Positions 1-64,000 of a DNA stretch of 64,000 nt are shown here, piece by piece (the first letter of the stretch is position 1; each line of letters begins with the position of its first letter). Source of the stretch: a virus. The notes under the pieces were generated by a model that was not told the origin of the DNA, searched no databases, and saw only the letters and a list, made by a program, of their open reading frames with translations. Location of the stretch: positions 1 through 64,000 of the IMG/VR virus record IMGVR_UViG_3300042731_009409; one strand, 5' to 3'. Both the position numbers and the translations under genes were made by a program.

Positions 1-1
1 T

Positions 2-376
2 GAATTTTCAACTAAAAGAGAACTCAAAACAAACCGCGAATTAAAAGACGAAATATCTATAAGTTGGAATATTGAAGGTGGTGCAAATCACCAACCATCT
101 GGCGGTCAAATGAAAAAAATTGAAATAGCTTGCGATTTAGCTTTGATGGATTTGGCCAGTTACAACAAACAAATTCCAGACATTTTGTTTCTTGACGAAA
201 TATTAGATGGGCTCGATGAACAGGGCGTCAAAAGAGTCCTTTTGTTATTGAGAGAATTGAAAAAAACCAGAAGCACTATTTTTGTTATTAGCCACAATTC
301 TTCAATGTCTGAAGATTTTGATAGAGTTATAAAGATAACAAAAAAGAACGGAATATCAAAATTAGAGGTTGCTTGA
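2..376 (+). CDS. SbcC/gp46-like recombination ATPase, C-terminal fragment
   Basis: The 5' end is cut off by the window edge; the frame is open from base 2. The visible 124 residues hold the C-terminal ATPase half of an SMC/Rad50/SbcC-type protein: the ABC signature SGGQ just before MKKIEIACDLAL, Walker B DILFLDEILDGLD with its D-loop, and the H-loop VISHNSS. In phages this family (T4 gp46) pairs with an Mre11-type nuclease (gp47) to process DNA ends for recombination-dependent replication; a nuclease partner would be expected upstream. The stop overlaps the next start (TGATG). RecN or RecF-type ATPases are less likely alternatives. Confidence 0.85.
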   Translation, partial: EFSTKRELKTNRELKDEISISWNIEGGANHQPSGGQMKKIEIACDLALMDLASYNKQIPDILFLDEILDGLDEQGVKRVLLLLRELKKTRSTIFVISHNSSMSEDFDRVIKITKKNGISKLEVA

Positions 377-834
377 TGGGTATTAGAGAACAAATATTGT
401 ATGGATTTGAAGTCGCTCCCTTTAAAATAATTTTCATAAATCCTTCTACATTTAGAGAAAAACAATTGAATGTTGTTCCAGATGTATTGACAAAAAGAAA
501 TAAAATAAGGCTCAAAGCATGTAAAATTTTAAGCAATATTGCATATGATCATATGCAGATTTATGACCCTGCCGGAAGGTTATACAGGACACATTATTTT
601 GTTTCTTCGGTTTCTTTTTTAGAAAAAACTTTGGTTGAATGTATTGATTTGTTTTATAAAATATCTGTTAATTTTTATAAAAATCGCGAGCTTGTTCGTT
701 ATATGGAAGGGAACAGAGGAACATTTCTTACGAAGAGAAACGATTTAAGGAGTTGGTTTAGACTAGAGATTGAAAAACACGCCAAAGAGAAGCATAACAT
801 TATACCTTGTATAAGGTTTGACGAATTGTGGTGA
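376..834 (+). CDS. Hypothetical protein
   Basis: A 152-residue basic protein that I do not recognise. ATG 376 is chosen because it overlaps the stop of the ATPase gene in a TGATG; a TTG one codon earlier is less likely. No motif, signal peptide or membrane segment is apparent. It lies between two recombination genes, which suggests but does not show a role in DNA metabolism. Confidence 0.75.
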   Translation: MGIREQILYGFEVAPFKIIFINPSTFREKQLNVVPDVLTKRNKIRLKACKILSNIAYDHMQIYDPAGRLYRTHYFVSSVSFLEKTLVECIDLFYKISVNFYKNRELVRYMEGNRGTFLTKRNDLRSWFRLEIEKHAKEKHNIIPCIRFDELW

Positions 835-841
835 GGTTGAA

Positions 842-1525
842 ATGATAGTACAAGGTTGGGATCTAGCCGTCAACCATAGTGGATATGTAGAATTGACAGA
901 CGGTGAACTATCAAACTTTTGGTATGTGACAAATAGGGTTGGCAGTGCGAATAGATCTAAAAAACACGGTTGTAGGCTTGTTTTGCCAAAAACTAAAGAT
1001 AAGTTCGTTCAAAATGTTTCTAGGTTGAATTTTGCACGAGAATTTATTGTAAAAAATGTATTAAAAGAAAATCCTGATTATGTTGGTGTTGAAAATTATT
1101 CTTATGCTTCAAAGGGTTCGGTTTATCAAATGGGCGAAATCGGAAGTGTTGCCAGAATATTGCTTTGGCGAACAGGAATACCTTTCAGACTGCATGATCC
1201 AATATCAGTCAAAATGTTTGTTACACATGACGGAACTTGTCAAAAAGATTTGGTTGAAAAATTTGTTTATGAGCGCTGGGATGTAGATTTTTCTGCTTAT
1301 AACCAACCAAAATCAAAAACTGGAAAAGAAGACAGAACGACAAGTGAAGATTTGTGCGATGCTTTCTCGATAGCAAAACTTGTCTGGACAGAGTTGTTGT
1401 TGAGAAAAGGAAAAATTAAATTAGAAGATATGCACGAAAAGGAAATCCAAGTTTTTAATAGAGTTACAAAAACTTATCCGGTTAATTTATTATCAAGAGA
1501 ATGGATACATAGGGATGTAAAATAG
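842..1525 (+). CDS. RuvC-like Holliday junction resolvase
   Basis: A 227-residue protein with a RuvC/RNase H-fold pattern. The N-terminal beta strand carries an acidic residue in MIVQGWDLA (D7). A second strand ends in YVGVENY (E84) and is followed by a helix-forming stretch YQMGEIGSVARI. Near residue 170, SEDLCDAFSIA supplies D170 and D173. These four acidic residues fit the metal-binding site of junction-cleaving endonucleases. The start is ATG 842, preceded by GAGG at 833-836; an upstream in-frame TTG would give eight extra residues. It probably resolves branched DNA before packaging. Confidence 0.8.
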   Translation: MIVQGWDLAVNHSGYVELTDGELSNFWYVTNRVGSANRSKKHGCRLVLPKTKDKFVQNVSRLNFAREFIVKNVLKENPDYVGVENYSYASKGSVYQMGEIGSVARILLWRTGIPFRLHDPISVKMFVTHDGTCQKDLVEKFVYERWDVDFSAYNQPKSKTGKEDRTTSEDLCDAFSIAKLVWTELLLRKGKIKLEDMHEKEIQVFNRVTKTYPVNLLSREWIHRDVK

Positions 1526-1532
1526 GTGTTAA

Positions 1533-1742
1533 ATGTCTGTAAAATTTAAAAAATGCAAAGTATTGTTTGAGACGACAAAAGCCTTACAGGTTTTTTCAAA
1601 AGATTTTTTCGAAAGTAGTGGTACAAATGTAGAATGGTTTCCCAAAAGCGCTATTCATGACGATTCCGAAGTTTATAAAACTGGCGATGTTGGAGTTTTA
1701 ATAATTAAGGACTGGTTTGCTATAAAAAAGAATTGGGTATAA
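1533..1742 (+). CDS. Small conserved-type phage protein with WFPKSAI motif
   Basis: A 69-residue protein. A strand pattern (KALQVFSKDF), then VEWFPKSAIHDDSEV and a C-terminal DWFAIKKNWV, resembles a small beta domain that recurs in phage and bacterial early regions with unknown function. The stop TAA shares its last base with the ATG of the following exonuclease gene (TAATG), so the two are probably translationally coupled. Confidence 0.7.
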   Translation: MSVKFKKCKVLFETTKALQVFSKDFFESSGTNVEWFPKSAIHDDSEVYKTGDVGVLIIKDWFAIKKNWV

Positions 1743-2656
1743 TGCTTTACAAGGATAAAAAGAAATTATTGATAGTTGACGGAAAGAATCTTACGTGGAG
1801 AATGACCGATGCTTTTTCAGATCTTTCTGTCGAAAGGGATGGGGATGATATAGCTACCGGGGGCATACATGGTTTTTTATCAACGATAATAAGGCTAAAA
1901 AAACAGTTTGCATGTAACGCAGTTGTTTGTTGGGAAGGCAAAAATAATTTCAGATATAAAATTTTTCCCGATTATAAAAAAAGAGATGAACCGACAGAGG
2001 AACAACTTGATTTAATACAAGAAGTAAACGATCAACAAAAAAGAATAATGGCCATATTAAAACATGCCGGAATAAAACAATATAAAGCTGTTGGGTGTGA
2101 AGCTGATGACATTATGGGCACCTTAGCAAGCAAGTGGACTCTCAACGGAACTAAACAGGCCATAATATACACTGGAGACTCTGATCTTAGACAATGTGTA
2201 ACAGACTATACCTTGGTGCTTTCGCCTAACAGAAAGGGTTCTGACATCCTATATGACGTAAACGAGGTTTATAAAAAAGATGGCGTTTGGCCTAAATATG
2301 TTCCTGATCTAAAAGCTTTGGCCGGTGACTCATCTGATAAAATACCGGGTGTTTTGGGCATTGGGCAAAAAACTGCAGAAAAATTAATCAATCAGTACGG
2401 CAGTGTGAAAAAAATTATAAAAGCGGCAAGGAAGGATTTTAAAGATTGGCCTGTTGCAGATAGATTTAAACCTACGATAGTTGATGAGAAGAAAGCTATT
2501 TTGAAATATAAGAAGCTTACTACAATATTAAATAATGCAGACAAAAAACTTATAAAACCAAAATACAACAAAAACAAATTGTTGAAACATCTAAGATTTT
2601 ACAAGTTGTTGAGTATAATGATACCAAATGAGTTAATTAATTTGATGGAGGAATAA
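1742..2656 (+). CDS. 5'-3' exonuclease, FEN/Pol I N-domain family
   Basis: A 304-residue protein matching the stand-alone 5' nuclease of phages (T5 D15 or T4 RNase H type). The metal-binding acidic residues are in order: D13 in LLIVDGKN, E120/D122/D123 in GCEADDIMG, D146/D148 in YTGDSDLRQ, and D196/D199 in LAGDSSDKIPG. The helix-3-turn-helix GVLGIGQKTA follows at about 203-212. It removes RNA primers and flaps. ATG 1742 is used because it overlaps the upstream stop; a TTG three codons earlier is less likely. All catalytic positions appear intact. Confidence 0.93.
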   Translation: MLYKDKKKLLIVDGKNLTWRMTDAFSDLSVERDGDDIATGGIHGFLSTIIRLKKQFACNAVVCWEGKNNFRYKIFPDYKKRDEPTEEQLDLIQEVNDQQKRIMAILKHAGIKQYKAVGCEADDIMGTLASKWTLNGTKQAIIYTGDSDLRQCVTDYTLVLSPNRKGSDILYDVNEVYKKDGVWPKYVPDLKALAGDSSDKIPGVLGIGQKTAEKLINQYGSVKKIIKAARKDFKDWPVADRFKPTIVDEKKAILKYKKLTTILNNADKKLIKPKYNKNKLLKHLRFYKLLSIMIPNELINLMEE

Positions 2657-2980
2657 ATGACCGAAGACAAGGGCGTTGGTTACAATTATAGCTTGAAGAG
2701 GAGTGGAACTAAATTTAAATTCGAATTGGAATTGGATTTTTTAAACGAAGAAAATTTAAAAAATTACGAGAAAGAATTGGAAGATAAAAAATTGTCTTTG
2801 AAATATGCTATTATTACTTTCATAAAGAATCATATTTTAAGGAATTGTATTGAAAGATTGGCTTCTGGTGAATCACGAAATGTAATAACCTTCACGACAA
2901 AATGCATGAAGTGCATGAAGTGTGGAAAAATAAAAAGCTTTGTCGGCAATGCGACAAACCAATTCAAATTACTTGCATAG
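2657..2980 (+). CDS. Hypothetical protein with Cys-rich tail
   Basis: A 107-residue charged protein starting at the ATG directly after the exonuclease stop. The first 75 residues look like a regular alpha/beta protein. The tail contains CMKCMKCGK, partly created by a 9-bp tandem duplication (gcatgaagt twice). Another frame at 2902-2988 is equally protein-like and encodes KLCRQCDKPIQITC, so the true C-terminus is uncertain: either an overlapping gene or a lesion that moved the end out of frame. Function unknown. Confidence 0.6.
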   Translation: MTEDKGVGYNYSLKRSGTKFKFELELDFLNEENLKNYEKELEDKKLSLKYAIITFIKNHILRNCIERLASGESRNVITFTTKCMKCMKCGKIKSFVGNATNQFKLLA

Positions 2981-2988
2981 AGGAATAA
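2902..2988 (+). CDS. Possible overlapping Cys-rich ORF or displaced C-terminus
   Basis: A 28-codon frame, -1 relative to the preceding gene, ending in LCRQCDKPIQITCIEE. The CxxC-x7-C pattern and the Trp and Lys usage look more like real coding sequence than the tail of the other frame. It has no SD sequence in front of its ATG, and I find no in-phase canonical slippery heptamer joining the frames. It may be the original C-terminus of the 2657 gene. From 2989 to 3102 no convincing gene is seen. Confidence 0.3.
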   Translation: MHEVHEVWKNKKLCRQCDKPIQITCIEE

Positions 2989-3102
2989 TTGGCCGATATT
3001 ATTATACGAGCACTCATGGGGCTAGGCATTTAGGTGTTGATATTTCCAGAACAATAAAAATGAAATCAGAGAATATCGTCATGGAGGGAAACTTAGTTAA
3101 AA

Positions 3103-3669
3103 ATGAAAAAGAAAGAAAAATTGAGAATATTGCGCAACGAGTGGGATAATTGTCAAAGATGTGATTTATATAGAGATAGACACAATGTTGTACATTATAG
3201 AGGAAAAACAAAATCCAAGATATTCGTAATAGGTGAGGCGCCAGGTAAGGAAGAAGACTTAAAAGGGAAACCCTTTGTTGGAAAATCAGGAAAGGTTTTG
3301 GACGAATTGATTAATGAGTTTGATTGTGATTTTTTTATAGCCAATACACTTGCTTGTCGTCCACCAAACAACAGAAGGCCCATGTCATATGAAATCAGAA
3401 CCTGTAAAGAACGTTTATACGAAATGGTAAGGATAATAAAACCAAAGGTTTTTATCTTCCTCGGTTTGACTCCGGCCAGATATCTGGCTGGAATAACTGT
3501 TTTAGGACCATGGAAAGGGAAAATAGTTGATTTTACTTTTGATGGTAAAAAAGAATATAAAGCAGTTATAACTTATCATCCATCATATTATTTAAGAAAT
3601 AGAAATAAAAAACTGAGAAACGAAATACTAGGACATTTTAAAATAGCTGTTGAATATTTGGAGAAATAA
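3103..3669 (+). CDS. Uracil-DNA glycosylase, family 4 (Fe-S type)
   Basis: A 188-residue protein. Motif 1 is GEAPGKEEDLKGKPFVG (44-60), with the following GKSGK, and motif 2 is TYHPSYYLR around H159. Four cysteines at 17, 20, 85 and 101 match the spacing of the 4Fe-4S cluster of family 4 enzymes. It removes uracil from DNA as the first step of base excision repair. The start is ATG 3103, with GGAGGG about 14 bases upstream. Small family 4-like domains also occur in some phages with other roles in replication, but all key residues are present here. Confidence 0.92.
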   Translation: MKKKEKLRILRNEWDNCQRCDLYRDRHNVVHYRGKTKSKIFVIGEAPGKEEDLKGKPFVGKSGKVLDELINEFDCDFFIANTLACRPPNNRRPMSYEIRTCKERLYEMVRIIKPKVFIFLGLTPARYLAGITVLGPWKGKIVDFTFDGKKEYKAVITYHPSYYLRNRNKKLRNEILGHFKIAVEYLEK

Positions 3670-3894
3670 ATGCCAAATCCAAAAAACGATTATGAGACAA
3701 CCGATCTTTTTAATTTTGTAAAATATGAATGTAAAACGAACGATAGTTGTGATATTGAAAAGTTGAGTAAAAAAATTGATTATTTGATTGAAAAGGTTGA
3801 ATTTATAGAAAATAAAATTCAACTCATATTTGGAAATTATGTATTGATAAGAAATAGATTTATAAACATTGGAAAGGACCTTTTAAATAGATGA
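3670..3894 (+). CDS. Hypothetical protein, coiled-coil-like
   Basis: A 74-residue protein. Residues 25-55 have the charge and hydrophobic periodicity of a short coiled coil (IEKLSKKIDYLIEKVEFIE). The start follows the glycosylase stop directly and its own stop overlaps the next ATG (ATGA). Function unknown. Confidence 0.65.
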   Translation: MPNPKNDYETTDLFNFVKYECKTNDSCDIEKLSKKIDYLIEKVEFIENKIQLIFGNYVLIRNRFINIGKDLLNR

Positions 3895-4247
3895 CGACTA
3901 GAACAGAAAGAATGGAATTTGCAAGAAAAAGAAATAGGCGCAACAAGAAGCTTGAAAAAGCAAAAAAACATCCGAACGGAAGATCTATACAGGATTTTAT
4001 GTTTTTACAAAACATAAAAGGTGATTATAGAAACTATGTTGTTTTGAATCAAGACACGATGATGGATTACAGATCTACTTATAATATCGAGTATACAAAT
4101 TCCCCAGATTTTGATGATGATGATATATTTTTAATACATAAAAAAGAGTTGCATAAATTAATAGGTGAACGTTCTAGAGATTTTTGGCATCCTGTTATAG
4201 GGCGTATAGTTGATGTTCCAAGAACAAAAGGTAAGAAAGATTTGTAA
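3891..4247 (+). CDS. Hypothetical basic protein
   Basis: A 118-residue protein with a very basic N-terminus (residues 1-30, ERMEFARKRNRRNKKLEKAK), an acidic stretch DFDDDD near residue 75 and a basic C-terminus. Nucleic-acid binding is plausible but not shown. It is coupled to the previous gene by an ATGA overlap. No family is recognised. Confidence 0.7.
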   Translation: MTTRTERMEFARKRNRRNKKLEKAKKHPNGRSIQDFMFLQNIKGDYRNYVVLNQDTMMDYRSTYNIEYTNSPDFDDDDIFLIHKKELHKLIGERSRDFWHPVIGRIVDVPRTKGKKDL

Positions 4248-4256
4248 AAAATTATT

Positions 4257-4472
4257 ATGAAACGTTCTGGTTATATGTCAAGAATGGATTTGTTGCAACT
4301 TGATAAACAAATAGAAAACGGTGAAATAACAATTTTTAGATTGTCGTATTGTTATAATTGTAATAGGGATGTTATAAAGCATAAAAAGTTTTGTTGTAAA
4401 AAATGTATGGATGAATATCAATCTAAACCTGCGGTTGAAAAAATGAGAGATATAATAAAAGGAAAAAAATGA
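4257..4472 (+). CDS. Small zinc-ribbon-like protein
   Basis: A 71-residue protein with CYNC at about 32-35 and KFCCKKCMDEY around 47-55. The paired CxxC knuckles suggest a zinc ribbon or treble-clef fold. The basic C-terminus (MRDIIKGKK) overlaps the next start in an ATGA. It may be a small regulatory or nucleic-acid-binding protein; no specific family is recognised. Confidence 0.7.
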   Translation: MKRSGYMSRMDLLQLDKQIENGEITIFRLSYCYNCNRDVIKHKKFCCKKCMDEYQSKPAVEKMRDIIKGKK

Positions 4473-4693
4473 AAACGGATAAGTTTTTTAGGGAACTAGG
4501 AAAAGCGGTAAATGGGTTTGTTGAATTGGAAACCAGCTTGGGAACGATAAGAAGAGGTAAAATAACCGGTTTTACACATAAGAGGATTTTTTTTAATGGT
4601 GAGCGTGTTGACATGATCGTTGAAATTGAGTTAAATAATGATCCGGGAGACAGAATACCGATAACGGAGATTTTAAAATATTCTGTCATTTAG
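4469..4693 (+). CDS. Small beta-barrel-like protein (Sm-like pattern)
   Basis: A 74-residue protein with an N-terminal helix (KFFRELGKAVNGF) followed by short beta strands: VELETSLGTIRRGKITGFTH, RIFFNGERVDMIVEIEL and a final ITEILKYSV. The helix plus five-strand order resembles Sm/LSm-type barrels, a structural guess only. It is coupled to the previous gene by ATGA. Function unknown. Confidence 0.65.
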   Translation: MKTDKFFRELGKAVNGFVELETSLGTIRRGKITGFTHKRIFFNGERVDMIVEIELNNDPGDRIPITEILKYSVI

Positions 4694-4697
4694 ATTT

Positions 4698-4907
4698 ATG
4701 TTTGGAAAAATCTTTAAGAAAAAGAATAAAATAATTTGCACAAATTGTATTGTTTTGGAAAACAAAATAAAAAATTTGCAAAGAAATTATTTCGACTGTT
4801 TAGAAATGTTAGATCAATGTATGAACATTATAAACGTGTTGAGAAGAATTCCGATCGAATACAAAGAAAAAGCTGACGCATTACTGAGTTTTTTGGACGA
4901 TGGATAA
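4698..4907 (+). CDS. Hypothetical small protein
   Basis: A 69-residue protein with a CTNC motif at 14-17 followed by a predicted helical region with further Cys residues. It overlaps the methyltransferase start by eight bases. Not recognised; one of several small Cys-pair proteins in this cluster. Confidence 0.6.
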   Translation: MFGKIFKKKNKIICTNCIVLENKIKNLQRNYFDCLEMLDQCMNIINVLRRIPIEYKEKADALLSFLDDG

Positions 4908-5496
4908 AAAAACAATAGAAACAATCATGTCTACTGGAAAAGATGATTATGGTACTCCCCAATGGTTGTTCGATCGTCTTAATGATATATTTAATTTTGA
5001 TATAGATGTTTGTGCATCGGATTGGAATTACAAAGTTAAAAAATATTTTTCGGAAAAAAACAATTCATTTAGAAAAAAATGGCGTGGTAATTGTTTTATG
5101 AATCCGCCATACTCAAAAGCACAAAGCAAATGTTTGCCAGATTGCTCAAAAACGGTCTGTAACAGGCGTGGTTATCATTTGGTCGATGATAAACCGGGTT
5201 TATTTGATTGGGTTGACAGGGCGCATAGACAGTCTGAGCAGTATAAATCTGCGATAGCATGTCTCTTGCCAGCTAGGACTGACACAAAATGGTTCGAAAT
5301 CGTTTTTAAACATTCCTTTTGTATCTGTTTTATTCCTGGTAGGCTGAAATTTTTGGTAAAGGGTGGAATATCAAAATTTTGTGCTCCATTTCCAAGTTGC
5401 ATTGTTGTGTTCAATGGAAATTCCAAAATTGACAGAAGTAGAATTCTGAATGGTTTAAAAAGAATAGGTCATGTTGCGAAAATTGAAAAACCCTAA
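4900..5496 (+). CDS. DNA N6-adenine methyltransferase, phage Dam-like
   Basis: A 198-residue protein of the phage Dam-like family (DNA N-6-adenine methyltransferase). It has the N-terminal signature DDYGTPQWLFDRLN (15-28), IDVCAS, and the catalytic motif NPPY at 68-71. It transfers a methyl group from S-adenosylmethionine to adenine, usually in phages to protect DNA from host restriction or to mark it. Residues 78-90 insert two extra Cys pairs (CLPDCSKTVC), a possible metal-binding loop seen in some members. No partner restriction enzyme is visible. Confidence 0.88.
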   Translation: MDKKTIETIMSTGKDDYGTPQWLFDRLNDIFNFDIDVCASDWNYKVKKYFSEKNNSFRKKWRGNCFMNPPYSKAQSKCLPDCSKTVCNRRGYHLVDDKPGLFDWVDRAHRQSEQYKSAIACLLPARTDTKWFEIVFKHSFCICFIPGRLKFLVKGGISKFCAPFPSCIVVFNGNSKIDRSRILNGLKRIGHVAKIEKP

Positions 5497-5947
5497 TAGT
5501 TTTGATTTTGTCGTTTTCGAACGCTATTGGTCTTTTTTGTTGGGTGAGGAATATAGGGATATTACGATTAAAATTGTCTGTTCGAGTTTTGGTATAACTA
5601 TTGAAGAACTTGACATTATTTTGCATTCTGTCCACCAATATAAAATGAGGAAAACGGTTGAAATTTATAATAAATTAAAATTGAATAATTTATTAATTGG
5701 ACAAATAACTAATTTTCATTATGATCCACCAACAGATATATGTGGTTTTACCTTGGTGCTGGATGACATTGAATATTATAATCATGATTGCACGATCATA
5801 TTTTACAATGGTTTTATTTGTCTTCCATATTCTAGAGAGATTGTTATTTCGGTTTACAAAAAAGATTTACATATAGTAGACTTGGAAAAGATTTTTTCGC
5901 AACATTTTTTGCCGGAGGACAAATGTCAAACAACGTTCGGTTTGTAA
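5471..5947 (+). CDS. Hypothetical protein
   Basis: A 158-residue protein overlapping the methyltransferase by 26 bases and the next gene by 25. An N-terminal helical part (residues 1-55, with an HTH-like stretch near ITIKIVCSSFGITIEELD) is followed by a beta-rich part. Not recognised. The long overlaps at both ends make the exact start uncertain. Confidence 0.6.
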   Translation: MLRKLKNPNSFDFVVFERYWSFLLGEEYRDITIKIVCSSFGITIEELDIILHSVHQYKMRKTVEIYNKLKLNNLLIGQITNFHYDPPTDICGFTLVLDDIEYYNHDCTIIFYNGFICLPYSREIVISVYKKDLHIVDLEKIFSQHFLPEDKCQTTFGL

Positions 5948-6159
5948 AGGTGAATAGGTGTTATTCTCATGCACCAAATTTAACTATAACATGGGAAAGC
6001 GAGAATGAAACTTGTCCGTTGTGTGCTTGTTACAGCGCCAACGAAAAACTTGTTAGAAAAGTTGAGAAGTTAAAAAAAAGAATACAAAATATTAAAAAAA
6101 TGCTTGAAAAAAATGGAATAATGATAGATAAGTATAAGAAAGATAGATTACCGTTTTAG
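5923..6159 (+). CDS. Hypothetical small protein, CPLC motif and coiled coil
   Basis: A 78-residue protein starting at ATG 5923 behind CCGGAGG. CPLCACY at about 31-37 could be half of a zinc site. It is followed by a basic amphipathic stretch (KLVRKVEKLKKRIQNIKKML) typical of a short coiled coil. Function unknown. Confidence 0.65.
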   Translation: MSNNVRFVKVNRCYSHAPNLTITWESENETCPLCACYSANEKLVRKVEKLKKRIQNIKKMLEKNGIMIDKYKKDRLPF

Positions 6160-6190
6160 GTAGTCTAAATTGTTTTTATAAGGAGGAACA

Positions 6191-6520
6191 ATGCCAAAAG
6201 GTAAACGCCAATCACCAAATGATAAACTTGCTGATATGATCAAAAAACAGATTGGTCACAGAACAAATCCGTCAACATGCTCTAATTGTCAATCATCGTC
6301 GGTTTCGACTGATGGTAAAATGATTTGTAGTTTTGCTAAGGACTTTGTTATTTTTGAAGTTAGCAAACAAGAAACTTGTGATAAATGGACGAAGAAGCGC
6401 AAAAAGAGAGAAAAGAAACTTGATTCGGATGGAAAATCTGTAAAGAAAGAAAAAGGTCAAAAGAAAACTAAAGAGCTTAAAACACAACCTCAAACCCAAA
6501 CTCAAACTCAAAAAAAGTAG
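6191..6520 (+). CDS. Small Cys-containing protein with highly basic tail
   Basis: A 109-residue protein with a strong SD (AAGGAGG at 6180-6186) before ATG 6191. Cysteines in CSNCQ, ICSF and TCDKW (about 30-68) have zinc-finger-like spacing. The last 40 residues are Lys-rich and end in a Q/T repeat (TQPQTQTQTQKK). Nucleic-acid binding is a reasonable guess; family unknown. Confidence 0.75.
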   Translation: MPKGKRQSPNDKLADMIKKQIGHRTNPSTCSNCQSSSVSTDGKMICSFAKDFVIFEVSKQETCDKWTKKRKKREKKLDSDGKSVKKEKGQKKTKELKTQPQTQTQTQKK

Positions 6521-6563
6521 CTTTTCCAATTTTTAATAAAATTATAAAAAAAAGGAAAACAAA

Positions 6564-7157
6564 ATGACAGAATCTGTCTTGGTGGTTCCGTCTGTTTTAT
6601 TAAATGACAAATGTGGTATAACAAAAGTAAGCATGGGTTTATTTTGCAGTATAAAGCAAAAGATAGATAACTTCGGATTGTTCAAGAAGCGTTCTGGAGT
6701 GGAGAATGACCCAAAATTTAAACAGATAATACCATATGTCGTTTTTAGGTGTGGATACGAATATTTTGTTTATCAGAGGGGAAAAAAGTCGGGCGAACAA
6801 AGATTAGTTGGAAAATATTCCTTGGGTATAGGCGGACATATAAACCCTTGCGATGGCTTTGGAAATTATGGTTCGTATCTTAATGCAACAAAAAGAGAAA
6901 TAAAAGAAGAAATTGAGATTAATGATTGGGAATTGGGTCAACCAATGGCAATTATAAATGATAATACTACAGATGTAGGTAAGGTTCATTTTGGTATTGT
7001 TCATTTGTGTACTTTAAAACACACAAGGATAATACCAAAAGAAGAACAAATTGTGAATTCTAAATTTGTTCATTTCGATAAAATTCAAGAATTTGAAGAT
7101 AAATTTGAAAATTGGTCCAAGTTGTTTATTGATATGGCCAAGAAAGTTTTAATTTAG
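6564..7157 (+). CDS. Nudix hydrolase (COG4112-like phosphoesterase)
   Basis: A 197-residue protein with a Nudix box: GIGGH at 88-92 and the catalytic helix ATKREIKEEIEI at 108-119, supplying the R-E-x-x-E-E core. The loop between the conserved Gly and the catalytic Arg is longer than in classical MutT, as I recall for the predicted phosphoesterase group COG4112. The enzyme should hydrolyse a nucleoside diphosphate linked to another moiety; the substrate is unknown. It lies two genes before thymidylate synthase, consistent with nucleotide metabolism. Confidence 0.85.
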   Translation: MTESVLVVPSVLLNDKCGITKVSMGLFCSIKQKIDNFGLFKKRSGVENDPKFKQIIPYVVFRCGYEYFVYQRGKKSGEQRLVGKYSLGIGGHINPCDGFGNYGSYLNATKREIKEEIEINDWELGQPMAIINDNTTDVGKVHFGIVHLCTLKHTRIIPKEEQIVNSKFVHFDKIQEFEDKFENWSKLFIDMAKKVLI

Positions 7158-7166
7158 GAGGAAGTT

Positions 7167-7874
7167 ATGTTTGAGAATATTACAAAAAGATTTATTAATG
7201 AGACTAGAGCACAACTATTGACAGAAACAAGTGTTGAAAATTTTTGTTATTTAATATCACTTGCAACTGGCAAATCAATATGTGTTGATGATATTAAAAC
7301 AGAGCCATTTTTTGGTTTTAGAGTAAATAAAATTGTGGAACAATGTTTTGAAAATAACAGAGATATTTTTGATAATTATGTACTTAATTTTAAAGGCGTT
7401 GTGCCTCTTTGGCTTTATTATAGATTTTCAGAAAACTTTCTTATAAAATCTTTAAAAGAATCGGAAGTTTCAATTGTTGAGCGTATCAAAAATTGTAATG
7501 ATTATAAAAATTTATTTCAAAATAATTTTTATTCTGATTCTGAACTTTTTGAAATAGAACAAATAGCCAAAGAATTAAAATCAGATCATAGAGTTGTTGA
7601 TAATGGTTGTTTATATAATTCTATCCCGGCAGATTTTTTAATTCATATATACTTTTCGCTTTCATTTAATGAGATTAATAACTTTGTTAATGTTCCTTTG
7701 AGCTGCGATTTGTCTCCTGGTTCGCCGTTTGATCAACTGTTTTTGACAGTTTTGTCTAGTACGCAAAATTCATCAAGAATCGGATTTTTGCTTCGCGGAG
7801 AAAATTTTTGTTCGAAAATGAAGGCATTAAAGAAGTTTGAGCAGTTGAGGGAAAAGGATTATATAACTAGGTAA
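7167..7874 (+). CDS. Hypothetical protein
   Basis: A 235-residue acidic, mostly helical protein with an excellent SD (AGGAGG at 7157-7162) and ATG 7167. No catalytic motif, signal peptide or membrane segment is seen. It sits between the Nudix hydrolase and ThyX and is probably co-transcribed with them. Not recognised. Confidence 0.75.
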   Translation: MFENITKRFINETRAQLLTETSVENFCYLISLATGKSICVDDIKTEPFFGFRVNKIVEQCFENNRDIFDNYVLNFKGVVPLWLYYRFSENFLIKSLKESEVSIVERIKNCNDYKNLFQNNFYSDSELFEIEQIAKELKSDHRVVDNGCLYNSIPADFLIHIYFSLSFNEINNFVNVPLSCDLSPGSPFDQLFLTVLSSTQNSSRIGFLLRGENFCSKMKALKKFEQLREKDYITR

Positions 7875-7877
7875 AAA

Positions 7878-8612
7878 ATGGAAACGCCACTTAAAAGAAA
7901 TAACAATGTACAGGCAAAATTGCTCTATCATACGCCACTGGGAATTTCCGTTCTGGCTATAAGAACATGTCGGAATACCGTGCATTTGTCTGATACCGAA
8001 CAGTATGACACTGACGAAATAGGTCCAAAAGACAAAAAACTTATCTCAGAAACTATTTTGGCTCAAAACAAAGAATCAAACAAGCTTAGGGCATTACACC
8101 ATAGTGTTTTGGAGCATATATATTACACTTTTGCTTTGAGATACAGCAGATCTACATTGCAAGAAACTTCCAGAACGAGAATTGCTTCGCACAGTGTAGA
8201 AAGCACGAGAGCTTTTTTATCGTTTGATCTTAATGATGTGGAAAAGTTCGAAAGAGAAATCAGAAAATCCCCTGTATCTGCAAATTCTGTTTCTAAAAAA
8301 CTGGATGATTTAAAAATATCTTATATGCGCAAAATTATGGAAATAAAAAAAGAACATAATCTGAACAATGATGAAATTAAGGATTGTTTAATAGAAGGGT
8401 TAATGACTACTAACATATTTACTATAAATGCAACATCTCTAAGAAATCTTTTAATGCAAAGAACATCGCCCAGAGCTTTTCTGGAATATCAAAAGCTTGC
8501 ATTTGAAATGATAGGATGTTTGCCACTTTCTCACTTATTTTTATACAAAGATAAAATACATTTTAACAATAAAAACAAACTGCGATATATTGAGGAAATT
8601 GATTTTGAATAA
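7878..8612 (+). CDS. thyX: Flavin-dependent thymidylate synthase
   Basis: A 244-residue ThyX. This FAD enzyme converts dUMP to dTMP using methylenetetrahydrofolate and NADPH. The signature helix gives RTRIASHSVESTR at 99-111, corresponding to the ThyX motif RHRxxSxNxxSxR. His is replaced by Thr and Asn by Ser, while the arginines and serines are kept. LEHIYYTFALRYSRS (78-92) and SLRNLLMQRTSPRA (187-200) match the other conserved blocks. With the thymidylate kinase 4.4 kb downstream it forms a short dTTP pathway. Confidence 0.93.
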   Translation: METPLKRNNNVQAKLLYHTPLGISVLAIRTCRNTVHLSDTEQYDTDEIGPKDKKLISETILAQNKESNKLRALHHSVLEHIYYTFALRYSRSTLQETSRTRIASHSVESTRAFLSFDLNDVEKFEREIRKSPVSANSVSKKLDDLKISYMRKIMEIKKEHNLNNDEIKDCLIEGLMTTNIFTINATSLRNLLMQRTSPRAFLEYQKLAFEMIGCLPLSHLFLYKDKIHFNNKNKLRYIEEIDFE

Positions 8613-8670
8613 AGTAAAATTTCTTAACCAATTTAGAAAAAGATATTAGAGATGTATTGGATACAAAACA

Positions 8671-9033
8671 ATGAGTTGTAACTGTTTGATTGACACTGGT
8701 TATGATGCTGGCTTCTGTGTTTTGTTGGAAATGAAAACCTATAAAGCAAAAAAACAACACATTTGTTATGAATGTGGTAGAAAAATAGACCTTGGCGAAA
8801 AATATCAAATAGAGAAATTGGTTGGAGACGGATTTATTACAGTTAAAACTTGCTCGGACTGTCTATCTGTAAGGGATGCTTTTTTTTGTACTTGGGTATA
8901 TGGCGAGATGTGGCAAGATGTGTATGAAATGTTGTCAGATGGCAATTTACCGCCATCAGATTGTATGACCAACATTACAAAAAATGCAAGAGACAAAATA
9001 TGTGACATTATAGAAGAAAGGTGGAAAGAATGA
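8671..9033 (+). CDS. Cys-rich zinc-binding-type phage protein
   Basis: A 120-residue protein with Cys in MSCNC, HICYECGRKI (about 31-40) and KTCSDCLSVRD (about 59-69). Paired CxxC motifs around GEKYQIEKLVGDGF give a rubredoxin- or zinc-ribbon-like core often seen in small phage early proteins. Its stop overlaps the next ATG. Biological role unknown. Confidence 0.75.
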   Translation: MSCNCLIDTGYDAGFCVLLEMKTYKAKKQHICYECGRKIDLGEKYQIEKLVGDGFITVKTCSDCLSVRDAFFCTWVYGEMWQDVYEMLSDGNLPPSDCMTNITKNARDKICDIIEERWKE

Positions 9034-9353
9034 AACTAAAGCTTTTGGAAGATTATTTAAATTCAGATACTGGTGACTGTGGCCAACTTATAAAATGGGT
9101 TGTTTGTGACGATTTGGTTTATGCATTGGTTAAAGTTGACAACTTTGTTGATTTATGGAAACATGACGATGTTGAGATAATAGAGGAAAAACTTAGGGTT
9201 TTTTTTAGCGTCGGATGTGTCGAAATATCTGGAAATAAGCCAGAACAAATTTTTGATTTGTTTTTAAATCATAGAAAAGATGTGTTTGAAATTGGAAGTA
9301 AGTGGGAAGTTATAGAGAATAATAACGAACTTAAATTCAAACGTATTTGCTGA
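9030..9353 (+). CDS. Hypothetical protein
   Basis: A 107-residue acidic protein. ATG 9030 is chosen because it overlaps the upstream stop (ATGA) and lies behind AAAGGTGG; an in-frame GTG three codons earlier overlaps that SD. Alpha/beta pattern, no motif recognised. Confidence 0.7.
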   Translation: MKLKLLEDYLNSDTGDCGQLIKWVVCDDLVYALVKVDNFVDLWKHDDVEIIEEKLRVFFSVGCVEISGNKPEQIFDLFLNHRKDVFEIGSKWEVIENNNELKFKRIC

Positions 9354-9395
9354 GAACAAGGGCTTTGTCAAACATGAGTTTGGATATTAAAAAAG

Positions 9396-9578
9396 GTGAA
9401 AAACCTTCGTAATATGTTTTATTATTTAATTTTTCCTTTCTTTTGTTTATTTGTTGTTGTTTTGATATTATTGGGACGGTGGCCTTTTGGCATTTGTTCC
9501 TTTGTTTTGGCCTGGCTGTATTATACAGCCAGGCTTTTTAATGTAAACATTTGTATTATTATGTTTTCGAAGGAATAA
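9396..9578 (+). CDS. Doubtful small membrane ORF
   Basis: A 60-codon hydrophobic frame with two possible membrane segments, starting at GTG 9396 or ATG 9414. Neither start has a good SD, and a strong intrinsic terminator (9510-9540) lies inside the frame. The hydrophobicity may simply reflect T-rich DNA. I list it only because it fills the gap between 9354 and 9582. Confidence 0.25.
   Translation: MKNLRNMFYYLIFPFFCLFVVVLILLGRWPFGICSFVLAWLYYTARLFNVNICIIMFSKE
9510..9540 (+). terminator. Intrinsic terminator, 11-bp perfect stem
   Basis: GCCTGGCTGTA (9510-9520), a TTA loop and the exact complement at 9524-9534 are followed by TTTTT. This is the strongest + strand terminator seen in the early region and should divide it into two transcription units, implying a promoter downstream for the 9583 gene. 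Confidence 0.8.
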
Positions 9579-9582
9579 ATAG

Positions 9583-10017
9583 ATGGAAATTCCAAGTTTT
9601 TATACAATTTTTATAATTTTTGCAATTGGTTTATTTTTGCAATTTTGGTTGCACGAAATAAGTCACATTATTTTTGGCCATATTTTTGAGGGCAGAAATC
9701 CAGTCAAAATATGGCCATACCCTCATGTTTATGAAGACAGATTTTATTTCGCAAGATACGAAATGGCCGAACAGACAAGGGGCGGTATGGAATATATGAC
9801 TTGTATAGCACCTTTGGTTTCCGGTTTGTTTTATTATACTTTATCGTTTTTGGTGTTATGGTTAATAAAGGAAAAGAATTTCTATTTATTTTCTTTCGTC
9901 TTTTTTAATGCTTGTGATTGTTTGTTTTTTTGGTATACAGTGTTTTTTGGGAGCCAACAAAGTGATGGAAAGAAATTTTTATATTTTTGGAATAGGAGAA
10001 AAAAATGCCTGAAATGA
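9583..10017 (+). CDS. Membrane zinc metalloprotease-like protein (M50-like)
   Basis: A 144-residue protein with SD AAGGAA. A first hydrophobic segment (8-30) contains WLHEISHIIFGH, an HExxH zinc motif (H24, E25, H28) placed inside the membrane segment as in site-2-type (M50) proteases. Two or three more hydrophobic segments follow. FNACDCLFFW and then SQQSDGKKF (D128) could give the acidic third ligand that M50 proteins carry in an LDG-type motif. It might cleave membrane proteins or be an inactive relative. Two other HExxH membrane proteins occur in this window. Confidence 0.65.
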   Translation: MEIPSFYTIFIIFAIGLFLQFWLHEISHIIFGHIFEGRNPVKIWPYPHVYEDRFYFARYEMAEQTRGGMEYMTCIAPLVSGLFYYTLSFLVLWLIKEKNFYLFSFVFFNACDCLFFWYTVFFGSQQSDGKKFLYFWNRRKKCLK

Positions 10018-10325
10018 AGCTCGATTATATATTAGCGTTGCAATTAACAAACGTAAAAAATGTTGATGAAAAGACACTTATGAGGAAAGTTCGAGAAACG
10101 TTGGAAAACGCAGTGAAAAACGGTTGCATGGTTGATGTGAATTTAAGCAATCATTCAACATTGCAAATTCCTGAAGCCATCAATACGCTAAACGAATGGA
10201 TTTCGAGTGGAATTTTAAAAGTTAAAGAAACGAAAAGTGAAATCTCTTTTGAAATACAGGATAGCGACGCCCTAAATGAAATTATTACAGGATACGAACT
10301 AAATTATCCAGATTTGAAACATTAG
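10005..10325 (+). CDS. Hypothetical protein
   Basis: A 106-residue protein overlapping the previous gene by 13 bases. Its initiation region (TGGAATAGGAGAAAAAAATG) is repeated before the 10437 gene. Charged, probably alpha/beta, with no recognised motif. Confidence 0.65.
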   Translation: MPEMKLDYILALQLTNVKNVDEKTLMRKVRETLENAVKNGCMVDVNLSNHSTLQIPEAINTLNEWISSGILKVKETKSEISFEIQDSDALNEIITGYELNYPDLKH

Positions 10326-10355
10326 GCAAATCGTCCAGGTTGTTAATTCTTTAAT

Positions 10356-10436
10356 GGATGTCAATATAAAAGAGGAAGAAATAGACAAGGAAAGTGTTTT
10401 AACAATTATAAAGATGAAATGGAATAGGAGAAAAAA
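10356..10436 (+). pseudogene. Remnant copy of the 3' end of the 10437 gene
   Basis: This stretch closely matches the last 70 or so bases of the following gene (about 10566-10636). Both contain gacaaggaaag, then caatta, then ataaagatgaaa and ggaata. The copy has substitutions and a short internal deletion. It looks like a partial tandem duplication whose 5' part was lost; the retained end now carries the SD for the intact copy. Confidence 0.6.
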
Positions 10437-10628
10437 ATGAAAGCTAGGTTTTGGAAGTGTGATGTTTGTGAAGAAAATTGTCTCTTTATACAACCACTTT
10501 TGCTAGAAGACTCAAAACCATACCGTTGTCCAGATAGGATTGAACAAGAGGATTGGGCAGAATGGGAGGAAATTGACAAGGAAAGCGCTTTAGCAATTAT
10601 GGAAAATTATAAAGATGAAACGGAATAA
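10437..10628 (+). CDS. Small acidic Cys-containing protein
   Basis: A 63-residue protein with CDVCEENC at 8-15 and PYRCPD at 28-33, a possible zinc site. It is otherwise very acidic (EQEDWAEWEEIDKES). The SD (TAGGAG) lies within the remnant duplication. Function unknown. Confidence 0.7.
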   Translation: MKARFWKCDVCEENCLFIQPLLLEDSKPYRCPDRIEQEDWAEWEEIDKESALAIMENYKDETE

Positions 10629-10630
10629 AA

Positions 10631-11290
10631 ATGAATAAAAAAGAGTTGAGAAAAGTATATCCTTTAGTTACTGTGCATGAAGTGGTTCTGTTTATTGTTT
10701 CTTTGTTTTTGTTAATATCAGTTTCTTTTATTGCTTATTTTACAGATTCTGTTTTTGTAGCAAAAGCAATTTTGTTGGGTTCGAGCTTAATTTTGTCGTC
10801 TATTTCAATGTTGATGTCATTAATCCCGTTTATCAAAAGATACAACAATTATAAAAAAACAATAGGATATTCGAACAATATAATGTACATCAACAAAGGC
10901 GAATTTGCCGTTCTAGAGTTTGAAAATTTTCACCCTATAACAAAATTAAACTTATTATCATTGGTCTATAGAGAATTAAAAAACTATGCTCCAATACACT
11001 TTAAACATCCAGAATTAGTTTTGTGTAGTATTAAACGTATTGGGCAGGTAAAATATATTCAATTTGGAGACAAAAGATATAAAAAAGTCCATGGTGTTGT
11101 TCAGTGCGGAAACGAAGTCCAAATTGAATTTTTCAAATACGATATTGTAAAAACTTTTTGTTTGTTGATGCACGAACTTGCTCATGTAATTTTGTTTTAT
11201 AATGGCTATAAAGGCGACCATCACGAAATTATAAGAAAGTGTAGTTTTAAAAAAGTCGCATTGGAAAATGGCTTGGGTAATGATTTATAA
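10631..11290 (+). CDS. Membrane-anchored HExxH metallopeptidase-like protein
   Basis: A 219-residue protein with two hydrophobic segments (about 18-38 and 44-67) and a soluble C-terminal domain of about 150 residues. LLMHELAHVILFYNG holds HExxH (H181, E182, H185), and GDHHEII (H197/H198) about 12 residues later could give the third zinc ligand. This is the arrangement of SprT-like and minigluzincin peptidases. Substrate unknown. It is the second of three HExxH membrane proteins in this window. Confidence 0.65.
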   Translation: MNKKELRKVYPLVTVHEVVLFIVSLFLLISVSFIAYFTDSVFVAKAILLGSSLILSSISMLMSLIPFIKRYNNYKKTIGYSNNIMYINKGEFAVLEFENFHPITKLNLLSLVYRELKNYAPIHFKHPELVLCSIKRIGQVKYIQFGDKRYKKVHGVVQCGNEVQIEFFKYDIVKTFCLLMHELAHVILFYNGYKGDHHEIIRKCSFKKVALENGLGNDL

Positions 11291-12188
11291 AAAATTTAAG
11301 AATTATAGTGGCTTTTTTCATCTTGGAAAAAAACATTGCGAAAAGGATATGGCGAAACCTTATAGAGAAGGAGATAAAATAACTGAACATTTAGAGCGTG
11401 CATCTTGGCTCACTGCACAAGTCGAATCGAGCGGTTTGTTTGGTACTGTAAACAGTTATGACGGCACTGGTATAACTGCTGGCATACATCAAGCAACAGC
11501 TGTTTTTCCAAGGTCGGATTTAAGTAAAAATGCAAGCCAAGGAACATTATGGAAATTATTGTACAATATAATGCAGATCGAAGAGTGTAAAGAACACGAA
11601 TTGTGGCGTGAATTTTATCTCGCCAATTATGAAATTGGCGAATTTGGAATATATAATTTGGATGATGGCTATCTTTTAAATGGTTATAAAATAAGACATT
11701 TTTTTAATAAGAGCGCACAAGGAAGGACACCAGAATCTGGTACAAAATATGAAAGATCTGCCAAATTAGTAAGATTGGTTTCGGATCTTTTCAGCATGGA
11801 AAAAACTTTTCAAATTCAAATACAACATGGTTTTGAATTTTTCGGAAAATTTCTTAAAAGTATCAACGGAGAATACCCCTATATCAACGGAAAATACAAT
11901 ATAAGCCATGTAGATTTAGCTATGTGCACATTGTTGTCTCATTCGGTAAATGCCCCCAGTGTGGCTCGCAAGATGCTTCGGCAAAGTTTTGAGATTGGTG
12001 CGAATACGTCAATCGAGTGGGCATGTAATCTTGTTAGACTGCTTGGTAACAATAAATATGGACGATGGGATGACGATCTTCCAAACGGAAGATACCAAAG
12101 AACCAGATTGTACGCAAAAAGAAGTGGTTTGTGGCCTGAAAGTCTTTTTAAAGATGATGGTGTTATGCCAAAAAACATAAAGGAATAA
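11268..12188 (+). CDS. Putative lysozyme-fold peptidoglycan hydrolase
   Basis: A 306-residue protein. ASWLTAQVESSGLFG followed by NSYDGTGITAGIHQA (about 45-75) resembles the catalytic Glu helix and beta hairpin of lysozyme-like muramidases. The remainder is helical and unfamiliar. No signal peptide is seen. ATG 11268 overlaps the previous gene by 23 bases; MAKPYREG at 11349 is an alternative start with an SD too close to it. It would be a second cell-wall enzyme besides the amidase at 60.4 kb. The assignment rests on a short motif and is uncertain. Confidence 0.5.
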   Translation: MAWVMIYKKFKNYSGFFHLGKKHCEKDMAKPYREGDKITEHLERASWLTAQVESSGLFGTVNSYDGTGITAGIHQATAVFPRSDLSKNASQGTLWKLLYNIMQIEECKEHELWREFYLANYEIGEFGIYNLDDGYLLNGYKIRHFFNKSAQGRTPESGTKYERSAKLVRLVSDLFSMEKTFQIQIQHGFEFFGKFLKSINGEYPYINGKYNISHVDLAMCTLLSHSVNAPSVARKMLRQSFEIGANTSIEWACNLVRLLGNNKYGRWDDDLPNGRYQRTRLYAKRSGLWPESLFKDDGVMPKNIKE

Positions 12189-12190
12189 AA

Positions 12191-12445
12191 ATGGAAAATT
12201 TAATAATAGAACAACATAATGACAAATGGCTTGTGTTTGATTCGGACGGTGTGTGTATTGGAGAGTCGGATACAGAACATGGTGCATTATCCAGGGCAAA
12301 AGCAAAAATTTTGTTAGATATTAAATTGTTGAAAGGAAAATTTTTTGAGATAGAAAACAAGATACAAGCATTAAAGGTTGACAGTGATTATTTTACGTTT
12401 GGTCTTGATGGTATTGGTGGCGATATAAATGATGCGATCAAATGA
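12191..12445 (+). CDS. Hypothetical protein
   Basis: An 84-residue protein. Residues 1-35 form a beta-rich opening (IIEQHNDKWLVFDSDGVCIG), and residues 36-62 form a helix with coiled-coil character. The 3' end overlaps the next gene by 17 bases. Not recognised. Confidence 0.65.
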   Translation: MENLIIEQHNDKWLVFDSDGVCIGESDTEHGALSRAKAKILLDIKLLKGKFFEIENKIQALKVDSDYFTFGLDGIGGDINDAIK

Positions 12446-12785
12446 CGATATTGTAAGATTTGAAAGATATTTTTCAAATCTTACAGAAGAACCCATTTGT
12501 TTGACTAGGAGGCATGCTGATTTTGTTAGGAATGTTTGGTCGGAAATAAACTCATTAATCCGGGATATTGATTTACCAATCGCTTGTCAGTTTGAAAACG
12601 AGTTCAAATTTGTTTGGAACAAGGAGTATTATTATGTTGAGCTAATCATGTATGACAATTGTAAAATTGAATGGTTTATAATCGATCGAAAAGATTATGA
12701 TTGTTTTTTATCTGAAAATTCATCTCTGAATGCGTTTTGTTTGTCATTCATAAACAAGATAAAGGAGAAAGAATGTCTTGGTTAG
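12429..12785 (+). CDS. Hypothetical protein
   Basis: A 118-residue protein with a helical first half and a beta-rich second half (EYYYVELIMYDNCKIEWFII). Two adjacent ATG codons (12429, 12432) could start it. It overlaps genes on both sides. No motif recognised. Confidence 0.6.
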   Translation: MMRSNDDIVRFERYFSNLTEEPICLTRRHADFVRNVWSEINSLIRDIDLPIACQFENEFKFVWNKEYYYVELIMYDNCKIEWFIIDRKDYDCFLSENSSLNAFCLSFINKIKEKECLG

Positions 12786-12985
12786 AAGATAAAAAAGAAT
12801 TAGAAGAAACTCTTGGGAACGACGTAGAAGATAGTCTTGTTGTTAATACAATCATTGTATTATCACCGATTCATCAAAATTGCCGTTGTGATATAATACC
12901 AATCCAAAAACATTGTCCGGAAAATAGAGAATATTCTAACTTATATGTCAGAACAAAAGGAAAAAACTTAGTCAACAAGAAATAA
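12773..12985 (+). CDS. Small protein with possible -1 frameshift extension
   Basis: Zero-frame product of 70 residues from ATG 12773 behind AAAGGAGAAAG, overlapping the previous gene by 13 bases. It contains HQNCRCDIIPIQKHC. Near its end the codons GGA AAA AAC create an in-phase A_AAA_AAC heptamer (12961-12967). A -1 shift there opens a frame to 13039 that encodes LSQQEIKSILDEDNLCWFGK, which looks like a natural C-terminus. Either a frameshifted longer form (about 88 residues) is made, or the gene has suffered a lesion. Function unknown. Confidence 0.6.
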   Translation: MSWLEDKKELEETLGNDVEDSLVVNTIIVLSPIHQNCRCDIIPIQKHCPENREYSNLYVRTKGKNLVNKK

Positions 12986-13039
12986 AAAGTATTTTAGACG
13001 AAGATAATCTTTGTTGGTTTGGAAAACATATTCAAATAT
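12961..13039 (+). other. Candidate -1 frameshift site and extension frame
   Basis: The heptamer A_AAA_AAC is in the correct phase of the upstream frame. Five bases downstream, CAACAA (12973-12978) can pair with TTGTTG (13011-13016). The -1 frame runs from 12967 to the TAA at 13037-13039 without its own start codon, so it can only be reached from the upstream frame. Confidence 0.45.
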
Positions 13040-13058
13040 AATTTATAAACGAGAAAAA

Positions 13059-13688
13059 ATGTCTATAAAAGGAAAATTTATAGTATTCGAAGGAATAGAT
13101 GGTTCTGGAACAACTACTATCTCAAAATTTATTGCACAAAAATTTAAAAATAGCGTTTGGACTTTTGAACCATCTGACAACGCGATAGGTAAATTTATTC
13201 GTAGCATTTTGCAATACAAAGAAGAAACGTTTTGTAACGAAGCAATCCTTTCTTTGTTTGTTGCCGATAGGGCACAACACACACAAAATCTAATTTTACC
13301 GGCGTTAAATACCGGAAAACATGTTTTTTGTGACCGTTATACTCCTTCTACAATTGTCTATCAAACAATTCCGGGATATTTGTGTAACAAAATGGCAATA
13401 AAGAATATAGAAAACAATATTTCTGATTCGCATGGATGTATAATTCCTGATGTTGTATTTTTGTTAGATTGTGATTTGGATGTTGCAAGAACAAGGAGGA
13501 AAACAAGGAACAGGCCCGAAGAATTGTATGAAACTGATTCGTATCAAAAATGTGTTGCCAAGCAATATAAATATTGGTCGGACATTACTGAAAAATTTAA
13601 TGTGATAAAAATAAATGCCAACAACGATAAAAATAATGTTGTTAGTCAAATTATGTATTATTTAAACCATACTTATAGCTTAGGTTAA
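13059..13688 (+). CDS. tmk: Thymidylate kinase
   Basis: A 209-residue dTMP kinase. FIVFEGIDGSGTTT (7-20) is the P-loop; the usual Lys of GxGKT is Thr here, a form I recall in some bacterial thymidylate kinases. FEPSD, the ADRAQH segment and VFCDRYTPSTIVYQ (89-102, with D92-R93-Y94) are the thymidylate-binding blocks, and NRPEELYE lies in the lid region. It phosphorylates dTMP to dTDP, directly after ThyX in the pathway. ATG 13059 is preferred over an upstream frame extension because MSIKGKFIVFEG matches the usual N-terminus. Confidence 0.92.
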   Translation: MSIKGKFIVFEGIDGSGTTTISKFIAQKFKNSVWTFEPSDNAIGKFIRSILQYKEETFCNEAILSLFVADRAQHTQNLILPALNTGKHVFCDRYTPSTIVYQTIPGYLCNKMAIKNIENNISDSHGCIIPDVVFLLDCDLDVARTRRKTRNRPEELYETDSYQKCVAKQYKYWSDITEKFNVIKINANNDKNNVVSQIMYYLNHTYSLG

Positions 13689-13699
13689 CAAGTATGGTT
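13665..13699 (+). terminator. Hairpin at the end of the early cluster
   Basis: AACCATACTT (13665-13674) pairs perfectly with 13690-13699 across a 15-base loop that contains the thymidylate kinase stop codon. It lacks a T-tract on either strand, so it may be a weak or factor-dependent terminator, an RNA-stability element or an attenuator. The following 130 bases up to 13831 contain no gene. Confidence 0.4.
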
Positions 13700-13831
13700 G
13701 TTGCTAATATTAACGATTAGTTAAAAAACTACTAATAAAGAAAGCAAGGTGAGATATGAGTGGATAGATAGTATATTATTAAAATGCAAATTGTTTTTAA
13801 AACTAAAATTCTATCGGCAAAAGGAAAAAAA

Positions 13832-14668
13832 ATGACAAAATCCGAATTATTAGAAAAATATAAAAATGGAGAAAGAGATTTTTCTGGAGCAGATCTGACA
13901 AGAACAGATCTTAAAGGAGCAATTCTTAGATGGGTAGGCCTGGAAGGAGCAGAACTGGAAGGAGCAGAACTGGAAGGAGCAGAACTGGAAGGAGCAGATC
14001 TGTATAGAGCAGATCTGACAGGAGCAAATCTGGAAGGAACAAATCTGACAGGAGCAGATCTGAGAAGATCAAATCTGACAGGAGCAAATCTGACAGGAGC
14101 AGATCTGAGAAGATCAAATCTGACAGGAGCAAATCTGTCAGGAGCAGATCTATATAGAGCAGATCTGACAGAAGCAGATCTGGAAGGAGCAGAACTGACA
14201 GGAGCAAATCCGGAAGGAGCAGATCTAGAAGGAGCAGATCTTAGATGGGCAGATCTGGCAGGAGCAGATCTGGCAGGAGCAAATCTGACAGGAGCAGATC
14301 TGACAGGAGCAAATCTGACAGGAGCAGTTCTGACAGGAGCAGATCTTAGATGGGCAGATCTGGAAGAAACAGATCTAAAAAACTGCCAACTGCCATCACC
14401 AACTATGGTGTTGTTAGCAGATTGGGGCGAAATTTCAGACAACCTTTGTATTGAACTGATGCGCTATGACGCATCTTGCCATGAAAAACCAGAATTGTTT
14501 GGTATTTGGAAAACAACCGGAGAATGTCCATATGATAATGTATCATACCAAAGAGTATGTAATTTTGCAGAAAGCAAAACATTGTATTCGCCTGGCCCTA
14601 GTAAAAGACCTATTGATTTGATGATTGCTCTAATCAAAGAAAAGTGCAAAGATAGCAATTGGCACTAA
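13832..14668 (+). CDS. Pentapeptide-repeat protein with C-terminal domain
   Basis: A 278-residue protein from ATG 13832 behind AAAGGAAAAAAA. After a 16-residue N-terminus come 34 uninterrupted pentapeptides of the form (L)xGA(D/N) from F17 to about residue 186. This predicts a right-handed four-sided beta helix of 8-9 coils. The C-terminal 90 residues are non-repetitive (GIWKTTGECPYDNVSYQRV and a final helix) and resemble tails I recall on other phage and prophage pentapeptide proteins. Qnr/MfpA members mimic DNA and act on gyrase; that function is only a possibility here. It ends face to face with the late operon. Confidence 0.88.
   Translation: MTKSELLEKYKNGERDFSGADLTRTDLKGAILRWVGLEGAELEGAELEGAELEGADLYRADLTGANLEGTNLTGADLRRSNLTGANLTGADLRRSNLTGANLSGADLYRADLTEADLEGAELTGANPEGADLEGADLRWADLAGADLAGANLTGADLTGANLTGAVLTGADLRWADLEETDLKNCQLPSPTMVLLADWGEISDNLCIELMRYDASCHEKPELFGIWKTTGECPYDNVSYQRVCNFAESKTLYSPGPSKRPIDLMIALIKEKCKDSNWH
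13880..14389 (+). repeat. 15-bp tandem repeat tract (34 units) inside the coding sequence
   Basis: The pentapeptide region consists of near-identical 15-bp units around GGAGCAGATCTGACA, often exact over several units, including repeated AGATCT. Because the period is a multiple of three, all frames on both strands stay open or nearly so. DNA identity beyond what the protein needs points to recent expansion or homogenisation. Confidence 0.9.
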
Positions 14669-14669
14669 T

Positions 14670-15137
14670 TTATTTGATTGCCAGAGCAATTCCAAAACCA
14701 ACACCAACTACAGCTGTCAAAGCCCAAGGAATCCATTGGTATTTTATTGATTTTTGGTGGTAAGATGATAAATCCGTATACAGATTTTTTTGCATTTTGA
14801 ATTGTTTTAAATACAAATCACCTCGTATTTTCATTTGTTCTGCATTTTTTTTCCAAATTTTTGCGTCATTTTTCAATAACAAATTCTGTTGTTCCAAAAT
14901 ATCAATTTTGTTTTCCAATAATGATGAATATTTAAAAAACAAATGATAATCCTCAAATATTTCGGCGAGAACCAAGCCATCTTTTGGTTTATAACAAATA
15001 TAGTCTTGGCCATTTGAACTTATTTTGATCGGTAACGGTTGGACAATCTCAGTTGGTTTTTTTATGTCTGTTGCGTTGCTCAGCGAGCAAACTAATAACA
15101 TCATCAATACTTGTATTTGTATTATTAATTTTTTCAT
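14670..15137 (-). CDS. Spanin-like exported protein with C-terminal membrane segment
   Basis: A 155-residue protein from the ATG at 15137 (SD GGGGAA); a longer in-frame start at 15182 is less likely. MKKLIIQIQVLMMLLVCSLSNA is a signal sequence containing one Cys, but the lipobox is imperfect. Residues 60-115 are coiled-coil-like and IPWALTAVVGVGFGIALAI at the end is a membrane segment. It overlaps the preceding spanin-like gene by 89 bases in another frame, the overlapping architecture of Rz/Rz1 pairs. It probably helps disrupt the outer membrane at lysis; the exact spanin type is unclear. Confidence 0.6.
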   Translation of the reverse strand: MKKLIIQIQVLMMLLVCSLSNATDIKKPTEIVQPLPIKISSNGQDYICYKPKDGLVLAEIFEDYHLFFKYSSLLENKIDILEQQNLLLKNDAKIWKKNAEQMKIRGDLYLKQFKMQKNLYTDLSSYHQKSIKYQWIPWALTAVVGVGFGIALAIK

Positions 15138-15438
15138 GTTTTCCCCGATTATTTTCAAAAATATTTTCAATTTCTTCGTCAAACTTTAATAATTCATCTT
15201 CATTTTCTTTTAGTTTTTCGTTTAGCTTTTTACTCTCTGTTTTATTCTGTTCATATTCGTAATTATATTTTTCGTCTAGTTCGTTTTCAAGACTGTTATT
15301 CCAAAGAAGTTTTTCAGCCATCTTTTTTGGAAACAAAAAAACAAAACAAACAATAATTAAAATTACTACAAATATAAAAGATACAATTTTTAACCACAGT
15401 GGTTTTTCCTTCCACCATTGAATTATTGTGTTTATCAT
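15049..15438 (-). CDS. Putative inner-membrane spanin subunit (Rz-like)
   Basis: A 129-residue protein with a single N-terminal membrane segment (about 15-36) followed by a long charged coiled coil (residues 45-110), the topology of an i-spanin. Its start overlaps the holin-like gene stop (ATGA) and its 3' end overlaps the downstream exported protein. Sequence identity to Rz cannot be judged here; the call rests on topology and position. Confidence 0.6.
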   Translation of the reverse strand: MINTIIQWWKEKPLWLKIVSFIFVVILIIVCFVFLFPKKMAEKLLWNNSLENELDEKYNYEYEQNKTESKKLNEKLKENEDELLKFDEEIENIFENNRGKHEKINNTNTSIDDVISLLAEQRNRHKKTN

Positions 15439-15761
15439 TTTTTACTCATTAGTTTATCTAATACAACAGGCCCAAGAATCTTTTTGCCCATATGTGCTGA
15501 GAATGCACTCAGAAAGCCAAAAACAAGAGCATTGCCCCATTCCCCATCAGGCCTTATACCGGGAATAAATGAGCCTCCTAGACACACTGCGAGTAGGATA
15601 AAAACGCCAAAGTTTTTCCACAATTTTGTTTTACCCAATAGTTTTGTTTTTCCAGATAATTTTGATACTGGCATTTTACTCAAAAACAACATTATAGTTA
15701 TGGCACATGCAGCTAGGACAGCCATTTCTTTTGTTATTATCTCAAAAAACAAATTATTCAT
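15435..15761 (-). CDS. Putative holin
   Basis: A 108-residue membrane protein with three hydrophobic stretches (about 10-28, 50-66, 76-92) and a charged C-terminus (VLDKLMSKK). Size, segment number and position beside spanin-like genes fit a class I-type holin that forms the inner-membrane lesion timing lysis. The endolysin it would serve (60410-61204) lies about 45 kb away. Its start overlaps the previous gene by eight bases. Confidence 0.6.
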   Translation of the reverse strand: MNNLFFEIITKEMAVLAACAITIMLFLSKMPVSKLSGKTKLLGKTKLWKNFGVFILLAVCLGGSFIPGIRPDGEWGNALVFGFLSAFSAHMGKKILGPVVLDKLMSKK

Positions 15762-16017
15762 CTCTTTCGCCTTTCTTTTTATCCTCTAACATGCGCAAAC
15801 TGATAACCAGATCACACAATTGATCTAGTCTTCCAATTGTTCTATTTTCTTCTATCTTGATTTTCTCAATTTTTTCGCTTAAATTCTTTAATTCTCCGTC
15901 TATTTTTGTTTTTGCAGACAAATTATTTTTTAGCTGTTCCAACAACAACTTCATCGGGTTTGAAATTTTTTCAATCTTTCCGTCTAATAAATCTTGTATG
16001 TATTTTTCATTATTCAT
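15754..16017 (-). CDS. Small coiled-coil protein upstream of the holin
   Basis: An 87-residue charged helical protein (SEKIEKIKIEENRTIGRLDQ) with SD AGGAAGGAA before ATG 16017. It has no signal peptide or membrane segment. It is the first gene of the lysis group and overlaps the holin start; it may be an accessory or antiholin-type regulator, but there is no direct evidence. Confidence 0.6.
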   Translation of the reverse strand: MNNEKYIQDLLDGKIEKISNPMKLLLEQLKNNLSAKTKIDGELKNLSEKIEKIKIEENRTIGRLDQLCDLVISLRMLEDKKKGERDE

Positions 16018-16087
16018 TTTTTTGTTCCTTCCTTAAAACAAAAACACACAGAAAACATAAATCAATTTCTCTAATTTTTCAACAGGT

Positions 16088-18484
16088 TTAATTGGTAGAT
16101 TTTAACATTTCTACCTTTTTGAGTAGATCTTTGTGCTTGTTATAAAGCTGCTTTATTGCACCAAGCAAGAAGGTGATCGAATCACCGGCATGAATAAAAC
16201 AATTGTCGCCGTCTTGTTTTCCTACCATTGGCCAAGGCATTGAGTTTGGATTTGCAGTTCTAACAATCCTCTTTTCACCTTTTTTTATAATCTCTATTTT
16301 TTTATCAGTTGGGCCATAATTCTCTACTAGAGCAAGGTCGTCCTCATCATCAAATGTAGTAAAAGTTGTTTTGTAATATATATTATTTGAGTATATATTG
16401 CCCCAATAATAAGTCGAATCACCTAAATCATAAGTGTTTGTTGTTTTCGGAAACATATCACTAGCTAAACCATTTCCAGCACCTGTTTCAAATGTTAATT
16501 CATCGGTCCTTAAATAACGTGAGTATATTGTTAACCAACGATAAGAGCCATTTCCAATATTATATGATTCATCTGTGTCGGGATAAAAATGAGATCCAAT
16601 TCCTTCGTCACCAGTGACAGAAAAGGTTGCTATTCCATTGGACGTTATATTTTCAGCTGTTATGGTTCCGGCAACCTTAAGATCTTTCCACTTATATGAT
16701 GTTGAGCCTAAGTCATATTCATTATTTGTATCTGGTATCAAGTCCGAAGAGATACCGCCAACAACAAGGTTGCCTTGTAAATACAAATCCTTGAACTTAT
16801 AACTTGAACCACCTATATCATAAGCGTTATTTGTATCTGGGACTATATTGCTTGAAAATCCATTTCCGCCAAGCGCACTTAAATCTATTTTATTGCAACT
16901 TAACGTTCCGCTGCTATAAATGTTTGACCATTGGTAAGAAGGATCTCCTAAATTATAAGTGCTGTTTACAGATGGCTGTAGATTGCTCTGTACGCCACCA
17001 CCAGCGCCCGAGCGGACATAAAGGTAGTCTGTATATATCCTAAGCCAATGGTAGCTTACAGCACCCAGCTGGTGTGTATTATCAGTGTCAGGTATCAAAT
17101 CGCTGGAAATTCCCTCACCTGCTGTTGTTGATACGTTTAATTTTCCACAATATATATTTTGCCATCTATATGTAGCCGAACCAACATCATATGCATTATT
17201 TGTATCCGGCAACAAATCCGAACCAAAATCGGTTACGTCCAAATTATTAACATACAGATTATCCCATCTGTAACTAGAGGCACCAAGATCATGTGTGTTA
17301 TTCGTGTCTGGTATTAAATCAGATGCAACCCCTTGAGACGCGACCGAAAGCTCATTTGTAGACACCCTATTATTACAACTTATATTTTGCGAATACAGAT
17401 AAGACCATTTGAATGATCCGGAACCTAAATTAAATGTATCATCTAATCTTGGCAAAATATGGCCAGAGTTCAAGGATATAAAATATCCGTCTTTCCAAAG
17501 CAATGAGCTAGAACCTATATCCTGAGAATTGCTTGTTGCCGGTAAAAAATCACCACTCAAATCTAAATTTGTAGTATATATTGCAGACCATCTTTTTGAT
17601 GCTGTACCCAACGAATATGTATCATCAGTGTCTGGATAAAAATCTTGTCCCAAACCATTTACAAGTATTTCGGTCCAAGAATGATCTATAATCTTTTGGT
17701 CATCTGTATTGAAAACTGTCGGTGGATTACCTGCACCAGCGCCTGTAACATAACCTATGTAACAATAACCGTCTTCGGTTCTCAAATCAGTATTTCTTCT
17801 TACTGTCGGCCCTTTTATAACAACCGAATACAACGTTTCTGTTTCTGAGATTGTGGTTTGACCCAAATCGCCAGTTGTTGTTATTTTGTTTTCTCCTCCA
17901 CTATATACAACGGTACACTCTTCTTTTGCTATTGCTTCCGTTGTTGCCCCACTTGCTGGCGATTTAAGATAAACAGTTGCGATTCTTCCTGAATGATCAA
18001 CAGACGATTCTGTGATTCCGTCAATCACAAAAGTTATTGTTCCGTTTCCATTATCTGTTGCTGAATCTGGGTCACCTTTTTCGCCTATTTGATCTTCCCA
18101 AGCTATCCATTCGGGATAGCCAGTTCTTGGGTTTATTTGTATACCATCTGGGACCGTTGTGTGTTTTAATGCAATGTAATAGTCTATTGACGATTGGTTT
18201 TCAAATTCAACGTTTTCATATACAGAATTTTCAAAATCAAGAAAATTTCCCAACCCATCACTTGCTATTGCGTTACCATCAACAGTGTCTTGTTCGAGAT
18301 CAAATTTATCATTTCCCGCCGCTGTTATTGCAACGCCGTTAGGATGAAAAAACGCAGCCTCGTATTGTTGACGATTCATTTCTTCTATTCTCGATCGAAG
18401 ATATTCTAAAAACCTAGTTCCGAAATCGTCAGTTCCAACAATTCTTTTTGTAACGATATTTAAATATTTATCACCAGTGGGCAT
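16088..18484 (-). CDS. Repetitive tail fibre protein
   Basis: A 798-residue protein. After an N-terminal region of about 250 residues it carries eleven copies of a ~35-residue unit of the type DLIPDTNNTYDLGSSSYRW, each a short beta repeat common in phage fibres. The C-terminal 60 residues (GDSITFLLGAIKQLYNKHKD) form a helical end that could trimerise. There is no S74-type chaperone signature. It is the last large structural gene of the operon, a usual position for a receptor-binding fibre. Confidence 0.8.
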   Translation of the reverse strand: MPTGDKYLNIVTKRIVGTDDFGTRFLEYLRSRIEEMNRQQYEAAFFHPNGVAITAAGNDKFDLEQDTVDGNAIASDGLGNFLDFENSVYENVEFENQSSIDYYIALKHTTVPDGIQINPRTGYPEWIAWEDQIGEKGDPDSATDNGNGTITFVIDGITESSVDHSGRIATVYLKSPASGATTEAIAKEECTVVYSGGENKITTTGDLGQTTISETETLYSVVIKGPTVRRNTDLRTEDGYCYIGYVTGAGAGNPPTVFNTDDQKIIDHSWTEILVNGLGQDFYPDTDDTYSLGTASKRWSAIYTTNLDLSGDFLPATSNSQDIGSSSLLWKDGYFISLNSGHILPRLDDTFNLGSGSFKWSYLYSQNISCNNRVSTNELSVASQGVASDLIPDTNNTHDLGASSYRWDNLYVNNLDVTDFGSDLLPDTNNAYDVGSATYRWQNIYCGKLNVSTTAGEGISSDLIPDTDNTHQLGAVSYHWLRIYTDYLYVRSGAGGGVQSNLQPSVNSTYNLGDPSYQWSNIYSSGTLSCNKIDLSALGGNGFSSNIVPDTNNAYDIGGSSYKFKDLYLQGNLVVGGISSDLIPDTNNEYDLGSTSYKWKDLKVAGTITAENITSNGIATFSVTGDEGIGSHFYPDTDESYNIGNGSYRWLTIYSRYLRTDELTFETGAGNGLASDMFPKTTNTYDLGDSTYYWGNIYSNNIYYKTTFTTFDDEDDLALVENYGPTDKKIEIIKKGEKRIVRTANPNSMPWPMVGKQDGDNCFIHAGDSITFLLGAIKQLYNKHKDLLKKVEMLKSTN

Positions 18485-18493
18485 TTTTTACTC

Positions 18494-19735
18494 CTATTCA
18501 TTTATTCCGATCGAATCGGTTTCTATCGGCAATTCAAACATTTCTACTTCATCTACTTCAATTGTAGAATCTTGTTCTGCAAAAAATCCAAATGTTCCTT
18601 GATAATATGTAGAATCACTTATATCAAATATTAAACTTCCATCAAGATGAACCTTTATATAAGGATATTGTAGATCTAATCTCAATCCATACCACAAATC
18701 ATTATGCAAACCAATTAACGAACAATCGTAATAATTGAAGTTAGATTTGCTTCCGCTTATAACTCTGTGGAATACCATTTGTTGGTGTTCAGGATCAAAA
18801 TAAACAACGAAACAATTGTCCCCGGTACCATCAGATCTAAACTCTATCCCAGCTATATAATTGTTAACACAATTTACTTTTGTTCTGAAATAAATTACAT
18901 GCTTTTCGAGTGTTGTTATCGTTGGCAAAAATTCCGTAACATAGGCCGCTTCTTCCGCAGTTGTGTCTTCCAGTTTTGCAGTTCCCGATGACACAACCAT
19001 ATCGCCACTTCTTTCTGTCCATTTTGCTTTATAATCGTCAACATTAAAAAGATCTAAAAACTTTATATATGTAATAGAAATTCGTTCCGAACACGATCTG
19101 GTCAATTTCAACAAATTTTTAACAAGCGTTTTATCCAACGTTCCATCATCAACAATTCTAACATTTGATTGATACTCCTCATGTTCAGAAGTTCCTGGCA
19201 AATCTATTATGCTTGAATCTCTACCATAATGTTCTTCTGTTAATTGTGTTTCGTCAATTATCCAACGATAATCAAACCAGTTCCATATTCTACTTTCGGC
19301 TTGTGTTGTTAGACTTAGAATATTTATAGTAGAATCTTCTGTTCCTCTTTTTTTCCAAAATCTGACCGAAACAGAAATCAATCTTCTAAGCGTGTCATAA
19401 TCTAACGAATCAGTTATTTTTGTTAAATCTCCAACCCAACCAACAATTGATTGCAAATACTGTAAGTATTCATCTTCAATTTCCGAAATATTCCAAAGTG
19501 TTTTTATTTTAAATATTCGCTCGTGTATTTGAGACCACATTTGTTGTGGCCCTTCAAGAAATCTGTATAATTCTAATGTTTTCTCGTCTTCTTTACGTAT
19601 AGATTCTATTATAAATCTATACATTTCCAAAGACAGTTCATCTTCGGCTGAACTTTCTACATAACCAATTCCTTGTATTGTGGTATTGTCCAAAAGTTGG
19701 TTATAAGCTAAATCTGTTATTTTGTTTGGAGGCAT
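18494..19735 (-). CDS. Baseplate gpI-like tail protein fused to a lectin-like domain
   Basis: A 413-residue protein. The first 230 residues resemble the P2 gpI/phage-tail-like family of baseplate peripheral proteins (TLWNISEIEDEYLQYL, VGDLTKI, LISVSVRFWKKRGTEDS). The C-terminal 175 residues are beta-rich with LWYGLRLDLQYPYIKVHLDG, a pattern of LamG/concanavalin-like sugar-binding domains. It likely links fibres to the baseplate and may also bind surface glycans. It follows the usual order after the gpJ-like gene, although fibre genes are inserted between them. Confidence 0.75.
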   Translation of the reverse strand: MPPNKITDLAYNQLLDNTTIQGIGYVESSAEDELSLEMYRFIIESIRKEDEKTLELYRFLEGPQQMWSQIHERIFKIKTLWNISEIEDEYLQYLQSIVGWVGDLTKITDSLDYDTLRRLISVSVRFWKKRGTEDSTINILSLTTQAESRIWNWFDYRWIIDETQLTEEHYGRDSSIIDLPGTSEHEEYQSNVRIVDDGTLDKTLVKNLLKLTRSCSERISITYIKFLDLFNVDDYKAKWTERSGDMVVSSGTAKLEDTTAEEAAYVTEFLPTITTLEKHVIYFRTKVNCVNNYIAGIEFRSDGTGDNCFVVYFDPEHQQMVFHRVISGSKSNFNYYDCSLIGLHNDLWYGLRLDLQYPYIKVHLDGSLIFDISDSTYYQGTFGFFAEQDSTIEVDEVEMFELPIETDSIGINE

Positions 19736-19737
19736 TT

Positions 19738-20346
19738 TTACTCCGTTGTTATTGTAAGTGTATACAACTCACCTGGATCTTGATCTGTAGTCACTAATGT
19801 AATTGTACTTGGTGTAAAAATCAAATTATTTATTGTCAAACCTTTATCAAAGGAATATTTTGTTTTATCTTTTATAAAAGTGTTGTCTAACATATTTTCG
19901 CTAAAAGTTAATTCAAAAGTGTTTTTTGATGTTGCAACTAGAGTTTCGACTGTCGGAATAACACCTATCCCAGTAACTTGAAATGAACCTTGTGTAGGAT
20001 CCATATAAAAACCGCTTATTGATTTTGGACCATTTATTTTCTCAATAGATATATTATATATTTCTCCATTTGTAAATTCAGAACATGTTATTTCGACATA
20101 TTTTGGGTTTGTAGTATTTTCTGTTTCGATCGATAATAAATTTATCGGTACACCGTCTGTTGTATCAGGTTCAACCATGTAATTTGATAGATTCAACAAA
20201 TTACTGTCATATTCCATTTCTTTTGAAAAAGTTATTTTTAATTTATATGCTGACAACAGTTTTGTTGGTTGAACTATTTTTGGATTTACACCAATACCAC
20301 CCCAAAGTAAAACGGTACCATATCCTGTTTTTCCAAAGCCAGACAT
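19738..20346 (-). CDS. Virion protein with two Ig-like (SbsA-type) domains
   Basis: A 202-residue protein starting MSGFGKTGYG. Two repeats of about 90 residues contain the Big-type pattern KLKITFSKEMEYDS and FELTFSENMLDN, each with a later YNISIEK/YTLTITTE strand. Such domains are common in phage tail proteins and may mediate weak carbohydrate contacts. It lies between the fibre paralogues and the gpI-like protein. Confidence 0.7.
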   Translation of the reverse strand: MSGFGKTGYGTVLLWGGIGVNPKIVQPTKLLSAYKLKITFSKEMEYDSNLLNLSNYMVEPDTTDGVPINLLSIETENTTNPKYVEITCSEFTNGEIYNISIEKINGPKSISGFYMDPTQGSFQVTGIGVIPTVETLVATSKNTFELTFSENMLDNTFIKDKTKYSFDKGLTINNLIFTPSTITLVTTDQDPGELYTLTITTE

Positions 20347-21543
20347 TTAGCTTATATCCCTTTCAACCTCATGGATTATTTTTATACCAGATATACCAAC
20401 GTCTTGCAAATAATCATCATCAGCATGTGAGGTATTTCTTTCTATTTTTATAAACAAAGTATCACCATTGGTCGAATCCGCTTGTGTAATAGTTGCTGAA
20501 GACAATACAAATTTAATATATTGACTATCAATCCCAGCACCTTCCAGATCGCTTGTTGACACCGTATCATTACTGTCATGTGTTTTGTTTAGATTATCTC
20601 CATTTTTATTTAAGCAACAACTTACATCAAAAGTTATTCCCTCACCTGAAACTGGCGCACTTGTTTCTGTGATATAACCATGTATCTCAACGTCAATATC
20701 ATCTCCTATAAAGCCATGTGGTATTTCGTATTCAAACAACATATTTTCATCGGTAGAAGAGTCAAATTTTCTAACTTTTACACTTCCATTGCCAGATGTC
20801 AAAGTTTCAATTGTTGCTGGTGGCGAACTGCCATCGTGTCCCAATTCGACAGGTATAAATTTTGAAATAGTTCTGTTGTTTACATTCCAAGGTGTTTTAT
20901 TTATTGGGCCTAACAATCTTATTATAGTTCCAACACCTAAGCCATCTGCCTGATCAGCTTTGATTGTTATTTTAGAAAGAGGATTAGTATCGGCTGTTTT
21001 ATATTTTACGCCTCTTTTATTTAAGCCCAACATGCTATAACTAATGCAAGACGTATTTTTACATTCATATCTATAATTGTTTCCAACCAACCTCAACTCT
21101 ACAAAAGCATAGCCTTCCATGTCTGCCGGAACCCTAAAAATTTGCGCATCGTTGGAATGTCCAGCACCGGTATTAGTATTATATAAATAATAATATGCAT
21201 TAGAATAATTAGAATCAGTTTCATCATCTTGGACATACAGAGAAACAAAAGTTTCTGACGTACTTCCGTTTACAACGAATATCTCTAAATCATATTCATA
21301 TCCGCCTAAAGACCCGGAAGGAATTTCTACTGATTGAGTGTCAGATGTTAATTCAGTCTCCCAAATGACTCTTGACGATATTGGTGTATTGTTTATCACG
21401 GATTCTTCATAATCTCCGTTGGCAGTTGATTTAGATTGATAACGCCTGTTCGTTGCCATATCTATATATGCGTGGCCTTCATACTTTGGAGTTATGGTTG
21501 AAGGTTCGCCGCTTCCAGTATAATTTATATTTTTAGTATGCAT
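20347..21543 (-). CDS. Fibre paralogue 3 of 3
   Basis: A 398-residue all-beta protein. The N-terminal collar motif GSGEPSTITPKYEGHAYID is shared with the two genes upstream in transcription, as is the C-terminal sandwich ending HADDDYLQDVGISGIKI. The segment SSPPATIETLTSGNGSVKV is nearly identical to that of the 22736-23941 paralogue, at DNA level as well. It probably forms a tail fibre or tip exchanged or co-assembled with its paralogues. Confidence 0.75.
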   Translation of the reverse strand: MHTKNINYTGSGEPSTITPKYEGHAYIDMATNRRYQSKSTANGDYEESVINNTPISSRVIWETELTSDTQSVEIPSGSLGGYEYDLEIFVVNGSTSETFVSLYVQDDETDSNYSNAYYYLYNTNTGAGHSNDAQIFRVPADMEGYAFVELRLVGNNYRYECKNTSCISYSMLGLNKRGVKYKTADTNPLSKITIKADQADGLGVGTIIRLLGPINKTPWNVNNRTISKFIPVELGHDGSSPPATIETLTSGNGSVKVRKFDSSTDENMLFEYEIPHGFIGDDIDVEIHGYITETSAPVSGEGITFDVSCCLNKNGDNLNKTHDSNDTVSTSDLEGAGIDSQYIKFVLSSATITQADSTNGDTLFIKIERNTSHADDDYLQDVGISGIKIIHEVERDIS

Positions 21544-22735
21544 TTTTTGCCCTATATTGTATTACCATTCTTGCGAAACCTATATCTTGACCATAATCAT
21601 CGTCTGTATGACCAACATACCTAGATATTTTAAATATCAAAGAGTCACCAGGTTCTAAATCACCTGGTTCTATTAAAACCTTATCAGTTCTAAAAATGTC
21701 GTATTGAGAATCAACATCTATATAATTTAAATTTGCAATCGAAGAAACAATGTTGCTACCGTAAGTTTCATTTAAATTTCCACCATCTTTATCAATTTTG
21801 TAAAATGCAAATCTATAGGCAATTCCTTGTCCAGATGTCGGCACTGTCGATTCTGTTATAACAGAAGAAAAATCTACAAATAAATAATTATAACCTGCAT
21901 AATCTTCTGGAATAGTCCATTTTTTTATCAAATATTCTTCAGTAGATGAATCGAATTTTCTTATTTGCAAAGCACCATTGCCATTTGTGACAGTTGTCAA
22001 TGCAGATGGGGCAGGGCTCCCGTCTGAAAACTCTTTTACCAAAAGAGTTTTCTTTTTATATTGCTCGGTCGCTAATGATGTGCTCCAAGTTGGTCTATAT
22101 AAAACTAATTTTGTATTTATAGCAAAGTTAGTTAAATTATGTGAATCAAATCTTATTTCTTTTAACGGTTCTGCCGTTTGGTTTGTGTACCTAATAGCAT
22201 ACCATATATTATTAACAGTAGAATCACTGTTGTCGTCGGGCGTAAATCTTGAAAAAATCCAATACCATCCATTAACGTGTCTTATTTTAATATATGCTTT
22301 AGTTTGATAGCCACTCTTGCTTCTAATTATGTTTGGGACGTCTGAAGTATTATTGTTTAATGCTGTACCGTCAGATGTGACAAATTTCAATTTGTAGTTA
22401 GAATCAGTATAGTCTCCATTTATATTCATTTTACAAAAACCATTAGAACTAGAATTATAAACAATCAATTCCATATCATAAGAATATCTATATAAATATT
22501 TATCAGGAACGTATATATACTGCGCCGTTGACGACAAAGTGTTAGAATATATTTCAGTTGTTGTGTTCGAACTAGGTGTTGAAAGTTTTTTAACCTTATA
22601 GAAATCTCCAATTGTTGTTGACAAAGATATATATTCTATGTTATTTGTCGTATCATAATATATTTGACCAATATATTCTGGCGTAACGGTGGTTGGTGCT
22701 CCAGAACCAGACAAATTTGATTTTGATAAATGCAT
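21533..22735 (-). CDS. Fibre paralogue 2 of 3
   Basis: A 400-residue paralogue with GSGAPTTVTPEYIGQIYYD at the N-terminus, SSALTTVTNG-type mid block, and HTDDDYGQDIGFARM at the C-terminus. It is more diverged from its neighbours than they are from each other. The stop overlaps the next gene start by 11 bases. Probable tail fibre component. Confidence 0.75.
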   Translation of the reverse strand: MHLSKSNLSGSGAPTTVTPEYIGQIYYDTTNNIEYISLSTTIGDFYKVKKLSTPSSNTTTEIYSNTLSSTAQYIYVPDKYLYRYSYDMELIVYNSSSNGFCKMNINGDYTDSNYKLKFVTSDGTALNNNTSDVPNIIRSKSGYQTKAYIKIRHVNGWYWIFSRFTPDDNSDSTVNNIWYAIRYTNQTAEPLKEIRFDSHNLTNFAINTKLVLYRPTWSTSLATEQYKKKTLLVKEFSDGSPAPSALTTVTNGNGALQIRKFDSSTEEYLIKKWTIPEDYAGYNYLFVDFSSVITESTVPTSGQGIAYRFAFYKIDKDGGNLNETYGSNIVSSIANLNYIDVDSQYDIFRTDKVLIEPGDLEPGDSLIFKISRYVGHTDDDYGQDIGFARMVIQYRAKNAY

Positions 22736-23941
22736 TTATTCCTCGTCATATTTTATTAACAATTTCGTTATACCAACATCTTGCAAATAATCATCATCGG
22801 CATGTGTTGTGTTTCTTTTTAATGACAAAACAACATCATCACTCGCGGAAATATTTGTTATAGTCATCTCAGAATAATCGGTAACAAAAAAATCATACTG
22901 AGAATCACAGCCATAACCATTTAAATCACTTATGTTACATAACACCGGCGTATTATATGTTCCGTTTAGTTCGTCAGCGTTAGAGATTTTGTAAGCTTTT
23001 AATTCAAAAGATACTCCTTCGTTACTTATGGGTGTTGTTGATTCAGAAATTATTCCTTCTATCGCAACGGATATTTTGTTGCCATAGAAGTTGTTTGGTA
23101 CCGACCATATTAATTTAACATCTTCATCTGTAGAAGGGTCAAATTTTCTAACTTTTACACTTCCGTTTCCAGACGTTAAGGTTTCGATTGTTGCTGGTGG
23201 CGAACTGCCATCGATTGCTTCTGATATTAAAATCTCATCACTTCTTCTGTTTATATCGACGTTATAATGATAATTATACGGATCGCTTAATCTTATGCGC
23301 GTTCCAATATCGAATGCTGTCATGCCAGAAGATGTTGTTGACGTATAAAATTTTAACTTTCTAATAGATTCGGTCAAATTTTTATTTAATACAGCACAAC
23401 CATGTCTAATCCGAACATAACCAGAACCAGAAGTGTAATATGTAACAGTTGATAACCAATATTTGCCGTTTACAAATCTTATTTTTGAAAAAAATTTTGC
23501 TATATTACTACTATCAGCATGTCCCAATGTAAACCAATTATAAGAGCCTTCTGTAATATCACTTTCGTTAAAATTTATATGTGTAGAGCGATAATCATCA
23601 GTATCTGTTTCGTCATTTATCAAAACCGCTATGTACATTAAGTCTAAAGCAACTGCGTTACGAAAATCTATCTCAATATCCAAATTATATAAACCTAGAA
23701 CAGATTCTGGAACATATATTTCTGACTCTTGTGAATTAAATGTATGTTCCCAAATTACGTTCGATACACCGTTCAATGAAGCAAAAGGAACAAATCTTTT
23801 CATGGACTCGTTGCTATCACCTCTACCAACTACATATGGAGTATTTAATCTAGTATCTACATATATTTGCCCAGAATATTCTGGCGTTATTGTATTGGCT
23901 GATACAATACCATCCAAACTTGCTTTTTTATAATGTGCCAT
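22736..23941 (-). CDS. Fibre paralogue 1 of 3
   Basis: A 401-residue paralogue with ANTITPEYSGQIYVD near the N-terminus, the SSPPATIETLTSGNGSVKV block, and HADDDYLQDVGITKLL at the end. First of three tandem copies in transcription order. A related C-terminal sandwich also occurs in the 47229-48416 protein of the head-side fibre block. Confidence 0.75.
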   Translation of the reverse strand: MAHYKKASLDGIVSANTITPEYSGQIYVDTRLNTPYVVGRGDSNESMKRFVPFASLNGVSNVIWEHTFNSQESEIYVPESVLGLYNLDIEIDFRNAVALDLMYIAVLINDETDTDDYRSTHINFNESDITEGSYNWFTLGHADSSNIAKFFSKIRFVNGKYWLSTVTYYTSGSGYVRIRHGCAVLNKNLTESIRKLKFYTSTTSSGMTAFDIGTRIRLSDPYNYHYNVDINRRSDEILISEAIDGSSPPATIETLTSGNGSVKVRKFDPSTDEDVKLIWSVPNNFYGNKISVAIEGIISESTTPISNEGVSFELKAYKISNADELNGTYNTPVLCNISDLNGYGCDSQYDFFVTDYSEMTITNISASDDVVLSLKRNTTHADDDYLQDVGITKLLIKYDEE

Positions 23942-24468
23942 CAGTCTAACTCAACACCGACATTATCGCCAGAACCGCGCCTTATCAAAAGATAAACCTT
24001 GTCATCATCGGTGTCTCTCCATTTAGCCATTTCTCCATTTTCTGACAATGTTGGTTCGCTTGATTGTTCGTAATATGTCAGAGTATCTCCGCCAGTCAAT
24101 TCATGTACAAGTGTCAAGGTTATTGTAACAGAAAGAGTAGTTCCAGCGTTTTGTGTTACTTTAACATAAAATTTTCTGTCGACAACTGTATCAACAGTAT
24201 AATCCGGATCAATAGATGTGGGGTCGGTTGTGTCCAAATCCATTCCGGTTGTACTATGATATATTGTAGTAAAAGACGAATCCTCAGCTATTTGAACATC
24301 AGAATCTGAAGACGTGCCGCTGTCCATTTTGACAGAAATCGCATCAATTGTAAAAGACGAAACATCGTCTGGCAAATAAACAACCTGTTGTTTAGATGAG
24401 CTAACTGTTATATCTGTCAAAGACAATTTTATTGGGCTTTTAAATATTGGATTTGCGTTTGAAGTCAT
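23941..24468 (-). CDS. Small virion/fibre adaptor-like protein
   Basis: A 175-residue Ser/Thr/Asp-rich beta protein. Its C-terminal part (YYEQSSEPTLSENGEMAKWR, then VYLLIRRGSG) is a pattern common at the ends of phage structural proteins that describe a display or adaptor domain. Located between the tailspike-like gene and the fibre paralogues. Role in the virion inferred from context. Confidence 0.65.
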   Translation of the reverse strand: MTSNANPIFKSPIKLSLTDITVSSSKQQVVYLPDDVSSFTIDAISVKMDSGTSSDSDVQIAEDSSFTTIYHSTTGMDLDTTDPTSIDPDYTVDTVVDRKFYVKVTQNAGTTLSVTITLTLVHELTGGDTLTYYEQSSEPTLSENGEMAKWRDTDDDKVYLLIRRGSGDNVGVELD

Positions 24469-24478
24469 TTTTTAACTC

Positions 24479-26170
24479 CTAAAAACTCGGTAATGAAATT
24501 TTTGTAGATATAATGTTATAACCTTGTAATATTCCATTCAAAACATCTGCCGAAACATCATAATTCAGCATGCATTGAGAAATATAAACTTCAGATGTTG
24601 ATGAAACTGCATCAACACTAAATTCACCATTCGCTTCTACAACTGTTTTAAACAAATTTGCTCCTGCCCCAAGTGTTATAACAGGCGCACAAGCCCCTTG
24701 AAATCTACAATCTTCTATATGACCACTAAAAGTAAAATCAGAAGTTCTACCTAGATTTGTAACATTTTTTAAAATTGCAGCAGACGAACCGGTCCCGAAC
24801 GAATTACCATAACATTGGCTATCAATTACTTTTCCGGTCATCGTACCAGTATCGCCGAAAGAAGATGCATTTGCAGAGCAATTAATACAAGTGCCAGAAA
24901 AAACTGGCGAAACTCCGGTTATAAAATTCGAATCTGCGTGACAGTCTTTAAAAGTTCCTGCTGCTTTGTTGTTTGTGTCATCAACTTTTATAGACGGTCC
25001 TTTAGTCGCACCCGATGTAAAAGCAACGTTGTCTAAAATTACTCTATCACATCCATTTGTTTCATTTAATAACATATTAATAGCATTTGCATATTGTTGT
25101 TCAAAATGTATTCTTGTCAATCTCACGTCTCTTGCTGTTACTTCCACCAAGGTGTCATCAAAATTTCCATATAATCTTGAATTTGGCTTAACAATTGTAG
25201 TTGTATCGTCAATATTGCCGTTTCTGAACGCGGTTCCATGTCCTAAAAAATCAACAAAATCGGTATCAATTGAGAACTTAGACGTCAAATTATATGAACC
25301 GGATGGAAGAATAACAAGTGCTCTGTTTGTTTCTGATAAAGCTTGACCACTAGGCGTCAAAGCTTTTGCATTTGTGTAAGCCGTATTCAAATATGTTTCA
25401 TTTTCTGAAAAACTTGATCCGTGTTGCACAATGACAATTGCGTCAGATGGATAACCAAGAACATTCGGCCTTGCTTCCCAAACTGGTGAACCATCATCTA
25501 CAAATTGATAATCTAAATTTAAACTATCTACATAACAAATTGCCCCTTCGACAGGCGTGTTTGCTATCCAAAAACCGGACGAACTATCAAACTCAACAAC
25601 ATCATTTTGTGCAGCACCGTCCCAACCTGCATTTACAGATCCAGTAGTATCTAAAATATATCTATCGCCATCGTTTTCTGTTGGTGGTGATGCAGTGCAA
25701 TCTATGATATTGATAACCTTTTTTAACCTAGATTCGTGACCAGCGCTATCAGCAGCGATGAACAATTCGTGCATAGATTTTGCCCAGCCATAATCAGAAT
25801 CAAACTCTGTACCTTCTTCTGGCGAAGGGATTCTTAGTTCTCTATGTTTCGTTTTAAACGACACACCTATCGGTAATGCATCATCACTTCCACCACCATT
25901 TATTGTACATTTAATAAAATATGTACCAGGCTTATCAGCATCCGGATCGATATAAGGTGCGCTTGTAGTAGGATTGATAAGCGTGGCAGTTGCACCATAC
26001 GGTTTGCCAACCAATTCCCACTCATATGATATTACACCAGTGACATCTGATAGTTGAAAAGTAATTCTTGGAGATGCACCTTTTATTTTACCATATGGAT
26101 AAATCAAAGATTCTCCTGCACTTCCTGGTGTTTCTCCATTTACACTTGCATATATGTAGTATTGTGTCAT
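24479..26170 (-). CDS. Tailspike-like protein with beta-helix region
   Basis: A 563-residue protein. Residues 20-110 form an Ig/PKD-like domain (SYEWELVGKPYGATATL). Residues 165-235 (ENDGDRYILD, AAQNDVVEFD, GFWIANTPVEGAICYV) match the DUF2793-type adaptor found in phage tail proteins. From about 250 onward, short repeats such as VILDNVAFTSG, TFKDCHADSN and HIEDCRFQGAC suggest a pectate-lyase-like parallel beta helix. Tailspikes of this build often bind or cut surface polysaccharide; no catalytic residues can be assigned. Confidence 0.75.
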   Translation of the reverse strand: MTQYYIYASVNGETPGSAGESLIYPYGKIKGASPRITFQLSDVTGVISYEWELVGKPYGATATLINPTTSAPYIDPDADKPGTYFIKCTINGGGSDDALPIGVSFKTKHRELRIPSPEEGTEFDSDYGWAKSMHELFIAADSAGHESRLKKVINIIDCTASPPTENDGDRYILDTTGSVNAGWDGAAQNDVVEFDSSSGFWIANTPVEGAICYVDSLNLDYQFVDDGSPVWEARPNVLGYPSDAIVIVQHGSSFSENETYLNTAYTNAKALTPSGQALSETNRALVILPSGSYNLTSKFSIDTDFVDFLGHGTAFRNGNIDDTTTIVKPNSRLYGNFDDTLVEVTARDVRLTRIHFEQQYANAINMLLNETNGCDRVILDNVAFTSGATKGPSIKVDDTNNKAAGTFKDCHADSNFITGVSPVFSGTCINCSANASSFGDTGTMTGKVIDSQCYGNSFGTGSSAAILKNVTNLGRTSDFTFSGHIEDCRFQGACAPVITLGAGANLFKTVVEANGEFSVDAVSSTSEVYISQCMLNYDVSADVLNGILQGYNIISTKISLPSF

Positions 26171-26179
26171 ATTGTTCTC

Positions 26180-28339
26180 CTAATCATTCGGATTAACAAT
26201 CGTTATTGTTAATGTTCCAGCAACTGGCAATTCTCTACTCTGTAGAGTTGTGTCTGTTGCTGGCGTGCTTATGTCAACTTTTGTAATATTAGAACTTATA
26301 TTAAATATTTCATGATTTATTTTGCTAACAGGAACCGTTCCGCCAAAATCCCACAAATAATTTCCACTATCATCTTTTGCTTCCGGTTGTAAAATTTGAT
26401 AAAGTTTGTTTTCAACTTCCTCTTCATCAACATCACCATAAACAGTTGCCGTAACATTTATAGTTTTTTGAGTATAATTTACAGCGGTAACTTCTTGATT
26501 TGAAACCAAATGTTTTTCTACAATTGGGTTCGAATATTTGTTTCCATTAAAGTATTCTTCGATAGAATTTATTTGGCTATTGCTGGCCAAACCACCTCCA
26601 CTTGCGACAACAACAAGCTCGATTGTTTTTGGCCCAAATCCTTCTTCGATTGCTAAAGATCTCGAAAAAGGAGAAGCGCCATCAGAATCGGTATAATTTT
26701 CTGTAAGATATTCAACGTCATCTGGGCCAATTGCAACGGTCTTTGTTCTTAATGAATAAGGACCTTTTATTTTTGCTTCCTCCAAACTCTCATCGGTAGA
26801 ACCTTCTGCTATTTTCCACCCAGTGGCCGTTCTTGGGTTCCACAATCTGTTTATATAAGTCAAGCCTGTCTTATCTATATCTATTGTTTCATAGCCTACA
26901 TTTCCGCTTATATTTGCACCATAGCGATAAGTTATTGCAATATTACCAGCGCCAACTGGTGGAACAAGGCCTTTTCCATTTCCGCCAAACTTTATTGTTG
27001 CTCTATCGTTTTCGCCAAGCTCGACAACATAATGTTTAGACGCATTACTACTGTTTAAAAAATTATCAACCCTGGTCCATTCATCACTGTCAACCGTAAC
27101 TGTTTCGCTGTCCCACAAAAAATAATCTTTTGAGGTTTCAAAACTCTGGTTAGCTAAACCAGTTGAGGAACCAAGTGGATTTTCGGTATATGTTCTGCCT
27201 TGTGTAACATTTCTTAAAACATATTGTTTTCCTTCGTCCAAGGTTACTTTCTGAAAAACTGGCGCGGTTGGTGTGTTTACATAAATTATTCTAAATCTAA
27301 TCCAATAAGCCGTTTTATCATCTATTTCTTTTGTCGTCCAGTCTTGAGTTATTGTTTGTGGAAGTGTATAAGACACATTTCCTTCCACTGTTAAATCACT
27401 AGTTGTATCTGTAATTTCTAATATTGTCCAATCCGATCCGACTGTATAATCATTTTCTTCAGTTGACGGCGTTGTTTGTCCCAACAAACCAGTTGTTGTG
27501 ATTATGTTTTCAGAACCATTCCAAGTAGAATAAAGATCTTCATAGGCGGTTGACGAATTTAATTGCACTCTTACCAAAGTCCCTTGGCGATTGCTTGTTC
27601 CTAGCAAAGATGTTAAATCTATTTCCAAGTTTGGTCCAAGATCTGTTATGCTAGTTGGTTGCGTTTTTCTGTATTCTCCGTCATAAAATTCCCAAACGCC
27701 AGTTATATTTGCCATTGCTGTTGTTAATGTGATTCCAATTTTGTCCCACATTATTTGTTTGTGTCCAAAATAAACACAATCTTTTGATGCTGGAGTTGAC
27801 CAGGGGGACCAATCGTCAGCAGGCGTTGTATCACTGTTTGCTTCCGTTGTATAATCTGTAAAACTTCCAGATTCTTCGCCCAATACATAACTGTATTGGT
27901 CTGTTCTATCCGTTATTGTCAAAGATTCCAAAGCTTCAAAATATACAGAATCTGAGTCGTCAGTTCTTTTCGTAGAAGCTTGGGCGTTTTCAGGCACTAT
28001 CAAAGTTGATGTTGTAAAAACCCTAGATAATTCATAAACTAAATCCGTTTGTGCTGGTGTTGCTGTATCAAGCTCATAATCTATTAGGCGCAACATGTTT
28101 CTGACAGTTTCTGTCAGAACGGCTGTTTTAAGAGTATTTTCATTGGCCAAAACATCTAAATTAACATTGTTTAAATGCCCAACAAGTGAAAAAGCTCTTA
28201 ACAATTGTATAGAGGGTTCGACGTCTGATTCATCTGTAAGTTCAGGCAAATTTACTCTTTTATACTGAACCAAAGCTTCTAAAATTTCACCATAATAAAA
28301 TGATGCAAAATTAAAATCTGGTATTGTTATTGTGCTCAT
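26180..28339 (-). CDS. Baseplate wedge protein, gpJ-like
   Basis: A 719-residue protein of the Baseplate_J family (P2 gpJ, Mu gp47). Diagnostic parts are the N-terminal helical block (MLRLIDYELDTATPAQ), the central beta insertion, and the C-terminal GPDDVEYLTENYTDS, TINVTATVYGD and YQILQPEA segments. It forms the wedge around the tail hub. It is larger than the roughly 300 residues of P2 gpJ owing to central beta domains, as in bigger myoviruses. It follows the gp25-like gene in the standard order. Confidence 0.88.
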   Translation of the reverse strand: MSTITIPDFNFASFYYGEILEALVQYKRVNLPELTDESDVEPSIQLLRAFSLVGHLNNVNLDVLANENTLKTAVLTETVRNMLRLIDYELDTATPAQTDLVYELSRVFTTSTLIVPENAQASTKRTDDSDSVYFEALESLTITDRTDQYSYVLGEESGSFTDYTTEANSDTTPADDWSPWSTPASKDCVYFGHKQIMWDKIGITLTTAMANITGVWEFYDGEYRKTQPTSITDLGPNLEIDLTSLLGTSNRQGTLVRVQLNSSTAYEDLYSTWNGSENIITTTGLLGQTTPSTEENDYTVGSDWTILEITDTTSDLTVEGNVSYTLPQTITQDWTTKEIDDKTAYWIRFRIIYVNTPTAPVFQKVTLDEGKQYVLRNVTQGRTYTENPLGSSTGLANQSFETSKDYFLWDSETVTVDSDEWTRVDNFLNSSNASKHYVVELGENDRATIKFGGNGKGLVPPVGAGNIAITYRYGANISGNVGYETIDIDKTGLTYINRLWNPRTATGWKIAEGSTDESLEEAKIKGPYSLRTKTVAIGPDDVEYLTENYTDSDGASPFSRSLAIEEGFGPKTIELVVVASGGGLASNSQINSIEEYFNGNKYSNPIVEKHLVSNQEVTAVNYTQKTINVTATVYGDVDEEEVENKLYQILQPEAKDDSGNYLWDFGGTVPVSKINHEIFNISSNITKVDISTPATDTTLQSRELPVAGTLTITIVNPND

Positions 28340-28343
28340 TTAT

Positions 28344-28718
28344 CTATGCTCCTGAATTAAATTTGTATTCATACGTGTTTGGTTCATCACTTTCCAGATT
28401 AAGGTATCTAAAACTCAAGGCTGACTCACCATCTTCCGAATTCCATTTAAAAGTGTTTTTCAATAGCTTAAATCTTTTTTGTCTTTCCAATTTTTCAAAT
28501 ATTTCTACAATTGTGGTTATTATTTTCGACCTAATTAATTCGTTGTCAACGTTAAAAATCATATCAATACCAAGCGTAATATCTTGTTGAAATGCATTTT
28601 CGTTTTCCCCAGATGCAAGATATAGCATTATTGTTTGTTGATCGTTTTCATCGCCAGTAACAGTTTCTAAACCACCCCTGGAGTTTATACTAAACGGAAC
28701 TTTCAAACCTTTTGGCAT
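28344..28718 (-). CDS. Baseplate wedge protein, gp25/gpW-like
   Basis: A 124-residue protein with the gp25-like fold pattern: VPFSINSRGGLETVTG, an early TIMLYLASGENENAFQQDITLG, and a helix-strand C-terminal half (LIRSKIITTIVEIFEK). T4 gp25 and P2 gpW anchor the sheath to the baseplate wedge. Its position directly before the gpJ-like gene supports the call. Confidence 0.85.
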   Translation of the reverse strand: MPKGLKVPFSINSRGGLETVTGDENDQQTIMLYLASGENENAFQQDITLGIDMIFNVDNELIRSKIITTIVEIFEKLERQKRFKLLKNTFKWNSEDGESALSFRYLNLESDEPNTYEYKFNSGA

Positions 28719-28727
28719 TATAAAACC

Positions 28728-29213
28728 TCACAAAATTGGTGTATCTACGCCGGGTGCAGGACCTATTTTTGCAATACCGCCAAGTTGTAAAGGATGTAAA
28801 ACGGCCGATATTGCGTTCCAACAATCTGCTTTGCTTAATCCGCCCTCCTTATTTGATGTAAAAACAGGTTGTAAGGAAGCATTTATTGTTGCTAAATTTA
28901 CCGGTGGAACTACGGCAATTAAAGGCGGAACCGTTGTCCATATTGTCAAAAAAACAGTTGCTACTGAAGACCAAAAAGCAGTTATCCCGTTTTGTATTGC
29001 TGTGCCAGCATTAGAGCTTGCCCCAACCATTGCAGATTTTAATGCTGTAGAACAAACCGCTAAACAGCCAGGATTGACCGGTATTGTTGCAACCGTTGAT
29101 TCATAAAAATAATTCTCAAATGCATCTGCAAAATTATTAATTCCTTTTGCTTCGGTATTTACCGGTTCCATATTGTTTGTAAATTCTTGTGACATTTTAG
29201 CAGATGTTAACAT
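28728..29213 (-). CDS. Baseplate-associated protein, unknown
   Basis: A 161-residue Ala/Val-rich protein with a strongly hydrophobic central stretch (FWSSVATVFLTIWTTVPPLIAVVPP, shown here only in part as VATVFLTIWTTVPPLIAV). It lies between the xxP-repeat protein and the gp25-like gene. The hydrophobic helix could insert in a membrane during injection or be buried in the baseplate. No family is recognised. ATG 29213 or the Met six codons later may start it. Confidence 0.65.
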   Translation of the reverse strand: MLTSAKMSQEFTNNMEPVNTEAKGINNFADAFENYFYESTVATIPVNPGCLAVCSTALKSAMVGASSNAGTAIQNGITAFWSSVATVFLTIWTTVPPLIAVVPPVNLATINASLQPVFTSNKEGGLSKADCWNAISAVLHPLQLGGIAKIGPAPGVDTPIL

Positions 29214-29214
29214 A

Positions 29215-29535
29215 TCAATTATCCAACGGGCACTCTGGCCATATAGAAATGCTTGGTATGGACGGAATGGATGGTAACCCTATACTTGGTATGGGTAGAG
29301 AAATAGTTGGCAATGTCGGAACAATAGGGCCTATGGGAAGGGTTGGAACAGACGGTATAGACGGAATAGAGGGCAACCCTATACTCGGTGTGGGTAGAGA
29401 GATAGACGGAATAGAGGGCACTATAGGTCCTATTGGCAAAGTTGGCGGTGAAGGTATAGACGGAATAGATGGTAACTCTATACTTGGTATAGGCAGAGAA
29501 ATAGACGGTAATGTTGGAAAATTACATTTTGTCAT
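29215..29535 (-). CDS. xxP-repeat protein next to the baseplate spike
   Basis: A 106-residue protein: a 7-residue start MTKCNFP, then three 33-residue repeats such as TLPSISLPIPSIELPSIP, ending PECPLDN. Pro recurs every third residue for almost the whole length, predicting a polyproline-II rod, with one Cys at each end. The start overlaps the spike gene stop (ATGA). I recall short proline-rich proteins after spike genes in other myoviruses, but no function. It may form or cap a rigid needle at the spike tip. The opposite strand reads collagen-like Gly-x-x simply because Pro codons complement Gly codons. Confidence 0.7.
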   Translation of the reverse strand: MTKCNFPTLPSISLPIPSIELPSIPSIPSPPTLPIGPIVPSIPSISLPTPSIGLPSIPSIPSVPTLPIGPIVPTLPTISLPIPSIGLPSIPSIPSISIWPECPLDN

Positions 29536-30404
29536 GATCCTACCTTGCAATTTGCACTCAATACGGTTGCTTGAAGTGTTGACATTAACGGCAAAGGCGG
29601 GCCAGATGGTCCAAAAGCAGTTGCATGGGTGTGTATATCAAAACATGTCGTCATAAAAGTATCACCCTTTACGACCCTATCCGTTGCACCATCAAGTAAA
29701 TTTACAGTTGCTGTTTTCAACGTAGCGTCAGAACCCATTGCAACAACATTCCCTTGCGAGACGATTTGTATTACACCGTCTTTCATTTCGATAAAGTTTC
29801 CATTTTTATCAACAACCTTTAAACCGTTTGCATCAGAAGAATAATGATTTCCATGCTCATCTACTAATGTAGCAGCACCATTTTCAGCATCAAGATAGAT
29901 CATGGACCCGTTTGCGTTTGCAATTGTCATCGAACCTTTTTCATCCATTGCAATGTACTGATATTTTCCGTCCTGATGCCACGTTATATTTATTTTCTGA
30001 CCATCTGATGTATCGTCAAAAAAAATCATATGCCCATTTGGAGTTGCAAACCCTCTTCTTTTGCCATAATTTGTTTTGAATTCTTCATTTACCGGTCTAG
30101 CTTCATTCGAAGAATCCACAACATCATCAGTCCAAGATCTTTTTCCCGTGTACCTTATTTCCATATTCTCTATTGACGATTGACCAAAAACTTCGTCTTG
30201 ATCGTTTCCAGCAATAGTCTCTACTTCTATAATTTCGCCAACATCCGGAATAACAAACCAACCCCAATCCAAATTTGGTTCAATCCAATCCGGAAGTTCC
30301 GTATCTTCGTCGCCTAACAAACCAGCACAAGCTATTTTTATTCTTCCTCTCTTTTCCGGATCTTCTACAGACATAACAGTCGCTTCGTGCTTTTCAACAA
30401 TCAT
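29532..30404 (-). CDS. Baseplate central spike protein, gpV/gp5-like
   Basis: A 290-residue protein. Residues 1-95 form an OB-fold (HEATVMSVEDPEKRGRIKI, WFVIPDVGEIIEVETI) as in gp5/VgrG/gpV spikes. Residues 130-230 contain short beta repeats (KGSMTIANANGSMIYLDA, GNFIEMKDGVIQIVSQG) typical of the triple-stranded beta helix. A C-terminal HTHATAFGPSGPP follows. It pierces the outer membrane on contraction. ATG 30404 overlaps the hub gene stop (ATGA). No lysozyme domain is present. Confidence 0.88.
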   Translation of the reverse strand: MIVEKHEATVMSVEDPEKRGRIKIACAGLLGDEDTELPDWIEPNLDWGWFVIPDVGEIIEVETIAGNDQDEVFGQSSIENMEIRYTGKRSWTDDVVDSSNEARPVNEEFKTNYGKRRGFATPNGHMIFFDDTSDGQKINITWHQDGKYQYIAMDEKGSMTIANANGSMIYLDAENGAATLVDEHGNHYSSDANGLKVVDKNGNFIEMKDGVIQIVSQGNVVAMGSDATLKTATVNLLDGATDRVVKGDTFMTTCFDIHTHATAFGPSGPPLPLMSTLQATVLSANCKVGS

Positions 30405-31552
30405 GGAGTAGCCTTTCTGCAACTAAAATAACAATTGTATCCCTGGTTATTAAAAACATGCTTTACTTTCGAAAAGTAATAATCGCCATCATAAGCTGTT
30501 CCAATATTCGAAATTTTATGTATTTGTCTAGACATTAAAGTTTCTGTTCCTATACATTTACAATTGTTCGCCAATATAAAATTTTCTCTATTTCTCCTGA
30601 ACCATTGCTCTGCCCACAGTTTAGCTTGTTTCTGGTTTTTAAACCTTTTGTTTGAAATAGCTTCGAAAGAATAATCTCCAAAATACAGCTTTATATCACT
30701 GGCAGTTGTAAAATTTCCTTTTACGACTGTTTGTGGATCGCCAGAAACCTGAATGTCTGGCGAGTTATTGTTTTCTTCTTCAACCTCTGCTTTTATAATT
30801 TTTCCTGTTTTTCTGTCCTTTGTAACAACAGATATTTTTGTTGTTGCGCCGGTAACAAGCATTTCTGGTTTAAAACTAAGCAAAGTAGTGTAATCACCAT
30901 CATTATATGTGAATGTATATTTTTTTTCCTGGTCAGTTATGTTATTTGGATTTTTAAAATGTAAATACCATTTTCCAACGCTATCACCGTCAATCCAAAA
31001 GACATAACCTGACAAGTTAGCCATACCTTGAACTAATTCATAATCAGTTACGCCTGACTTTTGAAACCAGTTGTGAGGTTCTTCTTCTGTATCGTCTATA
31101 TCATATTCCATATCATAGCGATCGGCAATCTCATATACAGCGTCGCTATATCTGTAGTCTTTAAACCTTCTTTTTTTAGACTCTTCTGGCGAACCAGTCA
31201 TCGACGAATCTTTTGTATAACCTATTACATTTATAGTTGGTATTCCCGATTCTGGAAAATCAAGAACCGGCCTTTGAATTATTACTCTACCCACATGTTT
31301 TAATGGTTCTTTATATCCAAAATATACAGAAACTTCATTTCCAGGTTGAAAAATTTTTGCATTCGAAATCATTCCATCAGGATTGTTACAACGCAATCTT
31401 AGAACGTCGGCTATACCATCACAACTTTCATATTCTACACTTGTAATAAAATCTTTTATATTTCCATCGACGTTTGTGTTTGCAACATCGATAGAAAATT
31501 TTGGAGCAAGCGTTTTATCATTAACGCCATTTATATTGTCTAAAAGTGTCAT
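30401..31552 (-). CDS. Baseplate hub protein, gpD/gp27-like
   Basis: A 383-residue protein resembling phage late control gene D proteins: PKFSIDVANTNVDGNIKDF at the start, then GNEVSVYFGYKEPLKHVGRV and SDAVYEIADRYDMEYDID, with a VLRLRCNNPDG strand. Trimers of this family form the hub onto which the tube is built and the spike is attached. Overlaps with both neighbours by four bases indicate coupled translation. Confidence 0.85.
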   Translation of the reverse strand: MTLLDNINGVNDKTLAPKFSIDVANTNVDGNIKDFITSVEYESCDGIADVLRLRCNNPDGMISNAKIFQPGNEVSVYFGYKEPLKHVGRVIIQRPVLDFPESGIPTINVIGYTKDSSMTGSPEESKKRRFKDYRYSDAVYEIADRYDMEYDIDDTEEEPHNWFQKSGVTDYELVQGMANLSGYVFWIDGDSVGKWYLHFKNPNNITDQEKKYTFTYNDGDYTTLLSFKPEMLVTGATTKISVVTKDRKTGKIIKAEVEEENNNSPDIQVSGDPQTVVKGNFTTASDIKLYFGDYSFEAISNKRFKNQKQAKLWAEQWFRRNRENFILANNCKCIGTETLMSRQIHKISNIGTAYDGDYYFSKVKHVFNNQGYNCYFSCRKATP

Positions 31553-32316
31553 ATTATATAGCTCGTATAATCATCATCTCTTCGTTCTAGCATTGAAATA
31601 CGCAAGCTTCTTTGCTCTGTTTCTTTTTTGCCATAAGCTGTTTTAAAAACATTACTTTTTTGCGTAATTACTTCGGTTCTTATAGCTTCTACAGACGGCA
31701 ATTTTATTACATCAGCAACTTGTATGTTTAACTTGTCTGGATGTCTTTGTCTTATTATGTCTCCCATTTCAGCTGAACCATATTCGTTATATGTAAGCAT
31801 TTCAAAATAATCTCTGGTTTTTGCTATATGATACCGAGTTTCGCCAGGTTCTTCCGATTCAAGACTATATCCTTTGTATTTGGCGAGTGTTATATCACAT
31901 ACAACACCTTTTAATTTGCCTGTTTTATAAGGCATCATAAAGCGCTTTGACAAACGTCGAAGTGTACACGATCCCATAGACAAATGGCCGTCACCAATTG
32001 AAAACGAAAGGATTGGCGGTCTTGTCAGAGAATTGTCTCTTTCTATCCAACTATCCAAAAGATCAATATCATCCCCGGCCTGACCGAATACAATATCTCG
32101 ATTAAAAAATGTTGCTTGAAAAGAAATTGTGTCCAGTTCTCCATTCACAAATTGGCTTATTGGAGTCTGCATATTCAGAGAAACAGTTTCGGAATAATTT
32201 GACGATTTGTTTTCAACTACATTTTGTGCAGGAAATTGTCCTTGCAATTCCTGCCCCGTATCTTTATTTCTTAAAAAGAACGTTCTTTTTCCAAATATTG
32301 CGTCAATAAGTCCCAT
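31549..32316 (-). CDS. Tail tube-baseplate adaptor with LysM-like domain (gp53/CIS-like)
   Basis: A 255-residue protein. The N-terminal half (FPAQNVVENKSSNYSETV, ISFQATFFNRD) matches contractile-injection-system tube-initiator proteins. Residues 175-210 (EYGSAEMGDIIRQRHPDKLN, then VIKLPS) form a LysM-like domain as in T4 gp53 and Mu/P2 gpX-type proteins. It would join the tube to the hub. It is located between tape measure and hub genes as expected. Confidence 0.82.
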   Translation of the reverse strand: MGLIDAIFGKRTFFLRNKDTGQELQGQFPAQNVVENKSSNYSETVSLNMQTPISQFVNGELDTISFQATFFNRDIVFGQAGDDIDLLDSWIERDNSLTRPPILSFSIGDGHLSMGSCTLRRLSKRFMMPYKTGKLKGVVCDITLAKYKGYSLESEEPGETRYHIAKTRDYFEMLTYNEYGSAEMGDIIRQRHPDKLNIQVADVIKLPSVEAIRTEVITQKSNVFKTAYGKKETEQRSLRISMLERRDDDYTSYII

Positions 32317-32317
32317 T

Positions 32318-35026
32318 TTAACCTCTATTCATCGGTGCTGAACCGTGCTCCAACATAGCTCTTCTTTGCCACGGAGTTGATTTAAAACCAGATCTTTCCT
32401 GTATTTCAAGTCTTTTTCTCGAACTTGCTATATTCAAAGAATCTCCATCTATAGACAAATCATTCTTTACATCAATTTGTCTTTTGTCTTCTATTATGTT
32501 CTCAACTTTTATATCTTCTCTTTTCGCCGCTTCTTTTTTTGTTGCAATCGTAGAAGCTTGTGTAGCAAGTTTAGCAAGATCCGAATTTCTTTTAGAAATG
32601 TCTTCAGGTTCTACAAGTTTTTTTGTTTTAACAATACCTATCGACTCAAGCATTTCTTCTCTTGTGTTAAAAACTTTTTCGTTGGATGGCATATTAAATA
32701 AATTTCCACTCAACCCTTCTTTTGCAAAAGTTCTAACAGCGTCAGGTACATCAATATTGAAGGCATCGCCAAGAGCCAATGCTGCCTCTATTATCAACCT
32801 TAATGGTTTTAAAACAAAATCTAATATTGCGGTTCCAAGTTTTGCTAACCCTCTTACCATATCACCAGCAAAAACTTCCTCAAATGCAATTGCAATTTTT
32901 GCAAAACCTTCGCCGAATTGTGTAGCTATCCAATCTACCACCGGCCAAACCATTTTCATAATTGTTTCTATAATCACGCCAACAACTTTTAATAATGTCC
33001 ATATTATATCAACAACAACTTTTACAACTGTATAGATCGCTATCACAATTGATGCAATCAATGGTATTGCATATTTAACAAAAACTAAAATCGCCTGTGC
33101 AATTGCCCCTATTATCGATCCTATTACTCTTCCGACTTCCCGCCAATCTACTTTTGTTTTATCCATTTCGCCAAACAAAAACGTATATAAATCAGCAAAT
33201 ACAAGTTTTATGTTTATAACTATTTCAGACCACACCTTTCCCAGTTCTTCCAAAATCGGTATAAACGCATCTTTAATACCTAGCCATAACGGTTTTAAAA
33301 CATTTTGATAAACATCTAAACCCCAAGTCTTAATGTTTTTCCATACTCTAACGGCTGTTTGAAAAAACGATTCATTTTCTTTCTTAAGTAATTGCCAAGC
33401 TAAAAGTAAAGCGCCAGCAACTATAACAACAGGCCAAAACACAGCAGCCAATATGGTTCCAATTCCGGAAACAATTGATACTATGCCACCAATTATAAAT
33501 TTAACACCAATTAACCCTAATATAACCGGTGTGATTGCTGCCGCTGCAATCAAAAACAGTGATGCCATTTTTGTTATTTGTCTTAATGATGTAGAACCAC
33601 CAAAAGTTTCTTTAAACCAATTTGCACCTTCTTTTATTTTTGTAGTAAGCCAATCCCAAGCATTTCCGATTGTATCTATAGCGTCTCTCAAACCACGCGC
33701 TATATCTAAAGCTGTTTGGCCATATTTTTTTACTGCATCAATGCTTATGCCAATGGATTTAGGATCTTCCGCCGCTTCATTTATTTCCATGAGCGCAAGC
33801 AATACATTGTTAAAACCTTCTGTAAATTGCCTTAACGATGTAGCAAAGGGTTTTAGCAGTGGTTCAAAAAAGTTAACAGATAGACCTTCTAAGGAACTTT
33901 TGAGAAGCGTTACAGAACCGGCAAAATTATCCAATCTTCTTTTGGCCATCTCCAAAGCGGCACCTTCGCCTTCGGACGATTTTTTATATTGTTCCTCAAG
34001 AGAAAGAATACTTTTTCTGCCAGCAATAGCAAGAGCATTATATGCTTTTGCTCCTCTTTGGCCAAACACCTCAGAAATAATCGCTTGTTTTTCAACAACG
34101 TCTTTTATTCCTGACATTTTTTTACTAAAGTCGTCAACAATATCAGCAACTTTTCTTAAACTACCATCACTGTTTGTTAATTCTAATCCAAATTTTTTTA
34201 ATATTTTTTGAGCTTTCTGAGAAGGTTTGGCAAGTTTAATCATCATATTTGAAAATGCCGTACCACCAATAGAACCTCTTAAACCAGCATTTGCAGCAGC
34301 CGCGAACAGAGATGTTACTTCTTCTATCGACAAATTTAAAGATTTTGCGCTTGAAGCGCCATAAACAAACGTTTCGCCTAAAGACAATATATTTGTGTTT
34401 GCGGTTGCACTTGCCAAAGCCAAAACATCCGCAATGTGGCCAGCGTCACTCCATTCCTTGCCCATGCCTTTTACTACTCTTGCAACAACGTCGGCACTCT
34501 GTCCCAATTCTATTCCGTCTGCTGCCGCTGCATTCATAACGCCACCAAGAGACGCTACAATCTCAGTCGGTCTTGCCCCTGCCCTTGCTAAGTATTCCAT
34601 ACCTTCGCCTGCCTGTGAGGCAGAGAACACGGATACAATACCCATTCTCTTTGCCTCTCTAGACAGCATTGACATTTCTTCCCCGGTGGCTCTGGATACG
34701 GCACCAACGGCCGACATTTGTTTTTCATAGTTTATCGCTTGGTTTAAACCTGCACCAATGGCAAGAGATAGAGGGGCAAAACCCAATCCGACACTTCCAA
34801 TCCCTGACGCTATTTTCGATGCACCCGATGATACACCAAGAGCCATAGCTTTCATTTTGGCTGTTAATTGCGACGAGGATTGAGATATTTTACTCATAGA
34901 ATTTGGAACTGTATTTGTAATATTTACAAAACGACTATATGATTCTCTTGCTCTATCAACAGAAGAAACCATTTGTCTGGTATCAGTGGAAAAAATTGAA
35001 CCTAAACCAATTTTTTCAAAAGCCAT
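32318..35026 (-). CDS. Tail tape measure protein
   Basis: A 902-residue protein of the TP901-type tape-measure family: N-terminal helices, then YEKQMSAVGAVSRATGEEMS (100-120), SVFSASQAGEGMEYLARAGA and GLRGSIGGTAFSNMMIKLAKP. Several hydrophobic segments follow between about 490 and 720 (FLIAAAAITPVILGLIGVKF, FWPVVIVAGALLLAWQLL). It sets tail length and may pass through the host membrane with the DNA. It starts one base after the chaperone extension frame ends (TAATG-type overlap), the usual gene order. Confidence 0.92.
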   Translation of the reverse strand: MAFEKIGLGSIFSTDTRQMVSSVDRARESYSRFVNITNTVPNSMSKISQSSSQLTAKMKAMALGVSSGASKIASGIGSVGLGFAPLSLAIGAGLNQAINYEKQMSAVGAVSRATGEEMSMLSREAKRMGIVSVFSASQAGEGMEYLARAGARPTEIVASLGGVMNAAAADGIELGQSADVVARVVKGMGKEWSDAGHIADVLALASATANTNILSLGETFVYGASSAKSLNLSIEEVTSLFAAAANAGLRGSIGGTAFSNMMIKLAKPSQKAQKILKKFGLELTNSDGSLRKVADIVDDFSKKMSGIKDVVEKQAIISEVFGQRGAKAYNALAIAGRKSILSLEEQYKKSSEGEGAALEMAKRRLDNFAGSVTLLKSSLEGLSVNFFEPLLKPFATSLRQFTEGFNNVLLALMEINEAAEDPKSIGISIDAVKKYGQTALDIARGLRDAIDTIGNAWDWLTTKIKEGANWFKETFGGSTSLRQITKMASLFLIAAAAITPVILGLIGVKFIIGGIVSIVSGIGTILAAVFWPVVIVAGALLLAWQLLKKENESFFQTAVRVWKNIKTWGLDVYQNVLKPLWLGIKDAFIPILEELGKVWSEIVINIKLVFADLYTFLFGEMDKTKVDWREVGRVIGSIIGAIAQAILVFVKYAIPLIASIVIAIYTVVKVVVDIIWTLLKVVGVIIETIMKMVWPVVDWIATQFGEGFAKIAIAFEEVFAGDMVRGLAKLGTAILDFVLKPLRLIIEAALALGDAFNIDVPDAVRTFAKEGLSGNLFNMPSNEKVFNTREEMLESIGIVKTKKLVEPEDISKRNSDLAKLATQASTIATKKEAAKREDIKVENIIEDKRQIDVKNDLSIDGDSLNIASSRKRLEIQERSGFKSTPWQRRAMLEHGSAPMNRG

Positions 35027-35235
35027 TATTTTTTACCTTTTTTAAGCATTTTTTCTTCGTCTTTCAGTTGTTTGCTTAAGCGTTTGAGATACCATTCTCT
35101 TTCCACAAATTCCATTTCCATTATTGACGAGTAATCCATTCCCTTCATGCAATAAGTTAATGTAAAAACTTGTTCCAATAAGTCGTCAAGTTTGCTTATT
35201 GGGAAGAAATTCCGAAAAAATTGGTATACTCCCAT
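35026..35235 (-). CDS. Tail assembly chaperone, frameshifted C-terminal part
   Basis: A 69-codon frame overlapping the end of the chaperone gene by 40 bases in the -1 frame. It ends on a charged helix (WYLKRLSKQLKDEEKMLKKGKK). Its apparent ATG at 35235 has no SD. It is more likely expressed as the extension of the 35196-36005 protein by -1 frameshifting at 35214-35220, adding 62 residues after F264. This is the equivalent of lambda gpGT and P2 gpE', which chaperone the tape measure protein. Confidence 0.8.
   Translation of the reverse strand: MGVYQFFRNFFPISKLDDLLEQVFTLTYCMKGMDYSSIMEMEFVEREWYLKRLSKQLKDEEKMLKKGKK
35175..35220 (-). promoter_or_regulatory. Programmed -1 ribosomal frameshift site
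   Basis: On the - strand the heptamer T_TTT_TTC occupies 35220-35214 in the correct phase of the chaperone frame (AAT TTT TTC). Slippage by -1 leads directly into the frame that ends at 35026. Eleven bases further on, CCAATAAG (35202-35195) pairs perfectly with CTTATTGG (35182-35175) across a 12-base loop, a plausible stimulatory hairpin that also contains the zero-frame stop. Placement immediately before the tape measure gene is the classic site for this signal. Confidence 0.85.
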
Positions 35236-36005
35236 GGTATAGTTCTTATAAATTTAGTTTTACAATTGTCGCAAACAGCTTCTATTGATAAATCTGGACC
35301 AAGCCTATTTTGGTCGATTTTGTTTGACAACGTTTCTATATCTGCCTTTCCCATCTCATCAAGTTCGTGATCGACCAAATTTATACTTTCCTTTTCTTCA
35401 TTCAGGCCAATTATGTGCGAAACAAATATTTTTGCTTTTAAGTCGCCAAAACCTTTCATGTTTTTATCCGTGAAAGATTCATACGAATTCCATCTTGACG
35501 GTGCTAATCTGAATTTATTTATCTGTTTTTTTCTTATTTCAAATGGTTCTTTCAATTCATAAAACCATTTCGATTCTTCGAAATCACTGAAACAAGTGTT
35601 ATCTATACTGCCAACATCACCCTTAAATACAAATTCGTTTCCACACGCCCTTGTATTTGGACATGCAAGTTTAATGTCTATTTCAGGACCAAGAGATTTA
35701 TATCTCATATAACAATATAGAAACATAACATCACCGGAAAACATGGTCATTATCTTTAAGATCTTCTCCTCTATTGATAATTTTTCAAAATCCCATGGTC
35801 CAAGCCTTGTAAACATTGTCCCTATAAGCATTGCAACAAATCGGCCTGTGGTAGCATCTTTATTTTTTTCTGCCAACAGGCCGATTTCGCGTTCTTGTTT
35901 CATTGTCCAACGTTTAATTGAAAATGTTTTGTTGTACGAATTGCCATCTCTAATTCCTAATGGCAATTCGTTCATGTCTTTTATTATCCTGGTTTCTTTT
36001 GGCAT
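35196..36005 (-). CDS. Tail assembly chaperone (short form)
   Basis: A 269-residue protein directly upstream of the tape measure gene, with the slippery site six codons before its stop. It contains ACPNTRACGNEF and AVCDNCKTKFIRTIP, paired Cys that may bind zinc, on a mostly helical background (FAVMLIGTMFTRL-like segment near residue 55). The long form would have about 326 residues. Family assignment rests mainly on the frameshift architecture and position rather than on sequence similarity. Confidence 0.75.
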   Translation of the reverse strand: MPKETRIIKDMNELPLGIRDGNSYNKTFSIKRWTMKQEREIGLLAEKNKDATTGRFVAMLIGTMFTRLGPWDFEKLSIEEKILKIMTMFSGDVMFLYCYMRYKSLGPEIDIKLACPNTRACGNEFVFKGDVGSIDNTCFSDFEESKWFYELKEPFEIRKKQINKFRLAPSRWNSYESFTDKNMKGFGDLKAKIFVSHIIGLNEEKESINLVDHELDEMGKADIETLSNKIDQNRLGPDLSIEAVCDNCKTKFIRTIPWEYTNFFGISSQ

Positions 36006-36059
36006 TTAGCTATCTCCATTTAGCACAATAGGCTTATGTTAGATCTGCTTTAATAAAAA

Positions 36060-36500
36060 TTACGGAAGGGGCTCAACACTATCAGCAGAAGCGGTCCACT
36101 CTATTAATTGTGCTTCGCCGTCATTTCCCATTTCCGAATCGGGTAAATTTCTTTTTGTCAAAAACATTCCATCTAAAAAATAACTTCTAACTGCCGTTTC
36201 AGATGCTGTTTTATATGTCAATGTAGCAGGCCTTTTGTATGTTGGCGCTGAGTTTTTACATTCTAACCACCACTCCTCTAGAGCCAAAACTTCAACTGCA
36301 TGGTGCAGAGGAATAGAAAAAGTGAATTCTACAGGATTCGAATCACCACCACTTGCCTTTGTGTTATCAGGCAAATCAACGGTTTTTAATTCTTCCTCTA
36401 TATTGCCGTGCATTGTTACGGTCAAATCAACCATACCATTAACACTGAGTGTATATTTGTTCTTCGCTGCGTGATCCGGAAGGATTAATCCTTTTAACAT
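36060..36500 (-). CDS. Tail tube protein
   Basis: A 146-residue protein immediately following the sheath and one small gene, the usual place of the tube protein. Pattern: SVNGMVDLTVTMHGNIEEEL, VEFTFSIPLHHAVEVLALEEW and a C-terminal EAQLIEWTASADSVEP, matching the beta-sandwich tube subunits of contractile tails. About 140-170 residues is normal for the family. It polymerises as the inner DNA conduit. Confidence 0.75.
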   Translation of the reverse strand: MLKGLILPDHAAKNKYTLSVNGMVDLTVTMHGNIEEELKTVDLPDNTKASGGDSNPVEFTFSIPLHHAVEVLALEEWWLECKNSAPTYKRPATLTYKTASETAVRSYFLDGMFLTKRNLPDSEMGNDGEAQLIEWTASADSVEPLP

Positions 36501-36513
36501 AATTTACCTCCCT

Positions 36514-36735
36514 TTATTCGATCGTAAACTGAGTGGTTACAGATGATGCTGACGAATCGGTATGGTCAGCATCAGTTTCTGCATTATAGTCTGTTATTAA
36601 TTGGTTTAGGGCGGTTGTCAAAGCTGCAACTTGTGTTGCAATTGCCGCAATTGCATCATACAGCGTAGCAGTGCCGTGTGATTTGTCCAAACCCGCTCCA
36701 GCGTCGCCAATAATCTTTTTTATACTTACGGTCAT
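36514..36735 (-). CDS. Small virion-associated protein between sheath and tube
   Basis: A 73-residue protein with an Ala/Thr-rich helix (YDAIAAIATQVAALTTALNQ) and a polar end. Short proteins of this composition are frequent next to sheath/tube genes; the function is unknown. SD AAAGGAG precedes ATG 36735. Confidence 0.65.
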   Translation of the reverse strand: MTVSIKKIIGDAGAGLDKSHGTATLYDAIAAIATQVAALTTALNQLITDYNAETDADHTDSSASSVTTQFTIE

Positions 36736-36747
36736 TTTATGCTCCTT

Positions 36748-39030
36748 TTAATTAGCAGAATCAAAAATTCCTTGTTTTCCAATTTCTATAATAAATCTTT
36801 CAACTGTATCGGCCAATCTTAATGAAATTGATGCATTAAAATCACCTTGGGCCATCGTTGCATCAGTATTATTTTCGCCATCGATTTTGATTATACATGC
36901 TTCGGAAAATGTATCTCCGCGAATTGCATTTTTCTTTCTCCATTCGGGCAAGAAAAATGATCTTAGCGATGATTTTGTTGGCCCCCACAAGTTAGAATCA
37001 TTTATTTGGAAAATGATCCAATCGTAATTTTCAGAAAGAACGTGCTCGTAATAAGACATCTGCTCGCGTTGATGTTTCCATTTCCAGGTAGAATCCAGAT
37101 ATAAAGTTCTATCACCCCAAATAATATAATTTCCCTTTACCTTTTTGATAACAGAAATCCCAACCGGGTTTAGACTTTCTTCGTCAAGCAAAGTGTTGCC
37201 GGTAGTCAAAGAAAGAATTTCTGGCAACGTTGCGTCAATACCAGCTTGCGCTTTATGATAACCCTCATAATCTCCAGAAAACCTTGCTTCACGACCATGA
37301 ACCATACCCGTATTCGTAACAAGTTTTCTTTTTCCTTCTCCGCTTCCTAGTGGATCGGCAACATAACAGTAAGATGGAAATGAACAAACGGCAAAATCAT
37401 TTCTTCCATACGTGTCATTTATTTGAGAGATCGCACCAATTTCGGTTGTTATGTTTGATGGAATTTCGTATCTGTATTGATGGTTTTTTGCTTCTGCATA
37501 TGCAACTCCCGCCTGAGCGACAGTTGTAGAAGTTACACCAGGGGTGGCCATTTTTACTAAACCAGCATTGGTTCCTTTGAGTCTATTAAACGGACTTGAA
37601 GATGTATCCCACGCTTGTTGTGTATAATCACTATCTGCAATATCTGCATTGCCGTCAATCCCGCCAGCCAATTCCGTTGTTGCAACAACCATAAATTGAT
37701 CGTCTGCTTCAGAAATCGAAGTCATATCAGAACCATCAGCAACGGTTATAGTGTTGTATGCATTTGATACAATTCTGTATTTTTTCAGTTTTTCATTCGC
37801 TTTATCTGGATACAAATAACCATTTGCATATTCGCCATTTTCCAGAGGCTTATAATACACAATAATTACGTCTGCAGCAACACATGCAGTTGACCCAGCC
37901 GTGATTGTAAAAGGAGGAACAAATCTGTGACCAGAATCAAACTCTGTTCCAAAAGTTATTGTCCCGAGAGAACCAAATTCAGACGAAACAACACCGCCCT
38001 CTGTTGCCGATGTCATTGTAATCGTAAGCGTTTGTCGTACCATTTCGGCGTTAACAGTCCCCAAAGCAATTGTAGGGTCGCCAGTTGCGCCAGACAAATC
38101 CATATAATGTATGTTTGCTGTCAAAATAGTATCTGTTACGCTTGAAACAGTTCCATAATAATTTGCTGGACGAACGTTTGCTACGTGAGCACCAGTCCAA
38201 AGATCTTCAGCTTCGATTTCATAATTCGAATCATCGTTGTTTATGATCGAAACCCAATATTTTGTCGAAGTTGGGTCAGTTGACAAATCAGAATATTTTT
38301 TGACAAACTCGCCATCAACATAAACTGATAACGAAAATTCTGTGTCCGGATTTTGTTCGCCGTCCCCAATTTCAAAAGAAACCGCTTTGTCGTCATTGTC
38401 TAAAAACAGAGTATAACCGGTTTCAGAACCAGCGCCTAAATCAGTGTCCATTGTTTGATCTGCCGCAACCTGGATAACACCGGCAGAAGTATTTCCAATA
38501 ATCGGATATTGAGTATTTGCAACACCTTCAAGTTCTACATATCCGCCTTTCCATTGATCTGTTACCCATGTAGTAATACCAGTTGTAATTTCTGTTTCAT
38601 CAATATCTGCTACGTCCGAAACATCGCCATCATACTTTTGTTTTTTTCCACCCCAACGGCCACCGTTATGAGCTTTGATTTTTCCCATAGCAACAGGAAT
38701 TACACCATCTTTTCTCGCATATATAGTTTTTTCAGCTTGAACTTCGTTCCCATCAGTTACTCTAACCAAGTACAAACCACCAGCGCCATTGGCAATCCTG
38801 TAATAACTAAAGCAGTTGTCAGGCAATAGCGAATCGTCTATGTAAGATCCGCATTTTTTCAAAAAACTTGCTCTGCTTTGACACTGTATTAATTCACCGA
38901 CCGGTCCTTTTTCAAGCAAACCGGCATAACCACACCAGCCATATGGTGCAAGCTCAATGCTTTTTTGGCCAGATTTTTCTATTATTACTGTGCCAGCGCC
39001 CCTAGTAGGTCCAAAACGTCTTTGAGCCAT
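36748..39030 (-). CDS. Contractile tail sheath protein
   Basis: A 760-residue sheath subunit. The N-terminus GAGTVIIEKSGQKSIELAPYG and YYRIANGAGGLYLVRVTDG match the start of myovirus sheath proteins. The C-terminal domain (WGPTKSSLRSFFLPEWRKKN, then ASISLRLADTVERFIIEIGK) is the conserved sheath core that mediates contraction. The large central region (about 170-450) is beta-rich and variable, as in large myoviruses. SD AGGAGG precedes the start. Confidence 0.9.
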   Translation of the reverse strand: MAQRRFGPTRGAGTVIIEKSGQKSIELAPYGWCGYAGLLEKGPVGELIQCQSRASFLKKCGSYIDDSLLPDNCFSYYRIANGAGGLYLVRVTDGNEVQAEKTIYARKDGVIPVAMGKIKAHNGGRWGGKKQKYDGDVSDVADIDETEITTGITTWVTDQWKGGYVELEGVANTQYPIIGNTSAGVIQVAADQTMDTDLGAGSETGYTLFLDNDDKAVSFEIGDGEQNPDTEFSLSVYVDGEFVKKYSDLSTDPTSTKYWVSIINNDDSNYEIEAEDLWTGAHVANVRPANYYGTVSSVTDTILTANIHYMDLSGATGDPTIALGTVNAEMVRQTLTITMTSATEGGVVSSEFGSLGTITFGTEFDSGHRFVPPFTITAGSTACVAADVIIVYYKPLENGEYANGYLYPDKANEKLKKYRIVSNAYNTITVADGSDMTSISEADDQFMVVATTELAGGIDGNADIADSDYTQQAWDTSSSPFNRLKGTNAGLVKMATPGVTSTTVAQAGVAYAEAKNHQYRYEIPSNITTEIGAISQINDTYGRNDFAVCSFPSYCYVADPLGSGEGKRKLVTNTGMVHGREARFSGDYEGYHKAQAGIDATLPEILSLTTGNTLLDEESLNPVGISVIKKVKGNYIIWGDRTLYLDSTWKWKHQREQMSYYEHVLSENYDWIIFQINDSNLWGPTKSSLRSFFLPEWRKKNAIRGDTFSEACIIKIDGENNTDATMAQGDFNASISLRLADTVERFIIEIGKQGIFDSAN

Positions 39031-39038
39031 ATTACCTC

Positions 39039-40277
39039 CTAAATTATAGTGATAGACAAATCACCAGCAATATTAAAACTTTGTACAAGTTCATTAGTTT
39101 CATCACTGTAAGAAAATACAATATTTTTTACCAAAAATCTAAAAATAGATGAAAATACTCCAGAATTTTTTCCTCCTTGTCCAGTAAAATCAGAGCTTAT
39201 AAACCAATTATAAGACTCGTCCAAACCAACTAGATTAAGTTTTTCATTTTCTTCGAATAATTTTTGTATAGAATCTTGCAACCTTTGCAAATCAAAAGAA
39301 CTGTTTGTTATAACCGAAACTATAAACTCATAATCTCTCTGCCTTGATTTTATTATACTTGTAGCAGTGTAATTGAATTTGTTTCTAACAGAAGTTTTAA
39401 AGGAAGCCGGAATGTTCTTTAAAACTTCCGTGTTCAATATATGGATAGCTGGAACTTTGCTTACTTCTATATAATCGTCATCAGTCGTAAATGCCACCAA
39501 AGGTTTATATGTAAATTTTATCCAAACTTTTTTATCTTCTGAAACAGTTGTATTAAGCGTTATTATTTTTGTGTTGGAATCATAACTTGAATATATATCG
39601 GTGTATTTGCTTGGATCGTCAGTGTAATTAAAACAGCTGTCGATTGCAATTATTTCATAATCTGTGTCAAGTTCGAAATCGTTTAAGTCAATTGTGTCAC
39701 TATCGTTTGGCATTACAATTATGTGATCAGATATTGGTCTTAATTCTTTCAATTTTGGGATTATTGAATTATATATAAGGTCGTCTTGAAAATCTATTGT
39801 AGATTCGTATAAAACCCTTATCTCGTAAATTTTTGGAGTATATCTAATATCATTGGAAGTTAAATTTATTATTATTTGTAATTTCTTTTCTGTTGCATCA
39901 AACGAATTTATATTTTCTGCAATTTCATCTTCTGTATTCCAGTCGGTCGTGTTTATTTCCCATGTTGCACCGTTCCAATAATACTCGTTTGTACCATTCC
40001 CGATTCTAAAATTATATCCTGTAAGTTCTGTATTATCATAATCTTTTGTTATATCTCCCAAAACATCAAAACCAATAAATCTAACAACACTGCCAGGATT
40101 AAAAACCCAACTTTTAACATAAAGATCTGAATCAGTTGGATATTCCTTTGTACTTTCGTTATACAAAAGTTGTATACAATTGTCACTTGGATTTAATCTG
40201 GTATCAGTTCCCAATTCTATTTCACTTCTATTTGTTTCGTAAAACAAAAATCTTTTTACTATTTTTTTGACTATCAT
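39039..40277 (-). CDS. Tail/neck structural protein, unknown
   Basis: A 412-residue acidic beta-rich protein between the morphogenesis protein and the sheath. It begins MIVKKIVKRFLFYETNRSEI and contains repeated short strands with many Asp and Thr. The start overlaps the previous stop by four bases. Position suggests a tail terminator or sheath-proximal protein, but no family is recognised. Confidence 0.65.
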   Translation of the reverse strand: MIVKKIVKRFLFYETNRSEIELGTDTRLNPSDNCIQLLYNESTKEYPTDSDLYVKSWVFNPGSVVRFIGFDVLGDITKDYDNTELTGYNFRIGNGTNEYYWNGATWEINTTDWNTEDEIAENINSFDATEKKLQIIINLTSNDIRYTPKIYEIRVLYESTIDFQDDLIYNSIIPKLKELRPISDHIIVMPNDSDTIDLNDFELDTDYEIIAIDSCFNYTDDPSKYTDIYSSYDSNTKIITLNTTVSEDKKVWIKFTYKPLVAFTTDDDYIEVSKVPAIHILNTEVLKNIPASFKTSVRNKFNYTATSIIKSRQRDYEFIVSVITNSSFDLQRLQDSIQKLFEENEKLNLVGLDESYNWFISSDFTGQGGKNSGVFSSIFRFLVKNIVFSYSDETNELVQSFNIAGDLSITII

Positions 40278-40915
40278 GTCATTGATACCAATTCTTTATA
40301 GGCTGATTTGAATGCTTTAAACCAGTTATCAATCAAAACATTTTTTATACCGCCATCTTTAAATGCCTCATCAACAAATTCTCTTGGGGGGATTATTATT
40401 TTTGTAGTATTGTTATTTAGAGGTTTCCATTTTTTAAAATAACCAAACAAAGTTTTTGCACGTCCTGTCAATTTCGATGAATCTAATTTGCCTTGACTTG
40501 CGCTTGCTAACACCAAAAATAATCCTCTCATTTTTTCAGTAACGCTTATTGTTTTTCCATAATGCACTGTCAAAGCAATATTGTAGTTTTCACTGGTTCT
40601 CAATACACCGACAAAAACAAAATCTAAAAAAGGATTGTTTGTACCAAGCACTTTCGATGTTACCGATTTAAACAAAGTCGCCCCTGGTTCAAATCCAACC
40701 AACGGTTTGTTATCACCCTTTATAAGTTGTGTTAATTGCGCATTGTCTTCAAATTTTCCACTCTTTATAGTATTTCTAAGATGTTTTTCATAAATTTTAC
40801 CATTAAGTCTACTAGCCGTTCTTATATTTTTTCTAACTATTTTATTAAGCACATTTGTACCTAGTATTTTTTCTAGTTTTTTCCAATTTTTATCTTTTTT
40901 AAAAATAGTTTTCAT
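40274..40915 (-). CDS. Neck/tail completion protein (virion morphogenesis-like)
   Basis: A 213-residue basic protein. An N-terminal helix region (TASRLNGKIYEKHLRNTIKS) and a C-terminal IIPPREFVDEAF followed by a helix resemble the Mu gpG/HK97 gp10-type virion morphogenesis family, in which the late P-R-x-F-[ILV] motif is conserved. It should act at head-tail joining. Overlaps of four bases at both ends show coupling. Confidence 0.65.
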   Translation of the reverse strand: MKTIFKKDKNWKKLEKILGTNVLNKIVRKNIRTASRLNGKIYEKHLRNTIKSGKFEDNAQLTQLIKGDNKPLVGFEPGATLFKSVTSKVLGTNNPFLDFVFVGVLRTSENYNIALTVHYGKTISVTEKMRGLFLVLASASQGKLDSSKLTGRAKTLFGYFKKWKPLNNNTTKIIIPPREFVDEAFKDGGIKNVLIDNWFKAFKSAYKELVSMT

Positions 40916-41319
40916 ATCGCATAATTGTTCTGTGCAGGATGTTTATCATTAAAAAATGCTTTTACCATCGTAGCACCTAATTGATCTGTATAATGACCTG
41001 CTGGCGTCAATCCATTTATATAATATACACAATCTAGTTTTCCAATCTTTGTAATTTTGTCATCAGTTTTTAAAGTTATTGATTGATATTCTAAATCCGA
41101 ATACCTAAACAATACATATCCAGTTGCCTTTATTATCTTACCGCCGATATCAACTTCCTTTTCTCTTCCAAAATATTTTGGTTGTCCTAAAACCGTTTGT
41201 GAACTGTTTCTTGACGTTTGTGGTATTGGTTCCCTGTGGTTTTCATCATACACTGTGTTTGCAGTATCTAAAGTTTGTATTATCACGTTTACGGGATGTA
41301 TTAGATTTGGCAATACCAT
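40912..41319 (-). CDS. Putative head closure/neck protein
   Basis: A 135-residue beta-rich protein (TGYVLFRYSDLEYQSITLK, DKITKIGKLDCVYYINGL) between connector and morphogenesis genes, where head-closure (stopper) proteins are normally encoded. The assignment is from gene order and size only. Confidence 0.55.
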   Translation of the reverse strand: MVLPNLIHPVNVIIQTLDTANTVYDENHREPIPQTSRNSSQTVLGQPKYFGREKEVDIGGKIIKATGYVLFRYSDLEYQSITLKTDDKITKIGKLDCVYYINGLTPAGHYTDQLGATMVKAFFNDKHPAQNNYAI

Positions 41320-41324
41320 TTATG

Positions 41325-42428
41325 TTACCTGTAACTTGGATTTGCTTGAGTTGCACAGCCGATTGGCGCTTTATACAATTTCAAAATATTTAATATTTCA
41401 GGATCATTCGTTATTCCTCTGAGCCCCTGTGCAATTGGTTTTGTAGTTCCACCAGGCGCAGAATATTTTATTTTATGACCATCCGTCCATTCTTCAAGAA
41501 TATTTCCCAATATTGGTGGGATTGTTCCAGTGGAAAAACCGCTTGTCGAATACAAAGGTGTGGTCAATTTTTCAATAACCAATTTTGTTAAAGCTCTTTG
41601 TATTAATTTTGGCGGACTATTGTCATCTTCTACATAGCCAAAAACACCACTTATTACCTGATTTTGTCTGCCTTTCCTAAATATCAGGCTTCTACCGGTT
41701 ATTGGGGCAGTAAAAATATCAGTATATTCCAGAGAATTTACAAGCTTTATCCTTGGATTCCAACGATCTGAAAAGTCATTTAATCTATTATACACTTTAT
41801 ATAATGACGTATCTAATTCTGTCGTACTATCGTTTATTTTTATATATGATATGCTTATAATCGGAACGCCAAAATGTAAAGTGTCACTGTCGGTCCCATC
41901 AACACTCAAAATTAAAGATCTTGGGTTAAACCATTGTCTACAAGCTCTATCAATAAACGCTTGCCACATTTCTATCGCTGCCAAAACGGTTTCATCGTCA
42001 TAATCTGCTTCGAGCAAACCTTGATCTCTTATGTCCTGTATAGATATATATGTATCGACAGATGAGCCAGCGCTTTGAACCAATACCTCAAAGTCTTCTT
42101 GCCCCGACTGATAAGGCGCAGCAGCAGTTATCTTCCATCTCCACTCGATCCTATGTGTACCTATGGGTTCAGCAATAGACGGCGTCCAACCCTTACTCTC
42201 GGTGTTATCATAAGCATAATATGAACCTACAGCAAAATGGCCTGGCAAACTACTTACATCTTCATATTCTCCTTCTGTTGTCGGGAATACTTGGGTTCCC
42301 GGTAAACCTCCGGTTATATCAATTATCCTGTATCCAACTTCATATGCATCTGTTTTGACCCCATTTACCAGGATAAACCAGTTTAATACAGATGTAGTAT
42401 TCGATTCACCTCTTGCTAAAGATGCCAT
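41325..42428 (-). CDS. Head-tail connector protein with N-terminal Ig-like domain
   Basis: A 367-residue protein. Residues 1-125 form a beta domain (WFILVNGVKTDAYEVGYRI). Residues 130-330 match gp6-type head-tail adaptors: YISIQDIRDQGLLEADYDDE, a helix around AIEMWQAFIDRACRQWF, and ISISYIKINDS. The adaptor forms a ring below the portal. Fusion to a large N-terminal beta domain is unusual for the small (100-200 residue) connector family. Confidence 0.7.
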   Translation of the reverse strand: MASLARGESNTTSVLNWFILVNGVKTDAYEVGYRIIDITGGLPGTQVFPTTEGEYEDVSSLPGHFAVGSYYAYDNTESKGWTPSIAEPIGTHRIEWRWKITAAAPYQSGQEDFEVLVQSAGSSVDTYISIQDIRDQGLLEADYDDETVLAAIEMWQAFIDRACRQWFNPRSLILSVDGTDSDTLHFGVPIISISYIKINDSTTELDTSLYKVYNRLNDFSDRWNPRIKLVNSLEYTDIFTAPITGRSLIFRKGRQNQVISGVFGYVEDDNSPPKLIQRALTKLVIEKLTTPLYSTSGFSTGTIPPILGNILEEWTDGHKIKYSAPGGTTKPIAQGLRGITNDPEILNILKLYKAPIGCATQANPSYR

Positions 42429-42429
42429 T

Positions 42430-42732
42430 TTATATTACTCCATACCAAAAGCTTTTTTTAATTTCTCTTTTACTTGCAACTTCCAGGTTTGTTTTAAAAC
42501 CATGTTCTTTTAGCCATCTTTTAGCTTCTTCTGGAGTCCATTTGTTAGACTTAAATCTGATTGTTTGAATCTCTGAAACTGTCTTGCCATTTATTTTTTT
42601 TAAACCTATTATCACATCCACACCCTTTGGAAATCCTTTTGGTCTAAACCTTCTGAACGAATCATATTGGCTCGGTTCTGTTTGTCTAGCTGCGTGTTCG
42701 TTTGGAAACGGTTTTGATACAATTTCTTCCAT
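42430..42732 (-). CDS. Conserved phage protein with PNEHAARQ motif
   Basis: A 100-residue protein: KPFPNEHAARQTEPSQYDSF, then KGVDVIIGLK, then TPEEAKRWLKEHGFK. I recall this short domain as a recurrent module in phage head and protease regions; its function is not known to me. Here it is a stand-alone gene between fibre-like and connector genes. Confidence 0.7.
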   Translation of the reverse strand: MEEIVSKPFPNEHAARQTEPSQYDSFRRFRPKGFPKGVDVIIGLKKINGKTVSEIQTIRFKSNKWTPEEAKRWLKEHGFKTNLEVASKREIKKSFWYGVI

Positions 42733-42743
42733 TTTTATTAAAC

Positions 42744-43046
42744 CTAAGGCAAAATACCGTCCGGATCGAACGGTGTGCCTATTACGTTGTTCAGACCAAG
42801 ATGTTCTGTATCCAAATCTTGATAAAACGCTTGCAACACATCATCTGCAATTGGCGCAGTTACTAGATCGATTGATTGATCGCTAGTTTCTGTCCAACCA
42901 AAATTTTCGTCGTCCGGTTCGTAAACTTGTCCATTTACAACTATTTTAATTGTACCGGATACAAACTTCGACGGCGTATTAAATGATTTATTTACACCGT
43001 CGATAGTTCCGCTAAGTTTTTCCAAAACAGAATTGTAAAGAGACAT
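42744..43046 (-). CDS. Small beta-rich structural protein
   Basis: A 100-residue protein (LSGTIDGVNKSFNTPSKFVS, GTIKIVVNGQVYEP) with the 'function-like' beta pattern often seen in phage structural or fibre attachment domains. It overlaps the membrane protein gene at its start by one base. Role inferred from context only. Confidence 0.65.
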   Translation of the reverse strand: MSLYNSVLEKLSGTIDGVNKSFNTPSKFVSGTIKIVVNGQVYEPDDENFGWTETSDQSIDLVTAPIADDVLQAFYQDLDTEHLGLNNVIGTPFDPDGILP

Positions 43047-43504
43047 TATTCCTCTTCTATCTTTTTCTTTATCTCGTCAACCTTAGTCAATAGAATTCTT
43101 ATAGTTGCATTTCTTTCTTCTTGTTTTTCGCTATTTATTCTTATTTTTTGTACATCTTTTTCTAAAGATATTAATTGTTGTTTTTGTTCACCTATTGTGT
43201 TTTTTGAATATTCTGTATCAGCTTTTAAAGTTGTAAAAGATATTATAGCAGCCACTATAGCGAATAACAATGTAGTTACAGCACCTATCAAGAATTTACG
43301 AAAATTCTTCCAAGAATTTATCTCAGAAATCAAATTTGGTAATTTCTTCAACGTTTCCTCTGTGTTTTTTATTCTTTCTTCGTTTACACATTTGTGTATT
43401 CTTATTCTGTCTATTGTGGACCAAACAGAATCTAGATTTTTTTCTATTGGTTCTATTTTAGAATCAAACAACCATTTTATATTTTCGTCAATTTTGTTGG
43501 TCAT
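43046..43504 (-). CDS. Membrane-anchored coiled-coil protein
   Basis: A 152-residue protein with helical N-terminal part (1-65), a single membrane segment at about 70-92 (FLIGAVTTLLFAIVAAIISF) and a C-terminal coiled coil (EQKQQLISLEKDVQKIRINS). XhlA-like lysis proteins have similar elements but are smaller. It is an unexpected membrane protein among neck genes; it could be a lysis or superinfection protein inserted in the operon. Confidence 0.6.
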   Translation of the reverse strand: MTNKIDENIKWLFDSKIEPIEKNLDSVWSTIDRIRIHKCVNEERIKNTEETLKKLPNLISEINSWKNFRKFLIGAVTTLLFAIVAAIISFTTLKADTEYSKNTIGEQKQQLISLEKDVQKIRINSEKQEERNATIRILLTKVDEIKKKIEEE

Positions 43505-43507
43505 TTT

Positions 43508-44056
43508 CTACTCATAATCCGGGTCTTCATAAACAGACGTAAAATATCTAGCTCTTGCCAATTCAGCATTTTCGTTCGGGTTTGACAACTTTTTATAAGG
43601 TGTGTGATTTTCAAGATGTACAGTCATTCTGTTTATTTTTGGTATGCCAAAAATATCTAAACCAGCAGACGACCAAATAATTGGTTGCGGTGGAGCAAAA
43701 TCTAAATCCAATTGTAAAATTGAACCAGTTATTACACCACCAGTATTTAATTCTGTTTTTGTCTTTTTATATGATCTTGTAATCCAGTCCTTCAAATTGT
43801 GATAATAAACTGTTTTTAATGGCTGTTGTATGTTGTTTGACCAAAATTTTACAATAATGGCATTGCCCGTTTTGGGAGTATTTATATCTTCCGAAAAATC
43901 AATCTGAGCAGATTGTATTTCTATTGCTTCACCAGCGTTCGGTTTTAGTTCCCACGTGCTATCTTCTAAAGTTGTCCATGTTTCTGGGTCATCAAAATAA
44001 TGTGTCCCGATTGTGTCAGAGCGTTTAGTTATGTCAGGTAAACCGTTGTATTGCAT
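43508..44056 (-). CDS. Hypothetical structural protein
   Basis: A 182-residue protein with beta-rich character (KTGNAIIVKFWSNNIQQPLK, SILQLDLDFAPPQP). It lies between the fibre block and connector genes and shares one base with the next gene upstream. Not recognised; virion role inferred from position. Confidence 0.6.
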   Translation of the reverse strand: MQYNGLPDITKRSDTIGTHYFDDPETWTTLEDSTWELKPNAGEAIEIQSAQIDFSEDINTPKTGNAIIVKFWSNNIQQPLKTVYYHNLKDWITRSYKKTKTELNTGGVITGSILQLDLDFAPPQPIIWSSAGLDIFGIPKINRMTVHLENHTPYKKLSNPNENAELARARYFTSVYEDPDYE

Positions 44057-44331
44057 CAGAAAATTGCCTCCCAGTCGAAAGATACTGTTCTTATTCCTCT
44101 TTTATTTTTCCCCCCGTTTGCAGACACAGAAAATGTGAAAAATCTGTTAGTTATATTTATAACCCTTAAATTGCCAGAACCATCAAACCTTACATTTGAA
44201 AATTTTATTTTTTTTGGTATATCAGCAGAAATAAATGGAAATTGCACGTTATTTGTTAAATCAACCCAACCCCTGTTCGGGTAAATTGTCATCGAAAAAA
44301 TTTCAGAACCAGATAGTGAATGATTTTTCAA
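44056..44331 (-). CDS. Hypothetical structural protein
   Basis: A 91-residue beta-rich protein (SMTIYPNRGWVDLTNNVQF, SNVRFDGSGNLRVINITN). It directly follows the glycosidase-like fibre gene. The sequence resembles a small attachment or cap domain; no family is recognised. Confidence 0.6.
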   Translation of the reverse strand: MKNHSLSGSEIFSMTIYPNRGWVDLTNNVQFPFISADIPKKIKFSNVRFDGSGNLRVINITNRFFTFSVSANGGKNKRGIRTVSFDWEAIF

Positions 44332-44339
44332 TTTTGCTC

Positions 44340-46526
44340 CTAAGTTGTTTCCGGCCCAAGAATCATCGCTTTAACAAGGCCTGAACCGGTTCTGTTTGCC
44401 ACTGCTTGAGCAAACACACCTACACTACCATTTGTGTTTGGCGCGGCCGCTTTAGCAGTCGTGCTTGTATATAGACCGTCTCCTATTGATGTAGTTGCTG
44501 TAACATTTACATCCCAAACTCCTTTAGTTGCAACCGTGATATATTCGGTGTCATCACCTCCAATCGCTATAACGCCTATAACATTTATATCATTTGCGGT
44601 TGTTGTATCATCACAACTTTCGGCTGTGCTTTGATGCAAAATAACAACATCACCAGCAACTAATGTTCCACCGCTATTATTTACCAATTTTATAGTTTGC
44701 TCGGACAGCCAAATATTGCCGTCATACCAACATGGCAAATTCCAATCCGTGTTAAAACAGGTATCGCCTATTTTAGGATTTAAAACTGAAATCATTTCGG
44801 CTGTTGATTTTGGTCCATATGTATAAGGCAGAAGTCCTTTATGGTAAACTATTTCAGATTTTTGATTATTTGAGTCGGAAAAATCAAGTTTTAGTTCTCC
44901 ATGTTCTACAAATCTCGTATAAAGATCTGTATCTACTAAATCAACCTGTATAGAAGGGCTATTTGTGTAAATTTTGCCTAGCGGAGTCATATCACTTCTG
45001 GGCCAATATTTTACAGCGGCAGAACTTGCTCCATAATATTGATCGGAAGTTCCCCACGCTTCTAAACACCACATCAAAGCGGAAAGTTCGCCAAAATTAT
45101 ATAGATCTTGTCCAATTGAATTGCTATTACTTATAACACCAACAGCAGCAAGATTAATTCCCATTGAATAGCGGTAACTATTCGCTGCAACACCCCTGTT
45201 TGCCCAATCTGTTTTTGATTCATATCCATCTGGCGTTGATGCAGTATAAGCAAGATCGTTTATTGGGAATGATTCCAACAAATACCAATCGTTATAAGTC
45301 AAATTTGATGGATCGGAATCGGGATTCCAAGTTGCGTCATAATCACTTGATAAAATATCGTCTATATCCCAAGCATTTACAAAACAAATATTGGCCGAAC
45401 TAAGACCATGTACATGATCAACTTTTGCATTAAATGCGTCTCTACCATTTGTTGCAGCAGAACCATAATCCCAGCCAGCTTCATCCATGAAAATACCGCT
45501 GGTTCCAAGAGTATTCCAATCATCTGCTTTATCATCAAAATTTGCATCTGTTTGATTTACTGAAACATAACCAAAAATTTTTACGCTTGGTTTTACAGTT
45601 TTTATTCTTTGTATAATTCTCCAGGTATTCGCTATATCTCCATGATCACCTACCAAATATTCGTCATCAGTATCCCAGTCATTATCCGTTCCACCAGACA
45701 AAGTTGCTGTTATTGTTGTAGAAGTATTTGCGGTAATAGTTCCACTACTGCCATCAGTAGTATTTATAATCACCTTGCCAACAAATTCGTTTGTCGTCCA
45801 ACTTTTTGAACTATCTGTCAAAACGGATTGCCCATCTGAGCCAGTATGAGATCCTTGCGTTAATAATTCCTGCAAAGAATTCCCAAGAACGATCAAATCA
45901 TATTTGCACATATCGAGTGCAACTTTCTTCCAATCCCAACCATTTTGCGCTGAATTAAAACTTCCTGGCCACCCATAATAAATAAGTAATTTTTTAGGTC
46001 CTGTATACAATGATTGGTCAATTTGCAATTGATGCCAGCCAGTATTGCCATTATGCAAACCTTCCAAAATTGAAACACGATCATTAATGCAAACAAAAGT
46101 CGAAACATAAAGAGGATTTGCAGATGGATTAAGAATTTCACGTTCATTATGCAGCGCAAGCATAAAAGGCGGCGGACCTTTTTTGCCTGTTACAGAATCT
46201 GTCCAAATAGGTGAACCCTCCAACAATGTTTGAATTTCTGTACTTATTGCTGTTGGATTTAATACAGCAACATTTCTTACAATATCATCCTCAAGTTGAT
46301 CTTGTTCTTGTTGAGCAATAATTGCGTCAACAGCATCTTTTTCGGCTTGAGACATTTCTACTACAGTGTCTGAAACAACTTTCCAATACTTTTGGGCAAC
46401 ACCACTAACGCCTGATAAATTAGGATTTATCAGCCAGGTGCCCGATGGATATTCAGGCGTATTCACTGTTGTTAAGTATTCATATATACCGTTTGCATCT
46501 GCCGTTCTTTTTATTACATCTGCCAT
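44340..46526 (-). CDS. Fibre/decoration protein with TIM-barrel glycosidase-like domain
   Basis: A 728-residue protein from ATG 46526 behind AGGAGGGG. Residues 170-530 follow the strand-helix rhythm of spherulin-4/GH114-like TIM barrels: KLLIYYGWPGSFN, KYDLIVLGNSLQ, VKIFGYVSVNQTD, GTSGIFMDEAGWDYG (acidic residues D and E at the barrel end) and NICFVNAWDIDD. Such enzymes cut galactosaminogalactan-type or related glycans. The C-terminal 110 residues (GTLVAGDVVILHQSTAES to FAQAVANRTGSGLVKAMI) resemble a DUF2190-like capsid-decoration barrel, also seen in the 48832-50526 protein. A polysaccharide depolymerase displayed on the virion is a reasonable inference. Confidence 0.65.
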   Translation of the reverse strand: MADVIKRTADANGIYEYLTTVNTPEYPSGTWLINPNLSGVSGVAQKYWKVVSDTVVEMSQAEKDAVDAIIAQQEQDQLEDDIVRNVAVLNPTAISTEIQTLLEGSPIWTDSVTGKKGPPPFMLALHNEREILNPSANPLYVSTFVCINDRVSILEGLHNGNTGWHQLQIDQSLYTGPKKLLIYYGWPGSFNSAQNGWDWKKVALDMCKYDLIVLGNSLQELLTQGSHTGSDGQSVLTDSSKSWTTNEFVGKVIINTTDGSSGTITANTSTTITATLSGGTDNDWDTDDEYLVGDHGDIANTWRIIQRIKTVKPSVKIFGYVSVNQTDANFDDKADDWNTLGTSGIFMDEAGWDYGSAATNGRDAFNAKVDHVHGLSSANICFVNAWDIDDILSSDYDATWNPDSDPSNLTYNDWYLLESFPINDLAYTASTPDGYESKTDWANRGVAANSYRYSMGINLAAVGVISNSNSIGQDLYNFGELSALMWCLEAWGTSDQYYGASSAAVKYWPRSDMTPLGKIYTNSPSIQVDLVDTDLYTRFVEHGELKLDFSDSNNQKSEIVYHKGLLPYTYGPKSTAEMISVLNPKIGDTCFNTDWNLPCWYDGNIWLSEQTIKLVNNSGGTLVAGDVVILHQSTAESCDDTTTANDINVIGVIAIGGDDTEYITVATKGVWDVNVTATTSIGDGLYTSTTAKAAAPNTNGSVGVFAQAVANRTGSGLVKAMILGPETT

Positions 46527-46527
46527 A

Positions 46528-47229
46528 TTATCCCCTCCTGCGTGGCGCAAGAACGTTGAAAGTCCAATATGAACTTGCATATATTGAACTTCCTGTTACT
46601 AAATAATTTGTTCTATCTTTCATATTAGCGTCAGTTCCGGTAGTAGTTTGTGGCACTCCTTCATTCAATGGTGCATCAAAAAGTTTGTCATAAACCCTAT
46701 CGTGTCCTCTGGCATAATAGATTTGGCCAATTTCAGAATCGCTTAATTCTCGATTAAAAATTTGTAATCCAGAAAGCCTGCCAAAAAAACCTCTTGAATA
46801 ACCAGACCTATTGCCAGCAATTAAATTTGTTCCACTGTCCGAAACGTTCGAACCAGAACCGGCCACGGACGTTTGAAGTGATACCGACTCTCCATTGATA
46901 TATAATTTGCCAAATGTAGAAGTATATACAGCCGCAACATGCTGCCATTGATTTAACGTAATAGAATAATCTACAGCCCTATAATTTGCATTTCCTGTTT
47001 CACGGTATCTATAAAAAGCCAACGTCTCATTACTTGCATTATCATCCACAAAAAACATCCAACCTGTGGATACACCTTCTTTGCACAATATTCTTCCATA
47101 AGAAGATTGACCCCAACCTAATGGATAAATCCAAGCACTAACGGCAAGGGGATCTAAATCTTCAAGATGGGATGGAGCACCAAAATCTATTCCAGAAGTA
47201 GAAAAAGAGCTATCTAAACGAACACCCAT
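46528..47229 (-). CDS. LamG/concanavalin-like virion protein
   Basis: A 233-residue protein with a jelly-roll lectin signature: AVSAWIYPLGWG, LNQWQHVAAVYTS, GKLYINGE and FGRLSGLQIFNRELSDSEI. These are the standard blocks of LamG-like domains that bind carbohydrate. It is encoded between two fibre-type proteins and probably presents a sugar-binding head. Confidence 0.8.
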   Translation of the reverse strand: MGVRLDSSFSTSGIDFGAPSHLEDLDPLAVSAWIYPLGWGQSSYGRILCKEGVSTGWMFFVDDNASNETLAFYRYRETGNANYRAVDYSITLNQWQHVAAVYTSTFGKLYINGESVSLQTSVAGSGSNVSDSGTNLIAGNRSGYSRGFFGRLSGLQIFNRELSDSEIGQIYYARGHDRVYDKLFDAPLNEGVPQTTTGTDANMKDRTNYLVTGSSIYASSYWTFNVLAPRRRG

Positions 47230-48416
47230 TAGCTAAACCTTATTCCTAACATCAATAGCGTCCAATCGCCGCTCAATTCTGTTCCAGCTTGTGGGTTTAC
47301 ACGTGTCATTTCGAACTGCACTATTTCACCAGCACTAACAGACAAAGAAGAAATAGCAATTGTTTCTGAATCGTATTGCCATTGTTCGTTATCTGGAATG
47401 TCAATGTCATCCATTGTAAAACCAGCTGTCCAACTGTCAACCGTGTTTGGCAAACCCCTATTATAAAGTTTTAATCCGACCGTTCTAGATCCGCCTGGAG
47501 CAGTTTCAGCCCTGGATACAATATCTATAATTATATTTGTAATTCCTGACGGCAATCTGACAGTAAAGCCAATGCCCTCCTCGGTAGTATCGTCAAACCG
47601 CCTAACATAAAAAGCCGAGTTGTTAGAATCTACACCACCACCAGCGTGCACATTAACTGTCCAATCCGAATTAATAGGGAACTCTAATTGATCAGCAAAG
47701 ATTTGAAATTCTGGATAAGACGAACCGCCACCAGGAGGTTCTGACCAACTTCCATCAGCCCTTAAATAGTTAGTTGTACCACCACCTAATTTAGGCAATA
47801 AACCATGTGCTGATGTAGTAGCGTTTAAATCTGTGTTGTCATCAGGAGCGCTTAAATCATCTAATTTTATAGCATCTCCACCACCACTCTCATGTGAAGT
47901 ATTGTGTGAAGTAGGCGTCCTTGAATCGCTCAAACGGCTATCATTTCCTTCGCAAGCCGTATTCGCAGACGAACCATAAACTTGTTGAGAACCAGTTAAT
48001 TTACTGCTACCATCTAAACCTGCATAACCGCTAGCAGCATTTTTGTTAGCCGTCATTTCGGCTCCTGCTGCCGCTACATTAGTAGCATCTGTTACGTCAG
48101 CATTTGCCTCAATATTATCTAACTTGCTACCATCTGTCGACAAATCTCTTCCGTCTACAGTTCCAGAAGTCGCAATATTTCCGGAATCATCAACGGTAAC
48201 AGAACTGTTTTGTAAAACTTTTCCGGTCGTACCGTCGAATCTTGCTACGGCGTTATCAGTTGAACTTGCATCACCAACAACATTACCTTTTATTTCCGTT
48301 TCGGTTCCGCCATCATCTTTTATATACAAACTGCCATCGGTTTTAACATAAAGTTTTTGATAACCAGTTGCTGGTATATCATGGCTGTCAGTTTCCTTTA
48401 GTGTTATTTCTGACAT
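47229..48416 (-). CDS. Fibre protein
   Basis: A 395-residue protein. The N-terminal part (YQKLYVKTDGSLYIKDDGGT, AVARFDGTTGKVLQNSSVTV) and the middle SRLSDSRTPTSHNTSH are repeats typical of phage side fibres. The C-terminal sandwich (AFYVRRFDDTTEEGIGFTVR to LLMLGIRF) resembles the C-terminal domain of the three fibre paralogues at 20.3-23.9 kb. One-base overlap with the lectin gene. Confidence 0.75.
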   Translation of the reverse strand: MSEITLKETDSHDIPATGYQKLYVKTDGSLYIKDDGGTETEIKGNVVGDASSTDNAVARFDGTTGKVLQNSSVTVDDSGNIATSGTVDGRDLSTDGSKLDNIEANADVTDATNVAAAGAEMTANKNAASGYAGLDGSSKLTGSQQVYGSSANTACEGNDSRLSDSRTPTSHNTSHESGGGDAIKLDDLSAPDDNTDLNATTSAHGLLPKLGGGTTNYLRADGSWSEPPGGGSSYPEFQIFADQLEFPINSDWTVNVHAGGGVDSNNSAFYVRRFDDTTEEGIGFTVRLPSGITNIIIDIVSRAETAPGGSRTVGLKLYNRGLPNTVDSWTAGFTMDDIDIPDNEQWQYDSETIAISSLSVSAGEIVQFEMTRVNPQAGTELSGDWTLLMLGIRFS

Positions 48417-48418
48417 TA

Positions 48419-48826
48419 TTACTCCAATACAACAAGCTCACCATCTAATATTAAATTACCTTCGATTGTAATATTGTGATGTACAATATATTGATAATGC
48501 TCCAAAACAGAAACTGTTGTGCCAACTGGAATAAACTTTCTAACGCCAACTGCAACGTTAGCCATTAAATCTGTCAGAGTATGACCAGGATATTGATTAC
48601 TTGCGTTATCATTATCGAACAAACAGAGATTATTACCGTTTCTATAAATGCCAACATTTTCATCTCTGTTCGATTCGTCTTGTAAAAAAATACCTGCTGT
48701 TTCTATAGCATCTTCTTGTGGCTCAATTGGCGTAGGAGCACCAAACGGATTAATATCATTATCATCACCTCCAAGAGCTGTTGATTCTACTTTTGTAACT
48801 TGTACTCTATCTACGCCAATAGCCAT
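48419..48826 (-). CDS. Small fibre-associated protein
   Basis: A 135-residue protein ending in a short beta-helical stretch (YQYIVHHNITIEGNLILDGE) like the ends of display fibres, with VFLQDESNRDENVGIYRNGN-type middle. It is translated between two fibre genes and is probably part of the same appendage. Confidence 0.65.
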   Translation of the reverse strand: MAIGVDRVQVTKVESTALGGDDNDINPFGAPTPIEPQEDAIETAGIFLQDESNRDENVGIYRNGNNLCLFDNDNASNQYPGHTLTDLMANVAVGVRKFIPVGTTVSVLEHYQYIVHHNITIEGNLILDGELVVLE

Positions 48827-48831
48827 TTTAT

Positions 48832-50526
48832 TTATGCAGCTTTCTTACCAATATATTGAGGAGCAACATCAAGATCGGTGGCATTTTTTGCCGTCCCTAC
48901 AAAAATAACGTGATTTCCTGCTGAGACATTTCCAATCCCACTTACCAAACCGCCAGAATCGCCGACATAATATCTATCACCAACTGTTGCGCCAGAAATA
49001 ACACCAACCGCAACACCAAGTTTTACAACCGTACCAGTACCAGATGCGGAGATTCCACCAGACTCTTCAACAACTCCGATTATATCAATCCTGCCAGTTA
49101 CACTTGCTTGGCATTCTCGGATTTCATCATTGGTGGTTCCCCATTCAACAGCATCGCCCTGCGCCAAAGTTTCTTCAGCAGTTAATTCATCTTCCAAACG
49201 ATCTGCACTTCCAATCGCGTGAGTGTGCAAAGTAGTTGCACCACCACCAGTCAACTCGTTTAAATTTGCAGCAGTTACATTTGTAGTCGTTGAAACTCCG
49301 TTAACAGTAAATTGCAAAGGAACGCCAAGAACATTTAGAGACGTTGCTTTAGAAATAGTAGTCCCATCAACCAAAGCTTCTAAATCGCCAGACCCATCAA
49401 ATTGCAAACCTGGATCGGATGCTGCTAAATCAATACCGATGCCACTAGAAGTAATTTCAATTCCTGCACTGGTATTTGCTTTTGCCTGCAAATCTCCACT
49501 TGAAAACTCCAAGCCCGGATCGGTCGCAAGAGAAATAGCAGCGATTCCGCTTGTGACAACAAGACCATAATCAGAATCAAAAGTGACTTTACCTTTTGTT
49601 CCACCACCACTTGCCGATGTAGCATCAGGAATCGAACTTGCACCCGTCATTGCCTGCCAGGTATCAGCATCATCATCCCAGATATAAGCTTGATCGAGAT
49701 TTTCGATTGTATGAATTTCGCCCGGAATCAAAGAACTTTGCGTTCTATTAAATCCAAAATTGGTGCTCCCGGGAACGGACGAAGGCAGAGTGGATAATGT
49801 CTTTTTGGTATATTGAGTTTCGCCGCCAAAATCTACAATTTGACAATCTGCTTGAGTTCCCCAAGTTCCGTAAATTGAAGATGCAGAACCATCATTGTCA
49901 TCCTCGATTATTACGACAACGCCATCAGTGTCAATTGCATCTAAATCTGTGGAAAAATAAGCTCCCCAAATCGCAGAACCATCACCTTGAATTGCTGCAG
50001 CAAGGTTTGTCATGCTGTCGGCTACAGTTGCACCAATCGTATACTGCACATCGCCGCCTGTGCCCGCTCCATATGTTCTTGTAGTAGTTCCATCCGTAAC
50101 AACAATCGTGTCACCAGAAGAAGGGTTTGAAGCCATCGTGAGAGCCACAGAAGCTAATACGCCTTCGGTATCATCTAGCTGATTCTCGTGCAACACAAGC
50201 TCCTTTACCTGACCACCAGTAATTACAGCAGTATCTAATTGCCCTTTGTTAACGGCATCTGTTGCAACAGTACCATCGGCTAAGCCAGTGATTTTGTTGG
50301 TACCCATTGCCAGGTTAGATGTAAGGGTCAAGCCGGCAAGACTCGCTCCACTTTGCCCATAAGACAAAGCATCGCCAGATGCACTTGCACTTGCAAGCCC
50401 AGTCACCTTGTTTGTACCCATTGTAATATTGCCAGACATTGCCAAACCGCCAAGAGCAATATCATCTGATGTTGCCATTTCCTCAGCGCCATAGTCACCT
50501 AAAAATAGAGGTTTTCGTGTTGCCAT
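48832..50526 (-). CDS. Head-fibre or decoration protein with repeats
   Basis: A 564-residue protein. The N-terminal 100 residues carry MSGNITMGTNKVTGLASASA-type repeats with periodic Gly-Leu-Ala, found in phage fibre shafts. A middle beta domain, then GLEFSSGDLQAKANTSAGIE repeats follow. The last 120 residues (LAQGDAVEWGTTNDEIRECQ to ISGATVGDRYYVGDSGGLVS) resemble a DUF2190-like decoration barrel. First large gene after the capsid group in transcription order, so attachment to the head is possible. Confidence 0.7.
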   Translation of the reverse strand: MATRKPLFLGDYGAEEMATSDDIALGGLAMSGNITMGTNKVTGLASASASGDALSYGQSGASLAGLTLTSNLAMGTNKITGLADGTVATDAVNKGQLDTAVITGGQVKELVLHENQLDDTEGVLASVALTMASNPSSGDTIVVTDGTTTRTYGAGTGGDVQYTIGATVADSMTNLAAAIQGDGSAIWGAYFSTDLDAIDTDGVVVIIEDDNDGSASSIYGTWGTQADCQIVDFGGETQYTKKTLSTLPSSVPGSTNFGFNRTQSSLIPGEIHTIENLDQAYIWDDDADTWQAMTGASSIPDATSASGGGTKGKVTFDSDYGLVVTSGIAAISLATDPGLEFSSGDLQAKANTSAGIEITSSGIGIDLAASDPGLQFDGSGDLEALVDGTTISKATSLNVLGVPLQFTVNGVSTTTNVTAANLNELTGGGATTLHTHAIGSADRLEDELTAEETLAQGDAVEWGTTNDEIRECQASVTGRIDIIGVVEESGGISASGTGTVVKLGVAVGVISGATVGDRYYVGDSGGLVSGIGNVSAGNHVIFVGTAKNATDLDVAPQYIGKKAA

Positions 50527-50552
50527 TTTTTAAATCCTTTCCTCGTTATGTA

Positions 50553-50957
50553 TCACGTACTATTTTTCTTATTTTTTTTACGTTCTACTTTTTCTTTTAT
50601 GTTGTCTTCAATAAAAGTAATGATTCCCGTATCAGAATCATATGTGACTTTTGAAAAATCTATTTTATATAAATCACCTAATTTGTTCCAAAATCGTTTA
50701 TTATCATCTCTTAATTTTGAAGATTCGTCGTTAAGATGAGCTATCTCTCTTCTCAAAGCATCTATTCTTAATTTTGCCTCGTTTTCAACCTTTTGCGCTT
50801 CAAATGTTCGAGCCCTTATAGCTTCTACAATTGCCGATTGTTTATAGTTCATCAATTCTGCTTCTAGCAAATGTTCTTTTGACAAACAGGGCTTATCAAC
50901 TCCTTCGATAGTAATAAAAGGTTCTATTTTTTCTTTCTGTTTCTTTTTCTTTGGCAT
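50553..50957 (-). CDS. Basic coiled-coil protein
   Basis: A 134-residue protein with Lys-rich ends (MPKKKKQKEK and VERKKNKKNST) and a central coiled coil (KVENEAKLRIDALRREIAHL). It may be an internal head or assembly protein; function unknown. It lies between capsid-linked and fibre genes. Confidence 0.65.
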   Translation of the reverse strand: MPKKKKQKEKIEPFITIEGVDKPCLSKEHLLEAELMNYKQSAIVEAIRARTFEAQKVENEAKLRIDALRREIAHLNDESSKLRDDNKRFWNKLGDLYKIDFSKVTYDSDTGIITFIEDNIKEKVERKKNKKNST

Positions 50958-50958
50958 T

Positions 50959-51555
50959 TTAATTTGTCCTTTTTATCATTTCCAATGATCCGGTTATCCA
51001 AAATATGTTATTAGCCATTGGTTTTCCAAGTTTTTGCGCCATAACATATCCGCCCGAATTTGCAATCGGTGGCATATATTGCAATCCAGAATCGCCTAGC
51101 CAAGCAAGTGGTTTTGTATAATCTAGACTTGTAAAAGATTCGCACGGTCCCATTATTTGCATAACGCCGACTGTAGGTGTTGATTTTGAAATCAGCACAC
51201 CTATTGCTGGCATTTTATCTATATCCCTTGGATCGGCCTTGTGCACTCTCCATTTTCCGTTTACTCTATCGCCACGTGTGCACATCCAATCCCCAACAGA
51301 ATCAGACGCAAGGCACGCAACATCTTGTTTATAGACCAACCAACGGACATCACCTATAAGACTTATCGGGTCATCAAACCAATTGCCCGGATCGTTACCG
51401 TGGATTATCCTTTTTATCTGAGACAATAAAGCTTCAAAAAATTGAGATAAATTTTCCGAAACAGTTTCAGAATTTGCAATTTCAGAAGCAGTTTTTTGAT
51501 CGTCAAAACTGTCTGGTTTTGCTATCTGGGATAATCTTTGTAAACTTTTAACCAT
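50959..51555 (-). CDS. Putative capsid-associated beta-barrel protein
   Basis: A 198-residue protein with a helical N-terminal third followed by a barrel-like half: ACLASDSVGDWMCTRGDRVN, PAIGVLISKSTPTVGVMQIM and MAQKLGKPMANNIFWITGSL. The last elements resemble barrel modules that describe capsid decoration or fibre base domains of other phages. Assignment uncertain; the context near the major capsid gene supports it. Confidence 0.6.
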   Translation of the reverse strand: MVKSLQRLSQIAKPDSFDDQKTASEIANSETVSENLSQFFEALLSQIKRIIHGNDPGNWFDDPISLIGDVRWLVYKQDVACLASDSVGDWMCTRGDRVNGKWRVHKADPRDIDKMPAIGVLISKSTPTVGVMQIMGPCESFTSLDYTKPLAWLGDSGLQYMPPIANSGGYVMAQKLGKPMANNIFWITGSLEMIKRTN

Positions 51556-51973
51556 TTTTGTTAAATCTTAAATTTCCATATTTACTTACAGAATAAACTG
51601 ATGAATTCTGCGATTTATGAACTGTCAAAACTGTTTTTATACCATCATTGAGTATTACTATTCTTTCACCTCCATTTGTTTTTTCATTTTCTTCTATAAT
51701 TTCTGGAAAAAATGATTCTCTTCTGAAGCCTTTCGGTTTTAATAAAACGTTTGTAAAAGTGTTGTTACATCTTTTGTCTATAATATTGTTTCCACAGCCC
51801 TTACAAACAACAAGCCCGCTTCCACAAAATTCACATCTCAATCTTTTATTACAATTTTTTAAAATTGAGATAGAAGTTATTTCATTTTGATTTAAAAACT
51901 CATTCATTTCTTCCTCATTTTCTTTTAAATCAAAAATTTTAGTGGAACCAGACTTGGTTTGTATTTTTATCAA
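51548..51973 (-). CDS. Zinc-ribbon protein
   Basis: A 141-residue protein with RLRCEFCGSGLVVCKGCGNN (about 45-64), a double CxxC zinc ribbon, followed by a basic and then beta-rich part. Overlaps both neighbours. It may be a small head or assembly protein or a regulator carried in the late operon; function unknown. Confidence 0.65.
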   Translation of the reverse strand: MIKIQTKSGSTKIFDLKENEEEMNEFLNQNEITSISILKNCNKRLRCEFCGSGLVVCKGCGNNIIDKRCNNTFTNVLLKPKGFRRESFFPEIIEENEKTNGGERIVILNDGIKTVLTVHKSQNSSVYSVSKYGNLRFNKNG

Positions 51974-52299
51974 TCTTTGTTCTCTTCTGATTTTTCTTTA
52001 TCTTTTTTTTTGGTCTTTTTGTAAAGCGATGTCTCGATAATATTTGGAATAATATTTGGAACAGGTTTGTTTATTTTTTTATTGCTCTTTTTTTTCTCAA
52101 GTAACAAAAACATAAACTCATATCCATTCTTACAAATAAAATCCCATTCTTGAAGAGTAAGCGTTTTTACAGAGTTTGGGATAAAATGTATAGACCCTTT
52201 TTTGCTTCTGCATTTTTGTTCTACACCAAAAAAATCGATTTGGAACGGAGCGTTAAAACATACTTTGACAGTTATATTTTTATTCATCTTCCTCATCAT
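51970..52299 (-). CDS. Hypothetical protein with basic tail
   Basis: A 109-residue protein. A compact N-terminal domain (VCFNAPFQIDFFGVEQKCRS, TLTLQEWDFICKNGYEFMF) is followed by a Lys-rich tail. The start may be ATG 52299, 52296 or 52287; the last follows GAGG by three bases, closer than usual. It overlaps the previous gene. Possible head-completion role by position only. Confidence 0.6.
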   Translation of the reverse strand: MMRKMNKNITVKVCFNAPFQIDFFGVEQKCRSKKGSIHFIPNSVKTLTLQEWDFICKNGYEFMFLLLEKKKSNKKINKPVPNIIPNIIETSLYKKTKKKDKEKSEENKD

Positions 52300-52654
52300 C
52301 TTCTTCTTGAGCCAAAAGAATAGATTCTATTATTGCTTTTTTCTTTTCATTTCCTATCAGGGGTATATTAAATTTAGAAGCAATTGTTTGTAAAACAGAT
52401 TTCTTCATCTCTTTAAGACTATCTTTTGTGTAAATTTCATCTTCTTCTTTTTGTTCTTGTTTTTCTTCTTGTTTTTTTTCGATTTGAGAGCCACTTCCAC
52501 TCAAATAAGTAACGCTGAAACCATATTCATTTTTATAATATTCAATTTCAGAATTACTAGTTAATGTTTGTGGTTGTCCTCTAAGAAATTTCCTTCCTCT
52601 CCTTGTATGGGTTGATGGACCTTTACTTGTTAAAACAATTCTTGCTATTGGCAT
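52280..52654 (-). CDS. Protein with C-terminal SAP/HeH-like motif
   Basis: A 124-residue protein with a basic N-terminus, a Glu/Lys/Gln-rich linker (EKKQEEKQEQKEEDE) and a C-terminal helix-extended-helix pattern YTKDSLKEMKKSVLQTIASK, then GNEKKKAIIESILL. SAP/HeH motifs bind nucleic acid or appear in phage head-tail joining proteins encoded just after the capsid gene, as here. SD AAAGGAG precedes ATG 52654. Confidence 0.7.
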   Translation of the reverse strand: MPIARIVLTSKGPSTHTRRGRKFLRGQPQTLTSNSEIEYYKNEYGFSVTYLSGSGSQIEKKQEEKQEQKEEDEIYTKDSLKEMKKSVLQTIASKFNIPLIGNEKKKAIIESILLAQEEDDEEDE

Positions 52655-52693
52655 TTATAAACTCCTTTTGTTAAAATGGTGGCCAAAATTAAA

Positions 52694-53887
52694 TTAGACC
52701 CCTTCGCCGATATTTTTAACTTTTACTATAGCAGTAGGCTCTTCAATCTGACACGAAATTTTTGCGGTAATAGCAAATTGATCAACAGATTTGTAGATAT
52801 CTCGATCTTTTTCGATCCGTATATCTCTTCCAATACCTATGATAAAATTGCTCATATGAGTGAGTAAAAGTTGGGGAGAAGCCAAATAAGTAACTTTTAC
52901 CGTGTCGCCGTCACCAATACTTCCACCAGCATCTCTAGCAATCGTTCCGGCAGTAGCATCAAGGGTATAATCAGTGCCGGAAATATACGGAGTCGAAGGT
53001 GTATCAGACAAAGTGTTTGGAAGAACGATAACACTTGTAATGTTTTTATATTTTAGAGTTACTGCAGTTGTACCGCTAAGAACAACATGTTCGACCACTT
53101 TAGAATTAAAATCCCACAAAGGAACTTCTACAAGTTTAATACCGAAGGGTTGCATTACCATACCTCTGCCCGCTTCATCACCCGCCATAGTCGCCCTTGT
53201 GGTCAATCTTTCTGCATATGTTTGTGCAAGGTCAGGGCTCATAAACCAACGTAGATTTTTTTTATTTCTTCGAAATTTCGTAGGCATCGCTTTGATTGCG
53301 TCCGAAAAAACAGAAAATCCAATGTTGGTACCTTCAGCATCGACAACATTTCCACTGTCAGCCAAAAGCTGCCAACCATCCTGCAAGGCAAGATAACTGT
53401 CTTTTACATATTGGGTCGAAGAGCCATTGTCAATAATATCGCCCTCAAGAACAGCTGGTCCGTTTTGATCGCCAATAATATAAAGTTCCTCCATATCGTT
53501 GGCCAGTTGGGTGGCAAACATTCTAATAGCGTGATCTTCAAAGTTATCACCTTCGATATTCAACTCTTTAAAGTTATCACTAATCTCGGCAGGGACCATA
53601 ATTTCGGCAGGGGTCAAAGTGATTTTAGATGTAGTGATACCCCTTCTGATTCCCGGATCCCTTGCTTCATTCTTTGGTACAGCAACTCTCGTTCCAATCC
53701 CAACCTTGTCGATATTCATGTTTTCATTGCGAAATCTTACAATCCTTACGTTGTTTTTAAGGCTCGTTTCGTCGATAACATAATCAATAAATCGATCGCT
53801 TTGGGCATCATTAAGTTTCCCGCTTGACGCAAGAGCGTCCGCAGCAGTAATAGTTTTTCTGACAAGCTCTTCATTCGTGATAGTCAT
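52694..53887 (-). CDS. Major capsid protein (HK97 fold)
   Basis: A 397-residue protein directly after the scaffold gene. VPKNEARDPGIRRGITTSK, the long helix region FEDHAIRMFATQLANDMEEL (spine helix) and AYERLTTRATMAGDEAGRG fit HK97-fold capsid proteins. The C-terminal third (about 270-350) contains an extra beta stretch (GTDYTLDATAGTIARDAGGS) resembling a surface Ig-like or barrel insertion, before the final A-domain part DQFAITAKISCQIEEP. SD AAAGGAG precedes the start. Confidence 0.87.
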   Translation of the reverse strand: MTITNEELVRKTITAADALASSGKLNDAQSDRFIDYVIDETSLKNNVRIVRFRNENMNIDKVGIGTRVAVPKNEARDPGIRRGITTSKITLTPAEIMVPAEISDNFKELNIEGDNFEDHAIRMFATQLANDMEELYIIGDQNGPAVLEGDIIDNGSSTQYVKDSYLALQDGWQLLADSGNVVDAEGTNIGFSVFSDAIKAMPTKFRRNKKNLRWFMSPDLAQTYAERLTTRATMAGDEAGRGMVMQPFGIKLVEVPLWDFNSKVVEHVVLSGTTAVTLKYKNITSVIVLPNTLSDTPSTPYISGTDYTLDATAGTIARDAGGSIGDGDTVKVTYLASPQLLLTHMSNFIIGIGRDIRIEKDRDIYKSVDQFAITAKISCQIEEPTAIVKVKNIGEGV

Positions 53888-53916
53888 TATTTTTTTCTCC
53901 TTTATATAACACTCTC

Positions 53917-54696
53917 TTAGAGCGATTGGTTAAATATTCCACCCCAAAGATTATCTGATTTCTTCACTTCTTTTTGTTCGGACTTGTCTAGTGTTTTACT
54001 GGGTTGTCCTATTTTTTCAAACTGTTCGACTTTGTTTTTCAACACATTTACAGTTTCGGCAAGTTTTGAAAAATTTTGCCCAATGTCTTCTACACTTTTC
54101 ATAATCTGTTTGATTCCAGAATCGCCAAATTGAGAATTTGCTGGGAGATTGTTTTTGGGAGATTGACCAACACCGATTTGTTTAATTTCGTCCATAAGTT
54201 TTGTAAGAAGTTCAGAAGCTTCTTCTAACTTTTTAATTCTGCTAGGTGTAAAAGTTTTTGCCTTTGTAAGTTCAGTTGTAAGCTCATCAATAAGGCTTTG
54301 TTCATCCTTTTTTACATTTTGCTCTTTCAACTTTTCTACAACCATTTTTACAACTTCATCATTGGCTTGACTTTTTTCATCTTCCTTTTTTACAACTTGT
54401 TCTTCAAGTTTAATAGCTTCGATTTTACTTTCAATATCACCAATCTTTTTGATAATATCACTTATATTCCCACTATCAAATTCACTTTCTTCTTCTTTCT
54501 TGACTTCTTCAATCTCTTGTTTTTTTTCGGCCATTATTTTTTTCTCCAATTCGCTGTTATTTTCGACTCTTTTAATTACGGCAAACTCTTCTTGATTTGC
54601 TGGCAAATCAACGATCGAAATTTCGTTCACTTCTAGATCGGTATATTCATGTTTCACGCCAATACTAGAAGACTTTTTTACATCAGACAAGTTCAT
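53917..54696 (-). CDS. Capsid scaffold protein
   Basis: A 259-residue protein between protease and capsid genes. Residues 15-45 (YTDLEVNEISIVDLPANQEE) match the segment that follows the catalytic domain in XkdF-type proteases. The rest is charged and helical (EQVVKKEDEKSQANDEVVKM), as expected for a scaffold that is degraded or expelled. An internal ATG at 54534 lies behind GGAG, nine bases away, and could start a shorter 205-residue scaffold. The start overlaps the protease gene by 14 bases. Confidence 0.75.
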   Translation of the reverse strand: MNLSDVKKSSSIGVKHEYTDLEVNEISIVDLPANQEEFAVIKRVENNSELEKKIMAEKKQEIEEVKKEEESEFDSGNISDIIKKIGDIESKIEAIKLEEQVVKKEDEKSQANDEVVKMVVEKLKEQNVKKDEQSLIDELTTELTKAKTFTPSRIKKLEEASELLTKLMDEIKQIGVGQSPKNNLPANSQFGDSGIKQIMKSVEDIGQNFSKLAETVNVLKNKVEQFEKIGQPSKTLDKSEQKEVKKSDNLWGGIFNQSL

Positions 54697-55189
54697 TCTC
54701 CTTTTCTAATCTTTTTATTTTTGCTTTACCGCCGATTGAAAACCCGGTAAGTTCTCCTTTTTTTACTTTGTCCCACAAACTATCACTATTGACCTTGGCG
54801 ACTATATACCATGTGCCTTTTGTAATAGTTTTATCGCCGAACGAAAAATCAACTGGTGCAATTGCAGATTCGCACAGTTCTATAGGCTGTTTAAAATCCA
54901 AATGTTGCAAACCCATAGTATTTTTTTTATTGTAGCTTGATAAAAATTTATGTGCAGCATTTCTTATAACAACATCACTTATCGTTGTTTTTTGTGCGTC
55001 AAAAACATTAGGTCTAAGTACTACACCAGTAACTTTTCTTTCTTCTCCGGAAACCTTTATTGTTTCAACATATGCTAAAACCTTTTGTTCAGTAATTTCT
55101 CCATTGCTCGAAGATTCATTATTTTTTGACAAAATTGTTTTGCTATTGTTTTTTAATTTTTCGTATTGTTGAGCTGACATACGTTTCAT
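54683..55189 (-). CDS. Prohead protease, XkdF-like (S78-type)
   Basis: A 168-residue protein matching the XkdF/peptidase S78_2 family: VTGVVLRPNVFDAQ (53-66), GLQH (H96), ELCESAIAPVDF (104-115), and KKGELTGFSIGGKAK with the catalytic Ser at S151. It should trim the scaffold and capsid protein during head maturation. ATG 55189, eight bases after GGAG, is preferred to the upstream frame extension. It overlaps the scaffold gene. Confidence 0.88.
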   Translation of the reverse strand: MKRMSAQQYEKLKNNSKTILSKNNESSSNGEITEQKVLAYVETIKVSGEERKVTGVVLRPNVFDAQKTTISDVVIRNAAHKFLSSYNKKNTMGLQHLDFKQPIELCESAIAPVDFSFGDKTITKGTWYIVAKVNSDSLWDKVKKGELTGFSIGGKAKIKRLEKENELV

Positions 55190-55308
55190 TTCATAAACTC
55201 CTGTATAAATACTATACAAATAGTATTTAATAGTAAAATTATAAACAAAAATTACTTTTTGCTGCAATTTCCTACAAAGCGATTTTAGTGTTATATGTTT
55301 GTTTTTAT

Positions 55309-56382
55309 TTAGCTTTTTGACTTTTTGTTGAGTAATGGCATAGACAAAGGCTGTAGATTTTCAAACGTACTAGATTCAGTAGATATATCTACAGTGCACC
55401 GACATTTAAAATGGTATGGAGGCAAAGACAAACCGGCCTTTGCCAGTTTTTCCGAATCCCTAAGACCATCACTTCCACTTATAAAGCCACCCTTTGATGA
55501 TATTTTTTTTATCTCGGACAAAGAAGGCCATGGGTGTACTTCTTTTATTTTTTTTGGATCTTTGAGCGACAATTCTTTGACAATTTGTTCAACCCCGTTT
55601 TCTGTTCGGAATACTTTTCCATCGAAATGAGCGCACCTAGAACATGTTCTTTTATCACCAGGGTTGCTTATTTCATACGATGTTATTCCAATTTCCGAAA
55701 AAGATCTCATTTGGCCGTGAATCCTGGCAACGGTGTAAGAATTTGCGGCCAAACCTGAAAAATAACTTTCTGGGGTTCCAACAAAACCAGTTGGTAAGAT
55801 TATAGTTTCAAATATTTTTTCCAAGTTTTCTCTTAATAATTTTGAAGCTTCATCTGGACCTAATCCCGACTCGACCATAGTTTCTCTGACTGTTCTGGCG
55901 ATTTCATCTGACATTTTTTCGTTATATACTTCGCCAACCCAAAATGTCTGATGTTGTATTATTGACTCTACCGTTTTTTCATCAACCAAGTCAAACTCTG
56001 GCAAAACAACTTTTGCTTTTTTTATATTTTGCTTTGGCAAGCCATATCTAAGAGGCTCCTTTGTTTGTTCAGTTGCTTTTTTATAACCAGCAATTCTTGC
56101 AAGTTTATAAACATTGGAAAGCTCTAAGGAAAAAACCTTTGAAACGTCGTGTTTCCAGCTATTCATATTTTTGTTTATCTTTTTTATTATTGTAGAAACA
56201 CTTTTAATATTTTTTATTATTGTATAATTTTTTTTAACCCTGTCGCTCCATGTTTTTAAAAAAAAACTTCTAATTCTTTTTTCAGATCTTCCTATTTGAG
56301 TTATTTCCGAAACGTTTGCTGTTTTTGATATAATTCTATCAACTATAGACAACCTTATATAATCCAATTCAGTATCAATCAT
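55309..56382 (-). CDS. Minor head protein, Mu gpF-like
   Basis: A 357-residue protein if started at the ATG at 56382, which overlaps the portal stop; in-frame Met codons up to 56436 are possible. The C-terminal head-morphogenesis domain is clear: YTVARIHGQMRSFSEIGI, TCSRCAHFDGKVF and PPYHFKCRCTVDI, with the conserved CxxC, H and C-R-C residues of the phage Mu F-like/SPP1 gp7 family. These proteins sit inside the head near the portal and aid DNA injection. Confidence 0.87.
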   Translation of the reverse strand: MIDTELDYIRLSIVDRIISKTANVSEITQIGRSEKRIRSFFLKTWSDRVKKNYTIIKNIKSVSTIIKKINKNMNSWKHDVSKVFSLELSNVYKLARIAGYKKATEQTKEPLRYGLPKQNIKKAKVVLPEFDLVDEKTVESIIQHQTFWVGEVYNEKMSDEIARTVRETMVESGLGPDEASKLLRENLEKIFETIILPTGFVGTPESYFSGLAANSYTVARIHGQMRSFSEIGITSYEISNPGDKRTCSRCAHFDGKVFRTENGVEQIVKELSLKDPKKIKEVHPWPSLSEIKKISSKGGFISGSDGLRDSEKLAKAGLSLPPYHFKCRCTVDISTESSTFENLQPLSMPLLNKKSKS

Positions 56383-58087
56383 CTTCGCATTCATAATCAT
56401 GTTCTTCAGATAAATTTTCTGTCCACTTTTTCTCAATCAAACTTTGTACTTCTAATAGATGTTCTATTAAAGGATCCCGTTCTTTCAGGTTCTTTGCAAG
56501 TTGTACAAGCATATTAGATTCTTCTAAATTTTTAATAGCAGTAACTTGTTGTCCTGGTTCGGTTGGATCGGCTTTATTTTTTACAGCCTCGGCCATTGTC
56601 AAACTAAAAGGTACATGTGGATCAAATTCTTCTTTAAACTCTGGCAGATCTCTTCCCAAAATTTCTTCCAACATTTTTCTCGCAATATAAGGCGTCATGC
56701 CGCCAGTTTTTTCTGAAGTAGCCAGCATTTTAACAAGTTGTTCGTTATCTGTTGTGTTAGGTGAATTCGATGTATACTTGTGATAAATAGCTCCAAGCTC
56801 AGGCATTATTTTTTTATTCATCAGAGAATCAAATTCGCTTCTTTCTGGAGCAAAAACTTGTTCGTCAGTTATTCTTCTTGATATATCGGCAGTACTTTTG
56901 TTATAGTCATCTGTACTTCCGATAAAAATAGGTGGCATTCTAAAACATTTTCTTACATTTTCCTTATTGTTCTTCGAATACTCTTGAAACAAAGCATCGG
57001 TGTGTTGTTCTCTTGTCAACGGTTTTAAATCTAATTTTATCTGATTCCCTTCTTCCCCCTCTTCTTCCCCTTCTGCTTCCACAATCAATATTTTGCTATA
57101 ATTGTTTGAACCTTGTACTTGAGACTCCAAAAAACTTTCTATTCTCTGTATAGTCCCTTCAGTAACTTGACCATTTGAACACAACAGAGCCATAGACGGA
57201 ATATTGTTGTTCTGAAACGTTGTATAATTTATTTCTTCTGCCGCTCGATCGCCAAACATGGACAAAAGCGAACCTATATATCTTGGTAAACCATAAGAAC
57301 TTCTGGCTGAATAAAGTGATAAACAAATTATTTCGTTGGCCATGTTTTCGGGTTTTGTATTTGGATCGAATTCGCCTGTTTTATTATTTAAAATTCTTTC
57401 ATCGCCAAATTCTTTAAACCATACTATTCTGTCTGACGGAACTATTTCTAGATTGTGTCTATGATTCAGTCTAGATTGGACATAGGTTCTAAACCTTGTC
57501 CAATATTTCATTGTTTTGATTTTTACAGATCCGTTTTCTTGCAGTTCGTAAATTTTTCTTTTTGCAAGTACTTGTTCATCTTCTTTTTTGCCGAGTCTAA
57601 CTTGATAAGACGGCATATGGACAAACCTTTGCAAGCTTCCGGTTTGACTCCTTATTACCTCAAAATAAGCCATGCCGGTTGTCTCAAGATCTTTTCGCAG
57701 TTTTCTTCGAAACGAAATAAAAGATTCTTCAGTACAATTCTCGAAAAAATTTTGTAGTCTTATATTCTCCTTTTTGATTTCGTTTCTGATTTCATCTGGA
57801 ATTTCTATTCTCGGATCGCTTTTTGTTCTTGGGACAAACCTGTGCCCAAAACCATCTATGTTTACCTCCATAGCTTCTATTGATGGGCCAAGCTCGGTAC
57901 ATCGCTCCAACATCAAGGTCAAAGAGAATGGGTCAAATGGCGCTTCTATAACCTTGCCAGATTCGCCAAGAGTAACAAGAGGATCGTCATTGGCTTTTGT
58001 TGATTTTGATTGGGTGTTGAATTGTTTTCTAACTTCAACCACTCTGGCTTTTACATTTTTTAAAACTTTCTTATTTGTATCATTCAT
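56375..58087 (-). CDS. Portal protein
   Basis: A 570-residue portal of the PBSX/HK97-like group. Notable segments: LGPSIEAMEVNIDGFGHRF, LETTGMAYFEVIRSQ, SDRIVWFKEFGD, YSARSSYGLPRYIGSL, YTTFQNNNIPSMALL and FRMPPIFIGSTDDYNKSTAD, the last being the typical stem/crown junction. It forms the dodecameric DNA gate. It lies directly downstream of the large terminase, as usual. Confidence 0.9.
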   Translation of the reverse strand: MNDTNKKVLKNVKARVVEVRKQFNTQSKSTKANDDPLVTLGESGKVIEAPFDPFSLTLMLERCTELGPSIEAMEVNIDGFGHRFVPRTKSDPRIEIPDEIRNEIKKENIRLQNFFENCTEESFISFRRKLRKDLETTGMAYFEVIRSQTGSLQRFVHMPSYQVRLGKKEDEQVLAKRKIYELQENGSVKIKTMKYWTRFRTYVQSRLNHRHNLEIVPSDRIVWFKEFGDERILNNKTGEFDPNTKPENMANEIICLSLYSARSSYGLPRYIGSLLSMFGDRAAEEINYTTFQNNNIPSMALLCSNGQVTEGTIQRIESFLESQVQGSNNYSKILIVEAEGEEEGEEGNQIKLDLKPLTREQHTDALFQEYSKNNKENVRKCFRMPPIFIGSTDDYNKSTADISRRITDEQVFAPERSEFDSLMNKKIMPELGAIYHKYTSNSPNTTDNEQLVKMLATSEKTGGMTPYIARKMLEEILGRDLPEFKEEFDPHVPFSLTMAEAVKNKADPTEPGQQVTAIKNLEESNMLVQLAKNLKERDPLIEHLLEVQSLIEKKWTENLSEEHDYECEDD

Positions 58088-58091
58088 TTTT

Positions 58092-59591
58092 TTATCCTAA
58101 TAAACCAGGTTCGTAATTCCTTCTCTTTCTTCTTTTTGCTTTAGATGCGCTAAAAGCCAAATCCATCGCGTCAAAAAAATCTTTAGACCCAGGGCCATCA
58201 GGGAATAAAACTAAATGCTCTATTATTTGGTGTGATTTTGGTATATCCAAAACAAATACCCGTTTATCATCAAATTCAGCAGATCTTTTCCATGCTCTAG
58301 ACACTTTATCTTTGTTTTGTTTTTTTGGTTTTAATCTCATGTCCGGATATTTATCTTTTAAGTTTTGATATTGTGCTTCTTGATATGCATTTGTCTCTAT
58401 GTGTGCTTTTATAGGATCGTATCTTTTGTAATAGTCTCTTATTTTTCTTGTTTGATCGCTAAATCTTATTTGGCCTTCATAAAAATCAACTATATAATAG
58501 TATTCTTCTTTTTTCCCAATGACCACTATAACAAAATTATCATTTTGCTCTTTTTCGCCAATGGCTAGATCAACACCCATATAATAAGATAAGTCTTTAG
58601 GAAGGTCTTCTCTTTTTATCAATTGACAATCGTCATACTTAAAAATCTTGCCCTTCATAGCTTCGGCATCACATAAATATTGGGCGTTAAACCTTATTAT
58701 ACCAAGCTCCTTGCGTTGTTTTTCGAACCATTCTGGTGGATGTTTTTCCGGCCATACGGTTTTACCCTCTTTGTTTATCCCCATTATTCTTTGATAGTGA
58801 TCTTTTAATTCATTTTCGATTAAATGACCATACAAGTCGTTGTAATGAAACCTGGTCCCTTGTCTATGGTGTTCGCCCCTATGTGGCACGTTAGGATCTG
58901 GAGGCTCTAAAGTTGGTAAAATTGCAGAATAATAAAAGTCCTTTGTTTTTTCCCTCATATATTCAGTCAGAGAATTATTCTGATCGACCAAGTCATCAGA
59001 AAATATTATGTCATAGTGTTTTGAGACAATCGTTCCATCCACACCTATGCATGTTATTGTAGACTCTTTTGTTATTTTTGTTCTTTGCGCAATTTCTATT
59101 TCGCGGTTGTCCCATTTTCTATTTTTGTCATAGTATGGGCCAAATATTTCTATAAGTTTTTCGTTCTTTTCGAAATGTGCTTTTATTTCTTTCAAAAACG
59201 ACTCTGCATTTCCAGTCGTTTTTGAAGCAATTAAAATTCTAAGGTTCGGATCTTTTAGTAGAAGGTGTACTGATTTACAAATTGTACATATGCTTGTTTT
59301 TCCGGAACCCCTATAAACCAGTTGAAGATTGTCAGGATGCAAAAATTGAAATTGCATCATCGAAAGATGAAAAGGTTTTATTATATAATCCAATATTTCT
59401 GACGCTAAAAGATCTATTCTATTGTTTTCTAATATTTGTTTTTTTAACCATTGGTTATATAAAGTTTTCGAAAATCCATAATATTCTAACAGCTCTGAAC
59501 GCTCTGCATTTTTTATTTTATCTCTATCGATAAACGGAATTTTACGGGCCTTCGAGTTACTTCTCAAGAATTGGACTTCTGGATTTTTCAT
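58092..59591 (-). CDS. Terminase large subunit
   Basis: A 499-residue packaging motor. ATPase: LVYRGSGKTS (91-100, Walker A), DIIFSDDLVD (194-203, Walker B). Nuclease: YYMGVDLAIGEKE with D341, AHIETNAYQ with E399, and DFFDAMDLAF with D474/D477, the RNase H-like metal-binding acidic residues. Length is normal. The small terminase candidate is separated from it by the amidase and two small virion genes. Confidence 0.94.
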   Translation of the reverse strand: MKNPEVQFLRSNSKARKIPFIDRDKIKNAERSELLEYYGFSKTLYNQWLKKQILENNRIDLLASEILDYIIKPFHLSMMQFQFLHPDNLQLVYRGSGKTSICTICKSVHLLLKDPNLRILIASKTTGNAESFLKEIKAHFEKNEKLIEIFGPYYDKNRKWDNREIEIAQRTKITKESTITCIGVDGTIVSKHYDIIFSDDLVDQNNSLTEYMREKTKDFYYSAILPTLEPPDPNVPHRGEHHRQGTRFHYNDLYGHLIENELKDHYQRIMGINKEGKTVWPEKHPPEWFEKQRKELGIIRFNAQYLCDAEAMKGKIFKYDDCQLIKREDLPKDLSYYMGVDLAIGEKEQNDNFVIVVIGKKEEYYYIVDFYEGQIRFSDQTRKIRDYYKRYDPIKAHIETNAYQEAQYQNLKDKYPDMRLKPKKQNKDKVSRAWKRSAEFDDKRVFVLDIPKSHQIIEHLVLFPDGPGSKDFFDAMDLAFSASKAKRRKRRNYEPGLLG

Positions 59592-59594
59592 GTT

Positions 59595-59963
59595 TTACTC
59601 GGGGTGAGACGGATCGGCACCAGATACCAAAATATCAACTGTACCAGCTGTCAACGCTGTAATTGCAACAAACATGGTCCGACGCAAACAGTCTACGCTA
59701 AATTCAAACGGTGTATTTACTCCAATACCAGCTTTTTCCAGCGCAGTATGTTCGCTTATAAAAGAGTCAGCAGTTTCGGACCACCACATAACTTCTACTG
59801 TCGGATTTGCCCCCCCTGACGGAATGACTTGTATGTTTGCCTTATTATGATACGATGTATTTATACCACGATCATAATTGTCAAAAGAAGAATCTACAGT
59901 TGTAATTCCGTCACGGTGCAAAACGTAGTTTGGAGAATATTTAATAAATTGAGGCATTGGCAA
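59595..59963 (-). CDS. Small virion protein (decoration-like)
   Basis: A 122-residue protein with beta-sandwich-like composition (ANIQVIPSGGANPTVEVMWW, RTMFVAITALTAGTVDILVS). It is encoded between the other small virion gene and the large terminase. It may be a minor capsid or decoration protein; no family is recognised. Confidence 0.6.
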   Translation of the reverse strand: MPMPQFIKYSPNYVLHRDGITTVDSSFDNYDRGINTSYHNKANIQVIPSGGANPTVEVMWWSETADSFISEHTALEKAGIGVNTPFEFSVDCLRRTMFVAITALTAGTVDILVSGADPSHPE

Positions 59964-59966
59964 TCC

Positions 59967-60266
59967 TTATTCGGACGCATGCCAATAAAATAACTCGCCG
60001 TCAACGTTTAGATCGGTATCTGCGCCAAGAGTAAAACCGTTACTCAACGGAGTAATTCCACCGCTTGTGACAAACGATGTGGTTCCGGCCGTAACGGTTT
60101 TCATAGCTGAAGCATCTGGCATTGGGGCAAACCAGACGGCAAAACAAACACCGCCTCTGTTCACAATTTCAACTCTTTTGGGTCGAAATCCAACTGTTCG
60201 CACATTGATAGCTGCACCAGTACCGGTAAAAGCACCACTCATATTTCTATTAACACCACTGCTCAT
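59967..60266 (-). CDS. Small virion protein
   Basis: A 99-residue Gly/Ala/Thr-rich protein (GAFTGTGAAINVRTVGFRPK, GGITPLSNGFTLGADTDL) with an excellent SD (AGGAGGTG) before ATG 60266. First gene after the structured non-coding element at 60289-60350, and therefore possibly the first gene of the late structural transcript. The beta pattern resembles head-display proteins of other phages; function unproven. Confidence 0.65.
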   Translation of the reverse strand: MSSGVNRNMSGAFTGTGAAINVRTVGFRPKRVEIVNRGGVCFAVWFAPMPDASAMKTVTAGTTSFVTSGGITPLSNGFTLGADTDLNVDGELFYWHASE

Positions 60267-60288
60267 TTTACACCTCCTAGTGTATTAT

Positions 60289-60350
60289 GTCCTTGACAGC
60301 CCTTGGCATCTGAGCGACAACGCGGGCCTGTGGCTTTATGCCACTGGGAC
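60289..60350. other. GC-rich structured element upstream of the late structural genes
   Basis: A 62-bp island clearly richer in G and C than its surroundings. GTCC and GGAC close it (60289-60292/60347-60350). Inside are GCCC/GGGC (60299-60302/60324-60327), GCG/CGC around ACAA (60314-60323) and a perfect GTGGC-TTTAT-GCCAC hairpin (60330-60344). TGGCAT (60304-60309) can alternatively pair with ATGCCA (60338-60343), so two folds exclude each other. It could be an untranslated-region RNA element, a packaging site or a promoter-associated structure. Confidence 0.5.
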
Positions 60351-60382
60351 GATATTTTTGATATTAATAGATAACAGAATGG

Positions 60383-60402
60383 TTTGTCTAATATTAGACA
60401 AA
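60383..60402. other. 20-bp perfect palindrome after the amidase gene
   Basis: TTTGTCTAAT and its exact complement meet without a loop at 60392/60393, eight bases beyond the amidase stop. The T-rich flank lies before the palindrome in the direction of transcription, so it is not a typical intrinsic terminator. It may be a protein-binding operator or an RNA 3' end element. Confidence 0.45.
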
Positions 60403-60409
60403 AATAGGA

Positions 60410-61204
60410 TCAGAGTTGAAAATTAGAGTTGAAAATATTCCAATATTTTTCAACTCTTTCTTCGAATTCATAAAAATCCATACCGGCAGGATCCCATTTT
60501 CTTTTGGAGCAATGTCGATGAGCTATTAAACCATAATGTTCTCTTGGCCTAAAAATTGTATCCCAAGGTATTTCCCCTTCACGGTTTTTCGGGAACTTTG
60601 GAGGTTCTTTAAACGTCCATGGAACCACTCCTGTAAGGTGTTTATCGTGTTTCAATGCCACCCAACAACCAGCATATAAACGAGCAACAGCATCGATCGT
60701 AGCATCTGTCATTTTAAAAATTTTCCTTTTAACGCTAAACACTGGTTGTTCAACAATTTCATGCGGAACATTTCCATTTTTATCATTTCTTGCTTGATTA
60801 TAATAATCCGGCTTTTGCCACGCTGATGGATAATGACAAATTTCTATCCCTACAGATGTAGAATTCATTTTCCCCGCGTGCAAACAAACCCAATCAGCAT
60901 CGACAAATTGATATATAGTTGGCACGCCAAAAGGTTCATCGTATGCAAAATGAACTGACAATTTTCTAATATCCCATAACACATGATACATTACTCCAGG
61001 GTTCAATCTATCTTGTCCGGCATGATGCACAAGCAGTTGTCTAACATCTCTATTTCTTTTTTTTATTCTAAGAGGTCTTTTATATCCGTCATAACCATCG
61101 ATTTCAAACCATTTTTTTACCCTTACGCCTATATCATACTGTCTTCTTGCATACACAAAAGTGTTTTTCTCATCAAAACTTCCCGTAAGGCTATACTTAT
61201 TCAT
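60410..61204 (-). CDS. N-acetylmuramoyl-L-alanine amidase endolysin
   Basis: A 264-residue Amidase_2/PGRP-type enzyme that cuts the bond between muramic acid and L-alanine. Zinc ligands and catalytic residues: LLVHHAG (H60/H61), WVCLHAGKMNSTSVGIEI (H109 and E121 region) and LIAHRHCSKRKWDPAG with H231 and D238. A GTG one codon earlier or ATG 61204 may start it. No signal peptide, so export should depend on a holin. It overlaps the small-terminase candidate by eight bases. Confidence 0.9.
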   Translation of the reverse strand: MNKYSLTGSFDEKNTFVYARRQYDIGVRVKKWFEIDGYDGYKRPLRIKKRNRDVRQLLVHHAGQDRLNPGVMYHVLWDIRKLSVHFAYDEPFGVPTIYQFVDADWVCLHAGKMNSTSVGIEICHYPSAWQKPDYYNQARNDKNGNVPHEIVEQPVFSVKRKIFKMTDATIDAVARLYAGCWVALKHDKHLTGVVPWTFKEPPKFPKNREGEIPWDTIFRPREHYGLIAHRHCSKRKWDPAGMDFYEFEERVEKYWNIFNSNFQL

Positions 61205-61829
61205 CACTTTTCTTTCTTTTTTTCTTTTTCTTCTTCTTTTTGGGTTTTATATATTCAGGTTCGGTTATTATTTCTGCATCTACAACTTCTGGCAAGGCTT
61301 TTGCTTCTCCATAATGCAAATTACCAATTTGTAAATTTACTATATTATCGTCTGTTGTACTGGTTGTTATCTTTGCAAATTTTCTAGACTGTTTTATAAT
61401 TGCTTTTCTAAGTTCGCTTGATGATAGTTCAGTAACAATCGAATATTCGCTTTTTTGCGTTATGGTCTTTTTGATAACACCTAGCTCTTGTCCATTTTTC
61501 AAAATTTTATCAAGTATTTCTGATCTTGCACGAATGGCAGACACCACCCCGCCATAATTGCGCGAATTACCATCAAATCCCTTTATTAATTTGCTCAATT
61601 CAACAACGTTGTCCAGTTGATTAAGATAATATTCAAAATATATATGTTCTATTGGCTTGTTTTTTATCTCAGACGATTTTTCTTCTACCACCTCTTTTTT
61701 GAGAGACAAAAGTTCATCATTATCAAGCCCCATTATTTCACTAATTTCACTTAAATTTCTGCCTTCAGACGCAAGTTCATAAAACAAGCCTATTTTTTCC
61801 AACCGTTTTGTTATTTTATTCTTCTTCAT
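61197..61829 (-). CDS. Putative terminase small subunit
   Basis: A 210-residue protein from ATG 61829. LASEGRNLSEISEIMGLDND (about 20-40) is a helix-turn-helix, and AIRARSEILDKILKNGQELG is the kind of central helix seen in small terminases. The C-terminus is a polylysine stretch (KPKKKKKKKKRKK). It would recognise the packaging site and load the large subunit. Position upstream of the packaging genes supports the call; a regulator is the alternative. An in-frame Met at 61862 is a longer option. Confidence 0.65.
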   Translation of the reverse strand: MKKNKITKRLEKIGLFYELASEGRNLSEISEIMGLDNDELLSLKKEVVEEKSSEIKNKPIEHIYFEYYLNQLDNVVELSKLIKGFDGNSRNYGGVVSAIRARSEILDKILKNGQELGVIKKTITQKSEYSIVTELSSSELRKAIIKQSRKFAKITTSTTDDNIVNLQIGNLHYGEAKALPEVVDAEIITEPEYIKPKKKKKKKKRKKSDE

Positions 61830-62070
61830 CGTTTGCAATAGACCGCTCGGTTTTCCAACCAACCAATTCTACAAATTTCGTTTCATTTTTAAAAATTTTA
61901 TCAAGATCGCTATCTCTAATATAAACAAGATTTTTAACTCCGTTAAAATCTGTTTTTATAAGAATGCCGTCCTCAGGATAAAAACTGTTGGCGTAAGAAT
62001 TAGATGCCAATTGTCTAATTCCGTTATCGCCCCCTTTTACACATTTCCCCGATACAATAATTTTATTCAT
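61816..62070 (-). CDS. Hypothetical protein
   Basis: An 84-residue protein with a beta-rich body (EDGILIKTDFNGVKNLVYIR, KFVELVGWKTERS). It overlaps genes on both sides by 8-14 bases. Not recognised. Confidence 0.6.
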   Translation of the reverse strand: MNKIIVSGKCVKGGDNGIRQLASNSYANSFYPEDGILIKTDFNGVKNLVYIRDSDLDKIFKNETKFVELVGWKTERSIANDEEE

Positions 62071-62245
62071 TACATGCCTCTACGGTCTTTATTTTCATAT
62101 GACTTTCTGGATGGTTTTTTCTAATTTTTTCATACACTTCATTTTTTGAATTAGCACAAAGTATATGACTTCCGCCGCCACATTCGAGTGCAAAAATTAT
62201 TTTATACAAAGAGATTTTGGATTTCTTCGAGGTATTTATTTTCAT
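62063..62245 (-). CDS. Hypothetical small protein
   Basis: A 60-residue protein from ATG 62245, which stands six bases after a strong SD AAAGGAGG; the frame opens further upstream but without a second good SD. It contains IIFALECGGGSHILCANSKN, a Cys/His-containing core, and a basic end. Function unknown. Confidence 0.65.
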   Translation of the reverse strand: MKINTSKKSKISLYKIIFALECGGGSHILCANSKNEVYEKIRKNHPESHMKIKTVEACNE

Positions 62246-62301
62246 TTCAAAACCTCCTTTCACATTTCCACATTAATTGTTTGTTAAATAAAAGTAAAGT
62301 A

Positions 62302-62661
62302 TTAAACTTTTTCAGACAGTATTTTTTTAACTATGTCTATTTTTGTATCATATTCATATATACAAGCCGAATAATCAAACCAATCTTTTTCATTGTCCAA
62401 AACAATAATTTTTCGTTTTGTGCAAATAGTTTTTTTAAAAAACAAAAAATCATATGATTTTAACAACAAAAATCTTTTACAGTCAGAAATTGCAGAAACC
62501 AACTTCTGCAATTCAATCAAATCGTTTATTTCTTCGGAGCTATACCTAGAGACAACAACGGAATGTTTTGTATTGACATGCCTTGTCTTTATATCATTTT
62601 TAGACACATATATCCATTTTTGATTTTTTTTGAAGTATTTTCCAAAAATATATTTTTTCAA
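62302..62661 (-). CDS. Hypothetical protein
   Basis: A 119-residue basic protein with aromatic-rich segments (FGKYFKKNQKWIYVSK, SYDFLFFKKTICTKRK). Its start overlaps the stop of the HExxH membrane protein gene (four bases), so they are probably co-translated. Not recognised. Confidence 0.65.
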   Translation of the reverse strand: MKKYIFGKYFKKNQKWIYVSKNDIKTRHVNTKHSVVVSRYSSEEINDLIELQKLVSAISDCKRFLLLKSYDFLFFKKTICTKRKIIVLDNEKDWFDYSACIYEYDTKIDIVKKILSEKV

Positions 62662-63248
62662 TTTTCTAAAATTTTCTTAACGGCTCGATATGGATAGTCA
62701 TTTCTATCGTGCAAATATATATCGTCAGCAACGGAAAATGGCCACATGTAATAATAAACTGGCCCTGAGAATTTTTTATCAATCGATTTTAATACAACAT
62801 TATTGTTCCCCCTTAATGCTTTTATCATATAGGTCATAGAGTAGCCTCTAAATTCAAAATAAGTTCTAAACGGGGCAGGAATCGGCAGCAAAAATAACAA
62901 AAATAACAAAAACCATAAATTGTAAAATGCAAAAAATGCAAAAAGCGATAATATTTGTGGAAACAAATAACCTAGTTCAAATAAAATCGGTAATTTTTTA
63001 CTGTCATAAACGTGAACATATTCGTGAGACAATATCCGGAAGGTTCTATCACAATCTTTCTCAAAAAAATCTTTATTTGGAAAATATACTTTTCCAAATA
63101 AAGTTGTTGTATTTCTTGTCATATAATCTTTAGCAAAAAACAATATTTTAGATATTGCTTTGTTCATTTTAGATTCGTTCTTGAATCTGATCTCGAATTT
63201 CGGATTAACTTTTTTTATTTCTCTTATCAATTCGTCTATTTTCTTCAT
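62658..63248 (-). CDS. Membrane metallopeptidase-like protein (HExxH)
   Basis: A 196-residue protein. RILSHEYVHVYDS carries HExxH (H75, E76, H79). About 53 residues later, after a strongly hydrophobic segment (FLLFLLFLLPIPAP near 113-126), YFEFRGYSM has E132 as a possible third zinc ligand, the gluzincin arrangement. Another hydrophobic stretch lies at about 96-112. It is the third HExxH membrane protein in the window and the only one on the - strand. Substrate unknown; membrane or envelope proteins are likely. Confidence 0.65.
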   Translation of the reverse strand: MKKIDELIREIKKVNPKFEIRFKNESKMNKAISKILFFAKDYMTRNTTTLFGKVYFPNKDFFEKDCDRTFRILSHEYVHVYDSKKLPILFELGYLFPQILSLFAFFAFYNLWFLLFLLFLLPIPAPFRTYFEFRGYSMTYMIKALRGNNNVVLKSIDKKFSGPVYYYMWPFSVADDIYLHDRNDYPYRAVKKILEN

Positions 63249-63267
63249 CGTTATTCAACTTCTTTCA

Positions 63268-63678
63268 TCAACTTTTGCTCAAAAAAATCTTTAAATCGTC
63301 AATTACACCCTGGAGATCCGCAACAATCTCTTCTCGTTCTTCTTGTCCAGAATGCTCACTCCACAAACGCATGAGATCATATACACCTTCATATTCGAAA
63401 GCTGTCCTGACCACTGCCACAATAAATGAGGTGGGCAATCCGCTTTTCTTCATCTGACAGCCTATTTCACATAGTTCCGCTTGTCTGTCTGGGTTGAGAA
63501 TTGCTTGAGAACTCATAACAACATCCCTTGTATTATATTCATCGCATACAAAATAATCATATACGTTACATTTAAAATATACACACTTTTTATTTCTGTA
63601 GTTTTTACAGTTACTGCAAGTTTCTTTGCCAAAAGTAATCCTATATCTTCTTTTGGCTCTTTCAATTATATCTTTCAT
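63268..63678 (-). CDS. Hypothetical protein with Cys-rich N-terminus
   Basis: A 136-residue protein from ATG 63678 (SD AAGGG); a start eight codons earlier is possible. KETCSNCKNYRNKKCVYFKC (about 20-39) and FVCDEY give a zinc-binding-type cluster. A helical domain follows (PDRQAELCEIGCQMKK, SFIVAVVRTAFEYEGVYDLM). First protein gene downstream of the leader region with stacked hairpins, so its expression may be attenuated. Not recognised. Confidence 0.7.
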   Translation of the reverse strand: MKDIIERAKRRYRITFGKETCSNCKNYRNKKCVYFKCNVYDYFVCDEYNTRDVVMSSQAILNPDRQAELCEIGCQMKKSGLPTSFIVAVVRTAFEYEGVYDLMRLWSEHSGQEEREEIVADLQGVIDDLKIFLSKS

Positions 63679-63706
63679 AAAAACCCTTTTTTGCTTTAGC
63701 AATTAT

Positions 63707-63732
63707 AAAAATCGGCTTTTAAGGAAAAGCCG
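63707..63732 (-). terminator. Intrinsic terminator/attenuator upstream of the 63678 gene
   Basis: On the - strand CGGCTTTT (63732-63725), a CCTT loop and AAAAGCCG (63720-63713) are followed by ATTTTT. It lies 28 bases before the start of the 63268-63678 gene and after the 12-codon leader ORF, the position of a transcription attenuator. Confidence 0.65.
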
Positions 63733-63764
63733 AAAACCAAGTGTGCATATAAAATATTTCTAAT

Positions 63765-63786
63765 GACAACCTTTAAAGGTGTTGTC
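63765..63786 (-). other. Hairpin overlapping the end of the leader ORF
   Basis: GACAAC and GTTGTC flank a CTTTAAAG core with a two-base bulge, giving a hairpin of about 10 bp. On the - strand it overlaps the last codons and stop of the 63773-63811 ORF, so a translating ribosome would hold it open. Confidence 0.5.
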
Positions 63787-63811
63787 TTTTAAAACAACTA
63801 AAGCCAACCAT
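63773..63811 (-). CDS. Possible 12-residue leader peptide
   Basis: ATG 63811 begins MVGFSCFKRQHL and stops at TAA 63775-63773. Eight bases upstream is GGAGGTGAT (63824-63816), a nine-base match to the consensus anti-SD complement and the best SD in this part of the window. A hairpin overlaps its end, and a terminator-like hairpin follows. Too short for a conventional protein, it fits a leader peptide that senses translation. No run of a single amino acid codon is obvious. Confidence 0.5.
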   Translation of the reverse strand: MVGFSCFKRQHL

Positions 63812-63848
63812 AAATATCACCTCCAATCAAAATACTTTTAAAATTTTT

Positions 63849-63891
63849 AAAAAACACTTCTGTTTAGAATAATATTATTCTAAACAGAAGT
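63849..63891 (-). terminator. 36-bp perfect palindrome followed by TTTTTT
   Basis: The sequence from 63856 to 63891 is its own reverse complement (18 bp per arm, centre at 63873/63874). On the - strand it is followed by G and six T (63854-63849), making a very strong intrinsic terminator for a transcript entering from beyond 64000. The rest of 63703-64000 holds only the leader elements described; 63892-64000 shows no feature I can support. Confidence 0.7.
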
Positions 63892-64000
63892 CAACGTCAA
63901 TAATTTCTAACTTCCCAAATCAGCGTATTTATTTTAAACAAACCTACAGGTATATTAAAACAAGTAAACTCAATTACAGGACAATTAGTGTTTGCTTCAC

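Follow-up and report, generated by a model that had tools for sequence, protein, structure and literature searches.

Tail-assembly chaperones made in two frameshifted forms immediately before the tape measure gene are an established kind of phage protein. In a 2016 review (PMC5009743), lambda gpG/gpGT and P2 E/E′ are each described as two products of a single gene, a short form and a -1 frameshifted long one; the gene stands directly ahead of the tape measure gene and has a slippery heptamer near its 3′ end, and frameshifting of tail chaperones is said there to be widespread "except T4". A further case (PMC12846349) is phage Adele, whose chaperone shifts -1 at a poly-T sequence (GTTTTT) before the tape measure gene, in an arrangement conserved in Vandenendeviridae/Andersonviridae. 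The same paper cites a poly-T -1 signal in the TAC-N genes of T4-like phages, and part of the frameshifting in the family considered below may thus be known already.

T4 has two separate genes, 26 and 51, whose products are both classed as hub assembly chaperones in PMC3004832. Both match PF12322 (gp26, 8.8e-64; gp51, 3.9e-52); the last residues of gp26 are ...KEFFELL, and the C-end of gp51 reaches about 40 residues further. A 2022 study by Vladimirov et al. reportedly identified, according to its title, chaperone genes that yield their products by some means other than frameshifting. These are very probably genes 26 and 51, whose standing as T4's chaperone pair is very probably in print already. 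Among the titles and abstract openings found in the PMC literature, none described frameshifting in the gp26/gp51 family.

Here we describe a locus in a 64,000-nt stretch of DNA (hereafter, the window) lying within a 108,355-base IMG/VR virus record. We propose, with a probability of roughly 0.9, that the window comes from a contractile-tailed phage whose gene before the tape measure encodes a tail-assembly chaperone with a -1 frameshift, yielding predicted forms of 269 and 326 residues. Like the lambda and P2 genes, it has its heptamer near the 3′ end and lies directly before the tape measure gene; its protein differs from lambda gpG and P2 E in belonging to another family (the T4 gp26/gp51 group), in its 269 residues and in its Cys pairs, a distinction drawn from these properties. 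From the Adele chaperone, as portrayed in PMC12846349, it differs in heptamer and in phage group. The kind of gene is known already and the window gene is a divergent new member of it; the wider interest lies in the presence of two shift directions in one family and in what this may mean for the separate T4 genes 26 and 51.

Overlapping frames in the tail module

The contractile-tail module lies on the minus strand, in the order sheath, candidate tube, chaperone gene and tape measure, followed by more tail genes:

36748..39030, minus strand: tail sheath, 760 aa, of a contractile tail (phrog_23, 1.2e-20)
36060..36500, minus strand: candidate tail tube, 146 aa, named from its position between sheath and chaperone
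35196..36005, minus strand: 269-aa short form (TAC-N like) of the putative tail-assembly chaperone, read in the zero frame (phrog_150, fold, relatives)
35214..35220, minus strand: predicted slippery heptamer T_TTT_TTC at codons 263-264 (FF), an in-phase, conserved motif
35173..35205, minus strand: downstream hairpin of 10 bp with one bulge and a 12-nt loop, spanning the zero-frame stop
35026..35213, minus strand: predicted -1-frame extension, 62 codons plus stop, the C-terminal part of the putative long form (TAC-NC like), matched by a profile of +1-frame extensions
32318..35026, minus strand: tape measure protein, 902 aa (PF10145, 3.3e-41; phrog_1533, 3.4e-81)

Family searches with the candidate tube protein returned no match; in the phages SP-15 and LIS04 a tube gene likewise lies between sheath and chaperone. 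A 73-aa ORF (36514-36735, minus strand) separates the sheath from the candidate tube and has no family match below E = 0.01. Neither a second copy of the chaperone gene nor a separate long-form gene was found in the 108-kb record. Elsewhere in this phage genome we observed a 294-aa pentapeptide-repeat protein (13784-14668, plus strand; PF00805, 7.9e-60) and a 798-aa tail spike (16088-18484, minus strand) with matches to several tail fibre/spike families and a short match to the endosialidase end-domain family PF12219. Separate from this spike, on the head side of the sheath gene, are two tail-fibre-like proteins (48832-50526 and 47229-48416, minus strand), the former with a YadA stalk match.

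The zero frame of the chaperone gene (36005..35196) ends ...TAT ACC AAT TTT TTC GGA ATT TCT TCC CAA TAA. As claimed in the initial annotation, a T_TTT_TTC heptamer of the X_XXY_YYZ type stands in zero-frame phase near the stop, at 35220..35214, and is followed by five sense codons and then the stop. The -1 frame, entered at CGG (35213), does run for the 62 codons that had been counted, to a TAA at 35028..35026 that overlaps the tape-measure ATG (35026) by one base, so that the predicted fusion comprises 264 + 62 = 326 residues, the size anticipated.

Taken alone, these features carry limited weight. Across the 43 window ORFs picked as genes (13,151 codons), any in-phase X_XXY_YYZ heptamer occurred 156 times, for an expectation of about 20% in the 18-codon overlap, which makes a generic heptamer unconvincing by itself; the specific T_TTT_TTY occurred in phase 8 times, for an expectation of about 1% in 18 codons with both frames open. 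Alternative frames open past stops are also frequent in the window because the next gene often sits in them, and openness is consequently weak evidence as well. It is conservation across relatives that settles the question of chance.

Family membership, extension and hairpin

A tblastn search of 50,697 phage records with the zero-frame protein matched only two SP-15 records, at 24% identity, and a genome-contig scan of host genomes gave 43 pattern matches, none of them a relative. Closer relatives came from IMG/VR, one locus (L002) at 77% identity and three (L003, L004 and L009) at 40%. For the wider family we assembled a panel of 104 loci, of which 99 are distinct at 90% identity, from homologues of the SP-15 protein in phage records plus 80 IMG/VR loci, these being the best-scoring 80 of the 463 retrieved by an alignment with SP-15 at its head; L004, L006-L008 and L011 were left out as repeats of contigs or sequences already included. 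The loci differ from one another at most positions: in an alignment of 45 relatives with the window protein, identity to the latter is 15-21%, with L002 and L003 excepted.

Profile and fold comparisons place the zero-frame protein, on predicted grounds, with T4 gp26/gp51, a group annotated as "baseplate hub". Against PF12322 (T4_baseplate; cut-off 24.5 bits) the window protein scored 23.7, short by 0.8, while L002 reached 25.6 and L003 29.0, and all three matched phrog_150 (4.1e-9, 3.7e-10 and 9.7e-10, respectively). Its predicted structure (pLDDT 79.7, pTM 0.80) returned 54/283 matches at E<=0.001 in a BFVD fold search, including the SP-15 hub (1.5e-11), a "baseplate hub assembly protein, T4-like" (2.5e-11) and gp26 of Aeromonas phage 25 (2.7e-4); a PDB fold search returned 0/77 matches at that threshold. 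The initial annotation had regarded a large, Cys-rich protein as unlike the usual small chaperones. The 269 residues and a moderate cysteine content (6/269 residues) were borne out, and membership in the T4 gp26/gp51 family, within which such a protein is not out of place, accounts for both. The "baseplate hub" proteins of SP-15 (Bacillus) and LIS04 (Listeria) belong to the same family, in loci ordered sheath, tube, hub-chaperone and tape measure, and carry a homologous extension that is reached in the +1 frame at TTT_TTT, in contrast with the -1 frame of the window. Tape measure genes are not always adjacent in the family: 6/10 downstream proteins tested match a tape-measure family, and the annotated neighbours in RaK2-like jumbo phages are other genes, that of RaK2 itself being a divergently oriented protein noted as tape-measure-like.

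L002 and L003 keep the heptamer at the same place and in the same phase, and their -1 frame is open to the tape measure gene. Extension frames were assigned with a profile whose 18 seeds, picked by eye, were all +1-frame extensions from other phages, with zero -1 sequences among them; assignment by frame length had placed several loci (e.g., L037, L049, L059, L069, L079) in the wrong frame. This profile matched the -1 frames of the window (3.4e-12), L002 (7.8e-15) and L003 (8.7e-15), and the other frame went unscored in each. Across the panel, 100/104 loci scored E<=0.01 in exactly one alternative frame (18 of these were the seeds; 82/86 non-seeds), the exceptions being L018, L021, L028 and L030, and the lowest opposite-frame E in these 104 loci, which include the best 80 of 463 from IMG/VR, was 0.86. 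AlphaFold2 predicted three helices for the window extension (pLDDT 84.7). Substitutions in the extension concentrate on third positions of the -1 frame between the window and L002 (6, 5 and 18 at codon positions one to three) and between the window and L003 (15, 14 and 27), and this third-position excess is absent between L002 and L003 (14, 14, 14). In the overlap, 8/8 codons are identical between the window and L002, a level that other stretches of the gene equal. A weak phrog_634 match (E=0.039) was confined to the L002 extension and absent from those of the window and L003. From this, we concluded that the -1 extension is a real, homologous coding domain; the overlap of the two frames, the conservation of the in-phase heptamer, the extension and the gene order are firm as far as DNA sequence can establish them.

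The hairpin that had been noted 11 nt past the heptamer, pairing CCAATAAG (35202..35195) with CTTATTGG (35182..35175) over 8 bp and including the zero-frame stop, was recovered. Pairing of 35205..35195 with 35182..35173 lengthens the stem to 10 bp, with one bulge, and shortens the spacer to 8 nt. The bulged 10-bp form is common to 3/3 close loci, with folding z-scores of -2.65 in the window, -1.50 in L002 and -3.24 in L003, and in an alignment of the three, 96.7% of cells are paired, as against <=53% when slid. Two-sided change was seen once in these three sequences, a number that shuffles reach in 152/500, and within the window gene 8/28 other stretches equal or surpass it in folding; when a longer part of the window is folded, a competing structure wins (z -1.15). 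Over the 25 loci with -1 extensions, from the panel that includes the best 80 of 463, mean z was -1.13 (9 below -1.5), compared with -0.38 for 100 positions drawn at random within the genes (p=0.006, ignoring kinship) and -0.85 at 73 +1 sites. The hairpin is thus conserved in the close group and only moderately stable, and a stimulatory role for it is plausible. Conservation of phase and hairpin in relatives had been suggested as a check, and both are kept in L002 and L003.

Putative slip sites and shift direction across the family

Among the 99 distinct loci, the extension lies in the -1 frame in 25 and in the +1 frame in 74, counts in which +1 is over-represented, as the panel (including the best 80 of 463 from IMG/VR) was searched for with an alignment headed by the +1-type SP-15, and which are not independent trials, since the loci are related by descent. 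Every -1 type carries T_TTT_TTC (23/25) or T_TTT_TTT (2/25) in phase in the overlap, as opposed to 1/74 +1 types (L043). The codon before the FF pair ends in T in all 25 -1 types, across eight amino acids and against a background third-base T of 35%, compared with 3/70 of the +1 types that have FF.

The +1 types have a different signature. UUU_Y, which lets Phe-tRNA move forward one base, stands at the junction in 73/74, the exception being L021, whose extension lacks support; TTT_TTT_TGG is found in 59/74, and exactly UUU_UUU_UGG_CCU in 54/74. Elsewhere in these genes, among 19,361 other codons, TTT_TGG occurs once and UUU_Y 96 times. UUU_UUU_UGG_CCU, which we observed widely at the ends of hub/chaperone genes (L016, L031-L110, e.g., L039, L055, L078), appears to be a distinct kind of +1 frameshift site. 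Re-pairing at -2 would also be possible in 65/73 of the UUU_Y loci of +1 type, and only +1 in the remaining 8. The initial annotation had held that relatives with the heptamer lost and both frames still open would refute frameshifting. In a sense such relatives are common, as 73/74 +1 types are without the -1 heptamer; these have a UUU_Y slip site at the same protein position, indicating that direction has changed and frameshifting has not been lost.

The family therefore appears, from its slip sites, to use two shift directions; repeated switching between them is not claimed. The tree's two direction changes include one owed to L021, a doubtful case with a very long branch, no UUU_Y and a +1 label that rests on an extension of E=0.87, and without it the tree needs one change, with weak support for the branch of the +1 group (82/26). 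L021 itself (Alishewanella phage Slicko01, 1099-2050) is a very divergent family member ending DDFEEFLRTN, whose +1-frame ORF resembles the T4 gp51 C-end by eye (ESISKMSVSKYDFYISALEKD); it has neither a clear slip site nor support from the profile. In L017 (Agrobacterium phage Atu_ph07, about 3783-3830), CAT TTT TTC GCA TGA is followed by a strong 11-bp hairpin, which has the strongest folding z-score of the 25 -1 loci (-3.53).

Alternative readings, proposed mechanism and the T4 family

The window by itself did not exclude independent initiation of the -1 frame, which has its own ATG at 35235, upstream of the heptamer. From there the extension could be a separate small gene of 69 aa overlapping the chaperone gene, in keeping with the small "hypothetical protein" annotated at the extension's position in SP-15, Mel-JY01, Phosso and several jumbo phages. 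In L002 and L003, however, a -1-frame stop lies 3 codons before the codon following the heptamer and bars upstream starts, and the first ATG after it comes at codon 22 or 25, past part of the conserved region, which removes independent initiation in these two relatives. By inspection, no strong Shine-Dalgarno sequence was seen before 35235, and a gene with its own start fails to predict the near-invariant slip sites of either direction class. We consider a separate gene very improbable.

Transcriptional slippage could join the frames on the run of six T just as ribosomal slippage would, and runs of 6-7 T occur in both direction classes. Polymerase slippage would be indifferent to codon phase, yet N_NNT_TTT_TTC (including its TTT variant) accompanies -1 in every case, and phase is likewise tied to +1, through TTT_TTT_TGG or UUU_Y; because the phase of the T run tracks shift direction, ribosomal slippage is favored. 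Six-T runs are, moreover, short for slippage by bacterial polymerase, and the transcriptional reading seems to us to deserve equally little credence. That the overlap is a chance pairing of an open frame and a common motif, with no function, draws on the abundance of both in the window, but this is contradicted by the homology of the extension to the +1-frame extensions of other phages and by retention of the specific heptamer in all -1 types, and we regard chance as having next to no likelihood. The -1 frameshifted chaperone, as originally proposed, is the reading with which the heptamer, the homologous -1 domain, the tape-measure neighbor, the common hairpin and the absence, in the two closest relatives, of any upstream start that could serve all fit.

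Under ribosomal frameshifting, most ribosomes would stay in the zero frame beyond TTT TTC and terminate at the stop, giving the 269-residue short form. A smaller fraction would be held up over U_UUU_UUC, probably aided by the hairpin 8 nt downstream, and would slip back one base, with the Phe-tRNAs re-pairing on UUU_UUU; these ribosomes would pass the zero-frame stop in the -1 frame and make the 326-residue form, whose C-terminal extension is predicted to be helical. Lambda G/GT provides an analogy for the use of the two forms: the short one in many copies and the long one in few may coat the tape measure protein and bring in subunits of the tail tube. In a chaperone of this kind, the short form would be in large excess over the long one, and both would bind tape measure and tube yet be missing from the virion. 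We infer the slippage and its rate, the stimulation by the hairpin and the roles of the two forms from the arrangement of the locus and from this analogy.

T4 differs from the window phage in dividing its proteins between two genes, where the window phage has one gene with two frames. One is tempted to equate gp26 with the short form and gp51 with the long one. A comparable extension was not found downstream of gp26, and the gp51 C-end, although attractive by eye, was rejected as an established homologue of the extension: a single-sequence comparison gave E=0.52, with two shuffles ahead of it, and a profile-profile comparison, using a gp51 profile of nine rows of which one (L119) is a truncated 120-aa reading, gave a probability of 3% and E=0.015 (0.2% and 0.3 for reversed sequences).

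Putative frameshift sites are present in nearly all non-T4 members examined of this family, annotated as baseplate hub. We tentatively suggest, at somewhat less than even odds, that frameshifting is ordinary in the gp26/gp51 family and perhaps ancestral, occurring in one part of it as -1 on U_UUU_UUC and in another, at the same protein position, as +1 on UUU_Y (mostly UUU_UUU_UGG), and that the separate T4 genes 26 and 51 are derived. If so, thousands of "baseplate hub" genes would be mis-described, with their long form missing. Frameshift sites across the relatives of the T4 hub-assembly proteins would give a testable account of the T4 exception stated in PMC5009743, and the chaperone reading would correct the common "baseplate hub" annotation. 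The family may also be a natural example of phages arriving at a single protein junction by opposite routes, a -1 shift in some and a +1 shift in others.

Follow-up and report, generated by a model that had tools for sequence, protein, structure and literature searches.

Electron microscopy has shown fibres on the head or neck of several phages, but such fibres are difficult to spot in a sequence, since their genes resemble those of tail fibres. Like these fibres, cement barrels and depolymerase-like fibre domains are already known. The neck fibre of the Anabaena myophage A-1(L) (PDB 8keg) is built from gp82, gp81 and gp80. The N-terminal part of gp82 (gp82N, residues 1-125) binds the neck pentadecamer, attaching to gp5, and its C-terminal part (gp82C, residues 126-241) is a bead; gp81 supplies about 14 further beads, and gp80 is a distal carbohydrate-binding module (PMC10966104). 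The head fibre of the Bacillus phage phi29, gp8.5 (PDB 6qyy), is a trimer whose N-terminal barrel forms the base and binds the capsid Ig domain (PMC6542822). In the crAss001 head fibres gp21 and gp29, short N-terminal anchor segments bear variable outer domains (PMC10172136).

The window analysed here is the first part (1-64000) of a virus record that is 108,355 bases long. Its minus strand carries genes for the large terminase, portal, minor head protein, protease, major capsid protein, connector, sheath (phrog_23), tape measure, baseplate wedge and tail fibres, a structural set that, with its sheath, marks a contractile-tailed phage (myovirus). All features described below are on this strand. 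The original prediction had placed five consecutive fibre-type genes between the capsid and connector genes, and they are indeed there: genes for proteins of 564, 135, 395, 233 and 746 residues occupy 44340-50526, between the major capsid protein gene (52694-53887; phrog_1623, E 1.4e-73) and the head-tail connector gene (41325-42428; phrog_442, E 3.2e-8). They lie outside the phage's own tail and baseplate cluster, and a separate tail-fibre region is found at 16-26 kb. The intergenic gaps are 39 bases or less all the way from the capsid to the sheath gene, and the fibre block is therefore part of a single tight operon. Its predicted extent proved too narrow, as the block covers about 42744-51555 and includes, upstream of the five genes, an adaptor with a third barrel.

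The adaptor (50959-51555) has 198 residues and consists of an N-terminal anchor (residues 1-68; 51352-51555) and a bead or barrel domain (residues 69-198; 50962-51351). The same anchor opens head-block proteins of otherwise dissimilar sequence in nine other records (L003, L011, L012, L014, L019, L029, L054, L056 and L083), and in L022 the anchor protein is located after the connector. The homologues of the bead are anchorless proteins of 126-146 residues (L070, L076, L080, L077, L163 and L082); the bead profile matched no chain in the PDB. Next in order is a basic coiled-coil protein of 134 residues (50553-50957), which has an equivalent, located between the adaptor and the shaft gene, in every cassette aligned; the similarity is weak (16-33% in distant cassettes). 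It is perhaps an assembly factor. We define the cassette core as the bead adaptor, this coiled coil, the stalk-plus-bead protein of 564 residues and the small protein of 135 residues. The last of these (48419-48826) is conserved over its N-terminal 85 or so residues and has counterparts 3' of the shaft gene in L070, L076, L077, L080, L081, L082, L083 and L163.

The shaft protein of 564 residues (48832-50526) matches the tail fibre family phrog_2710 and contains a YadA-type stalk motif at residues 78-100 (50227-50295; Pfam YadA_stalk, 31 bits against a cut-off of 28.4). It is 71% identical to its counterpart in L070 and 53% identical to that in L076. Matches to 8es4 and 7y22 were weak, involved the stalk region only, and were rejected. 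The protein ends in a β-barrel (48835-49203), for which AlphaFold2 gave a model from nine sequences with a pLDDT of 88.2 and a pTM of 0.80. Among PDB entries, Foldseek matched the model to 8qsy, 6qyy, 8saj, 9kzj, 8hdt, 5wk1 and 1c5e; the fold neighbours are the shell proteins of HFTV1 and BB1, the base of phi29 gp8.5, and the decoration proteins of Adjutor, T1, Pam3, TW1 and lambda. The probabilities were 0.99-1.00 for many solved decoration folds, at E-values of 1.5e-3 at best and TM-scores of 0.4-0.65. Capsid decoration proteins make up most of the closest solved structures, along with the phi29 head-fibre base, in agreement with what had been predicted for this barrel. In profile searches the barrel matched the A-1(L) neck fibre protein gp82 (8keg_a, residues 119-229, E 4.5e-7). 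Matches of the barrel profile to DNA-deaminase toxins were short, glycine-rich alignments and were dropped. The barrel itself has no Pfam match, and PF09956 was found in five of the nine aligned sequences (best E 9.1e-5). The same type of barrel is also widespread in collagen-repeat and tail-collar fibre proteins that are annotated as tail proteins.

The block contains three barrels, in the adaptor, the shaft protein and the protein of 746 residues. Those of the adaptor and the shaft protein are related when deeper profiles are compared (hhalign probability 96.4, E 1.2e-9); neither a direct BLASTP comparison nor hhalign on shallow profiles showed any similarity among the barrels. The third, at the C-terminus of the 746-residue protein (residues 624-746; 44343-44711), is of the Phage_cement_2 type, with a borderline match to PF09956 (24.4 bits alone, 24.1 in the genome search and 20.3 in the full-length scan, for a cut-off of 24). 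It occurs on the glycosidase-like protein only in the window and in L002, the L070 version ending in another C-terminus, and showed no relationship to the other two barrels in hhalign, deeper profiles included. Both barrels of the original prediction do resemble cement proteins, that of the 746-residue protein by PF09956 and that of the shaft protein by its model; a direct resemblance between the two was not found.

Might the barrels simply be cement trimers that stabilise the capsid, with the other domains secondary and no fibre that binds a receptor? Their folds resemble lambda gpD and the cement proteins TW1 gp56, Pam3 and T1, and there are the matches to PF09956. A canonical cement protein is a small domain that stands alone, as do the decoration proteins of the PF09956/TW1 and lambda gpD types, whereas the barrels of the window are fused to a stalk or to a glycosidase-like protein, terminate long proteins, and are encoded alongside a lectin. 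Of the 27 records searched, only two gave a match to PF09956, so this capsid has no general need of such a protein. We consider a purely stabilising role highly improbable.

Three of the remaining genes encode the putative distal parts. The fibre protein of 395 residues (47229-48416), with a variable tip region, matches phrog_892 and phrog_1197 (tail fibre and tail protein); the C-terminal part of its L002 copy is shared with a head-block protein of L003. The protein of 233 residues (46528-47229) is lectin-like: Laminin_G_3 (PF13385) scores 83.6 bits over 46729-47190 (cut-off 27.6; E 2.1e-23), and the pentraxin-like chain 3flp is matched with an E-value of 9e-4. The gene for the glycosidase-like protein is annotated at 44340-46580 (746 residues). 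The ATG at 46526 is probably its true start, because it has the better ribosome site; the product would then have 728 residues, and a 53-base overlap with the upstream gene would be abolished. Downstream lie two further cassette proteins, of 91 residues (44056-44331; homologues in the L002, L070 and L163 cassettes) and 182 residues (43508-44056; homologues in L002 and L070). A small β-rich protein of 100 residues (42744-43046) possibly belongs to the block as well, judging from its position and a resemblance to fibre β-domains that was noted by inspection only.

The core of the glycosidase-like protein (residues 112-578; 44847-46247) contains an aspartate, Asp366, and a glutamate, Glu436, that are invariant across ten relatives of the domain. 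The pair is as expected for a TIM-barrel hydrolase, and we predict such an activity on the basis of the alignment. The nearest family is that of the Spherulin-4-like TIM-barrel hydrolases (PF12138), which seven of the ten relatives match with E-values below 0.01 (best 2.7e-6); the window protein alone reaches 18 bits, under the cut-off of 30.2, and differs by an extra 70-residue insert in the core (residues 243-312; 45645-45854). This insert appears to be mobile, as it is missing in L003 and is 58-72% identical in proteins of L046-L049 that are otherwise unrelated. The glycosidase profile matched no chain in the PDB, and an AlphaFold2 run on the full protein (four sequences) gave a mean pLDDT of 36 and no usable model of the TIM barrel or the C-terminal barrel. 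The fibre shaft, lectin and glycosidase-like modules of the original prediction are thus all borne out by profile matches, that of the glycosidase through its relatives.

The locus resembles the A-1(L) neck fibre. The layout is the same, with an adaptor made of anchor and bead, further beads, and a distal carbohydrate-binding protein, and the likeness extends to the contractile tail and the bead profile. The anchors are likened by layout, the one in the window having 68 residues and gp82N 125. The window differs from A-1(L) in encoding a YadA-type stalk and a glycosidase-like protein, and in having these genes inside the head operon. The likeness to phi29 gp8.5 is one of barrel fold (Foldseek probability 1.00, E 2.3e-3 for the barrel of the shaft protein). 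The barrel is N-terminal in gp8.5 and C-terminal in both the 564- and the 746-residue proteins, so that the layout differs, and gp8.5 has no enzyme where the window has a glycosidase-like protein. With the crAss001 fibres the locus shares a short N-terminal anchor segment and variable outer domains; the crAss head fibre family PF25641 reached only 13.8 bits in the window (cut-off 30, E 0.052), outside the anchor.

The cassette core immediately follows the capsid gene in phages of five lineages, which between them have three unrelated families of major head protein: phrog_1623 in the window and L002, in L077 and in L162-164; phrog_752 in L083; and phrog_3922 in L082. It was also found at the tail-fibre locus in three lineages, in two arrangements. 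In L070/L073 and L076, which are colinear, it follows the sheath, tape measure, wedge, a fibre and a gpI-like protein; in L080 it follows the wedge and a fibre. The cassette of L070/L073 is colinear and homologous with that of the window. Because it occurs at both head and tail loci, the site of attachment is unsettled by position alone. The example of A-1(L) carries the same lesson, as its neck-fibre genes lie far from the other structural genes (PMC10966104) and the position of a gene is accordingly no proof of its place on the virion. Among 50,697 phage records we found no cultured relative of the cassette: the glycosidase, anchor, adaptor and small protein had no relatives there, and a relative of the 564-residue protein gave only weak matches to Erwinia phage. 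A DNA-level search returned no match, and scans of bacterial genomes found no relative of the adaptor or the glycosidase.

These observations bear on the claim that the block encodes head-attached fibres rather than tail fibres. The proteins could instead form extra tail fibres on the baseplate, if the phage had acquired a tail-fibre cassette that is merely housed, as a copy, in the head operon. The cassettes at tail-fibre loci, among them the colinear one in L070/L073, speak for this, as do the homologue of the glycosidase that in L042-L044 stands without the rest of the cassette, flanked by the baseplate wedge and a tail fibre, the tail annotation of the fibre PHROGs, and the presence of the same barrel on collagen and tail-collar fibres. 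Against it stand the repeated, independent placement of the core right after three unrelated capsid families, the anchor, which was seen at head or neck loci only and is missing from the cassettes in tail position, and the tail-fibre set that the phage already owns. We regard such baseplate fibres as the main alternative, though a rather unlikely one. A strict rule by which the anchor equals a head address was discarded, since L077, L162-164 and L082 have the core at the head without an anchor. The original claim is thus supported in part: its head side gains from the recurrence after capsid genes, the match to decoration folds and to a neck-bead profile, and the distribution of the anchor, and the cassettes at tail loci speak against its "rather than tail fibres".

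The gap itself may be a place that tolerates insertions, in which case the genes need not act on the head. Among IMG/VR relatives of the major capsid protein, the distance from capsid to connector is as short as about 1.1 kb in L034 and as long as about 10 kb in the window, with variable content, and in L016, L018, L020, L022, L025, L037 and L040 the gap is occupied by a methyltransferase/TPR-like protein. In many relatives, proteins that resemble the anchor or fibres fill it, and phages whose capsids are unrelated carry the cassette at this same place, which makes a mere hotspot for cargo highly improbable. One capsid relative, L038, has an apiosidase-like hydrolase (E 1.3e-6), unrelated to that of the window, in the same gap, which suggests that a hydrolase at this address is not unique to the window.

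We therefore favour, with moderate confidence, the reading that the block is a mobile cassette for receptor binding, with tips and attachment that can be exchanged, and that it builds in this phage a head- or neck-attached fibre of the A-1(L) kind, with a lectin and a probable glycosidase. Attachment to the head or neck is preferred because the core follows unrelated capsid genes, the anchor is confined to head and neck loci and the bead resembles a neck fibre; the tight operon from capsid to sheath, the decoration-like barrel model and the separate set of tail fibres lend further support. Doubt comes from the tail-locus cassettes and the glycosidase beside the wedge, from a barrel common on tail-annotated fibres and the modest Foldseek E-values, and from the loose link between anchor and head address. 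In the mechanism we propose, the accessory fibre would belong to the head side of the virion, where its most likely site is the neck or portal vertex or the capsomers. The adaptor would attach by its anchor of 68 residues and expose its β-barrel bead, onto which the 564-residue protein, with its YadA-type stalk and a related bead at its end, would chain. The distal part would be made up of the 395-residue fibre, the lectin and the glycosidase-cement protein; it would bind and probably trim surface polysaccharide and so keep the phage near its host until the tail fibres engage. A role in adsorption is not assured, since the distal carbohydrate module of A-1(L) showed no binding to its host (PMC10966104).

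What appears to be new is the combination: one homologous cassette serves both a head and a tail address, and where it stands at the head it bears a tip that resembles a hydrolase. We put forward more tentatively, as a possibility that we hold rather doubtful, that the cassette is transferable and is mounted on head, neck or tail by exchange of a short anchor, and that the head or neck of this phage bears an active polysaccharide-cutting enzyme and a lectin apart from the tail fibres. One homologous cassette does occur at both addresses with a different short N-terminal segment, and neither the position of a gene nor the barrel by itself should be relied on to tell head fibres from tail fibres. 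If the anchor sets the mounting site, it would offer a sequence handle for predicting where a fibre is located, and a direct test of polysaccharide binding or digestion by the phage head.

The glycosidase-like protein of the fibre cassette (746 aa, 44340-46580, minus strand) contains an insert of 70 residues (45645-45854) that is carried by otherwise unrelated phage proteins at 58-72% identity. Judged from this distribution, the insert is a mobile small domain. Adjoining the cassette, a coiled-coil protein with a membrane segment is encoded at 43046-43504; its Rz/XhlA-like matches are weak, and the gene is a possible lysis gene.

Relatives identified by their major capsid protein hold other genes in the gap between capsid and connector. 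In L022, the gene located there (13250-15070) encodes a roughly 600-aa protein, methyltransferase/TPR/glycosyltransferase-like, whose counterparts fill the same gap in L016, L018, L020, L025, L037, and L040. The gap of L038 encloses an apiosidase-like glycoside hydrolase (5883-7280). 

In L156, the anchor, the 68-residue segment that begins the cassette's adaptor protein, is fused to a long β-rich protein (10904-12715, minus strand), with connector-like segments flanking the fusion on both sides.

The tail-fibre region encodes three successive proteins of about 400 aa each (20347-23941), which share motifs by inspection and on that basis are apparently paralogous.

The capsid protein itself (52694-53887) features an Ig-like stretch at residues about 275-345 (phrog_807). 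Its relative, the L163 capsid protein, has 315 aa, and the Ig-like stretch accounts for most of the difference in length. The head fibre of phi29 binds at the Ig domain of the capsid (PMC6542822).
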